Positions 1 through 61,843 of a DNA stretch of 61,843 nucleotides are shown here, in pieces. This DNA is from a virus, in the IMG/VR virus record IMGVR_UViG_3300042568_000857, positions 1 through 61,843 of that record; one strand, 5' to 3'. The notes below the pieces were generated by a model, which saw only the letters and a program-made list of their open reading frames with translations, made no database searches and was not told the DNA's origin. Position numbers and translations under genes: made by a program. Within the stretch, counting starts at the first letter, position 1. Each line of letters starts with the position of its first letter.

Positions 1-417
1 AAAATGCCTCTCCCCACTAGGCCAACTCCCAGGTTTTGTGTGGCTCCCATGTCGGCTTTTAACTGCCATATCACGCATATTGTCTGCGTGCGTACCTAGA
101 GCAAGATGATCAGGATTCACACACGCTGGGTTGTCGCACCTGTGGCAGACACACATCCCATGGGCGCTGCCGTCGTGGGGAATGGGGCCGTTGGCAATCA
201 TCCACGAAGCCCGATGAGGCTTAATGGTTGCGCTGTCCATGCGGATGGCCCCATACGGATTCTGTGGGCTAGTAACCATCCACACCCAACACGCGGTCTC
301 CATGTGAGGCATTGTTGGGCCGTCTTTATCGACTTTTGCCCAGAATCTCGCGAGGTCCTTCTTACTGGGGTTGATTTCTCTTTGCGTGTATGGCACGCTG
401 GCATCAGCTTCGTTCAT
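1..417 (-). CDS. HNH endonuclease HNH-1, N-terminal part (runs off window edge)
   Basis: Free-standing HNH endonuclease, one of five paralogues here. The start at 417 gives MNEADASVP, matching the MNEA starts of HNH-2, -4 and -5. The core [11 protein letters not shown] followed by N-P-D-H-L is the zinc-binding and catalytic HNH region, closest to HNH-2. The frame is open to base 1 after GERHF. The missing C-terminus is at 61690-61843 on the same strand; removing one T from the run at the join gives a continuous 189-aa protein of family length. It follows the glycosyltransferase genes but has its own promoter and 5' hairpin. The protein nicks or cuts DNA and probably promotes its own spread; its target is unknown. 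Confidence 0.85.
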
Positions 418-504
418 ATCTTGAGTATGTTTGAGGTTAGACGCCAAAGGCTCGGCAAAGAGTCTTTGGCGTTGCCATTATTACCCATGTACGCCTTGGG
501 TCAA
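418..504 (-). promoter_or_regulatory. HNH-1 leader: promoter plus 5' hairpin
   Basis: Minus strand: -35 TTGACC at 499-504, overlapping the upstream stop codon; -10 TAATAAT at 477-483. A hairpin at 441-472 follows 4 nt later: outer stem ACGCCAAAG/CTTTGGCGT (9 bp), inner stem CTC/GAG around TTTGCC. The sequence TCTAACCTC and a G-poor tract then lead to the ATG. The predicted transcript start falls at the base of the hairpin. The same architecture precedes the other four HNH genes. Confidence 0.7.
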
Positions 505-1172
505 TACTCAAATACTAGGCGATGCCGCTCTAAAAACTCCGCCTTTTGCTGCAATGGAACACCAGCAGCATGTAGAACCTTGATGCCTCCACGCCAGTCC
601 AGCCAACCTCGGTGACATGCATGTGGCCACCAATTCCAAGTATCATCCAGATAAGTCATCTCTACTCCAGCCCTGTGCCATGCGGCCACTAAAATTGATT
701 GCTCCGTCACGTCTTTCAATACCGGAAATCCCTCTACGCCAGCCCGGCTTTCTGCCATGAGCCGCCGGGCCAAGTCGAAGGCGGCCCGGACGGCAGGCTG
801 GCGGGCGTTGGCGAAGAAAAAGCCGGTGTTGCAGTAGCGGTCAGGCGGGAAGTCGAGGGCCAAGGCATCAGGCAGGCAGAACGAGTCCAAGGCTTGGCGG
901 CTGGCGTCCCGGACGGCGGCTATGCCTGCGATGTTGCGGAAGGGGGCGAGGTCTAGGGGGCGGATGAAGAGGGTGTCTGCGTCAAAGAAACAGAACACGC
1001 GATCTCCGGCGATCTCGGGCAGTGTGTATTTCCAGTCGTACCCAGCCTCATCCGTTGTCAAGACTAGGGCGGGCGCACGGGCATACTTGCGGAAGCTGGC
1101 GGCGGCAGTGTGCGCCAAGTCGAAATAGCCCGGCGTGGCGATGGTTATTCCAATGACAGGGGGAAGATTCAC
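501..1172 (-). CDS. GT-A-fold glycosyltransferase-like protein
   Basis: 223 aa from a GTG start that overlaps the stop of the previous gene as GTGA; the open frame extends further upstream but only inside that gene. A DxD-type motif (FFDADTLF, residues about 62-69) and the following NTGFFFANA segment fit a GT-A nucleotide-sugar transferase, with DxD binding the metal and sugar nucleotide. It is last in an ATGA-coupled string with another glycosyltransferase and an FkbM methyltransferase. A likely role is sugar modification of virion or host surface molecules. Donor and acceptor cannot be told. Confidence 0.65.
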   Translation of the reverse strand: MNLPPVIGITIATPGYFDLAHTAAASFRKYARAPALVLTTDEAGYDWKYTLPEIAGDRVFCFFDADTLFIRPLDLAPFRNIAGIAAVRDASRQALDSFCLPDALALDFPPDRYCNTGFFFANARQPAVRAAFDLARRLMAESRAGVEGFPVLKDVTEQSILVAAWHRAGVEMTYLDDTWNWWPHACHRGWLDWRGGIKVLHAAGVPLQQKAEFLERHRLVFEY

Positions 1173-2416
1173 CAGAGGCAACGGGGATGGCGCGCAAGTG
1201 TGAGGATGCACCCCCACCACGGCGATTTTTCTTCGGTTTTGAACAAATTCTCTGCCCACTCTGGCTTGTAGAAATACACCGAGACACGACCTATGGCGTG
1301 CATGAGGCGCATCATCAAATATAGAGGTGTCGAATCTTTGCGCATCTCGACATAGCGGTACGGGTTCTCCATGGGGTTGATTTTCGACCATGTTTCACCC
1401 CAGAGCCGATAAACCTCGGATATGGTGACTGCGCACTCTTCCTCGTCGCCGTCCAAGTACTGCTTGTAGGCTAGCAGGCTGCCGACACGCACAAGGTTGG
1501 CGCAAGCTCCGGGGTTGTCAGCCAAAACTGAAGTGGTTTGGCAAGTTGAAAGGTAGCCTTTAGCCTCCTCAACCCATGGTGCTTCATTCTTGATTTTGAG
1601 ATATACCTCTGCGGCGGATTGTGAGGTGGACCAGCGCGCATCCATTTTAGACTGGCCTGTTGGCGGCAGTTTCACCACATCAACATTTTTCAACCAGTCA
1701 TTCCATGTGACCTCGCCATCGAAAGCGCGATAAGTAAGCCAACACTTTGCGTGTGCTCGCTCGCCTGTGGAATACCGCTGAACGTCGGTGTGGAGCGCTC
1801 CCCATGCTACATCATACTGCTCTTTGCGTGGCAGCACAGAGTTTGGGAAAAGCGCCAGTAGTTCATGCTCAAACTCTGCGACATCCCAAGGCTTCGGCCT
1901 GCCGTGATACACCACCACTCCATACTCGGCCTTCTTGCCGTGCTTCTTGTAGCTCGCCACGGCGGGCGGCTGGATCAAACAAATGGCACCCCCTAACTTG
2001 CGCCATATCCATTCTTGATCTCCGCCGGGGCAACTCGCCATTCCCTCCGCCCCAAAGCCAGCCACGATGGCAGGCATGGGGCCTTGCCAGACCATGACTG
2101 AGCTATTGACCGGGCAGCCGCCCGGCTGGTAGGCGTCGGCCATGGCATAGAAGGCGGCGGAGTCGAGGCATTTGAGCCAGTCAAGGCTTTGCACTGTCAC
2201 ATCCAGGTCGAAGTAACAGACGTGCCCAAGGTCATGCTCAAAGAGTTCAAGTTTAGACCACCAACCGGGCCAGCCATGCCGGAGCGGCAAAGTGGGGCCG
2301 GGCACGTCTGGGCAATCCGTCAGGCATGTGACAGGCTGCCAGACCATTGCCCGCAGGCGCTCGACATGGGCATGGGTGTAGATGCCGCCTGATTTGAGGA
2401 CGCAAACGAAGTTCAT
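1169..2416 (-). CDS. Glycosyltransferase-like protein with C-terminal extension
   Basis: 415 aa. The N-terminal 200 residues look like a GT-A glycosyltransferase: a start strand with MNFVCVLKSGG, then CYFDLDVTV with the DxD-like FDLD at residues about 69-72, then a GGDQEW segment typical of related enzymes. The C-terminal 200 residues have no recognised motif and may bind the acceptor. The start overlaps the FkbM stop as ATGA and the stop overlaps the next gene as GTGA, so the three products should be made together. Part of the gene (about 1250-1750) looks less GC-rich than its neighbours, a possible sign of acquisition. Confidence 0.65.
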   Translation of the reverse strand: MNFVCVLKSGGIYTHAHVERLRAMVWQPVTCLTDCPDVPGPTLPLRHGWPGWWSKLELFEHDLGHVCYFDLDVTVQSLDWLKCLDSAAFYAMADAYQPGGCPVNSSVMVWQGPMPAIVAGFGAEGMASCPGGDQEWIWRKLGGAICLIQPPAVASYKKHGKKAEYGVVVYHGRPKPWDVAEFEHELLALFPNSVLPRKEQYDVAWGALHTDVQRYSTGERAHAKCWLTYRAFDGEVTWNDWLKNVDVVKLPPTGQSKMDARWSTSQSAAEVYLKIKNEAPWVEEAKGYLSTCQTTSVLADNPGACANLVRVGSLLAYKQYLDGDEEECAVTISEVYRLWGETWSKINPMENPYRYVEMRKDSTPLYLMMRLMHAIGRVSVYFYKPEWAENLFKTEEKSPWWGCILTLARHPRCLW

Positions 2417-3027
2417 GGAGTGTAAATGTTGTCGCGGCCTATCGACTCGGCCAGTTTGTAGCCTCGCGCAGTTAGCCAGTCGTGGGCCATGGCGTCAGGC
2501 CAGCCGTGGGCAGAGCCTAGCCCTTTGGCCTCTATGGCAACGACAGGGCGACACCGCTCAATGGTGGTGGCGGCTCCAAGGATGGCGGGAGTCTCATAGC
2601 CTTCCACATCGAGTAGTAGGAAATCCAAACTCCCAAGCTGCATATCGTCAATAATCTTGATGGGAGCGCCAGAGTGCGCGGGCTTTACCATAGTGGCTCC
2701 ATAGTTGGACGCTTCGCTAGGCGGGCGGAAGGTTTGCACAAAGCCGGGCTGGTGCCCTAGCGCAGCGAGGTGAGCCACGACATTCGGCGCGGTGCAGTTC
2801 TTTTGAAGGCACTCCCAATTCTCGGGATCTGGCTCCACGGTGATGACCGTTTGAAAGTGGCGCGCTAGCCATTGTGCGTACACGCCCACATTGCCGCCAG
2901 CTTGAATACAGGTGCGGTAGCTTTTGACGTGTTTTAAGTAACCGGGGAGCCGCTGGACTTCGCGCAGCACCGCAACAGCAGTTCTTTCGTCGCCATCAGG
3001 CCAGTAGTAGTTTACAAAGAGTTTCAT
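2413..3027 (-). CDS. FkbM-family SAM-dependent methyltransferase
   Basis: 204 aa. The Rossmann motif I (IQAGGNVGVYAQWLA, residues about 41-55), the acidic loop VEPDPENW and the later LLLDVEGYE strand are the FkbM methyltransferase pattern. These enzymes O-methylate sugars or small molecules using S-adenosylmethionine. I chose the ATG at 3027 because it overlaps the previous stop as ATGA; an in-frame ATG ten codons upstream would overlap the previous gene. Neighbouring glycosyltransferases suggest methylation of a glycan. Confidence 0.8.
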   Translation of the reverse strand: MKLFVNYYWPDGDERTAVAVLREVQRLPGYLKHVKSYRTCIQAGGNVGVYAQWLARHFQTVITVEPDPENWECLQKNCTAPNVVAHLAALGHQPGFVQTFRPPSEASNYGATMVKPAHSGAPIKIIDDMQLGSLDFLLLDVEGYETPAILGAATTIERCRPVVAIEAKGLGSAHGWPDAMAHDWLTARGYKLAESIGRDNIYTP

Positions 3028-3281
3028 GGCTTTTGAGTCAAACAGGACACTGCCCACATACCCGGCACATCCAAGACAACAGTGTGAGAGCCCGCCACAC
3101 GGCGAGCCTTGGAGAAAAGCGTTTCTGCGTTTGGTTCTTCATGGTCGGGTAAGCCGATGCCGCGCAGGAAGACTTGCCACATAGCGCGGGTAAGAACGGT
3201 GGTGACAAGGTGGTGGTCTTTCCCATGGGCGGCTTTGGCGACTTGCCGGTGGAGTTCAAAAGCTACGCGCTCCTCGGTCAT
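3024..3281 (-). CDS. Small protein of unknown function
   Basis: 85 aa starting MTEERVAFELHRQ. Both ends form ATGA overlaps, with the endolysin before it and the methyltransferase after it, which supports it as a real gene. There is no signal peptide or membrane segment. Its position after the endolysin does not by itself assign a lysis role. Not recognised. Confidence 0.6.
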   Translation of the reverse strand: MTEERVAFELHRQVAKAAHGKDHHLVTTVLTRAMWQVFLRGIGLPDHEEPNAETLFSKARRVAGSHTVVLDVPGMWAVSCLTQKP

Positions 3282-4066
3282 GCGAAGTTGAAGCGAAGGA
3301 AACAGCGGGCCACTTCCTGCGGGCGATTCTTCTCCCAGCAGCCATCCCCATCACGCTCGCCAGCTGGGCCTGTGTTGGCCTCAATCGTGGCAATCCGGCC
3401 CTTGGCTGGCTGACCTGTGACTAGGCCGATGTGGCTAAAATCGAAGATACATACGTCGCCTTTCTGCGGCGTGGCGGAGTCGGGCAGGACGGTCACGCCC
3501 TTGGCCTTATGGCCCCAGCCCTGCCAAGCCCAGGCTCCGGCGGATTTACAGCGCCATTTCTCGAACTGCTCGGCGTTCATGCCGGTCAGGCTTTCCAGCA
3601 GGCCAGCCTTGGCTAGCTCGTCGCCTACTGTGTCCAGCCAAAAGGCCATGGCTGCCGCGCAGTAGGGCTCTCTGTTGCTGTAGCCGTCTGGGTAGGAGGT
3701 GGAAGGCCAGAATCGCTTGATCCATGCGCCTTGGTTGTTGCGGGGGGACTCAACTTTGCCCACGTCACGCTTGGCAATGTTCACCAGCCAGTCGGCGAAG
3801 CTAGGGCCTGTGGCAGGCTTGGCGGCAGGCGGCACAGCCTTGGCGGGCGGCTGGAGGGCGGCCCAAGTGGCTGGGCCTACTACGCCGTCTGCGGCGAGTT
3901 TGCGCGCTTCTTGGAAGTCTGTTACGGCGTCATCCGTAATGGATCCAAAAAAACCGTCTGGCTTGGACTTGAGGTAGCCGAGATCATGCAGGCGGCCTTG
4001 GAGGCGAAGAACTGCCGGACCTTTATCGCCTTCTTGCAGAATGGGTGTGTCGGGTGTCGTGCTCAT
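3278..4066 (-). CDS. Endolysin: peptidoglycan-binding domain plus CHAP-like amidase
   Basis: 262 aa from the ATG at 4066 (MSTTPDTP); an upstream in-frame ATG would cover the preceding small gene. Residues about 8-70 form a PG_binding_1 domain (GPAVLRLQGRLHDLGY ... GVVGPATWAAL). A proline/alanine linker follows, then a CHAP/NlpC-like amidase with Cys136 in REPYCAAAM and His212 in FSHIGLVTG as the likely catalytic pair. It cuts peptidoglycan at the end of infection. No signal peptide is visible, so release should need the holin-like protein encoded just upstream. Confidence 0.82.
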   Translation of the reverse strand: MSTTPDTPILQEGDKGPAVLRLQGRLHDLGYLKSKPDGFFGSITDDAVTDFQEARKLAADGVVGPATWAALQPPAKAVPPAAKPATGPSFADWLVNIAKRDVGKVESPRNNQGAWIKRFWPSTSYPDGYSNREPYCAAAMAFWLDTVGDELAKAGLLESLTGMNAEQFEKWRCKSAGAWAWQGWGHKAKGVTVLPDSATPQKGDVCIFDFSHIGLVTGQPAKGRIATIEANTGPAGERDGDGCWEKNRPQEVARCFLRFNFA

Positions 4067-4079
4067 AGCGAGCCAAAGC

Positions 4080-4199
4080 CTATGGCCCGCCTTGGCCTTT
4101 GTCAATCATCAGAAAGAAGCCCACTACGGCCAGCACCAGCCCGGCCATGACGGCCAAGGCTAGACCAAGGCCGCTGAGTTCGTGGAGGAAGGCTAGCAT
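4080..4199 (-). CDS. Very small single-span membrane protein
   Basis: 39 aa (MLAFLHELSGLGLALAVMAG...). One hydrophobic helix covers about residues 8-32 and is followed by a short charged tail (IDKGQGGP). The start overlaps the stop of the previous gene (ATGCTAG) and it sits directly before the endolysin, so an accessory holin or pinholin-like lysis role is plausible. That role is inferred from size and place only. Confidence 0.55.
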   Translation of the reverse strand: MLAFLHELSGLGLALAVMAGLVLAVVGFFLMIDKGQGGP

Positions 4200-4351
4200 G
4201 GGAACAACTGGAGTTTCGCCATCCACAAGCAGAACACCAGCCGCTCACACATTGAGGCGTTCCGGCAGAACTGCCACGAATGCCGCATCAAAGCTGGCAG
4301 CCGGGCTAGGCGCTGGCTGAATGGGCGGCGGCGGAGAATGAATGGTTTCAT
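4193..4351 (-). CDS. Small Arg-rich, partly hydrophobic protein in the lysis block
   Basis: 52 aa (MKPFILRRRPFSQRLARLP...), ATGA-coupled to the DUF1353 gene and overlapping the next small membrane gene. Its N-terminus is strongly basic and its C-terminus holds a Cys/Trp/Leu-rich stretch. The coupling at both ends is the main evidence that it is translated. No family is recognised. Confidence 0.45.
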   Translation of the reverse strand: MKPFILRRRPFSQRLARLPALMRHSWQFCRNASMCERLVFCLWMAKLQLFPC

Positions 4352-4827
4352 GTTAGGCGTCTTTTGTTGAGGAATCCGGGGCGGAGCTTGCCGCCTGGGC
4401 CGAACTTGTCCACAGCCCACCACGAAATATCAGCCTTGGTCTTGCGTTGGAGGTCGGCTAATTGGATGTCACGATAAACCGCGTGAATGATGGCTGGCGG
4501 CGGGGTGGGCGGCAGGCTGGGCAGCTCTTGGCGTAGCCAGTCAGAGCCGCCTTGATACAAGTCGCAAAGAAAGTCGTGGCAGAGCCCAGCCCTCATGCCC
4601 ACGCCAGACGGGCCGTAGTTGAAAGGCGGGCCGTGGAAAATGGCTGGCACGCTTTGGCCGTCGAACTCGTAACCGTCTGGAATGACGTATTCTTGGTGAA
4701 ACCCGTCTTTACTGACAGTGAATCCATAAGCGCCATCTAGTCTCCAAAGAGGCCCCTTTGACCACGGCCAAAACGGAAAACCAAAATCGGCGTCTCGTAT
4801 CGGGATGATGTCGGGGTAATTGCTCAT
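4348..4827 (-). CDS. DUF1353 family protein
   Basis: 159 aa. The central segment with YEFDGQSVPAIFHGPPF, then GLCHDFLCD, is the signature of the DUF1353 phage family, whose conserved Asp/His residues hint at a metal site. The function is unproven; members often sit in lysis or tail-end regions of phages, as here. Both ends form ATGA overlaps with neighbours. There is no signal peptide. Confidence 0.75.
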   Translation of the reverse strand: MSNYPDIIPIRDADFGFPFWPWSKGPLWRLDGAYGFTVSKDGFHQEYVIPDGYEFDGQSVPAIFHGPPFNYGPSGVGMRAGLCHDFLCDLYQGGSDWLRQELPSLPPTPPPAIIHAVYRDIQLADLQRKTKADISWWAVDKFGPGGKLRPGFLNKRRLT

Positions 4828-5213
4828 CTAGGCGGGGTTGTTAATGCGTTGCGCATGGCCTGCTTGGCGATGTCGTCGAAGTATTCCACCTGCTTTTCGC
4901 TTGTTTCGTTGAGCTTGTGTAGGGCTTCTGTGAGGCTATTCAATGCGTCAAGCATCTTGGTTGCTCCCCACCAGATCACCGATGCTAGAGAGGTGAAAAG
5001 CACAATAATAGCCACGATGAGAACGCCGTAAAAGCTCCACTGCCCGGCCTGCTCAGGGCTAGGCACCTGCCCAGTAAAGGCGTGCCATGCCATTTCCGCT
5101 AAGGCCATGGCTGAGGCCAGCCCGGCTGACATGACGGCCAAGATGGGGGCCGGGATTTCAGAGAGGGCGTGTTGGACGGGCGGCGGGATGTTCATTGAGT
5201 GGAGGCATTGCAT
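4824..5213 (-). CDS. Holin-like two-span membrane protein
   Basis: 129 aa (or 123 from the second ATG at 5195). Two hydrophobic segments are visible, around residues 22-42 (APILAVMSAGLASAMAL) and 62-86 (FYGVLIVAIIVLFTSLASV). A charged, probably coiled C-terminal tail follows (LTEALHKLNETSEKQ). Size, two spans and a place between a protease and the endolysin suggest a holin that permeabilises the inner membrane. It matches no named holin family that I recognise. Confidence 0.6.
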   Translation of the reverse strand: MQCLHSMNIPPPVQHALSEIPAPILAVMSAGLASAMALAEMAWHAFTGQVPSPEQAGQWSFYGVLIVAIIVLFTSLASVIWWGATKMLDALNSLTEALHKLNETSEKQVEYFDDIAKQAMRNALTTPPR

Positions 5214-5219
5214 GGTGCT

Positions 5220-5636
5220 TCAAGTGATGGCTCGGACGCTGGCGGCGTCGATTCTGGATGCTGTAGGCCGAGCGTGCATGATGCTTGTCGGATCGTCCGA
5301 GTGTTCGAGCCCGAGAGCGTGGCCTATTTCGTGCAAAGCCAGCCTGCGCATGTCAGGGGTGCGTCCTGTAAAGCGGTGCCACCAAGTCGTTGCCCATTTC
5401 AGGGATGGGTCGAAGGTGATGGAAAACGCACCCTTGCTGAGCGGTTGACAATAAGCCTGCGCGCCGTCTGGCGGTTTTCCCGACGAAAACATCAGCGTCG
5501 CCGTGCGCGGATGCTCGAAAAACTCAACCTGCCCATCGGTGTCAATCTCCCATTGGTTCATCGCCCACTCAATGCACGCTCGGGAACCTTTCGGCAGGTT
5601 TGTCGTGTCGATTGAGTAGATGACGGCACGCTTCAT
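5220..5636 (-). CDS. Matrixin-like metzincin zinc metalloprotease
   Basis: 138 aa. The stretch HEIGHALGLEHSDDPTSIMH (residues 102-121) carries the full metzincin signature: His102, His106 and His112 bind zinc, Glu103 is the general base, and Met120 forms the Met-turn. The N-terminal IEWAMNQWE and ITFDP segments also fit the matrixin fold. No signal peptide or propeptide is present. It lies between virion genes and the holin-like gene, starting by ATGA overlap. It could process a virion protein or cut envelope protein links during lysis; the substrate is unknown. Confidence 0.8.
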   Translation of the reverse strand: MKRAVIYSIDTTNLPKGSRACIEWAMNQWEIDTDGQVEFFEHPRTATLMFSSGKPPDGAQAYCQPLSKGAFSITFDPSLKWATTWWHRFTGRTPDMRRLALHEIGHALGLEHSDDPTSIMHARPTASRIDAASVRAIT

Positions 5637-5776
5637 GGCTCTTGGTCAGTCTCAGGAGTCGTTTCAGGCTTTGGCATAGCTTGAGCGATCAGCATTTCGA
5701 GTTTGCCGATGGCTGCACCTGCTTTGAATTGCGCGTCAAGAGCGGCTTGGATGGCTTGGGTAATTTCGGGATTCAT
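5633..5776 (-). CDS. Small acidic protein
   Basis: 47 aa (MNPEITQAIQAALDAQFKAG...), mostly helical with an acidic Pro/Thr-rich tail. ATGA overlaps at both ends place it firmly in the operon. Unknown function. Confidence 0.55.
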   Translation of the reverse strand: MNPEITQAIQAALDAQFKAGAAIGKLEMLIAQAMPKPETTPETDQEP

Positions 5777-6072
5777 GCGTTTTTGGAGTCAAGGTAGTCT
5801 TTGATGGCAGGCAGGATGTTAAGCACGTCCTGCATGACCTGTGCGGCACCTGGGACATTCTGAACGATGTCCCAGAAATTGCCGGATGTGGTAACTCGCC
5901 CAGACCACAAGAACTCACCTGTTTCCGAGTTCTGTGGAGCCTGATCGAACGTCAACTTGGCGTTGACTGCATCGTTCAGGTTGGTGGCGGCAAAGTTTGG
6001 AAAGAACCACTGGTCAAAGGTCGTCTCTGGAACAGCGGGTTCAACGATGGGGGGAATGATTGGAATAGGCAT
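5773..6072 (-). CDS. Small virion-region protein, unknown
   Basis: 99 aa. The N-terminus is proline-rich (MPIPIIPPIVEPAVPETT) and the rest is mixed with a helical end (VLNILPAIKDYLDSKNA). It lies between the fibre-like gene and the lysis block and is ATGA-coupled to the next gene. It might be a minor tail or assembly protein, but no family is recognised. Confidence 0.55.
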   Translation of the reverse strand: MPIPIIPPIVEPAVPETTFDQWFFPNFAATNLNDAVNAKLTFDQAPQNSETGEFLWSGRVTTSGNFWDIVQNVPGAAQVMQDVLNILPAIKDYLDSKNA

Positions 6073-6076
6073 GGCG

Positions 6077-7066
6077 CTAGACGATGGTAAGGATTCCTAA
6101 GTTAGAGTAAATATCTCCCGTGCTCAATCCTGCCGAGGATGTGGGGATGTTGGTAATGCGGACGACGCCTGCACGAACGACTGTCAGCACGTCCACAAGT
6201 GTTTGCGCTGTGGTTCCGCTTGATCCGGCTGCGGTTCCTTGAAGGACCACGGTGGCAGGCGTGGCGTTGCCGGTGCTTTTACCGGGACCAATCGACAGTT
6301 TGCCACCAACGATGTTCGTCCCGACTCCGCTTGGTCCAGTGAATAACTGATTGATGGGAGTAGCAGAACTTAACCCCATTTGAATACTTGCCGCAGCTAA
6401 CCGAGAGAACATTGCGTCGGCGGAACCGTTGCCTCCGCCCATCACGTTCGATGTGGAATTAAATCCAATTACACCTTTATACGTCCCGCCAGCAAAGTTG
6501 TCTGCAACTGTGATGCCGAATTGGGTGGCGTGGAAACCCATCGACACCATATCAATGCCGTCTGAAAGACGGGTGATTAGTGCGGAGGTTCCCGCTTTTA
6601 AAAGAGCGTGCGACCCATCAGTTCCAGACCCCAATCGAAGCATTGGAAGATTTTCTGATCCTACGGGAATAAATGCCAGTTTTGCCGTGCCTCCGATCTG
6701 GTATTCAAACGCGGTCGAAACATCTGCCCATGTCGCGGAATATGCTTTGCTCGCCGTATTCGTGATGTTCAGGGTGTTCGCTTTGAATGCCTGTGTGCCT
6801 CCGTTCCACGTCTGCGTCTGAATAAGCAGCGGTGTGGAGGTCGTAACTGTGCCGCCCGTAATGGTGAGTGGGCCGGTCAAAGTTCCGCCTGTAAGGGCCA
6901 ACACGCCTAAAGCCGTTCTCTGAGCCGCCGCATCCGCCGCCTCGGCCAATGTCGCCCCGGCTGCCGTGACGGTAAACTTCCGGTCGGCCCCTGACTGAGT
7001 GCCATAGTAAAGGCCCCCGGTACCTGCCGTAGCGGCGGTGAGTGCTGCGAGTGTTGAGTCTGCCAT
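6077..7066 (-). CDS. Tail fibre/appendage-like protein
   Basis: 329 aa, rich in Gly, Thr, Ala and Ser, with no long hydrophobic segment. The region about residues 25-75 (VTAAGATLAEAADAAAQRTALG, then LTGGTLTGPLTITGG) matches repeats common in phage tail-fibre and spike proteins. The remainder looks like beta-rich, probably trimeric, receptor-binding material. There is no visible intramolecular chaperone or hydrolase motif. It is the best candidate here for a host-recognition protein, from composition and context. Confidence 0.6.
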   Translation of the reverse strand: MADSTLAALTAATAGTGGLYYGTQSGADRKFTVTAAGATLAEAADAAAQRTALGVLALTGGTLTGPLTITGGTVTTSTPLLIQTQTWNGGTQAFKANTLNITNTASKAYSATWADVSTAFEYQIGGTAKLAFIPVGSENLPMLRLGSGTDGSHALLKAGTSALITRLSDGIDMVSMGFHATQFGITVADNFAGGTYKGVIGFNSTSNVMGGGNGSADAMFSRLAAASIQMGLSSATPINQLFTGPSGVGTNIVGGKLSIGPGKSTGNATPATVVLQGTAAGSSGTTAQTLVDVLTVVRAGVVRITNIPTSSAGLSTGDIYSNLGILTIV

Positions 7067-7078
7067 TAGAGTGAGATG

Positions 7079-7228
7079 TTAGGAGCCGGAAAGAAGAAGA
7101 AAGCTAGAGCCGTCGGCCAAAAGCAAAGACGAGCCGCCGCCAGAGGCCAAAAGCAGCGTATCACCTGGATCTGGCGGGCCGCCTGCCCCGCCGCTGCCGC
7201 AGCCTAGAAGATTGAGGGCATTAGCCAT
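7079..7228 (-). CDS. Small Gly/Ser/Leu-rich protein
   Basis: 49 aa (MANALNLLGCGSGGAGG...), low complexity with an inexact repeat (LLLASGGGSSLLLADGSSFLLL). Its start follows an A/C-rich leader (CTAACCCACA) like other genes here. It sits between virion genes. Function unknown. Confidence 0.45.
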   Translation of the reverse strand: MANALNLLGCGSGGAGGPPDPGDTLLLASGGGSSLLLADGSSFLLLSGS

Positions 7229-7234
7229 TGTGGG

Positions 7235-7600
7235 TTAGCCAGGGATGGGTGCCCAGATGACACGGACAGAGACGCTGGCCGTGCCGGTGGATGTGACGGT
7301 GAGCGCCTCGCCCACTTCGGTGACAAACAAAGGCGTCTGATTGTCTGGGTTACCACGGTTGCTGCCACCGTTGGCTGCCGCATACTCGGGCGCGTCAATA
7401 GCGGTGGAGGCAGAGTTGAAAGTCACCACGGCGTCTGCGGAAGCCCTGATCTCGACGTAGAACACCGCGATTCGTTTGCTTGCCACGGCGGACACAAGTT
7501 CCTCGGCTGTATCAGGTGAGGTGATTGTCTCAAAAGCGCGCTGCTTTTGGATGATGAGCCCACCCATGTAGTGGTAGTAGTTTTGGGGGTAGCGTTCCAT
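7235..7600 (-). CDS. Probable minor virion protein
   Basis: 121 aa starting MERYPQNYYHYMGG. It appears beta-rich with a C-terminal Val/Thr/Ser pattern (TVTSTGTASVSVRVIW) that suggests a jelly-roll or Ig-like decoration domain. The start directly follows the 15-nt element ending in ACACACAAT. It lies between the portal and fibre genes. No family named. Confidence 0.5.
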   Translation of the reverse strand: MERYPQNYYHYMGGLIIQKQRAFETITSPDTAEELVSAVASKRIAVFYVEIRASADAVVTFNSASTAIDAPEYAAANGGSNRGNPDNQTPLFVTEVGEALTVTSTGTASVSVRVIWAPIPG

Positions 7601-7613
7601 TGTGTGTAGTTAT
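7599..7613 (-). promoter_or_regulatory. Conserved non-SD start element, copy 1
   Basis: The 15-nt sequence ATAACTACACACAAT includes the previous gene's TAA stop and runs into the next ATG. Identical copies lie at 10048-10062 and 61644-61658, all just before virion genes. A related form (ATTAACTACAAACAAT) precedes the small terminase. There is no purine-rich SD in any of them. Confidence 0.5.
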
Positions 7614-7966
7614 GCGGATTCTTCGCCCGGCTGCAAGTCTTTTTGCCCGCCCTGCCCGGCCTTTTCCTTGGCGGCCCGGCCCTGGCGGACGGCGGCGAGT
7701 TGGCCGGTGACGAGCGTGGCGACTTCGTTGTAAATCGTGTATTCGCGCAGGCAGTCGGAGATGATCTGGAGATTGCGCACCTTCGTGGGGTTGTCGGCGT
7801 CCTCGGCCTTGACCGGCCCGGCGGGCTTGGCGGCCTCGGCAATGGCCCGGCGAAGCGCGCCTTGGGCGTAGGCCGTGTAGGGCTTGACGATGATCTTGTC
7901 GAATGCCTCGTTGTTCTCCAACTGGATGAGGAACTCTTCGGCTAGGGCTTCGATGGGCTTGGACAT
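7610..7966 (-). CDS. Small helical protein next to portal
   Basis: 118 aa, predicted mostly helical and charged (MSKPIEALAEEFLIQLENNEAFDK...), with a Gln/Gly/Lys-rich tail. It lies immediately after the portal gene, where podophages often keep scaffold-like or head-completion proteins. No motif is recognised. Confidence 0.5.
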   Translation of the reverse strand: MSKPIEALAEEFLIQLENNEAFDKIIVKPYTAYAQGALRRAIAEAAKPAGPVKAEDADNPTKVRNLQIISDCLREYTIYNEVATLVTGQLAAVRQGRAAKEKAGQGGQKDLQPGEESA

Positions 7967-7972
7967 GGGCGG

Positions 7973-10042
7973 CTATCGGGTGGGCGGTTCTTGCGGAGGC
8001 TGGCCCGCCTCGGCCTCGGCTGCCATGGCTTCGGCCTGGGCCTGGGCCATGACGGCGGTGGCCTGCTGGATGGCGGCCAGGGTAGTTTCTGGGTTTGGCT
8101 CGCCAATGCCTTTAAGGATGTCGGTGTACTGGCGCATCATAGCTTGCTGCATGGGCGGGGCCATGGCGGCGAACTGGTTCAGGACGTTGATGATGGCTTG
8201 GCCGACTTCGACCATTTGCGAGCTGTGGGACTTGGTGAGGCTGATTTCAAAGACGTTCCGCACGTCCTCGGGGAAGCCCTTTACCCATTCAATCAAGATC
8301 ATGGCCTTGTCTTGGCCCACCTGTTTGATGAGGGCCGCCAGCCCGGCCTCGGTGTTCGTCATCGTGTAAAGCTCGATGTCGATAAAGTCGTTGAGCATGG
8401 CTGTCAGGCCTTCCACGACTTCGTTTTCTCGGGCGCGCAGGCTTTGGTTGCTGGTGTTTTCGAGGATCTTGGCAACGCCTAGCGTGTCCTGGCCCGGCAC
8501 ATCGGCCACGGTGGAGTCGGCGGGGCTGGTCAGCCCGGCGTTGATTTCGGCCCGGCCTATGAAGCGGTCCATGAGTTCGGAGAAAATGCCCACATTGGCG
8601 GGTTCCACGGTCTTGACGGCCATGGCGTCGTCGGCGGTGAAGCCTGCGCGGAGTTGGTAGCCTTCGGAGTTGCGGAACTGGATGCCGCCGCCGTCGATGC
8701 CCTGCTGTGTGGCTAGGGGGTTCTCAAAAAGCACGTTGCCGGAGGTATTGGCATCAAACTCGATGCGGTTGAGCATCTTGTCTGAGACTTCGTGCCAAGT
8801 GTCGAGGAGTTCGTAGTAGCCTCGGCCTGTCCAGCGGTGCAGTTTCGGCCAGATGCGGTGATCAGTGTAGGGGTGTGGGGCTTCCTTGTCGGACCATGGC
8901 AAGATGATCGTGGCGTATTCGTAGTGAATCGGGATTTTAGCATCCCAGTCAATGAGGACGTAAATAGGTTCTGCATAGCCGTCGCCGTCGGCATCGTAGC
9001 GAATCCATGTTTCCACATAAACACGGGTGCGGAAGCGTTTTGGATCTTCCGTGGCAGGGCGCATGGAGGCTTCATTCTCGCCATCGCGGACACGGTTTAG
9101 ATTGGCGCGGACGGTGTAGGTGTTGTTATCGGCCCCGCCGGTCAGGTTGCCGGTCTTAGCCTTGGTGTTGTAGTCGTCGAACGCCTTTGTTTCGCGTGTC
9201 TCGGGGGCGTAGCCAATGAGTAGGTCGCCGGGGTTGGCGGCGAAGACGTGGCCTTTCAGTGGCGAAACGTCGAGGTTTTCGGCGTTGATGTGACAGAAGA
9301 AGTCCCCGTAGTGGATGACTTTAGTTTCTGCACCGGGCTCCTTGCTGGTGCGCTGCATCACAACCTTGGGTTTGGAGATTTGCAGGGCCGCCCCTACAGG
9401 CACAAAAATAGCCGGGTCACGCTCCAATACTTGACGGTCTGGATAAGCCGGGTCGGCAATCCATTTGTCAGTTGATAGAACTGGCTGGCCTTGGCTGTCT
9501 TTGATCACTTTGCCGTCAAGCGTCACAGTTTGGGTAACAACGGGCTTCATGTAATATGCCTCGCTGAGCCCGGCCCGCGTAATCTCTTGGCCTCGGATGA
9601 GGCTGCCTTGCTTGGCCTTCTTGCCTACCTCGTTTAGCTTCGTGAGCTTGGCGCGGTGCTTGAGGCGCTGCATCAGGATCTCAATCGCCGGGTTTTCGTC
9701 CTCGGCACCCTCGGCATTCGGGCCAAAAAAGGCAGGCGTAGAGAGTAAGTCGTTGTCCATCTTGTCGCCGTGCTGGTTCACGGGCGTCATGGGCAGATTC
9801 AGCGAAAGATTTGTCTCGCGGAAAAGCAGGCAGTTGGCCTTACGGTGCTCGAAGTCCTGCTCATAGGCTAGCTGGTAGTTGTCCCAGCGCCAAAGGAGAG
9901 AGCCAACGGTGTAGTCTCGGCTGGTGGTCTGGACGCCCATAAGTTGGCGGCAGTTCTCCACTTCGGCGATGACGTACTGAACGAATGCGTTCTCGGCGGC
10001 GTCATTGTCGAAAGTGAGGTGGGAGTTGATGAGGCGCTGCAT
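7973..10042 (-). CDS. Portal (head-tail connector) protein
   Basis: 689 aa from the ATG at 10042 (MQRLINSHL), which follows the conserved start element and clears the stop of the giant gene. Length and layout fit a podophage portal: an N-terminal aromatic region (LLWRWDNYQLAYEQDFEHRKAN), a long central acidic/basic clip-like section, helical parts that would cross the connector, and a Gln/Ala-rich helical tail (AAIQQATAVMAQAQAEAMAAEAE). The portal forms the dodecameric DNA channel at the capsid vertex. The assignment rests on length, composition and context, not on a diagnostic motif. Confidence 0.65.
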   Translation of the reverse strand: MQRLINSHLTFDNDAAENAFVQYVIAEVENCRQLMGVQTTSRDYTVGSLLWRWDNYQLAYEQDFEHRKANCLLFRETNLSLNLPMTPVNQHGDKMDNDLLSTPAFFGPNAEGAEDENPAIEILMQRLKHRAKLTKLNEVGKKAKQGSLIRGQEITRAGLSEAYYMKPVVTQTVTLDGKVIKDSQGQPVLSTDKWIADPAYPDRQVLERDPAIFVPVGAALQISKPKVVMQRTSKEPGAETKVIHYGDFFCHINAENLDVSPLKGHVFAANPGDLLIGYAPETRETKAFDDYNTKAKTGNLTGGADNNTYTVRANLNRVRDGENEASMRPATEDPKRFRTRVYVETWIRYDADGDGYAEPIYVLIDWDAKIPIHYEYATIILPWSDKEAPHPYTDHRIWPKLHRWTGRGYYELLDTWHEVSDKMLNRIEFDANTSGNVLFENPLATQQGIDGGGIQFRNSEGYQLRAGFTADDAMAVKTVEPANVGIFSELMDRFIGRAEINAGLTSPADSTVADVPGQDTLGVAKILENTSNQSLRARENEVVEGLTAMLNDFIDIELYTMTNTEAGLAALIKQVGQDKAMILIEWVKGFPEDVRNVFEISLTKSHSSQMVEVGQAIINVLNQFAAMAPPMQQAMMRQYTDILKGIGEPNPETTLAAIQQATAVMAQAQAEAMAAEAEAGQPPQEPPTR

Positions 10043-10047
10043 TCGAT

Positions 10048-10062
10048 ATTGTGTGTAGTTAT
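10048..10062 (-). promoter_or_regulatory. Conserved non-SD start element, copy 2
   Basis: Identical 15-nt element before the portal start. It contains the TAA stop of the giant polyvalent gene, so it may support re-initiation after that 18-kb cistron. Confidence 0.5.
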
Positions 10063-13000
10063 GGCGTGGCTGTGGCTTTGTGCAAGCCCATTGCGTGGGC
10101 CTGTGCCCTGGCGGCGGCCATGGCATCCTCACGGGCCTTTTTGAAGGCCTTGATTAAGCTCTCGCCCGGCGTGGCCTTCTCGCTTGGCATGGCCTTGGCT
10201 GTCACCTTGGCGGCATTGGCGGCGTAAAGGCGGCCTGCCAGCTCGGCAAACTGCCGTTTCTTGGCTGGGTCTGTGATGGGCACAGGCTTGGCTTTGCCGG
10301 GAGGATCGGCGGTGTAATCGTCGCGTTGGAGCGGTTGCGGGCTCCAGCGTTTGGTTGGGTGCAGGCGGTTGGCGCGGTAGAGGAGGGCATCTGGCTGGGG
10401 CGTAACTTTGGTGTTGGCCTGGAATAGCAGGCGGGCTGGCGGCGTGAAGGCCTTGGGCAGGCGCTCGCCAGTCGTGCTGATTTTGGGCTGGGCGGCGAAG
10501 ACTGGCAACTTGGGGGCAATCGTGGGGTTTGGCAGGGCGGCGTAGCCTGGGCCTGCCGTCGTGCGCTCGCGTAGCACATCGTCCATGTTGCGGAGTGGCT
10601 GTTTGATGAGGTTTGGGATGACGTTGTTCATCAGCATCTTTACCCCGGCGCTTTGGTCGGGATTCTCGCGCTTCTCTTCCACGTCGCGGACAAACTGCAT
10701 GGCGTTGGCGAAGCCTTGCAGGAATGATTTATCCTCCATGGATGAGACGAGGCTCGATAGCATGTAGGTGGAGTAACTGGCGTTTTCGCCCTGCGATTTG
10801 AGGCGTTTGACCTCCTGATAGTTTCGGTAGGCGTCGATCCACGTTGTCAGTGTGGTGGCGGCTGGCTCGTAGCGGCCAAAGGGCAGGCTGCCAAGCACCT
10901 TGCCTTTGCCATCCTGCCAGACAATGGAGTTTTCCCCGCCGTATTTGCGGAGGAACTGATCGGTTGCCGCCCGTTCTTTGAGTGAGTGCGAGCGCGTGCC
11001 GACGAGTAGTACAGGCTTTTCGTCGTCGTTGTCGTCGCCCTCAAGCATCGAAGCCAAGGCCAGCCAGCCAAGGCCAGCCAACAGCGTCTCCGAGGCGTCT
11101 TTGATTTGCATGGCCTTCGGGTAGGATTTGATCATGGGCACGCCATCCTTGCCCATTGCCAGCCAGCCTGCCCGTGTCAGGCCGTATAACAGGCTGATTG
11201 CCGAGCCGCCAGCCTTCTTGATGCCGGTGCGGACGATGTTGGTCGGGGTGCGCTGGAAGGGGAAGATCCAGCGCATGAGGCTGCCAATGAACTTGCGGGC
11301 ACGAATACGTTTGTTCAGTTCGGCCACGGCATCAGAGTCGCCTTTGGCCTCAGCTTCGGCTAGTAGCTTTTCCAGGTCTTTAATGCCCTTGTAGCCTCCA
11401 AGGACAGTGTCCACGAACTCGGTCGCGGAGTTGTTGCCTTGGAAAAGCAAATCTTCGGCGGTCTTCATCACATCCCCCCACACGGCGCTGGAGGTGTCGT
11501 TCAACGTGTTGGCAATCTCGGTGTCGATGAAGGCGGCCCGTGCCTGCCCTTTCAGGCCCTGGCGCTTGGCCTCCACATGCGCCCGGCGGTAGGCCACGGC
11601 GGAGGCCTCGGCGTACATGATGGCGGTCTTGAAAAAGGCGTCTGTGAAGCGGAGCACACGGCCCGGCAGGCGGCTGATTCGGCCTGCCTGCCCGCCTACG
11701 CTGGCGCGGATGTTGCCCACTTTGTCAAGGTCGCCATCCACAACGTCGATTTCGAGCGGTTGGCCGAGGTACTTGTGGCGGATGGTGTCGCCTTCGGTGA
11801 GGAAGGTTTGGCGGGCCATCTCGAAGGCTGGGCCGATGCCCAGCCAGAATCCTTTTAAGATGTGCTTGAACTCGCGGAACTGGGGCGCGTTCGGGTCTTG
11901 GTAGGCAAGGTTCAGCGTGGCCTCGGCTAGGCGCTGGCCGGTGTAGTGCCAGGCGACTTGTGCGGCGTTACCAGTGATGTTCGCCACCTGGGTCTGGGGG
12001 CCAGATAGGAGGGGCCAGTTAATCCAGTATTCATAAACCTTGTCGAAGGCGCTGGCCTTGGCGGCGGTGTATTCGCGGGCGAAGGCGTAGTAGTTCGCCA
12101 TATCGTCGGGGTCGAAAGGCACGAACACGCGCACGCGCTGGCCGCTGGGCGTCATAACCACCTTGGACATGAGCTTGCCGGAGTTGCGGGCCTTGGCCGA
12201 TTGCAGGGCGTAGGCCATGACGCGGTTTACCTCGGAGGTCACGTCTGCCACGGTCTGGCGCTTGCCGCCTAGTAGGGCGGGCTGGGCTTCGATGGGCTTG
12301 GGCGGCAGGCGTAGAATGGAGTCGCTGGCGGGGTTGAAGCGTTCCGAAAGCGGGATGACTTGACCGGACTCGTCGCGGGTTACGGGGTCGGCGGATTTGA
12401 TCTGGGATGGGTTAATCGGGACGAAAGAAGGCGGGTAGTCTCCAAAACGCTCGTCTACAAGGTAGCTGTCGAATCGTGTATCTCCGCTTCTTTGGAGGTG
12501 CTTGAGGAATGGAAATAGAAGATCCGCCTTAGTGAAATCGACAAGCTCGTTTTCCGGTAGTTCGGCACCTTCTCCGAAACGATCTTTTTGCCAGCCTTTT
12601 GCGCGCACCCATGGCAAAAACTCCTCATTGAAGACCTTCCTGCCTGACGGCGTGCGTGTATCAAGAGGCTTGCTTGATTTAAAAAACAATTTCAAAACTC
12701 TACCTTTTCCTCCGCCCTTTCCGGTATATCCAGTTGCGTACTCTTCGCTAGTTGTGAAGAAGTTAGGTAAATAGTCCTTAAACACCGTAAAGGCTTCTTT
12801 GGCTGCCGTCCCGTGGAATACAGTTTCTCCGTATGCCGCTCTGCTAGCCGCCTCGTCCACCATGCGCTGGGCTTTCTCCATATCCCCAGCCTCCACGGCG
12901 TCCATGTATTCCTTATCCAAGGCCGCCTGCCCTGCCTGCCTTGGCGGCAGCCCCAGCCCCACAGCCTTCTTGAGCCGGGCAAAGCCAGCCTTGATGAGGC

Positions 13001-16000
13001 CGCCAAAGCCGGTGCCTGCCTTGACCTGGGCGGCCACGGCGGGGCGGATGATGGCGGCGGTGGCGTCGTGGATGAACTTGCCTACGTCGTCTTGGTTGAG
13101 GTTGAGGGCGTTGGCAATGTGCTCGTCGGAGAAGCCTCGGAAGGCTAGGCGCATGATGTTGTAGCCGTCGTTGTCTTTGCCTTTGTAGGCGTCGAGGCCT
13201 TCTTTGACGGCGGGGAGGTCCAGGATGGCGGATTGGAGGGCCACGCGGTCGGTGCCTGAGAGCATGAGGTCGTCTTCGGTGACTCCCATGTTTTTGAGCA
13301 CGGCCTTTTTGATCTTCTCGCTTTCGGCGTCATCTTTCGCTAGCAGTTCCTCTTGTGTCTCTTGGGCGCGGGCGGTCTTCAAGGCTGCCTCTATGTCGGC
13401 GCGGCGGCTACCTTGGACTTCGGCGAGTTGGGCCTCTAGGCTGGCGATGCGGCGGGCCTTGCCTGCCTGGGTGGGCAGGATGCGGAGCTTGCGGCGGACG
13501 GCCTCGCTTGGGCCAAACACGATGTCGAGCGCCTTGGTCCAGCGTTCCTGTGGGCTTTCCAGCGGATCTCGGCGGGCGCTCATAGCCTGGGCTAGGCGGG
13601 TGCCGGTGTCGAGGTAGTAGTTGCCTACCTTGTTGAGGAGGGCGCGGATGTTCTTATCGCCGGTAAGGCGGGCTTCGCGAGTGAGGAATTGGAACGTCTG
13701 CCCGAGAACGGCCTGCTCGTCCACGTCGAGGAGCTTGCTTTCTTCGGCCATGTCGGCGGCCCACTGTACGTACTTCTCGGGGTCGCTCTCGAAGGTTTCC
13801 TTTGCCCACTTGCGGAGCTTGTCGAGTTGCACGGTTTCCGGGCCGCCTAGCTCGTCACGGGCGGCGGTCAAAGCCTGATACACGGCGCGGGCTTCGGGAT
13901 ACTCAAACTGTTTGGACAGGTTGCGGCCCGACATCTTGCCACTTGCCTGCATGGCGTCGATGGCGTCGGGATCGTTGCGTAGCGCCTCCCTGGCGGCTGC
14001 CTCTTCCTCGGCTAGGCGTTGCTGCTCGGCCATGAAGGCAGCCAAGTCTGGGTCGGCCTCTTCGTCGGCCTCGGGCTGGCTGGCCTCTTGGCTGGCTGCC
14101 GGGCCGCCTTCTGGGGCGGGCGGGTTGCGGAGGATGCTGTTGCTCTGCTGGTTAAAGCGTTCGGAGAGCGGGATTACTTCGCCGGACTCGTCGCGGGTTA
14201 CGGGGTCGGCGGATTTGATCTGGGATGGAGTGAACACCCCGACAAGAGTTCCCTTCAACTCGTTTCCAGTGTTTCCCTTGTCCCAAGGCAAGCGCAGCGG
14301 GTCAATGACGTTACGAATGACGATTGCATCGTTCCCGTCTTCTTGCGCCCAACCGACCCACTTACTGAAGGATCTATCTTTCACAGATCCGCCAGCGTCA
14401 AAAACCATCGGGTCATTATATTTTAGGTAGGCTGATACTTTCCGCTTTGCGTCCTGCATGTAGGAGTCAGCGACAAGTTCATTGGTAGTCCAAAAAATCA
14501 CTCCTTCCTCGCTTTGTCCGCGCTTTTTGATCGTCATGTCGTAGCGATCAAAATCATCCGTTTCGGCTCGGAAGACTTTGGGGTTGTCATACCCAGCCTT
14601 CCGCGCCGCCTCATCCACCATGGCCTGAGCCTTCGCCAAGTCCCCGGCGGCCACGGCGGCCAAGTACTCGGCGTCCTGGGCGGGCGTGACGGCCTGCCCG
14701 GCTGGCGGCAGGCCAAGCCCGGCTGGCTGGCCTTCGTCGGCTGGCTTGGTGATTGTCACCATCTCGGTACGCACGCCTGTCTGGCGGAAGGCGTCGGAGC
14801 CTGCGAAGCTGCCCTCGGGCATGGCCTCATGGCTGCCGCCTACGCTGTCCAGCCACTCGCGGAAGGCAGTGGCCTGCTTGTCTTGGCGGTAGAATGGCCC
14901 GGCGGACATGATGGCGACTAGCTTGCCGCCCGGCTTGAGGAACTTGTAGGCGTGCTCAACGTGCTCGATGTCTTGGCCGTTTTCAAAGGGTGGGTTCATC
15001 ACCACGGCGTCATATTTCGGCTCTGGCTCTACGCCGGTAAAGTCGTTGTCGATGACGTTCACGCCTTTAGCGGTGAGGATGTCGCGGAGGCGGCTGGAAA
15101 GCTCGATAGCGTCCACCTCCGCTCCAGCCTCCTGCATTGCCTCGGCAATGTCGCCCTTGCCTGCGCTTGGCTCCAGTACCTTCATGCCGGGCTCAATGCC
15201 TGCTATGCCCACCATCTCGTCAATGACGGCGCGGGGGGTGGGGAAGAAGCCGGGTAGCTTCATGCCAACTAGCTCGCGCTCCATCTTTTTGATGGGGTCT
15301 TCTTTGGCGGCTTGGCCTCGGTATTGCAGGAACTCGCGCAGGGCTGCCCGCAGGCTGGGCAGGTTGGTCAGGCCCATGGCCTTGAGGCGGTCGTATGTCT
15401 CGTACTTCCACTTGATCGTGTCCCAGACGGGCTTGCCGCGCTCGGTGACTTTTTGGGCGAGTTCCTTCACGTCGTCCAGTTCGGAGTCTGTGCGCAGGGT
15501 TACGGCCTGCCCTTCGTTCTCGTTCATGCGGATCTTCGCCACGCGCTCGGCTAGTAGTTTAGCGCCCGGCGTCTCGCGGCCTTTCGCCACTAGGTCCATG
15601 AGCGTGCTCTTGTCGAGGTAGGGGTAAGGGATGCGGGTGGCGTCCATCATTTCCGCCGTCGGCCCGCCTGCCTCGGTTTTCTCGCGCTCCATCATGCCCA
15701 TCTTGCGGTCGCGAATCCAATAAGACATGGCACCACGCGCCATGCCGTCCAGTGTCTCCACATGCGTTCCCATCCGCACGCCGTCTAGGTGCGTAGCCTC
15801 GCCTGATTCCATGGCGGCGGCAAGGTTGCGCATTGTAGCCGCCATTGCCTTCATGCCTCTAGCCGTAGCCTCCTGCCCGGCGGCCTCGCGGGCACGCTTG
15901 GCGGTGTTGGTCTTGCGGTCGGCGTTCAAGATGCCGTCGGCTTTGGCGTCTAGGGCATCAGCCACGGCTGTAAGGCGGCTGGCGGTGGCGGACTTCTTGG

Positions 16001-19000
16001 CCTCTTGGCGCTCCTGAATCTGCTCTTTTTGGTCCACTGTCTCGCCTTTGGAGACGGCAATGAAGTTTTCGGCGGCGGCTCGGCTGGTGAACTGGAAGCC
16101 GGGCACGGCTCCGCCCTTGGAATAGGACGAGTAGTAGCCGCCGAGTTTCTTGGAGGCGGCGTTGAGGTTGTCGTAAACGGGGCGCTCCACGCGCTCGGAG
16201 AGCTTCACCACAAAGAGGTCGTGGCCTTTCTGCGTGTGCTTTGTTTCGATGATGTCGGCCTCTACGCCTGTGTTCACGCCATACACGCGGCTCTTGGCCT
16301 CTGTGCGGGCCTGCTCCTGTGCCTTGCGGTCAATGCCGCGCACGGCGTCGTAGGCGGCTAGCTGCTCGGGGGTGAGGATGGACTCGCCCTTTTTGCGGAC
16401 GGCCTCGTTTCTCGCCTGTGAGCTTTTTAGCTTCAAAACTTCCTTCACCTCTTCCGCGCTCATGGCTTTGCGTCCTGTGCTCCACACAAAGCGGTCCCAT
16501 TCATCGGCTGTTTCGGGGTTGGTGAGTGCCTTCTCTTTGGCTGCCTTGCTGGCCTCGGCGGCCTCACGGCGGGCCTTGGCTTGCTCCACAATCATTTCGT
16601 CAGTCCACTTGGCTACCTTCTCATCCATCGCGTTGTCCTTGTTTGTCTGGAAGTCGCCACCGTAGGAGTAGGAAATGGAATCGTCGGGGTTAAAGTAGAG
16701 GTCCAGTGTGCTCAGCACGCTGTCTGCAATGGATGCCTTGCCGTCTGACTTGCGGGCGCTCATGCCAGCCATGGGCAAAAGCTCGTCCACCTTCATCTTG
16801 TTGAGGTCGGCCAAGATGGCGGGGCGCTGGGCCTTGAGCTGTGCCCATGCCGTGCGGACCTGCTCGGCGGTCACTTCGCCCTTGCGGAGCTGGGCAATGA
16901 AGGCGCGGGCGCTGTCAAAGCCGGTGATGGGCTGCACCTGCCCGCCCTGCCCTTCGGGGGCTGGCGCTTGGGCAGGCTGGCTGGGCTTGGCAAAGCCATT
17001 GGCGGCGAGGGCTTCGGAGACGGTGGCAGCGTCTTTGAACTCTGGATAGCCGTAGCCTCGATCACGCTCTAGGAATGGCATGTCGCGCTCAATAACAGCG
17101 AAGTTGATGGCTTTCTTCATCAATTCATCCAAAGATGGCGCGAAGAATTGCACATCTGCCTTGCCGTCTTCTTTGAGGTAAGTCAGCCTCCATTCCAAAG
17201 GCTTTTGGTCTGGTTCACGAATGCGAACCCATTTAAACAGCACGTCATTCCTGATCTTGGTAGAAAGGGCAACAGGCGAATTAAGAGTCGATTCCGGCAA
17301 TGTTTGTAGCCACTCCACAAATCGGGCGGAGTATTGCGCTAACCGAGTGGTCATATTCGACTCACTACCTCCACGCCCTTCTGGCACATCCTCGGGGCGT
17401 TTCATCGTGCTATCTGTCAAAGCAGCGGCTCCGGCATTGGTAAGCACCATGTCGCCTTTGCGGAACACATAGACCGTGCCGTAGCTGCCTGCTTTGACGT
17501 TAGTATAGCTCCACCCATCTTTGACTGCGGCGGAGTACTCTTTGAGAGTTTGAGCGCCTTCTGGGGTGGCTGCGGACTGCCCGCCAACAATGGCCTTTTG
17601 TTCAAACGCAAGTTGGCGAATATCGCCTTGGTAATACCACGGGGCGCTAGGCGTCTTGGACTTGATGGCGGCGGCTCGCAGAGTGCCACGCGGGTTACTC
17701 ATCGTGCCCTCTGTGCTGACTTCGGACCACTCGCGGGAGTGTTTGGCGTTGACGTTCTCCTGGCCGATACTGGCAGGCTCGGCAGGCGGGGCCGCCTCTT
17801 GGCCCGGCTGGGCGGCAGCCTGTTTGGCGGCGTTGATGGCCTCCCATGATGTAGGGTCGTTCTCGCGGTCCCATTTGGAAACGGCCTCATCCACCAACTT
17901 ATCAGACAAGGCTCCTAAAGCGCCGTCATGGGCGCTTTGTTGCTGTTGCCATTCAGATAGCTGGGAGCTTCCTTTTTCTGTGAGTTTGGCCTCTTTGGTT
18001 TTTGTCACCCATCCTGCACGGATGCCCACGGCTAAGCGGGCGGGCGTTAGCTTGTCTGGTTTGTAGGGCTTGTGGTTTGCACGATCACGCAAGGCTTGCA
18101 GGGTTTCCAGGTCGTCTGGGGCTGGCGGCGGAATGGACGGATCTTGGGCGGCAAAGGCGCGGGCGGCCTCGGCTACCTCTTCTCTGGTCTGGCCCGGCTG
18201 GGCGGGCGGCTCGGCTGCCGGGCTGGCCTCTGCCGTGACGGGCGGGGCCTGGCGGGCGGCCCAATCGCCTTGAGCTGATTCGATGGCATCCACGATGGCG
18301 CTAGACGCATTATTCCTCTGCGCATAGATGCGGGCTGCCGCCAACTGCGCTGGGGTGAACTTGCTGCCGCTGATAGCTTCGGTGTAAACTGAACCGCCCC
18401 GGATGGGAAAGCCCGCCTTGTCCAGTCGCGTGATGTCTGTTGCCAGTGCTTTTAGGGCGTCCACCACGGGGGCGGCGGCGGTATCAATCTCGGTGTCCGT
18501 GAGTTTGTACGCATCACTGACATCATTCATGGTGATGGCGTGAGGGCCGACTATCCGGGGGCGTGGCGTTTCAGGCTCGGCTTGCGTTGGTGGCGGTGGA
18601 GTTGCTGGCTTGGTAGCCTTCGGGGCGGTGTCCGCATTCAGCCGCATAGGCATGAGCACAAACAGGGCGTTGCCTGCTCGGAGGGTGGCGGGCGAGATGT
18701 CGTCCTGAATGCGTAGCTCGATCTGCTCGTTGCCAAGGTTGCGGGCTACGCGCAGGATGGTTTGGAAGTAGTCAGGGTTGTAGGCGGCAAGGATTTGGGC
18801 CTCGGGCTGGATGTTGTGTGCGTAGTCGCCTCGGTTGACATCGCTGGCGAATGAGCCAAGGCTGCCGTCGGGGTTGCGGTAGAGGGAGACGGCTTTGGAG
18901 GCTGTTCCTGTTTCGCCGGGCAAGTCTTTGATGACGGCGCGGGCTTGGCTCATCAGGCTGAACCAGCGGGCGGTGTCGAGGGTATAGGGCGTGAAGGCTT

Positions 19001-22000
19001 TGTCATCGGGGATGATTGCCTCCATCGTTGGATTTTGCTCACCTTCGGGCCATGGCTGCGCATTACCCTTTTCGTCATAGACGATAGCTTCTTGGCCTTT
19101 ACCTCCGCCATTCTCATGCTCTACACGCACGGCAAAGCGGCCATTGGTTGCCCAAAGGTAAGCGCCTTCACCTTTTACTTTTTGCAAACCTTCGCCGCGT
19201 GTCGTGTCTGTGGACACCATCGGGAACATCGCCGCCACCACGTCCGCCGTGGTCTTGGCCTTCTTGAGGGCTGGCACCGCCGTAGGGGCCTGGGCCGTGG
19301 GCTTGGCGGGCAGGTCGTCGCGGGCTTGGGTCGTGGGGAACTTGTCGGCCTTCTTTTGGAAGCGGTAGAGGGCTTCTTTCTCGTTGAGGATGGTAAACGT
19401 GCCATCTCCTGGAACTTCAATAGTGACGTAGCCAATCAGGCGCTCGGCATCAGCCTTGGTGGCTGCGTGCTCGCCCGCGTAGGCTTCGCGCTGCTCTTTG
19501 CTGAGGCTGTCCCAGTTACGGGCGGCCTGCGCTTCCAAGTCGTTGATGGTGTCCTTCTGCTCCTTGGTCATGTCTGCCCTCTTCGGCGCGGCCTTTACGG
19601 CGGCGGCCACCTCGGCTAGCAGGAACTTCTTTTGCCCCTTGGCGGCGGCGGCATCGAACGGTGCGGCCTGCTTGGCTGGCTCTGGCATGGCTACTTCTTT
19701 GGCAACGGCAGCCGTTTGGGGTGGCGTGAGGTCTGGCAGGGCGGCTAGTTGCGTAGATACCTTGTCTTTCTCTGTGCCCATGCCTTTACGGAGTGTGTAG
19801 CGAAGGGCTTCGCGTAACTCGTTGTAAATCTTCTGGTGTGGAGTGTTGAAGAGTAATTGCCCGTCTGCGGCCTTGGTTCCGACATCCTGCACCAACTGCA
19901 TCACGGCCTCAGTATCGGCCTGATTGACGGCTAAGCGGATCACACGTTGCGGCATGTCCACACGGCTCTGCTGGCTGGCGTTCATGCCTAGCCATTCGCC
20001 CACAAACTGCGCCAGCGGCGAGGCGTAAGGCATGGCGACTTCTTCGGCGACTGCCTCGGCCTGGGCTGGCGTTACGGAGGCTGGGAGGGCGGGGGCAGCC
20101 TCGGCTAGGGTGGCTTCTGCGGCTTCTCTTTTGGCGGTGGCGTCATCCGCTTTGATGCGGGCGGCTTCAACTCGTTGGCGAGCAACAATTTCGTCGGCTG
20201 CTGTAGGCACGGCAGGCGGCGGCGTGGCTGTCGTGCCCTCCATGGCGGCTTTCTCGCCGCGCAGTTCTTCCAGTTTCTTTTCTAGGCTGGCAAGCTCCCA
20301 CTCTGGCTTGTTTTTGAGCTTGAGCGTGGTTTCAATCTCCTTGATGCGGCGGGCGCGCCATTCAATCTGGCGTTTCTTAGTCTCTGGGCGGGCCATCAGT
20401 TCGGCGTAGCGGGCCAGCCACTCGCGGGCGGCTTCTAGCTTGGTGTTCAGCCAGCGGCTATGTGCTGCTGCTCCGCTTTCGATGGTGATCTTGCCGAGAA
20501 TGTCGGGGGCCTCATCGGTGAGTGTCCTTGCTGGCGGGCTTCTCCATACGCGCTCGGTGCGACCGTAACCAGCTGGCTGAATCTCGCTGAATTCTTTAGA
20601 GAGTGTCTTGCGGGCCTCTGTGATGCCTTGGATGGTGGCGAGGGCAAGGCTCTGGCGGGCTTCTCCGGCCATCTCGTCGCCGCTCTTGTCGGCAAAGTGT
20701 GTGATGCACTCACTCCCAACGGCCAGCGTCCACTTTTTCCCATCGTCTTTGATGAAATAGAAGTTCTTCACTGGTTGCTTGCCGCACCACTCACAATTCC
20801 CGTGCTCTTGAGCGTTGCTGTTTGGAAATAGTGTGGGGGCTTTCTGCATCTCGGATGCACCCGCCAGATTTTGCGTTGGCCTGCCGTCCTGCGCCTCCCC
20901 GGTGAATGGGAATGCGGACCAGTCGGAAATCTTGGTGCCCATGTGGACCTGATTAGCGGCCACGGCCATCTCATAGGTCTTGATGGGCCTATCTTTGAGC
21001 GTGCTGTCTTTCAAAACTTCCTCGGCTTGCCCTTTTGTGATCGTGGCAGCGGCGGCAGCCTGCCCCATAGGCCCGCCAGCCACGGGGGCTTGGCTGGCCT
21101 GATACACGGCCTGCCAGTCGGGCTTTTCTTCCAGTGTGGAGTCAAAGCCGGTCATCAGCCGCCAAAAGGCCCGGCTGTATTGGCGAAGCTGGCCGCCTGG
21201 GGCTAGCTTGTCGAGGCGGGCGGCTAGCTCGGCTGGCGTCTTCACGCCTGCGTCAACCAGCACAGAGGCCGCCTTCATCATGGCGTCTCGGCGGTCGCGT
21301 GGTAGGTCGGTTTGCTCTAGGCTGCCCTGCGGGGGAAGTCGGAGGCTTGATTGATTGCTAGGCGGCAGAAACAGGCCGGTGAAGGCCTCGGCAAGTGCCT
21401 TGTCGGCCTCATCGGTCTGGCGGGCCTGGGCTGGCTCTGCCTGCGGGGCGGGCTGGGAGGCGGCAGGCTTGGCGCTTTTGGCATTGGCTGCCGTCATGGT
21501 CAGGATTGAATCTGCCGTGCCTTCCCATCGCTGCCAGTTGATGTCTTTGGGGCGCTTCCGGTTGTGGTTGCGCACCATTTCGTGAGCGTCTGCAATGGCG
21601 ATCTTCAATGCCTCGTCAATGTCTTTGCCATCGCGAACTGCTCGCTTCATGGACATCAGAGCGTCGGCGGCAATTCGGTCGTTGGCGTTTTCCGCACCAA
21701 CGGCAATACCCTGCCCACCTTCATAGGGGCGTGAACGCTCGTCATATCGGCGAATGGCGGCGTCGATGACTTTCAACGCTTCATCTGGACTGGCAGGCTT
21801 AGCGGCAGCCTGCGGGGCAGCCTCCGGCCCGGCCTGTATCTCCAGCCCGGCCTTGGCCTGGGCGGCGTTTGCCATGAGGGCGTCAATCACCTGGGGCTTG
21901 GTGGCTTTTTTATCCAACTCAATACCAGCCTTCTTGGCCTCGGCTTTGAGTGTGAAGATGTCGGAGGCCTCTAATTCCACGCGCATCTCTGCAACCTCGT

Positions 22001-25000
22001 CGGCGGGGAGTGCCGCTATTTGGTCGGCGTAGGCATCGCTCCCTTCAAAGATGTGTGTGTCGAGATACCCGCGAACGTCGCGCAGGGTTTGAAATTTGCG
22101 CGTGTGGGCACCGTCAATGACTTCGTACGCCCCCGGCTTACCTTGGACTGTAATGTTTGCGTCACCTTTTCTTGTGACGTGAGTGTTGCCAATAAGCGCC
22201 CATGGCTTTGGTGTTGCGTTGCGGATGCCATGGGACTCTCCATAAGCCATGGCTTCGTCTAGCGTTCTGAAACTGCGCCTAAGCTCGCGCTCTGATCGGC
22301 CATCGCCGTCTTTATCCACTCCCACCTCAAAGATAGATTGCCCTCTGTTTGTTGGGCGGATCTCCGAGATATAGAAAGCGGCTTTATCATCCTTCGTTTG
22401 GATTTCCAGCCCGGCTTTGGTGGCCATGTCGGCCACGATGGCCTGCACGGCGTCGGCCTCGGCCTCGATGCGGGCGGCCTCGGCTTTGTCGGTGACGAGC
22501 TTGGCGATGTCGCGGAGCTGGGCCACGAAGTCGCGGAGCAGGGCCATGAGGCGGTCGCGGAAGGCCGGGTCTTGGCTGGCCTCGATCTCGGCTTGGTTGC
22601 TGATCTTGCCGCGTAGGCGGGCTTCGACTAGCTGGGCGAACCATTCGTGGGCGGCGGCGAACTCTTTGCCTGCTGTGCCCTCCTGCTGGAAGTCGGTTAG
22701 CCCGCTGTCGGCGAGGTAAAGGGCCTTGCTGGCGGCTTTAGCCTCGGGGGTGAGGAGATTGTAAAGGCCGATGATCTTGGCTCCGTCCATGTTGCCGATG
22801 GCGGCCTTGTGGATGAACTCATGGAGAATGAACACGTCCATAGCCTCGCGGCCTGCCTCGGTGGTGGCGTGCTTGGCGGTGAGGCGGTTGATGAGCTTTT
22901 CTGGGTTGATGAAGAGGATACTCCCCTTTCTGCCCACTGGCTTTACCTCAAGCTCGCCGCTCTTTGCGCGCAGATCCTTGGCGTAAACGTCAAAGTCCAC
23001 GGCCCCCGCCATGGCCTTGAGCCGTGCCCGCAGGCGCTTGGCGAGGTCGAGCTTGCGGGCGGCGAGGTCTTTGGCGGCCTTGCTGGGCTTGCCCACCAGA
23101 GCCTTGCGCACCTCGGCCTCATACTCGGCTAGGGCGGCCTCTGCCCGGCCCTCTGGCGTGGCTGGGCGGGGCGGCTGGGCGGGCTGGGCCTGTCTTTTCG
23201 TGCGGATGGCCTGCCAGTATGTAGGCTGCACCATTTTGTTGGCTTCCACATTTGCAGCGGCGGCTTCAAATGTCTCATCGCTAGCGATACGTCTATTAGC
23301 TACCTCATTGGCAATACGGCCCTCAGAAGGCAAGCCTGCCGATTGTTTCAGTATCTCGGCTAACCTTTCGGGCGAGTCCGTGCGGCGGGCCTCACGCTCA
23401 AGAAGCTCGCTCTTTTGGTAATCTGATTCGGTCCAGTCTGCCGCCTCCGCCTCCGCCTGCCCGGCTGGCTGGCTGGCTGGGGCCGGGCTGGGGGCGGGGC
23501 GGTAAACGTAGAGGTCGCCTTCGCGGGTGTAGCCCTCGGGCAGTTTGATGCCGTAGGCGTCCACGGCGGAGGCGGAGACTGGTTTTTGAGCTTCCGTGGC
23601 GTCACCGATAAATCGCCGGTGCTTTCGGTCCCACATACCTTTGTCTTCTTTCCACCGCTGCTCCTTGGCTTTGTTGTCCTCGCGTGCGCTACGGATAGCT
23701 CTTTCAGCGCGTGGTCGGCGATTGCTGTCCTTTGGTAAGTCGTTGAACTCACGTTCAAGGACAGCTACATCTTCAAGCTCAGGTTTTTTAGCTTCGACAT
23801 ACTCCTCCGGCGTCATCTGCTCTGGCGGCTTGGCGGCAGGCACAAGCTGGCTGGCCTCTTTTTGGCTTGCCTGGGCTGGCTCTTGTGGCAAACTGGTTGC
23901 AGTAGCCGGAGAGATCGACCCCTCACCCGGTGCAACGTTGCTCACTCCCGCCTCCTCGGTCTGGCCGCCTTGGGGGCGGGATTGTGTCTGGGCTTTCTCT
24001 TGCACGGTCATGTCAGCGAGTCCGGCCTTAAACTCGTCTAGGCTCATTTGCTGAATGCCTCCAAAGCCTTTCCAATCGGGAGTGTAGTTGGAGCGATAAG
24101 CGGCCTCTGCTTCGGCTGGTGTGGCGTAGCCGATGATGGACTTGAACTCGTCAAACTTGCCCGTTTTGGGGTCGTTTTGAGTCACCACAAACACAGGTCC
24201 AGCGTAGTCTTTAGGTGTGCCGGGCTTAATGAACACGTCGGCTTGCTCTCCCGTGTTGTCGATGGAGCCTTTTATGTAGCCGTAATGGTCGGCTAGATTA
24301 CCCCATTCTGGGCGGCGTTTGGTGCCAGCGGCGTTCTCAATGGAAATGTTGAGGCCTGCAATCGTGGTGTGGCCTTTCTGGTAGTTGCCAGCATCCTTCT
24401 GGGCCTCAGTAGGCTCTGGCAGGGTATTATTTGAGCTGGTGGCGGCTTGCCCGGCGGCCTGATCCACGGGGGCTGCTGGAGGCTTGGCCTTGCCTGCCTT
24501 CTTGGCGGCCCTGGCCTTTTGCTCGGGCGTGGCGCGGGCCTCTTGGGCGGGGCTTAGGCCGGTTGGCGCTGGCTCAGGAGGCGCTTCTTGTGGCGGGGCG
24601 GTTTCAAGGCTTGAAATTCCTCCCTGAGATTGTCGGCCATCTTCTGTAGGCCCGGCTTCGCCCACTTGGGTATCTGCGTTTGGTGTGATGTCTTGCTCAT
24701 TGGCTGGGGCTGGCTCGGGTGTCTGGATGGTTGCAGGAACAGGATTTGCACCTGTGTTTGAAGGCAATGAACCTCCCGTGATGACTACTTCACTATCCTG
24801 CGGCGTGGATTCTGCCTTGGCAGGCTTGGCCTGTCCAGCCTTTTTCTTGGCTGGCTTGGCTTCCTCGGCGTCAATCTGGGCCTTTCGCTCGGCCTCGGTG
24901 AGGTTGACCATGGCGGCCAAGCCTTCCTGGGCCTCGTCTGTCAGCCACTCGGCGGCGGCGTTGCGGAGCACGGGCTTGTCTTTGTAGAGGTAAACGAGGG

Positions 25001-28000
25001 GTGTTACTTTGGTGTCTGGCGTGATCTTTCCGCCCTTGTTGACGAACCCAAGCGCCTCCTGCTCCTCGATGTCGAGGCTTTCGAGGCTCTGGCCCTGGGC
25101 GATCTTGACCACGCCTGCGGCGGCATGCCTAGCCACGGCGGCGGGCGGCCTGCCTGTGCGCTTGGCGGTGGCGGCGACGGATTGCGGGAGGGGAGTAGCG
25201 CCTGTGGGGTTGAACTTGGCGATTTGATTGGCAATCGCTTTAGATATTGCAGTTGGCGCAGTCAGCCCAGCCTCGGCGGCGGCGGCGACATCTTGCGGTC
25301 TAGGCCGAATAGGGGCAACTAATCCTGCTTGTGCGGCAGCTTCTATTGGATTGGGTCGTTTAGGAGCGACCAAACCAGCTACAGCAGCGGCTTCTATCGG
25401 ATCTTGTTCTGTAGGCGTCTCGGGCGCTGGCGTCGGAGCCGGGCCAGCCGGGCGGGGCTGCACGGGCATGGCTGGGGCCTCGCCTTCTGGGGGCGGGGCC
25501 ATGCCGGGGCCTTCGGTGCCTGCTTGGCGGCGGGCCTGCATGAGAGCGCCTGCACCGCCCATGAGGGCCGTGACGCCTGCCAGCTCGGGCAGGGTGTTGG
25601 CGAAGTTCTTGAATGTGGCGACGGGATCGGCGGAGGCTGCGGACTCTTGCAGGATGGTGGTAAAGTATTCGTCGGCGATCTCTTCGGGCAATTCCTCGGC
25701 GGCTCCTTTGACAAACTGTCCCAACAAACCCTTGAAGGTGTTGCGGGCCGTTTCCTGCATGGCCTTGTCACTAAAGATGCGCTCCAAACCTGTTGGTCCC
25801 ATGCCTTTAGTAATCAGCCCTGAAATCACCCCAGCCAGTGCGGCAGGCAAGGCGGCCTTGCGCCAAGCCTCGCCATGGCTTAGCCCGGCGTCTTCTTTGG
25901 CGGTGCGATAGAGGTCAGCGAACATGCTTCCCGCTGTCTGCCCGCCTGCCAGAACGGCGGCAGTGCCAAGGCCACCGCCCACGGCTCCTGCCCCGGCGAT
26001 CATGGCGGCCACGGCGGGCGTCATGCGTGCGCCCATGCCCATCACACGGAGAGCGTAATCGGTGTCGGAGCCTTCGAGGTTCTGCGCGCCTACGACTGAC
26101 TGGGTGTTCTCAGTGTTGGCGGCGGCGAGGTCGGCTAGCGTTTCGGAGCCTGTCACCATTGCGCCTACGCCTAGCGCCTGCGTGGCGATGTCTTGGAAGC
26201 CTGCCAGTAGGCCAAGGCCCACCTGCTCGCCTGCTTTGCGGAACCATGAGCGATTCTTCATTTCCTCCATGTAGGCGATGGCCTGCTTGGCGGGGGACTG
26301 GCGGGCGAAGCCTAGCTTGCCCTGTGTGGCTTGGTCTTCTTCAATCTTGCGCTCGCGCCATGCCATGAAATTATCGGCACCGGGAATGTTGGCGGACTGG
26401 CTCAGGATCTCCACGGCCTTCTCGGCGTGAATTTCTTGGAGTTTGGGGAAGGCTTTGAGTGCCTTGGCCTTGCCCTCTGGCGTGCCCTGGCTGGCTTCCA
26501 CGGCCTTCTTGTAGGCCTCGGCATCGCCCCACATAGTCGGGTTGACGGTCACGTTGCCGTCTGGAAGCGTGCGGACTTCTTCGGCGATGGGCTGGCCGGT
26601 CTTGGCGTCTCGGCGCGGGTTGCTCCAGTCGAGCTGGCGGTAAGTCTGCAAGGCCTCCTTGGCGCTCGCCACGTCCAGGCCAGCCTTGGCGGCCTCCTGG
26701 GCTAGGCGTGGCGTTTCCTCTTCTGTGCGCCAGTCATCGGAGTACAAGCCTTTGGCCCAGCCTTCATAAAGCGGCTTGGCCTTTGCCAGCGTCTCAGCCT
26801 TGGCCTTGGCCTGCCCGGCGGCCTCTGCCTGCTTGGCGGCCCGGCCTTCAAGCTCGGTGCCTGCCACGGCCAGCACGTCTCGGCGGTCTGCGGCGGCCTT
26901 CAAGGCGGCGTCTGACTCGGCCTTGGCTTCGCCGTTGTGCTCGTCGTAGTCGGCAAGGGATTGCTCTAGGCGGGCCTTCTGGATGTCAAGGGCGGCCATT
27001 TCTTCGGCTGTCAAACCTTGCTCGGCTTGGCTCTGAAACTCTTCGTTGAAGGAATTAAGTTCTGCGACAATGGCGTTTCGGCCCTTGGTGATGGTGTCGA
27101 GGGTGCCAACGGCTTGTTCCTCCTGCTCGTTGATGATGTCGGCCTGTGCCTTGACTTCGGCCACTAGGTCGTCGTCGGGCAGGGCGGCTAGGCTGGCGGT
27201 CTTGCCCGCCTTCCACTTCTGCGGGTTAATAATCTGCTCTTTAATGTCGAGGGCGCGGAGTTTGAGTTCCTGCACCTTCTTTTCGGCCTCCTTGGCGGGC
27301 TTCACCTTGTCTTTGTAGGCAAGGTAGTTCTCAGCGGCGGCCTTGGCCTGCTGGCCTGCCTCATCGGTGGCGGGTGCGGCGGCATACTTGGCGGCGGTCT
27401 CCTCCATGTCCTGCCCGGCGGCGAACTGACTCAGGGCGGACTCGGCGGCGTTGAATGCCTCCTCGTCTTCTTTGGCGGGTTTGGGGGCGGTGAGGCTGAT
27501 ACGGTCGGCTTCGAGGTCGATCACGTCGGCCTGATCCTTCAACCGCTTCACTCGGGCGGACTCGTCCAGCTTGGCGGCCTTGGCCTGCTTGGCGGCGGCC
27601 CATTCCTCATCTGTCTGGAGGGGCACGGGCTCGCCTGTCACGCGGTCAATGTTGTACGGGCGTTTCTCGCGGGCCATGGCAAGGCGGCGGTTCTCGGCCT
27701 CGCGCTTGGCGGCTGCCTTGGTGGCGTCTTCGGCTACCTTGGGGTCCACTCCAATCTCACGTTCGCCCACGCCAGAGATGGTTTTAAACACCTTGCCGTC
27801 TTTAGTGACCTGCCGGGCATTGTTCCACGCGGAACGTAGCCCGGTTGGCTGGCTGGGGTCTGCGTTGTAGGGCTCGCCCGTGGTCGGGTCGAGATAAAGG
27901 TTTGACTTGCCGGGGGCCTTCACAAGGCGGCCAGAGGGCGTGGCTGGCTTGACCAACTTTCCACTTGGAAGCTCGATTTGCTCAATATACTCGCCTGTTT

Positions 28001-28175
28001 CTAATGTGCCTGGCTCTTTCTTGGCCGAACTGGCGCGGCTAGTGGTCCTGTACCCCATTCGGCTTTGGGGCTGGCCTTGGCGGGCGTAGTCGAGTGCCGC
28101 TGGGTAGTTCCCAGGGGTTTCGCTCCATTGTTGTAGGCGACGGGGGTTGCGTAAAAGATCGGAGAGGCCGGGCAT
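10059..28175 (-). CDS. Giant polyvalent protein (6038 aa)
   Basis: One uninterrupted frame of 18.1 kb, 29% of the window. Rough modules by residue: coiled-coil rich 100-560; hydrophobic helices 650-760; a three-fold PIEAAAxAGLVAP-type repeat 920-985; inorganic-pyrophosphatase-like domain 1260-1385; zincin HEFIHK near 1787; Zn-ribbon (CEWCGK, GSECITHF) 2450-2500; a sliding-clamp-like end (FVLMPMRL) near 3170; DNA methyltransferase with EPSAGKGD and NPPF 4310-4480; ADP-ribosyltransferase-like modules 4525-4675 and 5110-5280; helix-turn-helix near 5020; hydrophobic stretch 5620-5725. Pro/Ala/Gln linkers separate them. Such phage polyvalent proteins are thought to be packaged and injected to protect or prime the incoming genome. 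It lies directly upstream of portal. Confidence 0.85.
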   Translation of the reverse strand: MPGLSDLLRNPRRLQQWSETPGNYPAALDYARQGQPQSRMGYRTTSRASSAKKEPGTLETGEYIEQIELPSGKLVKPATPSGRLVKAPGKSNLYLDPTTGEPYNADPSQPTGLRSAWNNARQVTKDGKVFKTISGVGEREIGVDPKVAEDATKAAAKREAENRRLAMAREKRPYNIDRVTGEPVPLQTDEEWAAAKQAKAAKLDESARVKRLKDQADVIDLEADRISLTAPKPAKEDEEAFNAAESALSQFAAGQDMEETAAKYAAAPATDEAGQQAKAAAENYLAYKDKVKPAKEAEKKVQELKLRALDIKEQIINPQKWKAGKTASLAALPDDDLVAEVKAQADIINEQEEQAVGTLDTITKGRNAIVAELNSFNEEFQSQAEQGLTAEEMAALDIQKARLEQSLADYDEHNGEAKAESDAALKAAADRRDVLAVAGTELEGRAAKQAEAAGQAKAKAETLAKAKPLYEGWAKGLYSDDWRTEEETPRLAQEAAKAGLDVASAKEALQTYRQLDWSNPRRDAKTGQPIAEEVRTLPDGNVTVNPTMWGDAEAYKKAVEASQGTPEGKAKALKAFPKLQEIHAEKAVEILSQSANIPGADNFMAWRERKIEEDQATQGKLGFARQSPAKQAIAYMEEMKNRSWFRKAGEQVGLGLLAGFQDIATQALGVGAMVTGSETLADLAAANTENTQSVVGAQNLEGSDTDYALRVMGMGARMTPAVAAMIAGAGAVGGGLGTAAVLAGGQTAGSMFADLYRTAKEDAGLSHGEAWRKAALPAALAGVISGLITKGMGPTGLERIFSDKAMQETARNTFKGLLGQFVKGAAEELPEEIADEYFTTILQESAASADPVATFKNFANTLPELAGVTALMGGAGALMQARRQAGTEGPGMAPPPEGEAPAMPVQPRPAGPAPTPAPETPTEQDPIEAAAVAGLVAPKRPNPIEAAAQAGLVAPIRPRPQDVAAAAEAGLTAPTAISKAIANQIAKFNPTGATPLPQSVAATAKRTGRPPAAVARHAAAGVVKIAQGQSLESLDIEEQEALGFVNKGGKITPDTKVTPLVYLYKDKPVLRNAAAEWLTDEAQEGLAAMVNLTEAERKAQIDAEEAKPAKKKAGQAKPAKAESTPQDSEVVITGGSLPSNTGANPVPATIQTPEPAPANEQDITPNADTQVGEAGPTEDGRQSQGGISSLETAPPQEAPPEPAPTGLSPAQEARATPEQKARAAKKAGKAKPPAAPVDQAAGQAATSSNNTLPEPTEAQKDAGNYQKGHTTIAGLNISIENAAGTKRRPEWGNLADHYGYIKGSIDNTGEQADVFIKPGTPKDYAGPVFVVTQNDPKTGKFDEFKSIIGYATPAEAEAAYRSNYTPDWKGFGGIQQMSLDEFKAGLADMTVQEKAQTQSRPQGGQTEEAGVSNVAPGEGSISPATATSLPQEPAQASQKEASQLVPAAKPPEQMTPEEYVEAKKPELEDVAVLEREFNDLPKDSNRRPRAERAIRSAREDNKAKEQRWKEDKGMWDRKHRRFIGDATEAQKPVSASAVDAYGIKLPEGYTREGDLYVYRPAPSPAPASQPAGQAEAEAADWTESDYQKSELLEREARRTDSPERLAEILKQSAGLPSEGRIANEVANRRIASDETFEAAAANVEANKMVQPTYWQAIRTKRQAQPAQPPRPATPEGRAEAALAEYEAEVRKALVGKPSKAAKDLAARKLDLAKRLRARLKAMAGAVDFDVYAKDLRAKSGELEVKPVGRKGSILFINPEKLINRLTAKHATTEAGREAMDVFILHEFIHKAAIGNMDGAKIIGLYNLLTPEAKAASKALYLADSGLTDFQQEGTAGKEFAAAHEWFAQLVEARLRGKISNQAEIEASQDPAFRDRLMALLRDFVAQLRDIAKLVTDKAEAARIEAEADAVQAIVADMATKAGLEIQTKDDKAAFYISEIRPTNRGQSIFEVGVDKDGDGRSERELRRSFRTLDEAMAYGESHGIRNATPKPWALIGNTHVTRKGDANITVQGKPGAYEVIDGAHTRKFQTLRDVRGYLDTHIFEGSDAYADQIAALPADEVAEMRVELEASDIFTLKAEAKKAGIELDKKATKPQVIDALMANAAQAKAGLEIQAGPEAAPQAAAKPASPDEALKVIDAAIRRYDERSRPYEGGQGIAVGAENANDRIAADALMSMKRAVRDGKDIDEALKIAIADAHEMVRNHNRKRPKDINWQRWEGTADSILTMTAANAKSAKPAASQPAPQAEPAQARQTDEADKALAEAFTGLFLPPSNQSSLRLPPQGSLEQTDLPRDRRDAMMKAASVLVDAGVKTPAELAARLDKLAPGGQLRQYSRAFWRLMTGFDSTLEEKPDWQAVYQASQAPVAGGPMGQAAAAATITKGQAEEVLKDSTLKDRPIKTYEMAVAANQVHMGTKISDWSAFPFTGEAQDGRPTQNLAGASEMQKAPTLFPNSNAQEHGNCEWCGKQPVKNFYFIKDDGKKWTLAVGSECITHFADKSGDEMAGEARQSLALATIQGITEARKTLSKEFSEIQPAGYGRTERVWRSPPARTLTDEAPDILGKITIESGAAAHSRWLNTKLEAAREWLARYAELMARPETKKRQIEWRARRIKEIETTLKLKNKPEWELASLEKKLEELRGEKAAMEGTTATPPPAVPTAADEIVARQRVEAARIKADDATAKREAAEATLAEAAPALPASVTPAQAEAVAEEVAMPYASPLAQFVGEWLGMNASQQSRVDMPQRVIRLAVNQADTEAVMQLVQDVGTKAADGQLLFNTPHQKIYNELREALRYTLRKGMGTEKDKVSTQLAALPDLTPPQTAAVAKEVAMPEPAKQAAPFDAAAAKGQKKFLLAEVAAAVKAAPKRADMTKEQKDTINDLEAQAARNWDSLSKEQREAYAGEHAATKADAERLIGYVTIEVPGDGTFTILNEKEALYRFQKKADKFPTTQARDDLPAKPTAQAPTAVPALKKAKTTADVVAAMFPMVSTDTTRGEGLQKVKGEGAYLWATNGRFAVRVEHENGGGKGQEAIVYDEKGNAQPWPEGEQNPTMEAIIPDDKAFTPYTLDTARWFSLMSQARAVIKDLPGETGTASKAVSLYRNPDGSLGSFASDVNRGDYAHNIQPEAQILAAYNPDYFQTILRVARNLGNEQIELRIQDDISPATLRAGNALFVLMPMRLNADTAPKATKPATPPPPTQAEPETPRPRIVGPHAITMNDVSDAYKLTDTEIDTAAAPVVDALKALATDITRLDKAGFPIRGGSVYTEAISGSKFTPAQLAAARIYAQRNNASSAIVDAIESAQGDWAARQAPPVTAEASPAAEPPAQPGQTREEVAEAARAFAAQDPSIPPPAPDDLETLQALRDRANHKPYKPDKLTPARLAVGIRAGWVTKTKEAKLTEKGSSQLSEWQQQQSAHDGALGALSDKLVDEAVSKWDRENDPTSWEAINAAKQAAAQPGQEAAPPAEPASIGQENVNAKHSREWSEVSTEGTMSNPRGTLRAAAIKSKTPSAPWYYQGDIRQLAFEQKAIVGGQSAATPEGAQTLKEYSAAVKDGWSYTNVKAGSYGTVYVFRKGDMVLTNAGAAALTDSTMKRPEDVPEGRGGSESNMTTRLAQYSARFVEWLQTLPESTLNSPVALSTKIRNDVLFKWVRIREPDQKPLEWRLTYLKEDGKADVQFFAPSLDELMKKAINFAVIERDMPFLERDRGYGYPEFKDAATVSEALAANGFAKPSQPAQAPAPEGQGGQVQPITGFDSARAFIAQLRKGEVTAEQVRTAWAQLKAQRPAILADLNKMKVDELLPMAGMSARKSDGKASIADSVLSTLDLYFNPDDSISYSYGGDFQTNKDNAMDEKVAKWTDEMIVEQAKARREAAEASKAAKEKALTNPETADEWDRFVWSTGRKAMSAEEVKEVLKLKSSQARNEAVRKKGESILTPEQLAAYDAVRGIDRKAQEQARTEAKSRVYGVNTGVEADIIETKHTQKGHDLFVVKLSERVERPVYDNLNAASKKLGGYYSSYSKGGAVPGFQFTSRAAAENFIAVSKGETVDQKEQIQERQEAKKSATASRLTAVADALDAKADGILNADRKTNTAKRAREAAGQEATARGMKAMAATMRNLAAAMESGEATHLDGVRMGTHVETLDGMARGAMSYWIRDRKMGMMEREKTEAGGPTAEMMDATRIPYPYLDKSTLMDLVAKGRETPGAKLLAERVAKIRMNENEGQAVTLRTDSELDDVKELAQKVTERGKPVWDTIKWKYETYDRLKAMGLTNLPSLRAALREFLQYRGQAAKEDPIKKMERELVGMKLPGFFPTPRAVIDEMVGIAGIEPGMKVLEPSAGKGDIAEAMQEAGAEVDAIELSSRLRDILTAKGVNVIDNDFTGVEPEPKYDAVVMNPPFENGQDIEHVEHAYKFLKPGGKLVAIMSAGPFYRQDKQATAFREWLDSVGGSHEAMPEGSFAGSDAFRQTGVRTEMVTITKPADEGQPAGLGLPPAGQAVTPAQDAEYLAAVAAGDLAKAQAMVDEAARKAGYDNPKVFRAETDDFDRYDMTIKKRGQSEEGVIFWTTNELVADSYMQDAKRKVSAYLKYNDPMVFDAGGSVKDRSFSKWVGWAQEDGNDAIVIRNVIDPLRLPWDKGNTGNELKGTLVGVFTPSQIKSADPVTRDESGEVIPLSERFNQQSNSILRNPPAPEGGPAASQEASQPEADEEADPDLAAFMAEQQRLAEEEAAAREALRNDPDAIDAMQASGKMSGRNLSKQFEYPEARAVYQALTAARDELGGPETVQLDKLRKWAKETFESDPEKYVQWAADMAEESKLLDVDEQAVLGQTFQFLTREARLTGDKNIRALLNKVGNYYLDTGTRLAQAMSARRDPLESPQERWTKALDIVFGPSEAVRRKLRILPTQAGKARRIASLEAQLAEVQGSRRADIEAALKTARAQETQEELLAKDDAESEKIKKAVLKNMGVTEDDLMLSGTDRVALQSAILDLPAVKEGLDAYKGKDNDGYNIMRLAFRGFSDEHIANALNLNQDDVGKFIHDATAAIIRPAVAAQVKAGTGFGGLIKAGFARLKKAVGLGLPPRQAGQAALDKEYMDAVEAGDMEKAQRMVDEAASRAAYGETVFHGTAAKEAFTVFKDYLPNFFTTSEEYATGYTGKGGGKGRVLKLFFKSSKPLDTRTPSGRKVFNEEFLPWVRAKGWQKDRFGEGAELPENELVDFTKADLLFPFLKHLQRSGDTRFDSYLVDERFGDYPPSFVPINPSQIKSADPVTRDESGQVIPLSERFNPASDSILRLPPKPIEAQPALLGGKRQTVADVTSEVNRVMAYALQSAKARNSGKLMSKVVMTPSGQRVRVFVPFDPDDMANYYAFAREYTAAKASAFDKVYEYWINWPLLSGPQTQVANITGNAAQVAWHYTGQRLAEATLNLAYQDPNAPQFREFKHILKGFWLGIGPAFEMARQTFLTEGDTIRHKYLGQPLEIDVVDGDLDKVGNIRASVGGQAGRISRLPGRVLRFTDAFFKTAIMYAEASAVAYRRAHVEAKRQGLKGQARAAFIDTEIANTLNDTSSAVWGDVMKTAEDLLFQGNNSATEFVDTVLGGYKGIKDLEKLLAEAEAKGDSDAVAELNKRIRARKFIGSLMRWIFPFQRTPTNIVRTGIKKAGGSAISLLYGLTRAGWLAMGKDGVPMIKSYPKAMQIKDASETLLAGLGWLALASMLEGDDNDDEKPVLLVGTRSHSLKERAATDQFLRKYGGENSIVWQDGKGKVLGSLPFGRYEPAATTLTTWIDAYRNYQEVKRLKSQGENASYSTYMLSSLVSSMEDKSFLQGFANAMQFVRDVEEKRENPDQSAGVKMLMNNVIPNLIKQPLRNMDDVLRERTTAGPGYAALPNPTIAPKLPVFAAQPKISTTGERLPKAFTPPARLLFQANTKVTPQPDALLYRANRLHPTKRWSPQPLQRDDYTADPPGKAKPVPITDPAKKRQFAELAGRLYAANAAKVTAKAMPSEKATPGESLIKAFKKAREDAMAAARAQAHAMGLHKATATP
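12333..12411 (-). repeat. Duplicated segment in giant gene, copy B
   Basis: Encodes SQIKSADPVTRDESGQVIPL at the end of the second ADP-ribosyltransferase-like module. A run of over 40 nt here is identical to copy A at 14150-14227, which points to a recent duplication or gene conversion inside the gene. Confidence 0.75.
14150..14227 (-). repeat. Duplicated segment in giant gene, copy A
   Basis: Encodes SQIKSADPVTRDESGEVIPL at the end of the first ADP-ribosyltransferase-like module; near-identical to copy B. The matching upstream segments (AGDLAKAQAMVDEAA versus AGDMEKAQRMVDEAA) show the whole module was duplicated. Confidence 0.75.
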
Positions 28176-28291
28176 TCCAGAGGATTACCTGATAACGGCG
28201 CGGGTGTCAATTGTACATCACCTGTGCAGATACACGAGCCTTGCCAAAGGCTTCGGCCAGCGGACCAGCATTTTGGGCAAAGTGGTTTCAT
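28001..28291 (-). CDS. Possible small Cys-rich protein overlapping the giant gene start
   Basis: 96 aa starting MKPLCPKCWSAG, with C-x2-C then C-x-C (CPKC ... CIC), a possible zinc knuckle. The ATG overlaps the HNH-2 stop as ATGA, the coupling used by real genes here. Its last 58 codons overlap the start of the giant gene in another frame, which is unusual for this genome. Either the gene is real with an embedded downstream start, or it is a degenerate remnant truncated by the giant gene. Confidence 0.4.
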   Translation of the reverse strand: MKPLCPKCWSAGRSLWQGSCICTGDVQLTPAPLSGNPLECPASPIFYATPVAYNNGAKPLGTTQRHSTTPAKASPKAEWGTGPLAAPVRPRKSQAH

Positions 28292-28833
28292 AGATGCCGC
28301 CAAACATATCTGCGCAAGATGTTTCCAATCGTGGACTGTGATACATTAAACTGCTTAGCAAGCTGACGTTGCGAAAACCTCTCACTGGAAGGTGAACGTA
28401 TTGCTATAACTTGATCGGAAGTGAGTGTAGTACAACCATGATCCTCGCCACGGCATAGTTTTTCTGGCTTTGTATGGCTTCCATCACGCTTTTTTGCGGC
28501 CATATCACGCATATTTTCCTTGTGGCTACCCAAGAAAAGGTGAGATGGGTTTACACAGGCCGGATTATCGCAGCGATGGCAGACGCAAAGGTTAGTATTT
28601 TCTCCATTCTTAATAACCCACGCAATACGGTGCGCTTGGAGTAATTTAATCCCAACTCTCATTTGCCCATACCCTTTTCGATCTCCACTCGCCATCCATA
28701 TCCAGCACGGGCTTTCCATGTGTGGCTGAGTTGGTCCGTCTTTGTTGATCTTAGCCCAAAAATTCGCCTCTTGGGCGGGCGTGAGCTTGATTTCGTTGCG
28801 TGCCAATGGCACGGTAGCAGTAGCTTCGTTCAT
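28288..28833 (-). CDS. HNH endonuclease HNH-2
   Basis: 181 aa from the ATG at 28833 (MNEATATVP); a longer in-frame start lies upstream of the hairpin and is unlikely. The N-terminal FWAKINKDGPTQPHMESPCW is the family hallmark. [20 protein letters not shown] is the HNH metal site with zinc cysteines. The C-terminal SQRQLAKQFNVSQSTIGNI is a helix-turn-helix for DNA recognition. It is visibly AT-richer than the late genes around it, which fits a mobile gene. It sits between virion-type genes and the giant gene with its own promoter-hairpin leader. Confidence 0.88.
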   Translation of the reverse strand: MNEATATVPLARNEIKLTPAQEANFWAKINKDGPTQPHMESPCWIWMASGDRKGYGQMRVGIKLLQAHRIAWVIKNGENTNLCVCHRCDNPACVNPSHLFLGSHKENMRDMAAKKRDGSHTKPEKLCRGEDHGCTTLTSDQVIAIRSPSSERFSQRQLAKQFNVSQSTIGNILRRYVWRHL

Positions 28834-28922
28834 AGTCGTATATGGATTGAGGTTAGCGCCACCGTCCTGCTGAATACAGGCGGTGGCGTGTTCATGCATA
28901 CACCAATGCGCGGCTTAATCAA
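28834..28922 (-). promoter_or_regulatory. HNH-2 leader: promoter plus 5' hairpin
   Basis: Minus strand: -35 TTGATT (28917-28922), 16-nt spacer, -10 TATGCA (28895-28900). Six nt later is a hairpin (28857-28888): outer stem CGCCACCG/CGGTGGCG, inner stem CCTG/CAGG around the 7-nt loop TATTCAG. CTAACCTCAATCC and the ATG follow. The outer stem differs from HNH-1, yet pairing is complete. Confidence 0.7.
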
Positions 28923-28944
28923 GCCCAAACAGCCGGGCCATGTC

Positions 28945-29427
28945 CTACTTCACAACCAGCGTCCCACGACGCCTTGCCTTGCGGGCCATGTCCATCAGCC
29001 CGGCGGGCTCGGTCATGGCGACCGTCTCGGCCACCTTCTGGCCTGCCGGGCGGGCCATGCTCATGGGTGTAGAGCGGGCGGGCTTCTTGGGGGTGTAGGC
29101 GGTGGGGGCGGTGTAATCGGCGCGCTTTTTCCGAGTGATTGTTCCGGCATTATCCATTGCAACATCGGAGCCCATGTCTGCGGCCTCTTCGTTGTAGGTG
29201 TCCTTGGTTTCCTCAAAGGTGCCCTCATGCTTGGCTTTAGCAACACGCTGGGCGCGCTGCCGGGCAGCTTGGATGCTGCGGCCATCTTCGTAAAGATGGT
29301 CTTGAGATTCGTAAAGGCGTTGGTTTGCCCTGGCCCTAGCCTGATCTGCCCCGCCTTGGGCTAGGCGGGAGTAGCCAAGGATCTGGCGGCGGCCTTTGCT
29401 ATTGTAGCCTTCGGCGTCGTATTTCAT
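28945..29427 (-). CDS. Small basic virion-region protein
   Basis: 160 aa, Ala/Arg/Lys-rich, starting MKYDAEGYNSKGRRQILGYSR, probably helical and non-membrane. It is coupled to the previous gene by a TAATG overlap and shares that gene's Ala/Gln/Arg character. Location between terminase and the giant gene suggests an internal virion or assembly protein. Unrecognised. Confidence 0.55.
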   Translation of the reverse strand: MKYDAEGYNSKGRRQILGYSRLAQGGADQARARANQRLYESQDHLYEDGRSIQAARQRAQRVAKAKHEGTFEETKDTYNEEAADMGSDVAMDNAGTITRKKRADYTAPTAYTPKKPARSTPMSMARPAGQKVAETVAMTEPAGLMDMARKARRRGTLVVK

Positions 29428-29984
29428 TAGCGTCCGATCTTGGGGGCTGAGATTGGTTTGCGGGCTGATCCTGCCGCCGGGTTGCGAGCAAGGCTGGCTT
29501 GGTTAGCGGCAATCTGCTGCTGTAGGCGGAGATTTTCTGGATCGGCGGCAACGCGGGCCTGCGCCAAGCCCATCTGGGCCTTTTTGCGGGCGGCTGCATT
29601 GGCGGCGGCAAGGCCTCCTGTAGCCTGATTTAGCGTCATACCACGACGGCCAGAGCCTCCTCGGGCGATACCTCCGCCGGGCTGGCGCTTGCTTCCGGCT
29701 TGGCTGAGGGCGTACTGGAAGGCAGTTTGCCCGGCTGCCCGGTTCTGTTCGGCTTCGTAGTCCTGGGCGTCGGCCTCGACCTCGGCGGTAGCAAGGTTGG
29801 TCTGGGCGGTGAGTTGGCCTTTGAGTTGGGCGAGCCCCTGTTGCTGCAACTGTGCCCAGAACCGCTTCCCCTCGGGGCTGGCTGAGTCCACCCACCTGCC
29901 TGAAACAGGGTTAAAAACCTTCGATCCGCTGCCGGACGATTGATTGACGTTTGCTTGGTATCCGGTGCTGGTATAATCGGCCAT
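29427..29984 (-). CDS. Ala/Gln/Gly-rich virion-region protein
   Basis: 185 aa. The N-terminus is Ser/Gly/Asn-rich (YQANVNQSSGSGSKVFNP). The centre is a long Gln/Ala helix likely to form a coiled coil (LQQQGLAQLKGQLTAQTNLATAEVEADAQ is cut here into LQQQGLAQLKGQL and later parts). A Gly/Arg patch follows. The start follows a G-poor CTCACTCTCACCACA leader typical of this genome. It may be an internal core or ejection-type protein; this is inference from composition and position. Confidence 0.5.
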   Translation of the reverse strand: MADYTSTGYQANVNQSSGSGSKVFNPVSGRWVDSASPEGKRFWAQLQQQGLAQLKGQLTAQTNLATAEVEADAQDYEAEQNRAAGQTAFQYALSQAGSKRQPGGGIARGGSGRRGMTLNQATGGLAAANAAARKKAQMGLAQARVAADPENLRLQQQIAANQASLARNPAAGSARKPISAPKIGR

Positions 29985-30001
29985 TGTGGTGAGAGTGAGA
30001 G

Positions 30002-32434
30002 TTAAAAGAGTTTTCGCCTCTGCCTCTCAAAAAGCAAGCCCGTATTTTCGTCCCCTCGATACCCTCCACCGCTGTGCTCCGGGGCCAGCCTGCCCGCCTG
30101 CATGGCTGTGGCAGCTAGGCCAAGCGTCCAGACACCAAGGGCCGCCACGTCTAGCCAGTGCTGGGCATAGCCTGACAGCACCTCAAACCCGCCTTGCTCG
30201 GTGGCGGTGATGCCGCCCATCTGCCGGAGCACGGTCGGGCACCACATCTCAACGGCCCCATCGCGCCAAAGCTCCTGCAACACTGCGTAGGCCTGTGCCC
30301 GTTCCTCGGCCCCGAACTCATGGCCGGGCTTTCTGATGGCCGTGGCCTGCCCCACCCGGCGCTCAGCTAGGCTCTGCTGCCGGGCTGCCACGCCCACGCC
30401 CTGCTCGCGTAGCTTCTCTACCGCGCCGGGGATGCTGACGACATCGGCCACCACGGGCACCATGCCGTAGTAGGTTGAGGCCATGCTTGCCCACGAAAGT
30501 AGCTTGTCCTGATTGATACCGCCCTCGTCCACACAGGCCGCCACCATCTTGGCTGGCCTTTCGGCGCTGGCGTTCCTGTCCCAGCCTGCCGCCCGCCACA
30601 CGGCCAAGGCTCCGTTGATGACGGCGACGATGTAGCGCGGGCCTTGCAATGGCGTCTCCCACACTCTTAGCCAGCCGCCTGCATCGTGCCGGGCTGCCAC
30701 ATGCGCCCAAGTCGTGCCTGCCCGGTCCAAGGCCATGAGGGTGGGCAAGTGCTCGGGTAGGCTGGCCGTGGCGGCCTGGAGGCGAGTTGGGTCGAAGTAA
30801 AGGTTAGCCATGATGCCGTTGCTTGTGTGTGGTAGATGTCCTTCCATAAACGCCTCCGAAACATACCTAGCACAATCTGAGCAATGTGAACTCCAATCGG
30901 CTACGATGTCATCCATGAACTTGTTTTCCTTCGTCGGGTCCGGCTTGCGGCGGTAGGCGGCTATGGATTCAAGTAGAAAAGCGCATTTCTTGTCGTCAAT
31001 CCAGACGGATTTCTTGAGCAGGCCGGTGAAATGGTTGATGCCCAGCCACTTGTTGCCCGTCTGCTTGAGCTGCACCACACGGCCTGACACGCCTTGAGCT
31101 TTTAGCTCAGCCTCAAACTCGGCAAAGTAGGTCTTGCCGTTCTTCTGTCTCTGCCCGGCGTCGTGTGGCAGGTAGTGAGTGCCGTAGCGGTAGCCCTTTT
31201 CTTTGAGCAGGCGCACGCGGTCGGCCACCTCGCCGCCTTCAATCTCGGCGTCTAGGTCGATGAACCGGCGTTGTTCGTGGTCGTGCTGAACGTAGAGGCA
31301 AGGCGAGTTTTCCGGCGCTCCCAAATCCCAGAAAGTATCCACCTCCAAGTCCGGCCTGTAGGCCACCTCTCCCACGCGCCCGGCGGCCTTAGCCATGCCA
31401 AGGGCGGCCCCCCAGATTGAGCCCTCAATGTTGGCGTTCCAACACTCATGTATGTTTGTCGGGTAAATAAACTGTGCCTCATGGTGGTAGATGTCCAAGG
31501 CCTCCTCCTGATACCAGTACATCTGGTCGTCATCCAGTGTGTCCTCTGTGCCTTCCAGAGCCTTGGCAAAGTAAGCCCGCACCTCTGGCCGGATCAGGCT
31601 AGGCTCGGCGCATGGCAGGCGGCGGGCGGCGATGACGTACCATGGGAAGAATAGAACGCGGGGAGTGCGGGGAGTGCATTTGTCGCGGGCAAGCGGTAGG
31701 CCGGTGTGCGGGTCGAGGCCCTTCTTAGCGATGCCCCACACGTCGCCGCTCTTGCCGCCATACCATGTACTCTCGATGATGCGGATGCCCTCGGCGGCGG
31801 CTGGCCATGCTCCGCGCAGATACTCGGCAGACATGGCCGGGTGCTTGGCGGCCAGCTCGGCCCATTCTGACATCCAGAGGATCTGGTTTGTGCCGCCTCG
31901 GGCCTTTTGACCTGCGTAGAAGGTGCTCTTGCTGGTGGCGTCGTCGCCGTGCTGGATGGTGAAGATGCCGGGCGAAAGGCTTTTTTTAATGGTCGTCCAG
32001 GCTCCTTTCAGGGCTTCGGGCAGACGCTCGAAGGCAAAGAACACTTTTTCATCTAGTTTGCGGTCAGCGTTTGGGATGTCGATGTCACAAAGCGAACACT
32101 GCACCGACGAGCCAAAAAGGATGGTGTCGAGCACGATCAAAGCAATAACCGTGCTCATGCGGACTTGGCGGGCCTTGGGCACCACTAGCGTTCGGCTGCC
32201 GTGAATGTAGATTTCCTCCAACACCACCAACTGCTGCGGCGTCGGGTGGAACTCGATAGGCTCGCCATCCTCCGAACGGATCTTGTAAATGCCGCCACAA
32301 GTCAGCCGCCAAAACGGATCACCAAAGTTAGCGAACACCTCCGCCTCATCCAGCCCTAGGCCAGCCGCCAGCCCGGCAAGGTCTGGCCCGGCTGGGCAGG
32401 CAGGCTCAGGGCTTGGCGGGCGGGCGGCTGGCAT
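30002..32434 (-). CDS. terL: Terminase large subunit with a second nuclease-like domain
   Basis: 810 aa, long for a large terminase (usually about 450-650). The ATPase has a deviant Walker A, KARQVRMST (residues 87-95), of the Terminase_6-like KARQxGxST type. The Walker B position reads ILWMSEWAE (Glu190). A first RNase H-like nuclease fits Asp370 (FWDLG), Asp425 (LPHDAG) and the Asp cluster at 508-513. A second similar pattern follows: Asp570 (LMALDRAG), Asp636 (AACVDEGG), Asp762 (HWLDVAALG). The enzyme pumps and cuts DNA during packaging. TAATG overlap with the DUF3310 gene. Confidence 0.8.
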   Translation of the reverse strand: MPAARPPSPEPACPAGPDLAGLAAGLGLDEAEVFANFGDPFWRLTCGGIYKIRSEDGEPIEFHPTPQQLVVLEEIYIHGSRTLVVPKARQVRMSTVIALIVLDTILFGSSVQCSLCDIDIPNADRKLDEKVFFAFERLPEALKGAWTTIKKSLSPGIFTIQHGDDATSKSTFYAGQKARGGTNQILWMSEWAELAAKHPAMSAEYLRGAWPAAAEGIRIIESTWYGGKSGDVWGIAKKGLDPHTGLPLARDKCTPRTPRVLFFPWYVIAARRLPCAEPSLIRPEVRAYFAKALEGTEDTLDDDQMYWYQEEALDIYHHEAQFIYPTNIHECWNANIEGSIWGAALGMAKAAGRVGEVAYRPDLEVDTFWDLGAPENSPCLYVQHDHEQRRFIDLDAEIEGGEVADRVRLLKEKGYRYGTHYLPHDAGQRQKNGKTYFAEFEAELKAQGVSGRVVQLKQTGNKWLGINHFTGLLKKSVWIDDKKCAFLLESIAAYRRKPDPTKENKFMDDIVADWSSHCSDCARYVSEAFMEGHLPHTSNGIMANLYFDPTRLQAATASLPEHLPTLMALDRAGTTWAHVAARHDAGGWLRVWETPLQGPRYIVAVINGALAVWRAAGWDRNASAERPAKMVAACVDEGGINQDKLLSWASMASTYYGMVPVVADVVSIPGAVEKLREQGVGVAARQQSLAERRVGQATAIRKPGHEFGAEERAQAYAVLQELWRDGAVEMWCPTVLRQMGGITATEQGGFEVLSGYAQHWLDVAALGVWTLGLAATAMQAGRLAPEHSGGGYRGDENTGLLFERQRRKLF

Positions 32435-32682
32435 TAGGCGTATTCGAGAGCAAGAATCAATTCAAGCTCATGGATGGCTTTACGGATGTCCTCGGCCTTG
32501 CCTTTGGCTCTGTGGCGGCATAGGCGCTTGATGACGCAGCCCTCTAGGAAAGTGAGCTTGTTGGCGGTGATGAACTCAACTGGCTGAATTGCCAGCGTGG
32601 CGTAGTGGCTGCCGCCCTCTTGCCTGCCTAGCGGCGGCTTGGCGGCCCCGGCTTGGCCTTTGGGGTCGGTGCCCGTAATCAT
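32434..32682 (-). CDS. DUF3310 family protein
   Basis: 82 aa. The segment HYATLAIQPVEFITANKL followed by LEGCVIKRLCRHRAKG and the DIRKAIHELE helix is the DUF3310 (SaV-like) signature, a helical fold related to MazG-type and nucleotide-handling proteins. Often annotated as nucleotide kinase, but activity is unproven. ATGA overlap with the upstream gene and TAATG overlap with terL tie it to packaging expression. Confidence 0.8.
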   Translation of the reverse strand: MITGTDPKGQAGAAKPPLGRQEGGSHYATLAIQPVEFITANKLTFLEGCVIKRLCRHRAKGKAEDIRKAIHELELILALEYA

Positions 32683-33512
32683 GCCTGCACCTCCATTGGC
32701 GTGGCGGCCAAGACAAAGAAGCCCGGCTTGTATGGGTGTGGCCCATACTCGGCTAGGGACTTGAACCTCTCGGCAAAGGCGGTCTGGAACTTGGCGATGA
32801 TTTCGGGTGAAAGCTCGCCATCGAACTCCATGCCGAACACGCCACGCTTGACCAGCGAGGCCTTGATCATGTCGGCGTGCTCCTCCAGCCCGGCCTCGAT
32901 GGTGGCCCAGGCCAAGGCCGGGTCGTCCGGCAGGGCCTCAGGCTCTGACTGGGCGGCCATGACCAGCGGGCGGGCACGTCCATGCTGGCCCATGACGGCT
33001 TGGAAGACGGGGGCGGGGTGGCGCGTAGCGTGGTCGTGGCAGAAGGCCAGGATGCGGCGGGTGAGCTGGGGGATGCGAGCGCCCTCGCCTTTGTCCCAAA
33101 GTAGGCGGGAAAATGGGCAGGCGGCATAGACGGGGTGCTCCTCAAAGCCTTCATTGGCGGCGTAGCGGGGCAAGGGCCGAGTCCAGGCGGCGGCTAGGGG
33201 GCTTGGCATGTCGATAGCGATCACAGGGATGGCTGGTCCGTCGGGCTCCACGGGCACGGCCATGAGCAGGGCCGAAATGCGGCCATCTAGGCAGGCACGG
33301 GCGAAGTCATCCTCTACAATGGTCTGCTTGGCCTCGGCCCTCTCGCCTGCCAAGGGCAGCGCCAACTTTCGGGGAATCGCCATGAAGGCGGCAGGCTTGC
33401 CTGTCTTGGCCCGGCACTGGCGGGCCATGTAGGCCAGAACTTCGAGCAGGCTGGTGTCGGGTGGCAAAGGGTGGAACTCTTCGGCGGGCTGGGTGTCTGG
33501 TGTGTCGGGCAT
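32679..33512 (-). CDS. Unknown protein at head of the terminase operon
   Basis: 277 aa, soluble, no signal peptide. It starts MPDTPDTQPAEEF, one of several proteins here with an MSxTPDT-like N-terminus. Conserved-looking features include ALPLAGERAEAKQ and VIAIDMPSPLAAA, and a His-rich patch CHDHATRHP. No family is recognised. It is first in a coupled set with DUF3310 and terL. A terminator for the preceding transcript ends just before it, so its promoter should lie in 33513-33560. Confidence 0.6.
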   Translation of the reverse strand: MPDTPDTQPAEEFHPLPPDTSLLEVLAYMARQCRAKTGKPAAFMAIPRKLALPLAGERAEAKQTIVEDDFARACLDGRISALLMAVPVEPDGPAIPVIAIDMPSPLAAAWTRPLPRYAANEGFEEHPVYAACPFSRLLWDKGEGARIPQLTRRILAFCHDHATRHPAPVFQAVMGQHGRARPLVMAAQSEPEALPDDPALAWATIEAGLEEHADMIKASLVKRGVFGMEFDGELSPEIIAKFQTAFAERFKSLAEYGPHPYKPGFFVLAATPMEVQA

Positions 33513-33551
33513 AGTGGCTCATAGCCTAGCCTCGGCTAGCCAGTTTGGCAA

Positions 33552-33588
33552 CAAAAAGCCCGCCAGTCCGGGAGGAACTGACGGGCTA
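33552..33588 (-). terminator. Rho-independent terminator
   Basis: Minus strand: stem AGCCCGTCAGT pairing with ACTGGCGGGCT (one mismatch) around TCCTCCCGG, then TTTTTGT. It lies downstream of the lipoprotein gene and would insulate it from the terminase operon. Confidence 0.75.
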
Positions 33589-33757
33589 GGCGATCCAAGG
33601 CCAGCTTTGGCAGGGCACCGCCGTGGATCTCGGTCGGCGAGTAGGGCACATGCGAGGCCCGGCCCCTGGGCTCACAAGGCTGGCTGGTGAGGGCCGCCGT
33701 CTTGGCTGGCCTGCACGCTCAGAAACACAAAAAGAGCGGGCACCGTGGAGAGTGTCG

Positions 33758-34006
33758 TTACTTCGTAGCCGTCTCAGCCACCGGGACCGGGGCTGGTGTC
33801 AGGACGAGCTTGCCAGCCTCCCTTGCCAAGGCGGCGTCCTCCGGGCTGATCTTGCCGGTGCGCTCGGCGTAGGCCAAGGCCACGTCGCCGATGCGGGCAA
33901 GGCGGGCCTCGTCAATCTGGCCGCCTGACTGGCAGGAGGGCAGGCAGAGGGCGACGGCAAAGAATGGCAGGTGAAGGCCGAGGGTGATGAGGAAGGGAGT
34001 TTTCAT
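33758..34006 (-). CDS. Small putative lipoprotein
   Basis: 82 aa from the ATG at 34006, after a G-poor leader (CGATCCACCACT). A lysine then about 20 hydrophobic residues (MKTPFLITLGLHLPFFAVAL) end in CLPSC, a possible lipobox with Cys at about residue 25. The mature part is short, charged and helical (ARLARIGDVALAYAERTG). In phages such proteins can be spanin or superinfection-exclusion lipoproteins; here it stands alone, away from the lysis block, so exclusion is at least as likely. Followed by a strong terminator. Confidence 0.6.
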   Translation of the reverse strand: MKTPFLITLGLHLPFFAVALCLPSCQSGGQIDEARLARIGDVALAYAERTGKISPEDAALAREAGKLVLTPAPVPVAETATK

Positions 34007-34436
34007 AGTGGTGGATCGGTTGAGTGGTATCTTGCAGAGGCCCAAGCCTAGCCCAACTTTGCCCGGCTGGCAAGGCCGGGCTGGCCTTTCTTGGGCGGGC
34101 AGCCAAGGCAGGCAGGCGCGAGGGCTCTCTCTGCCAATGCTCCCCCTCCCCTCATGGACATGAGAGAAAGAAAGGAGTGCTTGCCGGATTTGTTTCACAT
34201 CGCCCCGGCATATAAGCCCCCAGCGAAGTCCCCCGTGTTTGCCGCTACGGGGAGCACTGGCTTCTCAGGGCCTGCATGTCCAGCGGTGCCCGGCCTCACG
34301 GCTAGGGCTGCCCGGCTTGGCTGGCTTTGGGCAAGGAACAGACACAAACAAGCCGACCTCTAGCGGAAGGTCGGCTTGCTGTGGTGATCCTTGGAAGGAG
34401 TCGCTTTAGAAGGGCGATACTCCCGCTAGAAAGCAC
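34007..34436. other. Intergenic stretch without a clear gene
   Basis: About 430 nt with no convincing coding frame. It holds a perfect 11-bp hairpin (34349-34378), a second hairpin CCCCGT...ACGGGG near 34231-34252, and AT-rich hexamers near 34190-34215 (TTGTTT, TATAAG on plus) that could be a promoter for a small RNA or for the lipoprotein gene. Nothing further can be supported. Confidence 0.4.
34349..34378 (-). terminator. Perfect 11-bp hairpin, probable terminator
   Basis: CAAGCCGACCT and AGGTCGGCTTG flank an 8-nt loop. On the minus strand it is followed by TTTGTGTC, a weak U-tract. It lies downstream of the DNA-binding protein gene that ends at 34437. Confidence 0.55.
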
Positions 34437-34856
34437 CTATTTGGTAATGCCAAGATTCTCCAAGACCGGCGGGCGGTCAAGGACCAGTCTGTACTTTTTT
34501 GAAGGGTTCGTCACCACGCCCCCATCCGCCAGCCACTCAGCCGAGCCACTGGCAGGCAGCCCGGCGGCCTTGCGGAGCTGGCGGATGCGCTCACGGCAGA
34601 CGCTGTGCTTGGTGGCAAGGTAGGTGTCTTGCAATCGCCAGTCCAAGGTTGATGCGTCGAGCTTATTTTTCCACTCCCAACGAGTGCCCGGCGGCGTGCC
34701 CCGAGGCCTGACTGGCAGACCTTTGCCGCGCATCCATTTTAGCACAGTCGTTACCGCTACCCCGCACTCTTTCGCGATGTGCAGGGCGGGCCTAGCCGTA
34801 TCAATGCCCGCCGGAGCCTGCCAAAGCCTGCCTTTCTTGCCTCCGAAGTGGCTCAT
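34437..34856 (-). CDS. Probable helix-turn-helix DNA-binding protein
   Basis: 139 aa from the ATG at 34856, ATGA-coupled to the small upstream frame. Two HTH-like segments are visible: IAKECGVAVTTVLKWMRGKG (about residues 27-46) and a later one around YLATKHSVCRERIRQLRKAA. The protein is basic throughout. It lies beside the small terminase and its operator-like repeats, so it could regulate late genes or bind the packaging site. Neither is shown. Confidence 0.6.
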   Translation of the reverse strand: MSHFGGKKGRLWQAPAGIDTARPALHIAKECGVAVTTVLKWMRGKGLPVRPRGTPPGTRWEWKNKLDASTLDWRLQDTYLATKHSVCRERIRQLRKAAGLPASGSAEWLADGGVVTNPSKKYRLVLDRPPVLENLGITK

Positions 34857-34939
34857 AGCTGGGCATCCTTGGCTGGGGTGAGGCAGGCGGCTTGGAGGAT
34901 GGCGTCGGGGATCTGTCGGGTGTCGGGTGTATTGCTCAT
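34853..34939 (-). CDS. Short leader-type frame
   Basis: 28 aa (MSNTPDTRQIPDAILQAACL...). The stop overlaps the next ATG (ATGA). It begins with the MSxTPDT-like start used by several genes here. TATACT lies 12 nt upstream and could be a -10. It may act mainly to couple translation of the DNA-binding protein. Confidence 0.4.
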   Translation of the reverse strand: MSNTPDTRQIPDAILQAACLTPAKDAQL

Positions 34940-34992
34940 GGCGGGCCAAGTATAGGCCGGGCTGGGCCGAAAGGCAAGCTGAACAGCGCCAA

Positions 34993-35066
34993 CTGATACT
35001 TTCGTTTTATATCAGCCCGTGTTTTCTGGCACTAAGCCTCTAAAATGCGCTCTTTTAGTATCAGCC
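34993..35066 (-). promoter_or_regulatory. Operator-like repeats between terS and the DNA-binding gene
   Basis: On the minus strand GGCTGATACTAAAA (about 35053-35066) and GGCTGATATAAAAC (about 35005-35018) repeat about 48 nt apart. The second copy is also one arm of the inverted repeat CTGATA-11 nt-TATCAG (34993-35015). It precedes the short leader frame and the HTH gene, so an autoregulatory operator is plausible. Confidence 0.4.
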
Positions 35067-35702
35067 AGTCAGCCTGCCAGCCTCCAAACGCCGGGCAATG
35101 GGCGAGCCGGGTTTTATGAGAGCTTGCATCAAGTCCCTCACCGTTGGCGTTCCCGTGCCTGCCTCCTGCCCTGGCAAGGCAGGCTTGGCCTCTAGGCCGG
35201 TCTGCTTGGCGATGGCCTGGAGGGTGGCTAGGGGGCAGGGCTTCTCGACTTCGATGGTCGTTTTAGGCCCGGCGTCGGTCATGGTTTCGGTGACTTTATA
35301 CTTCTTACAAAACCTTGATTCTGCGCTGATTGCGGCCAGCGGCGTCTCAAACATATCCTTCATATTGCCCACCAGCCAAGCCGCGGTCACGCCATGGGCC
35401 TGCCCAGCGGCCTGGGCAGCGGCTTCTTTGAGGGCGGCGATCTCGGCGGCCATGTCGGCATCCCAGCGGGTGCCTTGGCTCGCGCAGCCGTCGCGGGTCG
35501 TCTCTGGCCTGACCATGCGGTAGGCCTCGGCGGCGGGCGTGCCGGTGGCTCTGAGGGCGCAGTACTGGGCCTTCTCGCCGGGCGTGGCCCATGCCTGCCT
35601 GCGTGGTATGACCTCGGCCTGGGCTGGCCTGCTAGGCGAGGCTGGGCGGCGTTTGGCCTTGGCTTTCTTGGCTGCGGGCTTGGGCTTTGTGTCGGATTTC
35701 AT
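35061..35702 (-). CDS. terS: Terminase small subunit
   Basis: 213 aa from the ATG at 35702, after a start element related to ATAACTACACACAAT. A basic N-terminus (SDTKPKPAAKKAKAKRRP) is followed by a helix-turn-helix-like unit (YCALRATGTPAAEAYRMVRP), as in Terminase_2-type small subunits, then a helical multimerisation part and a C-terminus like PTVRDLMQALIKPG. It would recognise phage DNA and recruit TerL. Reasonably sure; the family is variable. It is the first minus-strand gene after a divergent promoter region. Confidence 0.65.
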   Translation of the reverse strand: MKSDTKPKPAAKKAKAKRRPASPSRPAQAEVIPRRQAWATPGEKAQYCALRATGTPAAEAYRMVRPETTRDGCASQGTRWDADMAAEIAALKEAAAQAAGQAHGVTAAWLVGNMKDMFETPLAAISAESRFCKKYKVTETMTDAGPKTTIEVEKPCPLATLQAIAKQTGLEAKPALPGQEAGTGTPTVRDLMQALIKPGSPIARRLEAGRLTG

Positions 35703-35851
35703 GTATTGTTTGTAGTTAATGCCCATTTACGCAGAGGAAAAGTGATCTTTGCGCAAAAAGTCGTTGATATATTTTAATTCGTGTGCGTTTATACTGGTGT
35801 CAGTGGGCGCGTTTGCCTGCTACAAAACTAAAGACATCCGACAAAAACACT
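35703..35851. promoter_or_regulatory. Divergent promoter region (terS / early plus genes)
   Basis: A 149-nt AT-rich gap between divergent operons. On plus, TATACT (35790-35795) is a good -10 candidate, with a poor -35 (TTGATA at 35764, 20-nt spacer). The palindrome TTTGCGCAAA (35748-35757) could be an operator. The plus leader ends with GACATCCGACAAAAACACT before the ATG, resembling leaders at 46170 and 51425. Confidence 0.45.
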
Positions 35852-36193
35852 ATGACAGCAATCTTTGACATGATCTCCCCAGCCCGCGTGGCTGGCTTTG
35901 TGCGGGCCAATGGTCTGCTTGGCTTCGAGGCCCGGCAGTTTGGGCCGCGTGACTTCCGCGTCGTGGAGCACCGCTTGGACTCCATGGGGCGCACTGAAAC
36001 GCCCTATCAGGCAGGCGGCCAAGCCGAGGCCTGCCAAGCTGCCCGGCGGTGGGCGCAGATTACGGACACGGAGGTCTTGGCTATCGGGGCGGCCCGGTGC
36101 CGTATGGCGGAGCTGGCCGAGGCAATCCGGGCCATGCGGCCTGCCAAGCCTGTGGTGCAGGCGGAACTTTGCTTTGGGGAGGTGGTGGCGTGA
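35852..36193 (+). CDS. Unknown early-region protein
   Basis: 113 aa from the ATG at 35852 (MTAIFDMISPARVAGFVRAN). Soluble, Ala/Arg-rich, with a probable helical second half (CRMAELAEAIRAMRP). First gene of a tightly coupled plus-strand string; GTGA overlap with the next gene. Not recognised. Confidence 0.55.
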   Translation: MTAIFDMISPARVAGFVRANGLLGFEARQFGPRDFRVVEHRLDSMGRTETPYQAGGQAEACQAARRWAQITDTEVLAIGAARCRMAELAEAIRAMRPAKPVVQAELCFGEVVA

Positions 36194-36480
36194 AATATCC
36201 TCGCACACATGCGGCTTTGGTGCCTGTCTCCAGCCTCAACGCTTTTTCCGAGGTCGTCCCGGCGGCCTTTGCCCAAGGCCTTGAGGGCGCGCTTGCCAAG
36301 CTTGCCCGCCTGGACTGGCGGCCTGTGGCGGCTGGGCTGCCCACGGAGGAGGATGCGGACGAGTTTGGTGATGTTGAGTGGTCGGATGGCCACGACATCT
36401 GGCAGGCTGGCTGGGCGCGCTCACCTCACCAGCCTACCCACTGGCGGCCTATCAGTCTTCCTCCCCTTATCAAGCCATGA
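36190..36480 (+). CDS. Unknown acidic protein
   Basis: 96 aa from a GTG start that overlaps the previous stop (GTGA). Features include an acidic/Trp region (EEDADEFGDVEWSDGHDIWQAGW). An upstream ATG exists in frame but lies inside the previous gene. Ends in an ATGA overlap. Confidence 0.55.
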   Translation: MKYPRTHAALVPVSSLNAFSEVVPAAFAQGLEGALAKLARLDWRPVAAGLPTEEDADEFGDVEWSDGHDIWQAGWARSPHQPTHWRPISLPPLIKP

Positions 36481-36641
36481 ACCGCCCTCTGTCCTCCATC
36501 ACCCCTCCCCCCACATGGCCCGCCCGCCTAGCTGAGCCTGCCCGGCCTAGCTTGGCGGCCTTGTGCCTTGACGTGGCCTGCCTGCTGGTGGGGCTGGCCC
36601 TATTCCTGTTCGTCGTTTACAATCTCAAAATGCACTTATGA
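36477..36641 (+). CDS. Small single-span membrane protein
   Basis: 54 aa. A Pro-rich N-terminus is followed by one hydrophobic helix (LCLDVACLLVGLALFLFVVY, about residues 29-48). ATGA overlaps at both ends. An early-expressed small membrane protein could act on the host envelope, for example exclusion; this is inference only. Confidence 0.5.
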   Translation: MNRPLSSITPPPTWPARLAEPARPSLAALCLDVACLLVGLALFLFVVYNLKMHL

Positions 36642-36817
36642 AAAATCCCCTCCTCCCCGACCCCGACACCCATCCCATGCTCTACGCCCGTGAATACCTC
36701 CGCCAGCGCCCTCTCTACGACGGCCTAGCCTTCCTGGCCTGCCTGTTCGTGGGCGTGCCGGTGACCGGGCTGGCGTTGCTCTGGATCTGCCGTTTTGTCT
36801 TTGCCTTCACGCCATGA
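36638..36817 (+). CDS. Small two-segment hydrophobic protein
   Basis: 59 aa (MKNPLLPDPDTHPMLYAREY...). It has a hydrophobic hairpin-like end: LAFLACLFVGVPVTGLALLW followed by CRFVFAF. ATGA overlaps join it to both neighbours. Unknown. Confidence 0.5.
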   Translation: MKNPLLPDPDTHPMLYAREYLRQRPLYDGLAFLACLFVGVPVTGLALLWICRFVFAFTP

Positions 36818-37389
36818 GCCTTCCCCCCGAAGTCATCGACCAAATGGCCGACGATCCCTCCTACCCCCGCCCCCACAAGCCCAAGCCGGGCCGCCCCCGT
36901 GGCAGGCCTCCGGGCTCTAGGCCGAAGAAGGGCGGAGGCTCGAAGAGGGCTTTTCTCAACTCGGCGCTTTACGTCACGCAGTCAGGGGAGCGTGTGGCGG
37001 TGCTCCGCCTGCTCATCACTTTGCCTGACACCACGGCAGCCAAGGCGGACGGGCTGGCCGCCCAGCTTGGCACGTCCGTTAGTGGGCTGATTTGCGCGCT
37101 GATTGATGAATTGCCCGAACCCAAGAGTGTGCCGCCTGCGCCTAGCCTTGTTCCGCCTGAACCGGCTGGCGGGGCGGGCCAGTGGCGGCCTCTTTGGCTG
37201 CCTAGCGCCCTGGCTGGCAAGTTGGCCCGGCACTTGGCGCGGGTGGGGTGGGATTTGCACACTTTTGTCGGGCACATGGTCGCCGCCATGCCTGATCCAG
37301 ATCTGATGGCGAAGGCCAAGCCGCTGTTTGCGGGGTGGGAGGATGAAAAGCCTAGCCCTGCACCGCCTGCACCAGCATCCGGGCAATAA
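36814..37389 (+). CDS. AT-hook-containing DNA-binding protein
   Basis: 191 aa. Residues about 25-34 read GRPRGRPPGS, an AT-hook that binds the minor groove of A/T tracts. A basic patch (PKKGGGSKRA) follows. The region around VLRLLITLPDTTAAKADGLAAQLGTS could form a ribbon-helix-helix unit, a pattern repeated in the C-terminal half (PLWLPSALAGKLARHLARVG). It may regulate transcription or organise DNA. Its last 38 nt overlap the convergent SWIM gene on the other strand. Confidence 0.6.
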   Translation: MSLPPEVIDQMADDPSYPRPHKPKPGRPRGRPPGSRPKKGGGSKRAFLNSALYVTQSGERVAVLRLLITLPDTTAAKADGLAAQLGTSVSGLICALIDELPEPKSVPPAPSLVPPEPAGGAGQWRPLWLPSALAGKLARHLARVGWDLHTFVGHMVAAMPDPDLMAKAKPLFAGWEDEKPSPAPPAPASGQ

Positions 37390-37723
37390 CGTCGTCCAGC
37401 ATCACCTCACGGGCAGCCGCTATGTGTTTGCACCAGCGAACCGGCGGCTGCTCGCCTTTTTCGCGGGCCGGGCCGATGCGGTAGCTCCACTGAGGGCAGG
37501 CGCATTGGCCGTGGCCGTTGTAGGCGAGCAGGTCCACCATGTACTTGCCTGCTTGGCTCTGGCTGGCGACGAGATAGCGGCCCACGGCGTCGGCGGGCTC
37601 TATTAGCCAAGTGTCCGGCTCAGGCGTGGACAATGCCGCCGGGCTTGAGTCGGATCTTGAAGATGGAGCCTTGGGCGCGGGCGGCGTTGTAGGCCCATGT
37701 TTCGAGGGCTGAGTGGTCTGCAT
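37352..37723 (-). CDS. SWIM-type zinc finger protein
   Basis: About 123 aa if it starts at the ATG at 37723, after a CCACTACGACC leader; a TTG near 37632 is an alternative. The C-terminal half has GQCACPQWSYR ... WCKHIAAA, a C-x-C ... C-x-H SWIM zinc finger, which binds DNA or proteins. The N-terminal part overlaps the KH-like gene in another frame and may not be translated. Tail-to-tail overlap with the AT-hook gene. Confidence 0.55.
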   Translation of the reverse strand: MQTTQPSKHGPTTPPAPKAPSSRSDSSPAALSTPEPDTWLIEPADAVGRYLVASQSQAGKYMVDLLAYNGHGQCACPQWSYRIGPAREKGEQPPVRWCKHIAAAREVMLDDVIARMLVQAVQG

Positions 37724-38123
37724 GGTCGTAGTGGTCGGGGTGAACGTAGATCTCCCAATGGCTGCCTTCAGCCTCGCCTGCCAGTCTGTAGGCCTCTGGG
37801 CCGTAGCGGCTGTCAAGCCAGCCCACGGCTAGCTCGCGCACCTCGGGCATGGGGGAGATTGGCGGCGTGTTGAGGTCGTGGCGGGCTGTGCTTGGGACCT
37901 GCAAGCCCCAGCCGAACGGGCGGAGGAGCTGGCGTAAGGCTGCCACCATGGCACCGCCTTTGCCGATGATTGAGCCCATGTTTCGGGCGGAGGCTAGCAG
38001 GATAATTTCGCGGTCGTTAACCTTGATCGCTATGCCCGTGGGGTCGTGGGGGATGAGGGGCAGAACCAGCGCATGTATGAAGTCGTGGGCTGTGCTGGCG
38101 TCTCTGTCGTTGTCTGGTGTCAT
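37620..38123 (-). CDS. KH-like nucleic-acid-binding protein
   Basis: 167 aa. The segment MGSIIGKGGAMVAALRQLL (about residues 49-67) has the GxxG loop and helices of a KH domain, preceded by the strand IAIKVNDREIILLASAR. KH domains bind single-stranded RNA or DNA. The second half (HWEIYVHPDHYDHADHSALE) is His-rich and unrecognised. It lies in a replication/recombination cluster beside an SSB-like protein. A phage-encoded KH protein is uncommon. Confidence 0.6.
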   Translation of the reverse strand: MTPDNDRDASTAHDFIHALVLPLIPHDPTGIAIKVNDREIILLASARNMGSIIGKGGAMVAALRQLLRPFGWGLQVPSTARHDLNTPPISPMPEVRELAVGWLDSRYGPEAYRLAGEAEGSHWEIYVHPDHYDHADHSALETWAYNAARAQGSIFKIRLKPGGIVHA

Positions 38124-38193
38124 TTACTCCACTTACGCGACAAGGCCGAGCCCGTCAAGGCCCGGCCTGTGCTTGGCGGCTGGCAGGCGGCGA

Positions 38194-38574
38194 TCAGAAC
38201 GGAATTTCTGAATCGTCGCCATCATCCGGCGGCGGTGGCGCATACTGCACCGCCCGACTAGGCTTGGCAGCCTGGGCTGGCCTTCCGTAGCCTGCCTGCT
38301 GGGCTTGGGCTGGCCTTTGGGCGGGAGCTTGGCGGGCGGCTGGGGCTTGTTGGCCTGTGGAGTGCATCCACTTGCCGTTGCCGATGATGACAGGCTTGGT
38401 GCCTTGGTCGCGTAGTTCCTTGGAGGGCGACTGCTTGACGACGTGACTGTTGCCGTATGGGTCTTCGGCGTCGTTCTCGTAGATTACCAAGTCGAGGTAG
38501 GTGCCCTTTTGGCCTTTAAAGAGCCAGTCTTTGACAATTTTCTGAACGTCGAGTTTAAGTATGATGTGTGACAT
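38194..38574 (-). CDS. SSB-like single-stranded DNA-binding protein
   Basis: 126 aa. The N-terminal 65 residues (MSHIILKLDVQKIVKDWLF...) resemble small beta-rich phage proteins with an OB-like fold. A Gln/Ala/Pro linker follows. The extreme C-terminus, DDGDDSEIPF, is the acidic tip typical of bacterial and phage SSB, through which SSB recruits host repair and replication proteins. It has its own promoter candidate at 38608-38634. A role in coating single-stranded DNA during replication or recombination is likely. Confidence 0.7.
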   Translation of the reverse strand: MSHIILKLDVQKIVKDWLFKGQKGTYLDLVIYENDAEDPYGNSHVVKQSPSKELRDQGTKPVIIGNGKWMHSTGQQAPAARQAPAQRPAQAQQAGYGRPAQAAKPSRAVQYAPPPPDDGDDSEIPF

Positions 38575-38607
38575 AGAAGCGTAAAAGCTGGATTAGTTGA
38601 GGCGGTA

Positions 38608-38634
38608 ACTATACCTTGGATAAACTGCTGTAAA
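38608..38634 (-). promoter_or_regulatory. Promoter candidate for the SSB-like gene
   Basis: Minus strand TTTACA, 15-nt spacer, TATAGT, 33 nt upstream of the ATG and directly after the HNH-3 stop. Good hexamers but a short spacer. Confidence 0.45.
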
Positions 38635-38638
38635 GCCA

Positions 38639-39184
38639 TTAGATGTGACTCCACGCTTTACGGTTGATGATTTTGCCAATGATCGGAAAATCAACACCAA
38701 ACTGCGCAGCTAGCCTTTTTAGGGTGGTTCCACCAGCGGCATAAAGCGCCCGAATCTCAATGACTTTGGTGGCGGTGAGTTTGGCGTTACCGTTGACTTC
38801 GCCAGCGGCGGGTTTATTTCGGCCCTTGCTAGCTCTGTCGCTAACATTGTCCGCATGAGCGCCTAGAAAATAATGATCAGGGCGGCAGCATGTTGGAACG
38901 TCGCAACGATGGCAGACACATGTACCGTGATACCCCTCCCCTCGTGGGATTGGGCCGTTAGTTATTGTCCAAGCTACCCGATGAGTTGTTAGCATCTTGC
39001 CGCCAACACTTATCTGACCGTAGCCTCTACTGTTTTTGCCAGCTTTCCAAATCCAGCACGGCGTTTCCATGTGGGGCATCGTGGGACCGTTTTTATCAAT
39101 CTTGGACCAGAATCTCGCGATGTCTTTTGCGCTGAGGTTGACGGGCGGCGGGGGCGCGGTGAGAGTAGAATCAGAGCTTTGCAT
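38639..39184 (-). CDS. HNH endonuclease HNH-3
   Basis: 181 aa. It has the family hallmark [20 protein letters not shown], the HNH core CVCHRCDVPTCCRPDHYFLG, and a helix-turn-helix tail (TLKRLAAQFGVDFPIIGKII). The N-terminus, MQSSDSTLTAPP, differs from the MNEA starts of its paralogues, but its leader has the same promoter-hairpin layout. It sits between the SSB-like gene and a secreted-protein gene. Confidence 0.88.
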   Translation of the reverse strand: MQSSDSTLTAPPPPVNLSAKDIARFWSKIDKNGPTMPHMETPCWIWKAGKNSRGYGQISVGGKMLTTHRVAWTITNGPIPRGEGYHGTCVCHRCDVPTCCRPDHYFLGAHADNVSDRASKGRNKPAAGEVNGNAKLTATKVIEIRALYAAGGTTLKRLAAQFGVDFPIIGKIINRKAWSHI

Positions 39185-39273
39185 GGTAAGGTCATGTGGA
39201 GTTTAGCGCCGCTGCGGAGTTACTAGCTCCAAGGCGGCGCGCTCATTATTACTCAACGCCGAAGGTTTTGCAA
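39185..39273 (-). promoter_or_regulatory. HNH-3 leader: promoter plus 5' hairpin
   Basis: Minus strand: -35 TTGCAA (39268-39273), about 16-nt spacer, -10 TAATAAT (39245-39251), then 4 nt. The hairpin (39206-39240) has outer stem GCGCCGC/GCGGCGC and inner stem GGAG/CTCC around the 7-nt loop CTAGTAA. TAAACTCC and a G-poor tract lead to the ATG. The -35 lies inside the end of the upstream gene. Confidence 0.7.
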
Positions 39274-39636
39274 AGCATTCAGCAATTCTTCGTGCTTCCT
39301 GTCAGAATCCCACCGCCGATGCAGCGCCTCATCCTCCCGCCTCGTAGCCTCCACGGCGGCCAGCCCTGCCTGCCTGCCCTGGCTGGCGGCGGCCTCAATA
39401 ACGAGGTAGAGCGCGGATGAGATGGCTTTTTTCTCTGCGTCGGTGGCGGCCTTGGCTAGGGCGAAGCGCAAACGGATAACGTCGGGGCGCTGCCGGGCCT
39501 TGGCGATGGCCTCGGCCTCGTAGGCGGCTACGGTCATGCCCTCGGTGGGGCGGCGGGTGTCTTGGGCATGGGCGGGCAGGGCGGCGAAGAGGCGGAGCAG
39601 GGCGAAGGTCAGGAAAGCGTAGGCGAGCGTTTTCAT
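39253..39636 (-). CDS. Secreted (signal-peptide) helical protein
   Basis: 127 aa. A classical signal peptide (MKTLAYAFLTFALLRLFAAL then PAHA, cleavage before QDTRR) precedes an Ala/Arg/Glu-rich helical domain of about 100 residues. It would act in the periplasm, which implies a Gram-negative-type host. No catalytic motif. Possible roles are lysis control or superinfection exclusion; neither is supported directly. Confidence 0.6.
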   Translation of the reverse strand: MKTLAYAFLTFALLRLFAALPAHAQDTRRPTEGMTVAAYEAEAIAKARQRPDVIRLRFALAKAATDAEKKAISSALYLVIEAAASQGRQAGLAAVEATRREDEALHRRWDSDRKHEELLNALQNLRR

Positions 39637-39691
39637 TGTGGGGGCATTTTATCAGGATGGCGGGCAGATGGCAAGCACCGAACTGCCGCTG

Positions 39692-39725
39692 AACCGAACC
39701 GGCTATGGCCGGTCGGTTAGCTTTT
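39692..39725 (+). terminator. Hairpin with plus-strand T-tract
   Basis: AACCG-aa-CCGG-ctatgg-CCGG-t-CGGTT, then AGCTTTTT on plus. No plus-strand gene precedes it closely, so it may block antisense transcription into the helicase gene, or act as a weak hairpin after the minus-strand helicase. Confidence 0.4.
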
Positions 39726-39733
39726 TGTTCGGC

Positions 39734-41224
39734 TTAAAGTTTCCCCACAATACCCGCCATTTCAGATTCCGTCCAGCCCCGGCCATGCAGGCTTGGCCGC
39801 CGCCGGGCGCAAGTGATGGTGAGACTGTCCCGGCTTCTCGTCACGGCCACATAGAACAGGCGCAGCATCTCTGCCGTGTCAGGCCAGCTAGCCTGCTCGG
39901 CTCCGGCAATCAAAACGTGGTCCCATTCGAGGCCCTTGGCACCGTGAACCGTGCCGATGTAGAGGCCATTGAAGTCGTAGCTAGCCTGTGCCTCCGCCTG
40001 GGCCAGGGCCTCGGCCATGGCTGGCAGCAGGGCCTCGGGCTGGCTAGAGCCGCAAGCCTCGGTGAAGTGGCGGACGTAGGGCAGGGCGTTGTGGTGGTTG
40101 TGCCATGTCTCACCGGGATTCTGGATGGCTGCCATAGCCTGCCGGATCATGGCTGGGTCCAGGGCCAGGGCCGGGCAGGGCGGCAAAGCGTCGGCCAGGG
40201 CCAGCCGCAAACGCTCGGCTAGGGCGTTGTGGCGGCAGAGGATGGCGCGGGAGCCTGTTGGGTGGGAGGCTAGCCATTCGCGGATGTGGGCAAACTCGGC
40301 GGCCTCGGTGCCGAAGTTACACACACCAACTGGCGTGTGGGCTATCTCGGGGGAGACAAACATTGTGGAGACGTTGCGAGGGTCGCGGACGTATTTCATG
40401 GCAATGGCTCCGGTTTGGCCTGCCGTGAGCCTGTTGGCGGCGGCAATGATGGGCGGCAGGCTCCGGTAGTTGTCGACAAGTATCAATTGGCACCATTCAG
40501 GCGAGGCGGCTAAGTGTCTAAAATAATCCGAACTAGCACCACGGAAGCTGAAAATCGACTGCATTTCATCGCCTACTACGGTCTTGGACTTGGCCTCAAT
40601 CTGCTCAAGCAAAGCAAAGTCTCCGGCCGCCGTGTCCTGGAACTCGTCCCAAAACAGCGCATCCAGATCCCCAAGGCTACCCGGCAAATGGTGGACGGCC
40701 TCGCCAAGCAAAAGATCCATCGAAGCCTGCCCGGCTGCTACCATGGCCCGGCGGACGGCTCTGGCGGGGGCGTAGGCACGGTTGGAGATGCAAGGCACGC
40801 CTGTATCCGTAGCCTGCCCGGCGGCCAGGGTGGCGGCCACGTCGCGGATGGAGACGGATTTATCTAGGCGGAGGCGGGTAAGCTCGGCCTTGATCATAGC
40901 GGCCTGGGTGTCCTCGTCTATAATGACGGGGCGGCGGCCCTGCCATGTCGGCCACTTGTGGGCCTCAGCCAGTGCTAAGGCGTGCAGCGTGCCAACATGC
41001 CGGAGGCCAGTAATGCCAAGGGCTGCCAGCCTGTCGGCTAAGATGCGGCCAGCTTGAACCGTGAAGCTGATGGCGACGACTTTGGATGGGTCGGCCCCGT
41101 TGGCGATGGCGGCGGCGATACGGCGGACGAGGACGAAACTCTTGCCGCTGCCTGCCCCGGCGCGAAGCAGGAGGCGGGGGGCTTGGCTGGCGATGGCGGC
41201 GGCCTGTTCTGGGGATGGTTGCAT
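39734..41224 (-). CDS. UvrD/Rep-like superfamily 1 helicase
   Basis: 496 aa. Motif I GAGSGKS (residues 23-29), motif II WDEFQD (192-197), motif III QSIFSFRGA, motif V VHGAKGLEWDHV and motif VI LFYVAVTRSRD are all intact, in SF1A order. It is shorter than bacterial UvrD (about 720 aa), as is usual for phage versions. It unwinds DNA 3' to 5' in replication or recombination. It lies downstream of the Rad50-like gene with a candidate promoter of its own. Confidence 0.88.
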   Translation of the reverse strand: MQPSPEQAAAIASQAPRLLLRAGAGSGKSFVLVRRIAAAIANGADPSKVVAISFTVQAGRILADRLAALGITGLRHVGTLHALALAEAHKWPTWQGRRPVIIDEDTQAAMIKAELTRLRLDKSVSIRDVAATLAAGQATDTGVPCISNRAYAPARAVRRAMVAAGQASMDLLLGEAVHHLPGSLGDLDALFWDEFQDTAAGDFALLEQIEAKSKTVVGDEMQSIFSFRGASSDYFRHLAASPEWCQLILVDNYRSLPPIIAAANRLTAGQTGAIAMKYVRDPRNVSTMFVSPEIAHTPVGVCNFGTEAAEFAHIREWLASHPTGSRAILCRHNALAERLRLALADALPPCPALALDPAMIRQAMAAIQNPGETWHNHHNALPYVRHFTEACGSSQPEALLPAMAEALAQAEAQASYDFNGLYIGTVHGAKGLEWDHVLIAGAEQASWPDTAEMLRLFYVAVTRSRDSLTITCARRRPSLHGRGWTESEMAGIVGKL

Positions 41225-41269
41225 AAGCGTGGTGTCGGATGTCTTGCGCGTTGAAGTATGCGCGCCCCA

Positions 41270-41298
41270 CTATTAACACTATTTCGACTGCTAGACAA
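41270..41298 (-). promoter_or_regulatory. Promoter candidate for the helicase gene
   Basis: Minus strand TTGTCT, 17-nt spacer, TAATAG, overlapping the stop of the upstream gene. The leader contains AAGACATCCGACACC before the ATG, as in several other leaders here. Confidence 0.45.
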
Positions 41299-43309
41299 GA
41301 TGAATTGCGTTTACGCCTTTCGGCACGCCGTCGATGTCGCGGTTGTCCATGACAATCACCTGATCCACCAGCCCAGCCTCCACGGCGGCGGCCAGATTCG
41401 CCAAGACGGCAGGCTTGCGGCCTGGATCAATAACGCCAAATTCGTCCACAATGACGAGCTTAAAGCCTTGATGATTGGCAGCCAAGGCGGCCTGAATGGC
41501 GGCGGTGGCAATGCGCTTGTCCGAGCCGCTGAAGGCATCGAAAGTCACCCATGACTGATCCTCGTATCGGCCAAGGCAAAGGTCGTGGACAGTCAACGGG
41601 GCGGCGAACAAGCCAGCCGTGAAGGTCTGGCACACATCCAGCACGCCGCGCAAGGCATGGTCCATGATGCCCTTCACCCCAGCATCCCAAGCCGTCCTAG
41701 CCGTTTTAAAGGCGGTTTCATCTGTTTCGAGCTGGGCCAGCCGTTCCTCAGCCTGCCTGCGGGTGGCCTGCCGGGCCTCGGCTTGGGCCTGGGCGGCTTG
41801 GCTGGCGGCGGCGGTGGCGAGGGCACCACGGGCGGCGTCAAGTTGCTCGGAGAGTTCGGTGATGAGTTCAGCGATGCGGTCAGCGCGTAGGCTTGCCACA
41901 AGGCGGCCTTCGTCGGCCTTGGCGTAGGCGTCCCAAGCCCTAGCTCGGCGGGCCTCGGCGGTGAGGGCGTCGGCGGACTCGGTGAGGTCGGCGAGGGCGT
42001 CTTGCAGGCCTTGGATGTCGGCCTCGGTGATGCCTGCGCCTTGGACGGTTTCGTGAAGCCAGTGATTATCCACGGCCTGTTCGGCGCGGAGCACGGCTTC
42101 GTAGGCGCGGGTGACGGCGGCGGCTTGGCGAATAAGGCTGTGAAGAGTTTGGAGGCGGTCGGCATTTTGCTTCATCGCTTCCTCCCATCCTGCAACGTCT
42201 GACTCTTCGGCTGCTTCGCGGTTCCAATGCACTGCCAAAGCTCCGCAACAAGGGCAAGTGCCTTTGCCGGTAAGCTCGTCGTTGTTGGCGGCGTTGAGCT
42301 TGGTTTGCAGGCGGTCAGACTGAATCAGTAACTCGTTAATGTCAGCCTTGAACTTTGCTTCGTCCACTGGCTCCCACCCGTCCGCCACGATCTGATAGGC
42401 GGCCTGGGCCTCTGCCAGCTTGGCCTCAAGCCTGCCGTGTTCGGCCTGCCAGCGGTCCCATACCTGCCGGTCCACCTGGGCCTGGGCAAGGTCGGCCTGG
42501 GCGGCGCGCAGGCGGGTTTGCACGTCGGCGAGCTGGGCCTCAAATGCCTCTGCCGTGCCGTTGGGGCGCTCGCTTGGGGGCTGCACTGGGGCCGGGCGGC
42601 TGGCGATGGCGTTGGCCTCGCCGGTCAGGGTGGCGATCTCGCGCTCTAGGCGGGAGACGTTGGCGCGGAGTTCGGAGATGGGCGGGCCGCTGGGGGCGGG
42701 TGCGGAGGTGTCGAGGATCTCCATGCCTGCCAGGGTGCCGCGCATATCCTTCATGCTGGCGGTGTAGCCGGTGGCGGTGACCTTGGCGATGTCTTCGACA
42801 CTGGCTAGCCACTCCTGCACATCGTCAAAGGCTTTGAGTGTGCCTGTGAGCTTTTCCAACCCTGACTCGGCCAGGAGGGCGCGGAGCTTGGCTGGCACGT
42901 CGTCGCCGCAGGCTCCCAAGATCATGCCTGCCCTGACTTTGGGCGAGGCTGCCAAGAACGGCTCAAGGTCGAGCATGACGGGTGGCAGGAGGTCGGCGGG
43001 GGCCGGGCTTTTGGACTCGCCCTTTACGGACTTGCCGGAGCGGGTGAGGCTGCGGTCGTAAATGGTGCCGCCAATGTCGAGGCTGGCCCCCATACGCAGG
43101 CTAGAGCCGAGGGCGTCCATGACGCCGCCGTTGGTCTTGGGCAGGCCGGGCACCTTGCCGGAGAGGACAAAGGACAAGGCGTTGGCGATTGTTGTCTTCC
43201 CGGCACCGTTGGCACCGATAACTAGGTTGACGCCGGAGGCGAAGTTGTGGGCGCGGGAGCGGCCAGCAAAAGAGTCGAGGGAGATGGAGGAGATGTATGT
43301 ATTTTTCAT
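41291..43309 (-). CDS. Rad50/SbcC-like ATPase
   Basis: 672 aa. Walker A IGANGAGKTT (31-40); long heptad-rich coiled coils on either side of a CPCCG zinc-hook near residue 350; an ABC-signature equivalent FSGSDK near 590; Walker B LVIVDEFG near 616. The layout is that of SMC/Rad50/SbcC DNA-end tethering ATPases, compacted. The usual Mre11/SbcD nuclease partner is not seen in the window, so it may pair with a host nuclease or act alone. Start follows ACACCACACCACC with no SD. Confidence 0.82.
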   Translation of the reverse strand: MKNTYISSISLDSFAGRSRAHNFASGVNLVIGANGAGKTTIANALSFVLSGKVPGLPKTNGGVMDALGSSLRMGASLDIGGTIYDRSLTRSGKSVKGESKSPAPADLLPPVMLDLEPFLAASPKVRAGMILGACGDDVPAKLRALLAESGLEKLTGTLKAFDDVQEWLASVEDIAKVTATGYTASMKDMRGTLAGMEILDTSAPAPSGPPISELRANVSRLEREIATLTGEANAIASRPAPVQPPSERPNGTAEAFEAQLADVQTRLRAAQADLAQAQVDRQVWDRWQAEHGRLEAKLAEAQAAYQIVADGWEPVDEAKFKADINELLIQSDRLQTKLNAANNDELTGKGTCPCCGALAVHWNREAAEESDVAGWEEAMKQNADRLQTLHSLIRQAAAVTRAYEAVLRAEQAVDNHWLHETVQGAGITEADIQGLQDALADLTESADALTAEARRARAWDAYAKADEGRLVASLRADRIAELITELSEQLDAARGALATAAASQAAQAQAEARQATRRQAEERLAQLETDETAFKTARTAWDAGVKGIMDHALRGVLDVCQTFTAGLFAAPLTVHDLCLGRYEDQSWVTFDAFSGSDKRIATAAIQAALAANHQGFKLVIVDEFGVIDPGRKPAVLANLAAAVEAGLVDQVIVMDNRDIDGVPKGVNAIHLV

Positions 43310-43321
43310 GGTGGTGTGGTG

Positions 43322-43564
43322 TTAGAAGTCAATATCAGCATATAGATGCTCGTCGGTAGCCGCTGGAAGTAGAATGCGGTGAACTCGGGAACAGTTGCCC
43401 CTGCGTTCGGTTACTTGTTTGGCGAAAGTCGCGGCGTCCTTTCGGTTCATTGAAATGAACACGGTGCTAGGACGACGATAGGCCAACGTCCAGATTTGGC
43501 TTCCTGGGGGGCGCTCAAAACAGACGTAGTATGCTTTGAATGCGGACTCATCTTTGAGGATCAT
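43322..43564 (-). CDS. Small unknown protein
   Basis: 80 aa from the ATG at 43564 (MILKDESAFKAYYVCFER), ATGA-coupled to the HTH gene. Mixed alpha/beta with an aromatic N-terminus. It precedes the Rad50-like gene but does not resemble SbcD. Confidence 0.55.
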   Translation of the reverse strand: MILKDESAFKAYYVCFERPPGSQIWTLAYRRPSTVFISMNRKDAATFAKQVTERRGNCSRVHRILLPAATDEHLYADIDF

Positions 43565-43773
43565 AGGCGTGGCAGTTTGGTGCGTTTCTGGTGGAGTTTG
43601 CGAAGCAGTTGTTGCAAGCCGTAGCCTTGAATCATTGCGCGCTCTTGTTCCCAATTCTCCAACGTGCGTTTGTTAATGCCCAGGACTTGAGCTGCATCTC
43701 GCTGGCTAAACTCGTTATCGGAGCGCCAAGCGCGCAACAAATCGGCAAATTCTTTACTGGTGGGTGGAGTCAT
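43561..43773 (-). CDS. XRE-type helix-turn-helix regulator
   Basis: 70 aa. FSQRDAAQVLGINKRTLENW (about residues 22-41) is a clear HTH_3/XRE unit, and the whole protein is little more than this domain. Coupled by ATGA at both ends inside the recombination operon. It probably binds an operator near the 45-kb divergent promoters; the target is inferred only. Confidence 0.75.
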   Translation of the reverse strand: MTPPTSKEFADLLRAWRSDNEFSQRDAAQVLGINKRTLENWEQERAMIQGYGLQQLLRKLHQKRTKLPRL

Positions 43774-44183
43774 GGCTTGATGAAGGTTAGAACGGCTGGT
43801 CCTGAATAAGCCGGGCAGCCCTCGGCCTTGGCCGTGAACTTGGCCTTGCCACGCCTGACGACGGCATGGCCCTGCAAGACGTGCCTTTTGCCCCGCTTGC
43901 CGGGCTTGTGGCCAGGCAGGCTAAGCCAAGTGGCCGAGTCTTGGCGCTTGGCCTCGATCTGCCCGGCGGCCACAAGGGCGCGGAGGCGGGCGTAGATGTT
44001 CGGCGAGTGGGCGGGCCTGCCTGCTTCCTTGCGGCGGGCTACCATGGCGGCCACCAACTCGGCCTTGGTCATCTGCCCGCACACGGCCAGCACGGCCAAG
44101 GCTAACTGGCTGAGGCTGGACTGGCGGCGGGCAGGCTTGGCCGGGCGTGGGCTGGCGGTGGGGATGAGGTGGAAGTCATTCAT
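43770..44183 (-). CDS. Winged-helix-like DNA-binding protein
   Basis: 137 aa from the ATG at 44183 (MNDFHLIPTASP). The central part (LAVLAVCGQMTKAELVAAMV ... IYARLRALVAAGQIEAKR) fits a winged helix with a beta wing (DSATWLSLPG). The C-terminus is basic (KPGKRGKRHVL). Likely a regulator. It starts 2 nt after the upstream stop. Confidence 0.55.
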   Translation of the reverse strand: MNDFHLIPTASPRPAKPARRQSSLSQLALAVLAVCGQMTKAELVAAMVARRKEAGRPAHSPNIYARLRALVAAGQIEAKRQDSATWLSLPGHKPGKRGKRHVLQGHAVVRRGKAKFTAKAEGCPAYSGPAVLTFIKP

Positions 44184-44185
44184 GG

Positions 44186-45010
44186 CTAGTCTTGGGGCCA
44201 AGGTTCCTCAGCGGCGGCGGCTTCCTCGGCTGGATAGTCGGGCAGGGCGGCGGTGACGACGCTAGGGGCGATGTCGCCAGATTCGAGCGCCTTGCAGACA
44301 TGCAGGATTTCGGAGGCGCACTGGTGGACATCCTGCCAGAACGTCCGGTTGCGCACCTCGTCGGGAATCGTGGAGGCTGCCACGCCTTTGATGAGCGCCG
44401 TGAACGCCTCCTTGACCGCCATGCCTACCGTAGCGCCATGCGGCCCGGCGGGCACAGGCGGCCTGCTAGGCTGGGCAGGCGGCTGCTGCGGAGGGCGGGC
44501 GGCTTGGGGTGGCGGGCCTGACTGGCGGGGAGGTGGGTTCAGTAGGCGTTGCTGGGCCTGCTGCGGGTTGTTGTCGTACACGATGTCCGTCCTGTGGGCT
44601 GGCGGGCCTTGGCGGGCTGGCTGGGCTGGCTGGGCTGGCTGGGCTGGGGCGGCGGGGACGCCTTCGAGCCATTCAATCACGGTGCGGGAGCGGCCATGCT
44701 GGTCGGTTCCTTTTGCATCAAGCCTTTTTTTTCCATTGTAGGAAGAAACGCTGAGACCTGTCAGGTCGCCGCGCCCATTTTTGGTTGCAGAGATGCGGAA
44801 CCATGGGCCTACCCAATCGGCTGTAAGGGGCGGATCAAAATCCACGAAACGAATACCCACCTTGGTACCGGCAGCGTCCTCGGCATAGGCGGATTGTATG
44901 GTGCCTTGCCCAAAAGGCTTTGGTGGGTCAATCTTCAAGAGACGGGCCTCGACCATCTCCAAATCTGTAGAATCTGGAATGTGCTCCAGTGTTGCGAAGG
45001 GTGTAATCAT
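44186..45010 (-). CDS. Probable OB-fold / ssDNA-associated protein with Pro-rich linker
   Basis: 274 aa. The N-terminal 110 residues look beta-rich (VEARLLKIDPP ... KVGIRFVDFD ... WFRISATKNGRGDLTGLSV), in keeping with an OB-like nucleic-acid-binding fold. A long Pro/Gln/Ala linker (about 118-190) leads to a helical domain and an acidic end (EEAAAAEEPWPQD). The acidic tip resembles those used by SSB-like proteins. First gene of the recombination operon. Fold assignment is tentative. Confidence 0.5.
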   Translation of the reverse strand: MITPFATLEHIPDSTDLEMVEARLLKIDPPKPFGQGTIQSAYAEDAAGTKVGIRFVDFDPPLTADWVGPWFRISATKNGRGDLTGLSVSSYNGKKRLDAKGTDQHGRSRTVIEWLEGVPAAPAQPAQPAQPARQGPPAHRTDIVYDNNPQQAQQRLLNPPPRQSGPPPQAARPPQQPPAQPSRPPVPAGPHGATVGMAVKEAFTALIKGVAASTIPDEVRNRTFWQDVHQCASEILHVCKALESGDIAPSVVTAALPDYPAEEAAAAEEPWPQD

Positions 45011-45044
45011 AGGATGTCTGGCCGATGTTTTGCGGCTGACACCA

Positions 45045-45080
45045 ACTCTAACGCATACCGTTTAGTTTGCAAATGGTATC
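45045..45080 (-). promoter_or_regulatory. Early-type promoter with ATACCATTTGCRA box
   Basis: Minus strand: GATACCATTTGCAA with TTGCAA as -35 (45067-45072), 16-nt spacer, TAGAGT as -10 (45045-45050). The box ATACCATTTGCRA recurs at the plus promoter at 46126. ATACC/GGTAT also forms an inverted repeat around the -35, a possible operator. Confidence 0.5.
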
Positions 45081-45097
45081 ATCGAGCTAATTCGTAT

Positions 45098-45185
45098 TTG
45101 AGGATTTGTGATGACGTGTTATTATGAACACGCCGCCGGAAGCTAGACACTTCACGACGGCGCTAACTAAGCCCATAAAAACACT
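45098..45185 (+). promoter_or_regulatory. HNH-4 leader: promoter plus 5' hairpin
   Basis: Plus strand: -35 TTGAGG (45098-45103), 16-nt spacer, -10 TATTAT (45120-45125), 5 nt. The hairpin (45131-45162) is CGCCG/CGGCG, then CG/CG, then GAAG/CTTC around the 7-nt loop CTAGACA. CTAACTAAGCCCATAAAAACACT leads to the ATG. It also serves the genes downstream of HNH-4. Confidence 0.75.
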
Positions 45186-45761
45186 ATGAACGAAGCTACA
45201 CCAACCGTGCCACTGGCGCGCACACAAATCAACTTTACTCCCGCACAAGAGGCGAGATTTTGGGCTAAAATCAATAAAGATGGCCCGACAATGCCGCACA
45301 TGGAAAGCCCTTGCTGGGTATGGACGGCGTGCAAAAATAAAGCAGGATATGGCAGCGTAAAAGTGGTGGATAAAACACAACTAGCCCACCGCGTCGCATG
45401 GATGCTTAATCATGCTGAAATTACCAATATTTTAGTCTGCCACCGCTGCGACAATCCGGCTTGTTGTCGCATTGATCACCTTTTTCTCGGTACGGCTGCT
45501 GATAATGCTCGCGATAGGGCCGCCAAGGGTCGTAACAACTCGGCTAGCGGCGACAAGCACGGTTCGCGGACAAAACGCGAGAGCAGACCAAGAGGAGAGG
45601 CTAACCATTTTGCAAAATTAACCGCTACTACAGTCATTGAAATTCGCTCGCTGTATGCCGCTGGAGGCATTACTTTAACGGCGCTTGCCGTGCGGTTTGG
45701 TGTTGGTGTATCCACAATTCACGCCATCGTTCGCCGCAAAATCTGGCAGCACATCCCATGA
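45186..45761 (+). CDS. HNH endonuclease HNH-4
   Basis: 191 aa starting MNEATPTVPLART. Family hallmark [23 protein letters not shown] core [18 protein letters not shown]; a middle SRPRGEANHFAKLT linker; and a helix-turn-helix tail ending KIWQHIP. Its stop overlaps the RusA start (ATGA), so the HNH leader promoter probably drives RusA too. AT-richer than the genes downstream. Confidence 0.9.
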   Translation: MNEATPTVPLARTQINFTPAQEARFWAKINKDGPTMPHMESPCWVWTACKNKAGYGSVKVVDKTQLAHRVAWMLNHAEITNILVCHRCDNPACCRIDHLFLGTAADNARDRAAKGRNNSASGDKHGSRTKRESRPRGEANHFAKLTATTVIEIRSLYAAGGITLTALAVRFGVGVSTIHAIVRRKIWQHIP

Positions 45762-46123
45762 CCAGCCTGACCATCACCGTCCCCATTCCCTCCCCAAAGC
45801 TCGCCCACAACGGGCGCGTCCACTTCCGGCAGCGGGCCGCCCTCGTCAAAGCCTGCCGGGCCTCGTCCTGCCTCCTGGCAAAAGCGGCCTTGGCTGGCAA
45901 GCCTGCGCCGGGCTGGGGGAAAGCGGCGGTGAAGGTGGTGGCGTATTTTCCGACACTGAGCTTCCCAGATCCGATGAACTTGCTCGATAGGTGTAAGGCC
46001 GTGCTGGATGGCTTCGAGGATGCCAGAATCATCCTGGATGACAAAGACCTTTGGCCGGAAAGGCCGGAGATGCACAAAGACAAGGACCGCCCGCGACTGG
46101 AAGTTACAATCACGCCGGAGTAA
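45758..46123 (+). CDS. rusA: RusA-like Holliday junction resolvase
   Basis: 121 aa. The core FPDPMNLLDRCKAVLDGFED followed by IILDDKDLW carries the acidic residues of the RusA endonuclease family (D..N..K..D ...DD), which cleave Holliday junctions as dimers. Length matches RusA (about 120 aa). In phages it resolves recombination or replication intermediates before packaging. ATGA-coupled to HNH-4. Confidence 0.85.
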   Translation: MTSLTITVPIPSPKLAHNGRVHFRQRAALVKACRASSCLLAKAALAGKPAPGWGKAAVKVVAYFPTLSFPDPMNLLDRCKAVLDGFEDARIILDDKDLWPERPEMHKDKDRPRLEVTITPE

Positions 46124-46125
46124 TC

Positions 46126-46161
46126 ATACCATTTGCGAGCCTTGAGGTTTGCCGCTATAAT
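46126..46161 (+). promoter_or_regulatory. Strong sigma70-type promoter with ATACCATTTGCRA box
   Basis: TTGCGA (46133-46138), 17-nt spacer, TATAAT (46156-46161). The upstream box CATACCATTTGCGA matches the divergent promoter at 45067-45080. The leader AGACATCCCGACACC follows directly before the ATG at 46185. Confidence 0.7.
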
Positions 46162-46184
46162 TGCATTCCAGACATCCCGACACC

Positions 46185-46433
46185 ATGACAATACCCCACC
46201 CATACCGGCTACGCGCCTATCACAACCCAAGAAACGCGGATGAGTCGCTTGTCCCGGCAGGCTGGCGGATGCTTTATGCTGACGAGTTTCCTTTACCAGA
46301 CGGCCACCGCATTCCTTGCCGTTTGTTTGTTAAAGGCATCTACGACAACGCTCCAGATCCTCACTTTGGAGCCAATAAGGGGCGCACTGGTTCCCTTTGG
46401 TGCATAACCTACATTATCCCCGTCACGCCATGA
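46185..46433 (+). CDS. Small unknown protein
   Basis: 82 aa from the ATG at 46185 (MTIPHPYRLRAYHNPRNADE). Beta-rich and aromatic, it reads like a small domain for binding a ligand or protein. First gene after the best promoter in the window; ATGA overlap with the next gene. Not recognised. Confidence 0.6.
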   Translation: MTIPHPYRLRAYHNPRNADESLVPAGWRMLYADEFPLPDGHRIPCRLFVKGIYDNAPDPHFGANKGRTGSLWCITYIIPVTP

Positions 46434-46594
46434 CCGCACTCCCCCTGAAAACCTGCCCGGCCTGCCTTGGCCGAGGTCAGCGGCTCGCCAACTCAGGCAC
46501 AGGCCTTTTGAAGCCGTGCCCAGCTAAGGGCTGTACGGCCAAGGCTAAAGCGGCGGAGATCAAACACAACGGCCATGAAACGAAGCTACCTTAA
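46430..46594 (+). CDS. Small zinc-ribbon protein
   Basis: 54 aa with CPACLGRGQRL then PCPAKGC, a C-x2-C ... C-x4-C knuckle like the DnaJ-type CPxCxGxG motif. Basic, Lys/Ala-rich end. Overlaps its neighbours at both ends. Confidence 0.55.
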   Translation: MTALPLKTCPACLGRGQRLANSGTGLLKPCPAKGCTAKAKAAEIKHNGHETKLP

Positions 46595-46922
46595 ACGCAA
46601 AGCCCGGCTGGCCCCGGCAAGCGCCAAGCAGGCCGATAGGCTGGCGCGTTATCACGCCATGGTGGACGGCTGGCAGGGCAGGCGGGTTTGTGCCAAGTGC
46701 GGTGCCAAGGCTGGCCTAGAGCCTCACCATCCATGGGGCAGGGGGCGGGAGAACCTGTTTCGAGTGATCTTGCTTTGCCACACCTGCCATGAAGGATGCC
46801 ACGCCTCGCCGGATGTGGCCTATAGGCTTGGCTGGCTCCAGCCTGAGTACCGGGGCGTCATCCGCCCACCAAACTTTCCCGTCCCGTGGAAACTAGAACA
46901 ACTGATAACCGACATCCCATGA
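46575..46922 (+). CDS. Small HNH-like zinc nuclease (NinG/phage HNH type)
   Basis: 115 aa. CAKCGAKAGLEPHHPWGRG (about 38-56) followed by LLCHTCHEGCH gives a C-x2-C ... HH ... C-x2-C arrangement typical of small phage HNH/NinG-like proteins linked to recombination or packaging. It is unrelated to the five large HNH paralogues and lacks the hairpin leader. The start overlaps the previous gene by 20 nt. Confidence 0.6.
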   Translation: MKRSYLKRKARLAPASAKQADRLARYHAMVDGWQGRRVCAKCGAKAGLEPHHPWGRGRENLFRVILLCHTCHEGCHASPDVAYRLGWLQPEYRGVIRPPNFPVPWKLEQLITDIP

Positions 46923-47287
46923 AAAAGACACCCCACAAGAAGCCTTACCTTCACGCCCCAGCCTTTGCCCGCAAGGAGATCGCCCGCCTCAAAGCCTTGG
47001 GGATGCGATTTGCCTACAATCCTTGGGATGATGTGAAGTCGGTGAGCCACATCACGCCCCGCGCCTACTGCATCGCCAAGCCTGCTAGCCAGTTTGCGGT
47101 TTTTGCGGTGCCGTCATGTGACCGTGAGCCGCAGTTAGTTGGCCTTTCAAACGCCGACAGGACTACAGTTCAACATGAGTCATGCCAAAGGGTGAAAGAG
47201 GGCGACTGGTGTTCTCTTGCCTACGTCTCCACCGACTCCAGCGGCCAGCCCGTCGTCCTTGAAATCCTCCAGCCCACCAAGCCATGA
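46919..47287 (+). CDS. Unknown protein
   Basis: 122 aa from the ATG at 46919 (MKKTPHKKPYLHAPAFARKE), ATGA-coupled on both sides. Basic N-terminus, then a beta-rich domain. No motif recognised. Confidence 0.55.
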   Translation: MKKTPHKKPYLHAPAFARKEIARLKALGMRFAYNPWDDVKSVSHITPRAYCIAKPASQFAVFAVPSCDREPQLVGLSNADRTTVQHESCQRVKEGDWCSLAYVSTDSSGQPVVLEILQPTKP

Positions 47288-47601
47288 CTGCCACCCTACT
47301 CATCGAGGCCATCACCGCCGCCAAACAGGCCGAGGCCTCCGCCCGCCAGAACCGCCTAGCCGCCGTCCGGGCTTTTGCCGGGCACATCAAGGGCAAGATG
47401 GCCCGCCTCAAACTGGACCGGGGCACGCTTCGCCGCCGCCTTGGCTGGCCTGATAGCCGAATCGGCAATTTTTTACACTTGGATTACTGCCTCACGCCCG
47501 AATGGATGGCCCAGCTTGCCGAGGCCGTGGGGCCAATGACCGCAGCCGAGCGCCGGGCGGCCAAGCGCCAGCCTAAACGCACCAAAGCACTCAACTCCTA
47601 A
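47284..47601 (+). CDS. Small basic helical protein, possibly DNA-binding
   Basis: 105 aa. Long basic helices; KLDRGTLRRRLGWPDSRIGN could be a degenerate helix-turn-helix. Lys/Arg-rich C-terminus. ATGA-coupled to the previous gene. Confidence 0.45.
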   Translation: MTATLLIEAITAAKQAEASARQNRLAAVRAFAGHIKGKMARLKLDRGTLRRRLGWPDSRIGNFLHLDYCLTPEWMAQLAEAVGPMTAAERRAAKRQPKRTKALNS

Positions 47602-47607
47602 ACACCC

Positions 47608-48039
47608 ATGAGCGATACACCGCGCACAAACGAATTTAAACGCACTGTCGGAGTCCCTTGGTGGGAGTTTGCGGGCCAACTCGAACGCGAGCTAGCCGCC
47701 AGCCAAGCCGGGCAGGCCGAGCTACTGGCCCGGCTGGAAGAACGCACGCAGTCACATCTCCACGCTTCGGCCAGAGATGTGCAAACGATCCAACGGCAGG
47801 CGGTGGAGCTTGCCCATTGGCGGGCCGAGTTTGTGCGAATGGCAGCCATGCGCGAGCATAATGGCAATATGGCTGGTATGTGGCAGGCATTGGCAGAGGG
47901 GCTGGCTAAGGCGGCAACCGAATATATGGATAAATGCCCTGCGGACGCTGACGAAACGCCTTCATTCTACGCGGCTGGCCTCGGCTTGAGCCAAGCCCTC
48001 GCCGCCCAAGAGGCCGCCAAATCCGCAAACCATGACTAA
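47608..48039 (+). CDS. Coiled-coil protein of a common phage type
   Basis: 143 aa beginning MSDTPRTNEFKRTVG ... WEFAGQLERELAASQAG. The MSDTPxT start and F..QLERELA helix are common in small phage and prophage proteins of unknown role. Mostly coiled coil in the first 80 residues. Confidence 0.55.
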   Translation: MSDTPRTNEFKRTVGVPWWEFAGQLERELAASQAGQAELLARLEERTQSHLHASARDVQTIQRQAVELAHWRAEFVRMAAMREHNGNMAGMWQALAEGLAKAATEYMDKCPADADETPSFYAAGLGLSQALAAQEAAKSANHD

Positions 48040-48053
48040 CGAAGCTCAACGCT

Positions 48054-48674
48054 ATGCCTTTCATTCTCTCCGACACTCCACAAGTCATCCGGTGCCTTGT
48101 CCGCGCCGAGTTTACTCAGAACCACCAACGCCACCAAGGACAATACCTCCGCGCCCACATTCTCGGGGTCCGTTGCCAGGAAGCGGCAAGCCTTCAATTT
48201 CAGGTAAGGTTTGATGAGCCCAAGATGGCAGGGGCCATGTTTTGCCTGCCGATCCAGGCTTTGTGCTGGAAGCCTTGCCAGGTGCCAGACTCCGAGCTTG
48301 TCCAGCCGTGGGACACGTTTTCGGCCACGTTTGCCGTGCATGAGTTTACCTTGTGGCGGCGGGGCAATGCCCAGCTTCTTAACGTGCGAGGGATTGATGG
48401 CCACCCCGAACGCCTGCCCGCCCGCTACCTGTTCACCCTCGACTTCGCCGGTAACGCCTTGGCAGATGACTTTGAGCAGCATAAACAGCTTCACGTTTTG
48501 CAGATTGAAGCGGGCTGGTTTGCCGCCGTGCCCAACAACCGCGTTTTGAGCGTGGATACCGCTTTTTCCAAGCCCTGCGAAGCTCTGCCGCGTTTTCAAT
48601 CGCTGGATTACCTCTATACCGCAGAATGCAGAATAGGCGAGCCCAGCCTTGACGCCGGGCCGGGCTTGGCGTAG
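48054..48674 (+). CDS. Unknown protein
   Basis: 206 aa, soluble, beta-rich, Cys and Trp containing (AMFCLPIQALCWKPC). No recognised domain. Last gene before a structured intergenic element. Confidence 0.5.
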   Translation: MPFILSDTPQVIRCLVRAEFTQNHQRHQGQYLRAHILGVRCQEAASLQFQVRFDEPKMAGAMFCLPIQALCWKPCQVPDSELVQPWDTFSATFAVHEFTLWRRGNAQLLNVRGIDGHPERLPARYLFTLDFAGNALADDFEQHKQLHVLQIEAGWFAAVPNNRVLSVDTAFSKPCEALPRFQSLDYLYTAECRIGEPSLDAGPGLA

Positions 48675-48756
48675 GCTTGGCCTGCCGCTGGCCTTGTCGG
48701 GCTGGTGGTCCCGTGTGGAACCGGTGTGCATACAGTACATGACCCAATCGTTAAAT

Positions 48757-48830
48757 CGCCCCCATCTAAGCGGGATTTGCCAGTATGCAGGCATTTCCAC
48801 TCCCGCGAGGCTCTGGGGGCGGCCCTTTTG
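48757..48830 (+). ncRNA. Nested three-stem RNA element in the leader of the replication genes
   Basis: CGCCCCC (48757-48763) pairs with GGGGGCG (48815-48821). Inside, GCGGGA pairs with TCCCGC, and TGCC with GGCA. CCCTTTTG follows. This could be a terminator/attenuator or a structured leader for the gene at 48835. Pairing is seen in the sequence; function is inferred. Confidence 0.45.
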
Positions 48831-48834
48831 TGTT

Positions 48835-49248
48835 ATGGACTCCGACTTACTCCACATTCTCCAGCATTCCCTTGGGCTGGATCTGTACGGCCAACCACCC
48901 GAGAATTATCAGGGGTGTCACGATGACGAGTTTCCAGGCTGTTACCGCAATCGCTTTGTCACAAGCCCGACCTCGCCCGATGGAGTGAAGTGCGAACAGT
49001 TGGTGGCCGGTGGCCTGATGGCTAGGCCGACGCGGCAGCCCGGCTTTATTGGAGACATGGTGAACTACTTTGTGACACAGGCAGGCTATGAGGCCGTGCG
49101 CAGGGATTCGCCAAGGCCGCCCAAGGTATCGAAGGCCAAGCGGCGGTGGCAGGCTTTCCGCGAGTTTCGCGAGGCTTATCAATGCACGTTCAAGGAGTAT
49201 TTGAAATGGCCGGGCCGGGCTGAATACGAGCAGAGGGAGGGCGTGTAA
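48835..49248 (+). CDS. Unknown protein upstream of replication genes
   Basis: 137 aa from the ATG at 48835 (MDSDLLHILQHSLGLDLYG). Acidic N-terminus, basic C-terminal half (PRPPKVSKAKRRWQAFREFR). The stop overlaps the next start (TAATG). It may be a replication accessory protein, from context only. Confidence 0.5.
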   Translation: MDSDLLHILQHSLGLDLYGQPPENYQGCHDDEFPGCYRNRFVTSPTSPDGVKCEQLVAGGLMARPTRQPGFIGDMVNYFVTQAGYEAVRRDSPRPPKVSKAKRRWQAFREFREAYQCTFKEYLKWPGRAEYEQREGV

Positions 49249-49934
49249 TGGATACTGGGGCTTTGATTGGTGACATGATTCGCGCTGGCGTCGATCCGGC
49301 GTTGATTGAGCGCACGGTGGACGCTTTGATTGAAATGGCGCGAGTGAGTGCCGCTGCTGTTGACTCGCGGAGTTCGGGTGCTCGCAGACAAGCCGCCTAT
49401 CGTGAACGAATAGCGTCACAAACCGTAACAAACCGTAACGAAACGTCACTTGTTACGGATGATGAATCCCCCTCTCTCCCCCTCTCTCCCCCCTCTCAGA
49501 CTCTCCCCCCTACGCTCCCCCACACACCCGTACGTGAGGCCAAACCCGGCCCGCCATCGGTTCCGGCTACGCCTCCACCGGAGGGCACTGTTTCAGCCTA
49601 CTCCAAACCCAGGCCCCCAAGACCGCCCTCGACCGCCGACCCACGTCACGCCGAGTTTGTCGCCATATTCGCCGACGAATACGCCGAGGCCACCGGCCAG
49701 CCCTACGCCATGGCAGGCGGCAAAGACGGCCAGCAGCTCCAGACCTTGCTCAAGACGCTCAAAGACCTCACCGCCGACGAGTGGCGGACGGGTATCCGTT
49801 GGTCCTGGCAGATTGCCAGCCAAGACGCCTTCGCCAACGCCTGCGTCCGCCAGACCGGCAGCCTAGCCGCCTTCTGCTCGGCCTGGAGCCGCCTTGTGGC
49901 CTACCACTCAACCTACCAACAGCCACGCCGATGA
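49248..49934 (+). CDS. Possible replisome organiser / helicase partner
   Basis: 228 aa. A helical N-terminus, a long Pro/Ser linker (about 75-130), and a helical C-terminus containing LLKTLKDLTADEWRTGIRWSW. This resembles phage replication initiators and loaders with a C-terminal DnaB-interacting helical domain. It is ATGA-coupled to the DnaB-type helicase gene. No Walker motif, so it is not a DnaC-type ATPase. Confidence 0.5.
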   Translation: MDTGALIGDMIRAGVDPALIERTVDALIEMARVSAAAVDSRSSGARRQAAYRERIASQTVTNRNETSLVTDDESPSLPLSPPSQTLPPTLPHTPVREAKPGPPSVPATPPPEGTVSAYSKPRPPRPPSTADPRHAEFVAIFADEYAEATGQPYAMAGGKDGQQLQTLLKTLKDLTADEWRTGIRWSWQIASQDAFANACVRQTGSLAAFCSAWSRLVAYHSTYQQPRR

Positions 49935-51418
49935 CTCCCCAAACAACCGCCGCCCAAGAGTCACCCACGCCCTTTGGCAAAGGCAGCCGCCGTGGCGAAC
50001 TTTCGCCCGAAGAACTGCTTGCCAACCTGAACCACGCCTTGCCATGGAGTGACGATAGCGAGAAAGGCGTGCTCTCGTCCCTCCTGCAAGATCCCCGCCG
50101 ACTCCGCCATGCCCGCCAGAAGATGCGGCCAGATGCGTTCTACCATGAAAGAAACCGCACAACGTATGTGGAACTACTCACCATGGAAGAGGCAGGCCTG
50201 CCCATTGACCCCGTTCTACTCACCAACCGGCTACGGGACCAAAAGAAGTTGGACATGGTAGGCGGCCCGGCGGCGATGATGGAGCTTTTCACCTTTGTTC
50301 CTAGCCCTGCCCACTTTGAGCACTACATGACCGACCTCGTAGGCCGCTGGAAGCTCCGCCAAGCCATCCACGGCTACGCCAAGGCCCTCCACGGCATCCA
50401 AGCAGCCTTTGCCGAGGGCCGGGCTGACACCACGGCAGACGGCGTGCGGGGCAGCCTGAACTTGGCCGGGCAGACGGTGCAGGCGTTCTTGGGCGATTAC
50501 GCGGACTCAGGAGACACCACGGCCAGCCTGAAAGAATGCTTGATGGAGCACATGGACTACATGGGCAAGCTCACCGAGCGGTTGCAGTCGGGGGAGAATC
50601 CGTTGATACCGACCGGCATCCCGACACTGGACAAGGTTTGTGGGGGTATTGGCGCAGATGAATACTGGCTTGTCACCGGCCCCACAAAGTCGGGTAAATC
50701 GGTGCTCACGGGCAATATAGCCGTTCACGCCGCCCGCCGGGGAGTCCGCACCAAAGTTTACACCAACGAAGTCGGCAGGAGGTCCTATGCTGGACGCATC
50801 CTCTCATCATGTTGCAAACATCTGACCGGAGCTATGGACCGGCACGGCCTCAAAGAGCGGTGGCAACAAGAGGAATATGCGCAGGCTCAAAAGCAGCTTG
50901 TGGCCGACATCGGCAAGGTACTTCTGATCGACAACGCCGCTGGGAAGTATGTCGAGGATATTGTTGCAGACATCCGCATGGAGGTAGAGCGCGGGGCCGG
51001 GCTGTTTGTGGTGGACCTTATCGGCAAGATCCGCAGTCGGGAGCGATTCGGCAGCCGTGAGCAGGAGCTAGCCCACATTTCCGGCAGCCTGTGCAACGCC
51101 ACCAAGACCTATTCCGTGCCCATCATCGTAGTAAGCCAAGAGAACGACGAGGGGCAAGTTCGGGAAAGCCGCAGCCTAGCTTTTGACTGCGAGTGCTGGC
51201 TACGCCTCCAGCACTTCACGCCGCCAGCCGAGAAAGGCCGGGGAGGCTTTGGCAAGTCGGCCACGCCGCCTGAGATCGTGCAGGACCGGCGCATTTTGCG
51301 GGTGGAGCTGGCCCGAGGCTTTGCGGCAGGCGAAAAAATCCCGTGCATATTTGATGGCCCGAGGTACACTATTAGGGAGTTGAGCCCAGACGAATCCCAT
51401 TGGACTGACAGCATGTAA
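49931..51418 (+). CDS. dnaB: DnaB-type replicative helicase
   Basis: 495 aa from the ATG at 49931; the frame extends upstream but only inside the previous gene. N-terminal DnaB domain (DDSEKGVLSSLLQDPRRL, near residue 38), RecA-like ATPase with Walker A GPTKSGKS near 250 and Walker B-like LFVVDLIGKI near 358, then PIIVVSQEND. It unwinds DNA 5' to 3' ahead of the fork as a hexamer. No phage primase or polymerase is encoded nearby, so host enzymes are probably recruited. Confidence 0.87.
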   Translation: MTPQTTAAQESPTPFGKGSRRGELSPEELLANLNHALPWSDDSEKGVLSSLLQDPRRLRHARQKMRPDAFYHERNRTTYVELLTMEEAGLPIDPVLLTNRLRDQKKLDMVGGPAAMMELFTFVPSPAHFEHYMTDLVGRWKLRQAIHGYAKALHGIQAAFAEGRADTTADGVRGSLNLAGQTVQAFLGDYADSGDTTASLKECLMEHMDYMGKLTERLQSGENPLIPTGIPTLDKVCGGIGADEYWLVTGPTKSGKSVLTGNIAVHAARRGVRTKVYTNEVGRRSYAGRILSSCCKHLTGAMDRHGLKERWQQEEYAQAQKQLVADIGKVLLIDNAAGKYVEDIVADIRMEVERGAGLFVVDLIGKIRSRERFGSREQELAHISGSLCNATKTYSVPIIVVSQENDEGQVRESRSLAFDCECWLRLQHFTPPAEKGRGGFGKSATPPEIVQDRRILRVELARGFAAGEKIPCIFDGPRYTIRELSPDESHWTDSM

Positions 51419-51436
51419 CACCAGACATCCGACACC

Positions 51437-51715
51437 ATGACCGCCGAAGACGCCCTCTTTACCCTTCCCGCCAGCCCGCCGCCAGCCCTGGCCCGCCTCC
51501 GGGCAGAATACGCCGAGGCCGTGGCGGCATGGCACGCCGCAGACGAGCACGAAGACGAGAGCGGGGAGGCTGTGCCCCGTGAGGTCACTCGCCGAATGCA
51601 CCGCGCCGAATGCTGCCTCCGCGCCGAAGAGGCCCGTCTGGCCGCCTTGGCCGACACTAGCCACTGCGACGAGCTTGGCGTGGCCTTTGCTGAACTTCCA
51701 CACGCGCTCCCATGA
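51437..51715 (+). CDS. Small helical protein
   Basis: 92 aa, Ala/Glu/Arg-rich, probably two long helices (AEYAEAVAAWHAADEHED). Leader is CAGACATCCGACACC; ATGA overlap with the next gene. Unknown. Confidence 0.5.
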   Translation: MTAEDALFTLPASPPPALARLRAEYAEAVAAWHAADEHEDESGEAVPREVTRRMHRAECCLRAEEARLAALADTSHCDELGVAFAELPHALP

Positions 51716-51894
51716 CCGCCACCCAGCCCTGCCCCATCGCCCGAGCCGAGGCTGGCCTAGCCGCCATCTTCGCCGCCTGCCAAGCCAACAAGGCCCGCGC
51801 TGCCCAGGCACGGCAGGCCAAGGCCGACGCCCGGCTTGCCCAGGGCGGGCTCTGGTGGCGGAAAGACAATTCACCCACACAACACAATGACTGA
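51712..51894 (+). CDS. Very small Ala-rich protein
   Basis: 60 aa, helical and basic (ANKARAAQARQAKADARLAQ). ATGA-coupled start; overlaps the next gene by 8 nt. Confidence 0.45.
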   Translation: MTATQPCPIARAEAGLAAIFAACQANKARAAQARQAKADARLAQGGLWWRKDNSPTQHND

Positions 51895-52177
51895 AATCAC
51901 CTCATCCGAACAAACCTTTGATGCCATCGCTTCTGCACTCATGCCTTTAGAGCCGGGCGAGTCAGTAGCCATTTTGGTTTATATGACCGCTCTCGTCACC
52001 ACTAAATACAATCCTGGCGTTCCTGCCGCCGGGCTCAAGGCCAAGTTATCTGACATGATTGGCGTGGCTATAGATGCCCAGGCCGAGCTGGCCGCCAAGG
52101 TCGCCGTGGCCGTGGACGGGCAGATTGGCGACGGCACCGGCTGGGCTGGCTTTGCCGATTCGCAGGTGGCGGGCTAG
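51887..52177 (+). CDS. Small unknown protein
   Basis: 96 aa from the ATG at 51887 (MTEITSSEQTFDAIASALMP). Mostly helical, Ala-rich, acidic. Unknown. Confidence 0.5.
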   Translation: MTEITSSEQTFDAIASALMPLEPGESVAILVYMTALVTTKYNPGVPAAGLKAKLSDMIGVAIDAQAELAAKVAVAVDGQIGDGTGWAGFADSQVAG

Positions 52178-52180
52178 GCT

Positions 52181-52411
52181 ATGAATGCGCTCGTCCATCA
52201 CTGCACGCCAGTAAATCGGGATGCGGCGTTCATCCTGCGCCCATCTACTCTGCAAGGCCAGCCAAGCGTGCCGATTGAACAGCAGGGCACTATCAGCAAA
52301 TGCCCGTACTGCGGCGGGCGGGCCTACCGGGGTGGCTGGTGCTTTGGCTGTGGGGCCTCGCTGCCTAGAGTTGCCCTGCGCTGCGGTAAAGCAGGGACAG
52401 ATTGCGAATAA
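52181..52411 (+). CDS. Small zinc-ribbon protein
   Basis: 76 aa with CPYCGGRAYRGGWCFGCGAS, a C-x2-C ... C-x2-C ribbon. Last gene of the plus operon; its final 47 nt overlap the end of the tail gene on the other strand. Confidence 0.55.
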   Translation: MNALVHHCTPVNRDAAFILRPSTLQGQPSVPIEQQGTISKCPYCGGRAYRGGWCFGCGASLPRVALRCGKAGTDCE

Positions 52412-55355
52412 CCCACGGGCTTTGTTCTGCGGAGGTGATGGTAAAGCGGATCTTGACTGCTTCTCCGCCAAGTTGGCACATTATTTTTCTAAGTTGCTGT
52501 GTCCCTGTGCTGTAAAGGTCATCTATAGTGCGCGTGACGCTAAAACCGGATTTGTTGATTAGCTCAATATCCACCCAGGCTCTGCTGTTTTTGATCGTGG
52601 AAAACAGCAGGCCGGTAAATTGTTTGAAACTCGAAAGCCTACCCAGGTCAATAAAGCCCGTTTCGATTACTGCCTGATAGGCTTGATAATATCTAAAACC
52701 TCCTCGGTCAACGTAGCCATATCCGGCATATTGAACCGGAATTGGGTCAATGATGGCGTGCGGAGTGTAAGCAGAGCTAGAGCTAAGCTCATCTCCGCTG
52801 TCATTTTGTTGGCGCGAGTCCATGAAAAACAAGTTTCCGTCCTCATCGCAAAAAACAGTTTCAGGGCGCTCCGCCTCCATCTTTGCCACGCAAAAGACTT
52901 TAGGGTATGTGAACTCACCAACGACTCCGTTGTTTTGGAAATCAAACGCAAAGCTAGTCAACGTGTTGTCTTGTCCAGGGAACGAATACCAGTAGATCTC
53001 CGAGCGGAGGTCAATATATGTATTCACACGGTCGGGTTGTTGGCCAATTCTATCAATATTCGCGATGTCGAGGATGTACTCAATGGCATCTTTGGTGCTA
53101 GCGGCAATGTTTCGGCGTCCGTAGCGGGCACCGCTAAACTCATAGATTTGCAGGTCAGATCCCAAGAAGAAGATTTTGGAGTTCTCATAATCTGTGATGC
53201 ACGCCGGATTGAGCGCCCCCACCGTAACCTGCGGGATATGCTTGTCGGCTGTCGGATCGGACGGGTTCAGTAGAATCACGCCGTTGTTGGTGTGGACGTG
53301 GAGCCGGTAATCATCCGTATAAAGCGCCGTCACTCGTAGGCGGCTGGTCTGGCGGGCTAAACTGACAAGCTCTGGTTCCTGCGAATATGCGCCTTCTGGG
53401 CAAATCTCGTCGTCGGTCGCGTTCTTGGAGACATAAAGCAGGTCGGGATTATCAAGACCGCCACCGAACCAAGTCTGGCCACCCACCATCACAACATCCT
53501 TGTACGGCAAAGGCCGGTTTTGGTCCACTGACATCGCGGAACCGATTTCTGTATTCGTGCCGACCTGCAATGTCTTTGTGCCAGACGTATTCGCCACCTC
53601 GCCCACAAAGGACCACACGGCAGCCGTGCCCTCGCCGAACTGAAAATACACCCGGATCAAATCAAACCGCCCGCCCTCTGCCGCCGGGTCCGGCGTGATG
53701 GTCACTAGGATGTCAGAGCGGGTGGACTCGTCCAAGATGATCGTGTTGGAGATGTCGGAGGAAATGCCCTCATAGCCCAGCCGCTCCGTGCCTGAGTCGA
53801 AATAGCGCAAATACACGGTGCAGGTCTGCGAGGTCAGGCCCTCCGACGTGCCCGCCCCCAGGCCGCCCGACAAGAAGGCTGGGCCGTAACTGCCTGCGTC
53901 GCTTGTGGCATCGGCGGCGGACTTGGCGGCCTCCAGAATGCCCACAACGCGGGTATCGGCGTTGACGTAGGCAACCACGGCGTCGGTGGAGTTGATGGGC
54001 GCGGTGCTGCCCGTGATGATGGTGTAGAGGTACGGGTTGCTTGTCGTACCTGTGCCGGAGAGCGTGGAACTAATCGAGGTCGCGTAGGCCGACTGCTGGA
54101 TGGCGACTTGGATACGGTTGTTGCCGCCGGAGCCGGGGAAGTTTGTGGCGTCCGCCGTGAACGTGAGCGTGGCCGTGCCAGCCCTGACCGCCGTTCCTGT
54201 GGGAACAATGTTTTGCGTGCCACTGCCAGCCGTTGTGAGATTGATCGCCGCACCGCCAGCCGTGGCCGCCAGTTTGAAGAAGAACACATTAGTGCCCACG
54301 TCACGCATGTAGTATGTTGTGGCGACGAGAAGCGGGCTTGGCAGCGTGCCCGAAGTTGTGAGCGTGACGGCCTGGGCGTCGCTGTAGCCGTGGCCGAAAA
54401 GTTGGTAAAGCACCACGCCAGAGCCCGCCGTGGTGATGTCGATGGCAGCCCCGCCCGCCGTAGCGGCTAGGCTTGTCGTCGTGCCGGAAACAGATTTGCA
54501 GTAGTACAGCGTGTTGTTGGTAAGGCCAGCCGGGGCCGAGGTCGCCACCAGCAAGACAGCCATGCCCTCGGTAGGCAGGAAGCCCGACACGGCCAGCGTA
54601 TTAGCCGAGGCCGAGACAACGCACGTTGCTGACGCTGAGTAACTGTAAACGTAATCCGTCGCCACCACGGGCAGGAACATGAAGGCCGCCGAGCCCGCCG
54701 AGCCCGGCAAGGCCCATCTGGCCTGCACGTTGCTAGTGCCCGCAGGCGTGGCCCGGCTGATGACCGGCGTGGCGGGCTGGGCGTTGCTGCCTGCCGAGCG
54801 CCACTTGCCCGGCGTGGCCGTGCGGCCTAGCTGGAAGATGCCGGGTGTGTCTGTGCTGGCGTTGTTGCTCAGCATGAGCTGGGTGGCCGTGCGCTTGCCA
54901 TACCAGCGGGCGTTGGCGTCGAAGCCTACGGCCAATACTTCCCAGGTGGGCGTGCCTGCGGAGAAATCGTAGTCGCCGGAGGTGAAACTGCCGTCATCGC
55001 CGCCATAAAAGAGGCCGCGTGCCTTGCTCTGGGTGAGGTCGTAGAAGAGGATGAAGTTCTTGCCCTGGCGATAGACGCGCACCAGCACTGTCTTATTGGC
55101 CGTCCTTGCCGCCCCGTCCACGCCCACGCCGGACGGGTAGCCGGTGAAGGGCAGGCTGCGGATCTTGGTGGCGGCGGTTTCTGATTCAAAGGTCGCCCAT
55201 AATCTTACATACTTAGGAATACCTTTTATTGCGCCAGTCGGTCTAAGTAGGGTGTTGATGGCGCGCTGTAGCCGCCCTCCCATGTCGGTTGACTCGATTG
55301 AACTCGCCAGAGTACCAAACTCGCGGACATCGTGTGTGTAAAGTTGCGCTCCCAT
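52365..55355 (-). CDS. Large tail protein (tail-tubular B / nozzle-like)
   Basis: 996 aa, beta-rich, no membrane segment. The N-terminal part (MGAQLYTHDVREFGTLASSI ... LRPTGAIKGIPKYVRLWATF) and the C-terminal propeller-like half (KDVVMVGGQTWFGGGLDNP, later ENSKIFFLGSDLQIYEFSG) fit podophage tail-tube nozzle proteins of the gp12/P22 gp10 kind. The middle (about 220-430) carries repeats of LAATAGGAAIDITTAGSGV that look like inserted Ig-like or adhesive modules. Coupled by TAATG to the upstream tail gene. Named from context and architecture. Confidence 0.6.
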   Translation of the reverse strand: MGAQLYTHDVREFGTLASSIESTDMGGRLQRAINTLLRPTGAIKGIPKYVRLWATFESETAATKIRSLPFTGYPSGVGVDGAARTANKTVLVRVYRQGKNFILFYDLTQSKARGLFYGGDDGSFTSGDYDFSAGTPTWEVLAVGFDANARWYGKRTATQLMLSNNASTDTPGIFQLGRTATPGKWRSAGSNAQPATPVISRATPAGTSNVQARWALPGSAGSAAFMFLPVVATDYVYSYSASATCVVSASANTLAVSGFLPTEGMAVLLVATSAPAGLTNNTLYYCKSVSGTTTSLAATAGGAAIDITTAGSGVVLYQLFGHGYSDAQAVTLTTSGTLPSPLLVATTYYMRDVGTNVFFFKLAATAGGAAINLTTAGSGTQNIVPTGTAVRAGTATLTFTADATNFPGSGGNNRIQVAIQQSAYATSISSTLSGTGTTSNPYLYTIITGSTAPINSTDAVVAYVNADTRVVGILEAAKSAADATSDAGSYGPAFLSGGLGAGTSEGLTSQTCTVYLRYFDSGTERLGYEGISSDISNTIILDESTRSDILVTITPDPAAEGGRFDLIRVYFQFGEGTAAVWSFVGEVANTSGTKTLQVGTNTEIGSAMSVDQNRPLPYKDVVMVGGQTWFGGGLDNPDLLYVSKNATDDEICPEGAYSQEPELVSLARQTSRLRVTALYTDDYRLHVHTNNGVILLNPSDPTADKHIPQVTVGALNPACITDYENSKIFFLGSDLQIYEFSGARYGRRNIAASTKDAIEYILDIANIDRIGQQPDRVNTYIDLRSEIYWYSFPGQDNTLTSFAFDFQNNGVVGEFTYPKVFCVAKMEAERPETVFCDEDGNLFFMDSRQQNDSGDELSSSSAYTPHAIIDPIPVQYAGYGYVDRGGFRYYQAYQAVIETGFIDLGRLSSFKQFTGLLFSTIKNSRAWVDIELINKSGFSVTRTIDDLYSTGTQQLRKIMCQLGGEAVKIRFTITSAEQSPWVIRNLSLLYRSAGQL

Positions 55356-56281
55356 TATCTCTGTTGGCTGTAGCGGTAGCGTTTCTGGATGTTCCCGGCA
55401 ATCGTGAGCTGGGCGGCCTTGGTCATGGCTAAGGAGTAATCGTCTTGAAGCTCAGACTTTGGAATACTGCAAAATTGGTACGAAGCAAAAAACCAGCGCA
55501 CCACTGGCAAAAGTATCTCAACGTCTTTTCCTTGTGGCATCAAGGTCGTGCGGGTGTCCGCCAGCGTCGTCACGGGAGCGAACACAAGTTTCTTAGCGTC
55601 ATAGACGAGCTTGTGAGCCTCGCCCGGCAGTGTGTCGAGCATCAGGCCTCCGCGAAGCGTGCCAAGCACCATCTGGGCGTAGGGCCAGTAGCGGGAGGCT
55701 AGCTGCACTTGCTTTTGCAAGGCCAGCACTAGCCCGGCGTAGCGGCGGTCAAAGTCCATGCTGTAGTTCATCCAACCCATATTTAGGTCGGAGGCTCCTT
55801 GGGCGGGTAGCAAAATGGTTTGCTTGTCGAGGCTCACGGGGTCCATGACCGTTCGCACGTTTGTAGGCATCATAATCCAATCATTATACACCGTCGCCGA
55901 ATAGGTTCCGCTTGCTCCCATGAATGGCTCGGAAAGTAAGGGCGCGGATGGCGTGGACTCGTCCTCAATACGGTTAAGCGTGCTGTCGCCAGTGATGAGG
56001 ATTGAGTTTCCCGGCATCCAGGTGGAAACGTAGCCAGAGTTGAATGTGATGGCCTTAGAGTATTGGGTAACGGTGACGCTTACCGTGACGGGCGGTCTGA
56101 CGACCTCTGCCTGATCTGGCCGTACCTGATAGTAAACAGCGGGGTTTGACTCCCCTACTGCTTCGAGACCTCTGTTGATGTCGCCGATGATGCGCGCCTC
56201 CAAGTTTGGAGGTCCATGCGAGGTCTCTTCGAGACCACACATCCCTAAAAGCTCGTCCCTGATGGTTTGTACAATCGCCAT
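55355..56281 (-). CDS. Tail adaptor (tail-tubular A-like) protein
   Basis: 308 aa. The N-terminus (TIRDELLGMCGLEE ... IIGDINRGLEAVG) is a helical adaptor-like start, followed by a beta domain (VTVSVTVTQYSKAITFNSGY) and helical end. It fits gp11/adaptor proteins that join the portal to the tail nozzle in podophages, consistent with the nozzle-like gene just downstream. Family match not certain. Confidence 0.55.
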   Translation of the reverse strand: MAIVQTIRDELLGMCGLEETSHGPPNLEARIIGDINRGLEAVGESNPAVYYQVRPDQAEVVRPPVTVSVTVTQYSKAITFNSGYVSTWMPGNSILITGDSTLNRIEDESTPSAPLLSEPFMGASGTYSATVYNDWIMMPTNVRTVMDPVSLDKQTILLPAQGASDLNMGWMNYSMDFDRRYAGLVLALQKQVQLASRYWPYAQMVLGTLRGGLMLDTLPGEAHKLVYDAKKLVFAPVTTLADTRTTLMPQGKDVEILLPVVRWFFASYQFCSIPKSELQDDYSLAMTKAAQLTIAGNIQKRYRYSQQR

Positions 56282-56326
56282 TGTCCCATGTTACTCGCTC
56301 GCCCCTGTACGGCAAGAGCAATTCGC

Positions 56327-56410
56327 TTGCACAGATTGTAGCGTTGGATAGAATGTCGCGCCGATTAGAGGTCGAAACTCCGCACGGCGCTAACTCCAAT
56401 TCATCATACC
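56327..56410 (+). promoter_or_regulatory. HNH-5 leader: promoter plus 5' hairpin
   Basis: Plus strand: -35 TTGCAC (56327-56332), 16-nt spacer, -10 TAGAAT (56349-56354), 3 nt. The hairpin (56358-56390) has outer stem GCGCCG/CGGCGC and inner stem GAG/CTC around the 7-nt loop GTCGAAA. TAACTCCAATTCATCATACC leads to the ATG. Confidence 0.72.
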
Positions 56411-57022
56411 ATGAACGAAGCTACGACCACCGTGCTACCAGCACGCAGCGAAATCAAGCTCACTCCATCTCAAGAGGCGAGTTTTTGGGCGAAAGTGAAC
56501 AAAGACGGCCCAACGATGCCGCACATGGAAAGCCCGTGCTGGGTCTGGACATCCGACACAATAAAAAACGGTTATGGCCGTATGCGTGTAGGTCGCAAGA
56601 ATTTTCTTGCCCACCGTATCGCATGGACGCTGGCTAATGGCCCTATACCGCATGATGGCAGCCACCACGGGATTTGTGTATGCCATAGATGTGATCGTCG
56701 TAATTGCACAAATCCTGCGCATTTCTTCCTTGGCACTAACGCTGACAACATACGCGATATGTTCGCTAAAAAGCGCAATGGTAGCAGCATAAAGCCAGAA
56801 AGCAGGCCACGCGGAGACAACCATCATTTTCGGACAAAACCTGAATGCGTTCGACGTGGTGAGTTACATGGTCGCGCTAAATTTAGTGCTAACCTAGTAT
56901 TGGATATACGAGGTGCATACTCGGCGGGCAACATTTCGCAAAAGCAACTGGCCGCACAATTTGGAATGTCACGCTCTTTGATTAGTCTTATAGTCCACCG
57001 CAAAATCTGGCGGCACATCTGA
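56411..57022 (+). CDS. HNH endonuclease HNH-5
   Basis: 203 aa, the longest of the five, starting MNEATTTVLPARS. Hallmark [23 protein letters not shown] core CVCHRCDRRNCTNPAHFFLG; an extra 15-20 residues before the linker (HHFRTKPECVRRGELHGRA); and a helix-turn-helix tail (SQKQLAAQFGMSRSLISLIV). It is transcribed opposite to the tail genes on both sides. Confidence 0.9.
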   Translation: MNEATTTVLPARSEIKLTPSQEASFWAKVNKDGPTMPHMESPCWVWTSDTIKNGYGRMRVGRKNFLAHRIAWTLANGPIPHDGSHHGICVCHRCDRRNCTNPAHFFLGTNADNIRDMFAKKRNGSSIKPESRPRGDNHHFRTKPECVRRGELHGRAKFSANLVLDIRGAYSAGNISQKQLAAQFGMSRSLISLIVHRKIWRHI

Positions 57023-57052
57023 CCCTGCCCGCCAGCCGTGGGCAAGCCCTTT

Positions 57053-57253
57053 TCAGCCGTCTGCCGTGGCCTGGGCGGCGGCCTGCCTGCCCTCGTCATA
57101 AACTGCCTTCATGTGGGCGGCAATAAGTAGCATTTCAATCCACTCGCGTGAGCCTTTTTGTAATTGCTCTGGCATCCTATTGAGGTCGTAGAGCAGGCTA
57201 AGTGTGGCGGGATTACTGTTAATCCAGGCTAGTGCTTCTTGTTCGTTTTTCAT
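57053..57253 (-). CDS. Small helical protein
   Basis: 66 aa from the ATG at 57253 (MKNEQEALAWINSNPATLS). Helical, with MPEQLQKGSREWIEMLL. The leader is TAACACC with no SD. Unknown. Confidence 0.5.
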   Translation of the reverse strand: MKNEQEALAWINSNPATLSLLYDLNRMPEQLQKGSREWIEMLLIAAHMKAVYDEGRQAAAQATADG

Positions 57254-57257
57254 GGTG

Positions 57258-57482
57258 TTAGAGCGCGTAAACCAGCCCGCCAGCCTCCCTGAACTGCTTT
57301 GGCTGGCTCCTGACCGCCGAGGCCGTGACGGGGAAGCTGTGCCCGGCCTTGGCGGCGAGGGCGGCAAGGCTGAGGGGGCCGGAGGCTAGGGCGGCCTTGA
57401 GGGCGGGCGTGATGCTGGGGGCGATGTCGCGGAGGCTGGCGGCATAGGCTCCGGCGGTGAGGCGTGGGCGGTGGGTGGACAT
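57258..57482 (-). CDS. Small HTH-like protein
   Basis: 74 aa. LSLAALAAKAGHSFPVTASAV followed by a short wing resembles a compact helix-turn-helix. It lies in a cluster of three small DNA-binding-type proteins. Target unknown. Confidence 0.5.
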   Translation of the reverse strand: MSTHRPRLTAGAYAASLRDIAPSITPALKAALASGPLSLAALAAKAGHSFPVTASAVRSQPKQFREAGGLVYAL

Positions 57483-57494
57483 GGTTAATGGCAG

Positions 57495-58154
57495 TTAGCT
57501 GACAAGGAACACTCTGCCGTTTTTCTCCACAAACTGGCCCGGCAGGCTCTTGGCCGTGGCGCGCACCTGGGCGGGTGTCAGGCCGGTGGCCTTGGCTGCC
57601 TCGGCGATTTTGAGGCCGCGCTGGCTAACGGCAGAGGCTAGGAGGAGGGCGCAGTCTTCTTGGGGAACGCCGTCGTTGTAGCGTGGATCACACACGGCCC
57701 CGCCTGGGCGCTTGGCTGGCTGGCTTTCAGGCACGCCGGAGAATGGCGGGTTGCCATTTTTATCGTAGAGCGCGGCTTCGACATCGCCCACCGTGAGCTT
57801 GGCGGCCTCGGCTATGGCCTTCATCTGGGCCTCTACCTCCGCCAGTGTGCCCACTCCAAATCGTGCCTGTAGCTCATGGGCTAGGCAGGCTTCTGCTGTG
57901 GCGTGTAGGCTGCCGTCCTCGGCCTCGAAGTCCACGTCTGGCACTGGGCGCATGGGCTGGTAAGCGGCCAAGTATGGCCCGGCCACCTTGTTCTGGTCGT
58001 CCCACTCGGCGCGGGTTAAGATGCGAACTGGGTAGCCTTTCTTGGGCCTCACGTCTGAGCGGGCTCGGGTGGGCAAGGTCTGGCCGTTGCTGGCGGCGAT
58101 GGGGAAGGCTTGGCCGGGGTGTTGCGGATAGCAAATTTGGAGATGAGTAATCAT
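57495..58154 (-). CDS. Unknown protein with C-terminal HTH-like segment
   Basis: 219 aa. The C-terminal KIAEAAKATGLTPAQVRATA (about 177-196) plus a wing (QFVEKNGRVFLVS) fits a winged helix-turn-helix like that of the next gene. The N-terminal 140 residues are unrecognised. ATGA-coupled to the LexA-like gene. Confidence 0.55.
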   Translation of the reverse strand: MITHLQICYPQHPGQAFPIAASNGQTLPTRARSDVRPKKGYPVRILTRAEWDDQNKVAGPYLAAYQPMRPVPDVDFEAEDGSLHATAEACLAHELQARFGVGTLAEVEAQMKAIAEAAKLTVGDVEAALYDKNGNPPFSGVPESQPAKRPGGAVCDPRYNDGVPQEDCALLLASAVSQRGLKIAEAAKATGLTPAQVRATAKSLPGQFVEKNGRVFLVS

Positions 58155-58390
58155 GGTTTGAGAGTGAATCGGTTTTTAAGAAGTGCATTGCCATCATACC
58201 CAAGCAGCCCCCGGCGAACGAGCGCCCAGAGGTGCATCATAGCCGCCGTCTGGCTGGCATGGCCGAACTTGGCCTGGATGGCCCGGCTGCTTGGCAGGCG
58301 GCCTGTCTCGGCGTGGCTGGCCCGGCAGAAGGCCAGGATGGCGGCTTGCTTGGCCGTGGCTGGGCGGGTGATGGGGGCTAGGATTGGCAT
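58151..58390 (-). CDS. LexA-like winged-helix DNA-binding protein
   Basis: 79 aa from the ATG at 58390 (MPILAPITRPATAKQAAILA). TAKQAAILAFCRASHAETGR then LPSSRAIQAKFG matches the N-terminal DNA-binding domain of LexA-type repressors (pattern T.kQ..IL.fI....G..PS.reI). The LexA protease domain is absent. A phage regulator of its own or SOS promoters is likely. Confidence 0.65.
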   Translation of the reverse strand: MPILAPITRPATAKQAAILAFCRASHAETGRLPSSRAIQAKFGHASQTAAMMHLWALVRRGLLGYDGNALLKNRFTLKP

Positions 58391-58404
58391 CGGATGTCGT
58401 AGGC

Positions 58405-58444
58405 CAACAATAAGCCCGGCCCGCCGAAAAGGCAAGGCCGGGCT
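58405..58444 (-). terminator. Terminator after the structural gene at 58468
   Basis: Minus strand AGCCCGGCC and GGCCGGGCT (9 bp) around a 14-nt loop, then TTATTGTT. Separates the capsid operon from the small regulator operon. Confidence 0.6.
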
Positions 58445-58467
58445 GGCTGATTGTTTGGCCGGGCGGC

Positions 58468-59010
58468 TTAGGCGGCGGCTTCGATCTTGGCAAGGTCGCC
58501 GTCGGCGTCCATGAACCAGCCTTTCCATGCAGTCGCGGAGACGCATGTGAGGTAGCATGTGGAGTTGGCGGCAATGGCGGACTCCGCGCTAGCGCCTGTG
58601 CCGCCGTTGATGGCGATGGTAGCCGGGTCTGAGCTGCGAAGCTCAAAGCCGGTTGCAGCGACGTTGATTACAAGTTGCTTGCCTACCACGGGGGCTGGCA
58701 AGATAACAATGTCGTTGGCACCTGCGCTGGTGACAGTGACGTGGCTGGAGGCTGCCGCAATGGCGACACCGCCTGCGGTTGCCGTGACGGCTTCCACCAC
58801 ATCGGAACGCGGGCCGCTGATCGTGCCTGCGTTGACGAGGGCATTCACGCCACTAAAAAACTGGGCCAGGGTCATGTCGGCGCAGATCCGAGGATCGCCG
58901 GATGGCTTGGACGAGTCGTAAACAAAGACGCGGTGATTGGTGGACAGGCTGGCCCCAAGAAGGGCTGGCAGGTCCGCCGGATTCGTTGGAATAGGGGTAA
59001 TCTGGAGCAT
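58468..59010 (-). CDS. Probable capsid decoration / head protein
   Basis: 180 aa, Ala/Ser/Thr/Val-rich and beta-rich (VTSAGANDIVILPAPVVGKQ). It directly follows the capsid gene, a usual place for decoration proteins. The segment SDVVEAVTATAGGVAIAAAS also resembles the adhesive repeats in the tail protein. Function inferred from place. Confidence 0.5.
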   Translation of the reverse strand: MLQITPIPTNPADLPALLGASLSTNHRVFVYDSSKPSGDPRICADMTLAQFFSGVNALVNAGTISGPRSDVVEAVTATAGGVAIAAASSHVTVTSAGANDIVILPAPVVGKQLVINVAATGFELRSSDPATIAINGGTGASAESAIAANSTCYLTCVSATAWKGWFMDADGDLAKIEAAA

Positions 59011-59046
59011 TGAAGTAGGTAGCTAGAGGGTTGCGTTGAGTTTGCC

Positions 59047-59079
59047 AAAAAGGCCGCCCGGCGAGTGGGCTAGGCGGCC
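59047..59079 (-). terminator. Rho-independent terminator after the capsid gene
   Basis: Minus strand GGCCGCC ... GGCGGCC (7 bp, 14-nt loop) followed by TTTTTGG. It lies just downstream of the capsid stop and would let the abundant capsid message end before the next gene. Confidence 0.78.
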
Positions 59080-59093
59080 CCAAGGCGTGACCG

Positions 59094-60629
59094 TTAGCTC
59101 ACCTCCGGCATACCGGGGGCGTTCCAAGCACCGTAAACGACGATGTAGCCGTTTTTGATGAGCGCGGCGTTCTTGTAGGCGGTGGCACCCCAGACCATCT
59201 GGACACCGATACCGAAGCGGTTGGTGTAGTCGTTCTCCTGGGTGACACGCTGGCCCATGGCCGTGCTGGCCTTGCCGTTGACGGTGCCGTAGCCGCAGTA
59301 CACGGCGTTGTTGCCGAGGAAGTAGCCGCAGACGTATGGCTGGCCCTTGCTATTGCAAGGAATCATCAGAGAGCCGATTGGAATGATGCCTTCTGTGAGG
59401 TAGGCAGAGGTCCAAGGAGCGGTGCCCCAAGTGATGGTGGAGCCGGTGAGGGTGGTTTCGTAGTCTCCCGAGGCCGTGGAGCCAAGGCGGGTAAGGCCAG
59501 TGTCGGAGATGGTCAAACCGTCGGTGGTCGTGTACTTGAAGAAGCTGAACTTGCCAGCGTCTGCACCCGAACCGTTGATGACCATTAGGTATTTATTGTC
59601 AGTGTTGGAGGCGATGAACGTCTGCTCAAACGCGGTGAACGGAGCACCGGGGAAGTAGCGGAAGTAGTCGTTTGCAGTCTTGGCGACGGCGTTGGTGGTG
59701 AGCACCGAGCTACCATTGAAACCGCCGCCGCTGAGGGCCGTGAGAGTAGTAGTAGTGCCTTTGGCGACAATCGCCACGCCGAGGTAAGCGCGGGGAGCAC
59801 AGAACGCACCCTGGGCGGCATCAGCGGCGGTGTTGGAAACTGCCCAGTTGTTGAGCATGACGCCATCATATTCCGGCAGGCTGCCTGCGAACAGGTAGTT
59901 GGTAGGGCCGCGTGTGCCAGCGGTGGCAAGCAGGCTTTCCCAAGTCGAGTTTTCGCGGAGGCCCTGAAACAGGTAGTCGTTGCCTTGGAAGAAGTACTTG
60001 AGGATGCGCTGGCCGTTAGGGCCACGGGCAATCTCGATTTCCTGCATTTTGATGCCGTTCGCCATGATCTTCGCTTGGGAGATCGTGGACTTAGTGACAA
60101 CATCAGTCGAGGTGAGGGCGTTGACACTGGATTTGTTGCCAGCGTAGAGAGTGTTGTAGCTCTCCAAGCTGCCGATCATCACGGCTTCGATACAGTCGCA
60201 CTTGAGGCGCTGCACCCATTCGTTGAGGCCACGGCGGGCCGATTGGTCGAACGTGGTGCCAATGAACGTCAGATCCTTGGTGGTGACGGTTTCGGCGACG
60301 GCGTGACGGTGAAGGCCGATAGTCAGCGTGAACTGGCTGTACTTGCGGACTTCTTCAGCGCCGACGAGGTTGGTGTTACCCTGGACGCCCTTGCCGCCGA
60401 GGCCAGCTTCGGAGCTGAACACGATGGTGTTGCCTCGCACTTTAGAGGTGTCGAGCACTTCCTTGACGGGCTTGACAGAGCCAAGGCCGCCCATGAGTTC
60501 AGAGAACGGGTTGTAGCGTTCGTTGTCAAAGGCGATAGATGACACCCAGAGGATCTGGCGTGCGTAGGTGGGGGACTGATCAACAAGCTGTTGAACGGTC
60601 TGAGCGTTAATTTCGGTATATGAGGCCAT
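59094..60629 (-). CDS. Major capsid protein (N4 gp56 / DUF4043-like)
   Basis: 511 aa from the ATG at 60629 (MASYTEINAQ); an upstream in-frame ATG is possible but lacks a leader. The pattern TIVFSSEAGLGGKGVQGNTN, then FTLTIGLHRHAVAETV, then FDQSARRGLNEWVQRLK matches the DUF4043/N4 gp56 major capsid family. It should adopt the HK97 fold with a large inserted domain. Preceded by a scaffold-like gene and followed by a strong terminator. Confidence 0.8.
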   Translation of the reverse strand: MASYTEINAQTVQQLVDQSPTYARQILWVSSIAFDNERYNPFSELMGGLGSVKPVKEVLDTSKVRGNTIVFSSEAGLGGKGVQGNTNLVGAEEVRKYSQFTLTIGLHRHAVAETVTTKDLTFIGTTFDQSARRGLNEWVQRLKCDCIEAVMIGSLESYNTLYAGNKSSVNALTSTDVVTKSTISQAKIMANGIKMQEIEIARGPNGQRILKYFFQGNDYLFQGLRENSTWESLLATAGTRGPTNYLFAGSLPEYDGVMLNNWAVSNTAADAAQGAFCAPRAYLGVAIVAKGTTTTLTALSGGGFNGSSVLTTNAVAKTANDYFRYFPGAPFTAFEQTFIASNTDNKYLMVINGSGADAGKFSFFKYTTTDGLTISDTGLTRLGSTASGDYETTLTGSTITWGTAPWTSAYLTEGIIPIGSLMIPCNSKGQPYVCGYFLGNNAVYCGYGTVNGKASTAMGQRVTQENDYTNRFGIGVQMVWGATAYKNAALIKNGYIVVYGAWNAPGMPEVS

Positions 60630-60740
60630 TACGGTAGTGTGGTGGTGATTTGCGAGCAGATTGTTCCTCAAGGCTTCTTGGGCCTTGTTAATCTGTCGTC
60701 ACGCCACACAGGCGTCGGCTGCCTTTCGGCTACCGCTATC

Positions 60741-61634
60741 TCAAGACATTCTTACGCTGCCCAGCGAAGGCGAATTGCCAAGCACTGAGTCAAACAGCCC
60801 GGCAAGGCCTGCGCCACCCGTGACTGCCGCCCGGACCTGAGCCACGATGTCAGGCGCAGTTGGCTGGCCGGGCGCGGGGCGCTGGGCCATAGCTACGCTG
60901 GTCGAGGCCGGGGCAGCCGGGGCCTTGGCTGGCACGGGGCCAGGGGCGGGCTGAGGCTGGCTGACTGGCACGGCGGGAGATTTTGAGGCGCGCATCTGGG
61001 CGGCCAGATTGGCGGCATACTCGGCCACGGCGGTAGGGCTGCTGCTGGCGAACTCGGGGTTGACGGCGAGCAGGCTCTTAACAGCGAGGGTGGCGGGGTG
61101 GTTGTCGTCGCGCAACTCGGGGTACTGGCTCATTGCCAGTTCAAGGGAGTCGTCGCCGATTTCTTCAAACGCTTTTTCGGCGGCGGCGGCGGTCTTCATC
61201 TTGGCCTCCATGGCGTCGGCCATCTCGGGCGTAAACTCGGCAATACCCTCGGCGTTGTTCTGGAGATCGGCTAACGTCTGCGCGGCATCTTGGGCGGCTT
61301 GGGCGGCGGAGTTGTAATCTTCGAGGGCCTGCGTGAAGACAGGTGCCAAGTCAACCGGCTCGGCGGCTGGGGCAGGCTGGCCGGGCACAGCCTCGGCTGG
61401 GGCGGTGACTTCGCTATCTGGCTTGAGTTCGTAGGTGCCGGGATCTGTGGCGGGCACTGGATTGGCGGGATCGTGGCCGGTGGCGTCGTCGGGGTCGGGC
61501 AAAAGGGCCGCATTCACGGGCGCTGGCTTGGCTGCCCCAGCAGTGAAGTCGGCAGCGAAAGCCTCTGGAGACTTATCTAGGCTGCCATACAAAAGTGAGG
61601 CAGGATCAAAAGGCGCTGTCGTAGTGTCGGACAT
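60741..61634 (-). CDS. Scaffold-like protein
   Basis: 297 aa from the ATG at 61634 (MSDTTTAPFDPASLLYG), after the conserved 15-nt start element. Acidic N-terminus, Pro/Ala-rich linkers, a central Ala/Glu/Lys helix (QAAQDAAQTLADLQNNAEG) and a C-terminal helical tip. Composition and position just before the capsid gene are typical of podophage scaffolds that guide procapsid assembly and then leave. Confidence 0.65.
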   Translation of the reverse strand: MSDTTTAPFDPASLLYGSLDKSPEAFAADFTAGAAKPAPVNAALLPDPDDATGHDPANPVPATDPGTYELKPDSEVTAPAEAVPGQPAPAAEPVDLAPVFTQALEDYNSAAQAAQDAAQTLADLQNNAEGIAEFTPEMADAMEAKMKTAAAAEKAFEEIGDDSLELAMSQYPELRDDNHPATLAVKSLLAVNPEFASSSPTAVAEYAANLAAQMRASKSPAVPVSQPQPAPGPVPAKAPAAPASTSVAMAQRPAPGQPTAPDIVAQVRAAVTGGAGLAGLFDSVLGNSPSLGSVRMS

Positions 61635-61643
61635 ATTGGCTAT

Positions 61644-61658
61644 ATTGTGTGTAGTTAT
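61644..61658 (-). promoter_or_regulatory. Conserved non-SD start element, copy 3
   Basis: Third exact copy of ATAACTACACACAAT, 9 nt upstream of the scaffold ATG. Here no gene ends in the TAA, which argues that the element is kept for initiation or regulation rather than as a stop codon. Confidence 0.5.
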
Positions 61659-61689
61659 GGATTTGTTGCAAGAGGAAGTTTTGGCTAGC

Positions 61690-61843
61690 TCATGGGATGT
61701 GTTGCCAGATGTCTCGATTGACAATCATGCACACTAAAGATGCAGACACTCCAAACTGCGCGCCTAGCGCCTTCATGGAAATGCCACCAGCCGCATAAAT
61801 GGCGCGGATTTTGATAACTTGGTCGTTAGTAAGTTTTGAGTGA
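61690..61843 (-). CDS. HNH endonuclease HNH-1, C-terminal part
   Basis: Minus-strand reading from the right window edge gives KLTNDQVIKIRAIYAAGG and ends NRDIWQHIP-stop. This is the helix-turn-helix-like DNA-recognition tail seen in HNH-3, -4 and -5 (pattern V.EIRxLYAAGG..., ending W.HI). It has no start codon of its own and is the continuation of the gene at 1-417 if the sequence is circular. The stop at 61690-61692 lies 55 nt upstream of the scaffold gene. Confidence 0.8.
   Translation of the reverse strand, partial: HSKLTNDQVIKIRAIYAAGGISMKALGAQFGVSASLVCMIVNRDIWQHIP

Follow-up and report, generated by a model that had tools for sequence, protein, structure and literature searches.

The question raised by this locus is whether a single large terminase (TerL) carries two nucleases and, if so, whether both of them cut. 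Other TerLs consist of an ATPase motor that pumps DNA, plus a nuclease. The protein analysed here is encoded in a 61,843-nt stretch of viral DNA (the window; IMG/VR record IMGVR_UViG_3300042568_000857). A sequence-only reading had described one ATPase followed by two successive nuclease-like acidic patterns, and had offered a second cutting specificity or a structural role for the extra domain.

Reading frame and terminase core

The 810-aa open reading frame (ORF) and its single ATPase were confirmed. With its stop codon the ORF occupies 30002-32434 on the minus strand (Table 1) and encodes the TerL of an uncultured phage. At least 15 near-complete relatives were found in other IMG/VR metagenome contigs, and a more distant fused relative (L035) has 777 aa. 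Since the ORF is common to contigs from different metagenomes, it is neither a chance product nor an assembly artefact. The C-terminal extension with the second domain was found in every complete relative recovered.

Matches to PHROG families were obtained at residues 37-223 (26724, 4e-25), 286-527 (2472) and 57-539 (the TerL family PHROG 2). By tblastn, 343 phage records were matched, mostly over residues ~31-530, and none reached 80% query coverage. The closest TerLs were those of F116 and Itty13 (26-28% identity over residues ~31-530). Like the window core, they contain an ATPase with KARQxG and SE and a nuclease with WDxG, LPHD and a C-terminal Asp, and residues ~38-530 correspond to an ordinary TerL of this kind, i.e. 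an ATPase plus one nuclease. The F116 (543 aa) and Itty13 (523 aa) proteins, however, stop after this nuclease and are without a second nuclease fold. In hhalign comparisons with T4-type TerLs, the ATPase (residues ~36-278) was matched at 97-99%. A deeper core alignment reached 99.4% and ran from the ATPase into nuclease 1, where it covered motifs I and II only.

K87, T95 and S189-E190 were kept in all 20 aligned TerLs (20/20). The SE at the Walker B position, which had been singled out as an oddity, is therefore the family norm, F116 and Itty13 included. Residue 92 of the KARQ-x-G P-loop was Arg (R92) in the window clade (six TerL cores) and Gly in the 14 others. In L083 (Vibrio phage K469), the TerL is seemingly annotated as two ORFs that overlap, one of them holding the nuclease part.

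For the first nuclease, D370 and D425 had been assigned correctly and were invariant (20/20). The third acid had been sought at D508-513; since 508 and 513 are variable and D520 is invariant (20/20), the third catalytic acid is most likely D520. Judged by its sequence, nuclease 1 (residues ~345-530) appears to occupy the place of the usual TerL nuclease and is predicted to be catalytically active.

Table 1. Coordinates of the TerL features and of the HNH-like genes in the window.
Feature	Residues	Coordinates	Strand	Basis or remark
TerL ORF: ATPase, nuclease 1, C-terminal putative pseudonuclease		30002..32434	-	ORF and relatives
N-terminal leader	1-44	32303..32434	-	98.6% DNA identity to L019 stops at 32303
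ATPase region	~45-335	31430..32302	-	PHROG 26724 (4e-25), hhalign to T4-type TerLs
Walker A-like KARQVRMST	87-95	32150..32176	-	
Walker B position	S189-E190	31865..31870	-	20/20 TerLs
Nuclease 1	~345-530	30845..31402	-	PHROG 2472, F116/Itty13 homology, profile alignment
Nuclease 1 motif I (WDLG)	D370	31325..31327	-	invariant 20/20
Nuclease 1 motif II (LPHD)	D425	31160..31162	-	invariant 20/20
Nuclease 1 motif III	D520	30875..30877	-	invariant 20/20
C-terminal extension	540-810	30005..30817	-	missing from F116-type TerLs
Second terminase-nuclease fold, degenerate (putative pseudonuclease)	~585-775	30110..30682	-	hhalign, AF2, VIA
Position of motif I Asp (G20c D294, T4 D401)	I606	30617..30619	-	lost
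Position of motif II acid (G20c D347, T4 E458)	D664	30443..30445	-	kept
Position of motif III Asp-Asp (G20c D428-D429, T4 D541-D542)	Q758-H759	30158..30163	-	lost
Asp before second domain	D570	30725..30727	-	unconserved
Asp at non-motif position	D636	30527..30529	-	
Asp opposite Met in canonical nucleases	D762	30149..30151	-	
HNH-like paralogue		28288-28899	-	
HNH-like paralogue		38639-39184	-	
HNH-like paralogue		45186-45761	+	
HNH-like paralogue		56411-57022	+	

Elsewhere in the window, a 6038-aa ORF (10059-28175, minus) combines inorganic pyrophosphatase, methyltransferase and polyvalent ART domains and represents a giant polyvalent protein. A tRNA-Met was called inside this ORF (24728-24802, minus) and is possibly spurious. 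Four paralogues resembling HNH homing endonucleases (about 45-58% identical) are also present; the slot of the first one (28288-28899) varies between relatives.

Fold and metal site of the second domain

No family was assigned to the extension in Pfam, PHROGs or NCBIfam. By tblastn in phages and plasmids no relative was recovered, nor was there one in the genome contig collection, and a profile search of PDB sequences with the extension gave chance matches only. A weak tblastn match (MT837023, E 0.3) was dropped; no terminase-like ORF was seen in that contig.

Twelve extensions, drawn from three lineages, were combined into a profile and compared by hhalign with nine pooled T4-type TerLs. The TerLs were retrieved with a hand-written consensus query, and the test itself took in real fetched sequences only. 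The alignment covered 175 columns (score 61.2, probability 94%, E 1.3e-7). With trimmed alignments, the real score was 54.0; none of 60 column-shuffled controls exceeded 22.6, and the reversed control scored 11.1. The signal came from pooling the nine TerLs, single-sequence hhalign against single TerLs being too weak.

Residues 550-785 were modelled with AF2 at moderate quality (pLDDT 64.5, pTM 0.70, loops weak). A full-length AF2 model made with close relatives (pLDDT 37) was excluded from the evidence. Using the 550-785 model, the nucleases of T4 gp17, RB49 gp17 and G20c ranked first in Foldseek. The superposition on terminase nucleases that had been suggested earlier returned this fold, with VIA-align Z scores of 14.6 for the G20c nuclease (5m1q; 145 residues, rmsd 2.7), 14.5 for RB49 (3c6h) and 13.7 for T4 gp17; Sf6 and herpesvirus nucleases scored about 10 and RuvC about 7. 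It is thus well supported that residues ~585-775 adopt a second terminase-nuclease fold, which is RNase H/RuvC-like and of the T4 gp17/G20c type. T4 gp17 carries Pfam Terminase_6C (PF17289). Neither the window nor any of the extensions contained a match to this family above the curated cut-off, so the second domain is described as distantly homologous and is not counted among the Pfam members.

T4 and RB49 gp17, G20c and P74-26 TerLs share fold and profile with the second domain of the window protein. In these proteins it is the sole nuclease, located directly behind the ATPase and equipped with an intact D-E/D-D site, whereas the window domain is an extra nuclease that has lost motifs I and III and lies below Pfam detection.

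In the G20c TerL nuclease, D294, D347 and D429 are all needed for cutting (PMC5389553); the P74-26 TerL has them at identical numbers. The window residues aligned to them are I606, D664 and H759, and the same positions read T/D/Q in L012, V/A/E in L035 and T/D/D in L050. The motif I Asp was absent in every lineage (I/T/V). At motif III, members of the window group had Q-H or T-Q, and acids were still present in L035 (D-E) and L050 (D). Two of the three metal-binding carboxylates of a G20c-type nuclease were therefore missing from residues 585-775, and at the sequence level the region lacked metal-site geometry, which had been named in advance as grounds for refutation.

The second acidic pattern had been read as D570/D636/D762. 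These residues, like D370, D425 and the SE at residues 189-190, are present where they had been described, but D570 precedes the domain, D636 aligns with G, S or M and D762 with M, and the distant relatives L035 and L050 have retained none of them. The claim of two successive nuclease regions thus holds for the fold, as seen in profile, predicted structure and fold search, and fails for the second metal site.

The two-metal site of the second domain has decayed, and from the aligned residues we infer that the domain is catalytically inactive. Given D664 and the motif III acids of L035 and L050, weak or one-metal activity would still be conceivable. The same residues, together with the correct terminase-nuclease fold, would suit a working second nuclease with a different cutting specificity. 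This is nevertheless very unlikely, as the motif I Asp is gone in every lineage, the window group has Q-H or T-Q at motif III, G20c cannot do without any of the equivalent residues, and the acids that had been proposed instead are unconserved. The structural role that had been named as the alternative fits better. We hold the two-nuclease-fold architecture and the degeneracy of the second domain with high confidence.

In BFVD, the best structural match was A0A6J5P7V0 from an uncultured Caudovirales phage (747 aa, 25% identity, E 2e-14), with the entry name 'Terminase RNaseH-like domain containing protein'. Its length, known from the database listing, makes the same architecture probable. A search of the open-access literature gave no description of a TerL that has a second nuclease, or one that is inactive or degenerate. 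The sequence type has already been deposited, yet, as far as found, it is probably undescribed.

Origin of the second domain and exchange of the core

An origin of the second domain as an internal duplicate of nuclease 1 was rejected (hhalign scores 12.9-23.4, no meaningful alignment). The full-length profile matched T4-type TerLs twice and in colinear order, with the ATPase at ~36-278 and the second domain at ~589-773, and nuclease 1 was skipped. This double match could reflect either displacement of an older T4-type nuclease by nuclease 1, with later loss of catalysis in the former, or fusion with a neighbouring gene.

In L050, the TerL is a 528-aa ORF, followed by a small ORF and then by a homologue of the second domain as its own gene, which begins at an ATG overlapping the stop of the small ORF. 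Downstream of this homologue lies a gene similar to the one that follows TerL in the window. The separate gene suggests that the second domain could act in trans. Any order of age between the fused and the split state would be read from three lineages only.

Within the extension, dN/dS was 0.04-0.21, i.e. under purifying selection. In addition, the core was found to be exchanged independently of it. Compared with the window, L019 is 98.6% identical upstream of TerL, diverges at 32303 (residue 44), rejoins at 30846 (residue 530) and continues at 93.6% identity. The swapped segment (32303-30846, minus) is exactly ATPase plus nuclease 1, and the replacement core is about 45% identical. The same core exchange was found in a second backbone (L026 vs L023 and L014). 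Through the exchange, the N-terminal leader and the second domain remain with the backbone.

These data bear on two further explanations. The second domain might be a relic, left when an F116-type nuclease was inserted between an ancestral ATPase and a T4-type nuclease that then decayed and has little function now. The colinear double match to the same T4-type TerL set and the loss of the catalytic residues would agree with this. Strong purifying selection and retention through core exchanges, however, argue for a present function, and a stand-alone gene as in L050 would be odd for a relic, which makes this explanation unlikely. As an origin, nuclease replacement can be combined with a present role as an accessory module.

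It is also conceivable that extension and core exchange evade host defences that sense TerL (e.g. Avs), with the extra fold acting as shield or mimic. TerL cores of ~45% identity are indeed swapped in near-identical backbones, and PDB entry 8dgc is Avs3 bound to a phage terminase. We consider this highly improbable, given that recombination near HNH genes would explain the exchange without selection by defence and that the extension itself is not exchanged.

Proposed role in DNA packaging

The second domain is probably a non-catalytic accessory module of the packaging motor that uses a nuclease fold. In such a motor, the ATPase of the ~38-530 core would pump DNA and the D370/D425/D520 nuclease would cut the concatemer. 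The second domain would not cut and could serve as an accessory motor module, clamp, docking or regulatory element. It might hold DNA, or dock on nuclease 1, the portal or the small terminase, and thereby control motor assembly or the switch from pumping to cutting. In the window, a weak portal candidate lies at 7973-10132, the small terminase is likely encoded at 35061-35726, and the product of the neighbouring gene at 29427-29984 would be another possible partner. For a regulatory or docking role specifically, we judge the chances to be about even. More tentatively, and with some doubt, a new class of packaging-motor subunit might be proposed, i.e. a dead terminase-nuclease domain, fused to TerL or stand-alone, that controls cutting by the live nuclease or docking of the motor.

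To our knowledge, it is still unsettled how a packaging motor silences its own nuclease while pumping and then cuts. With a putatively live and a putatively dead nuclease in one chain, and the dead one separate in a relative, such control would be testable in cis and in trans. The whole motor core is exchanged while the domain behind it stays fixed, and TerL thus shows modularity at a boundary that is rarely taken into account.
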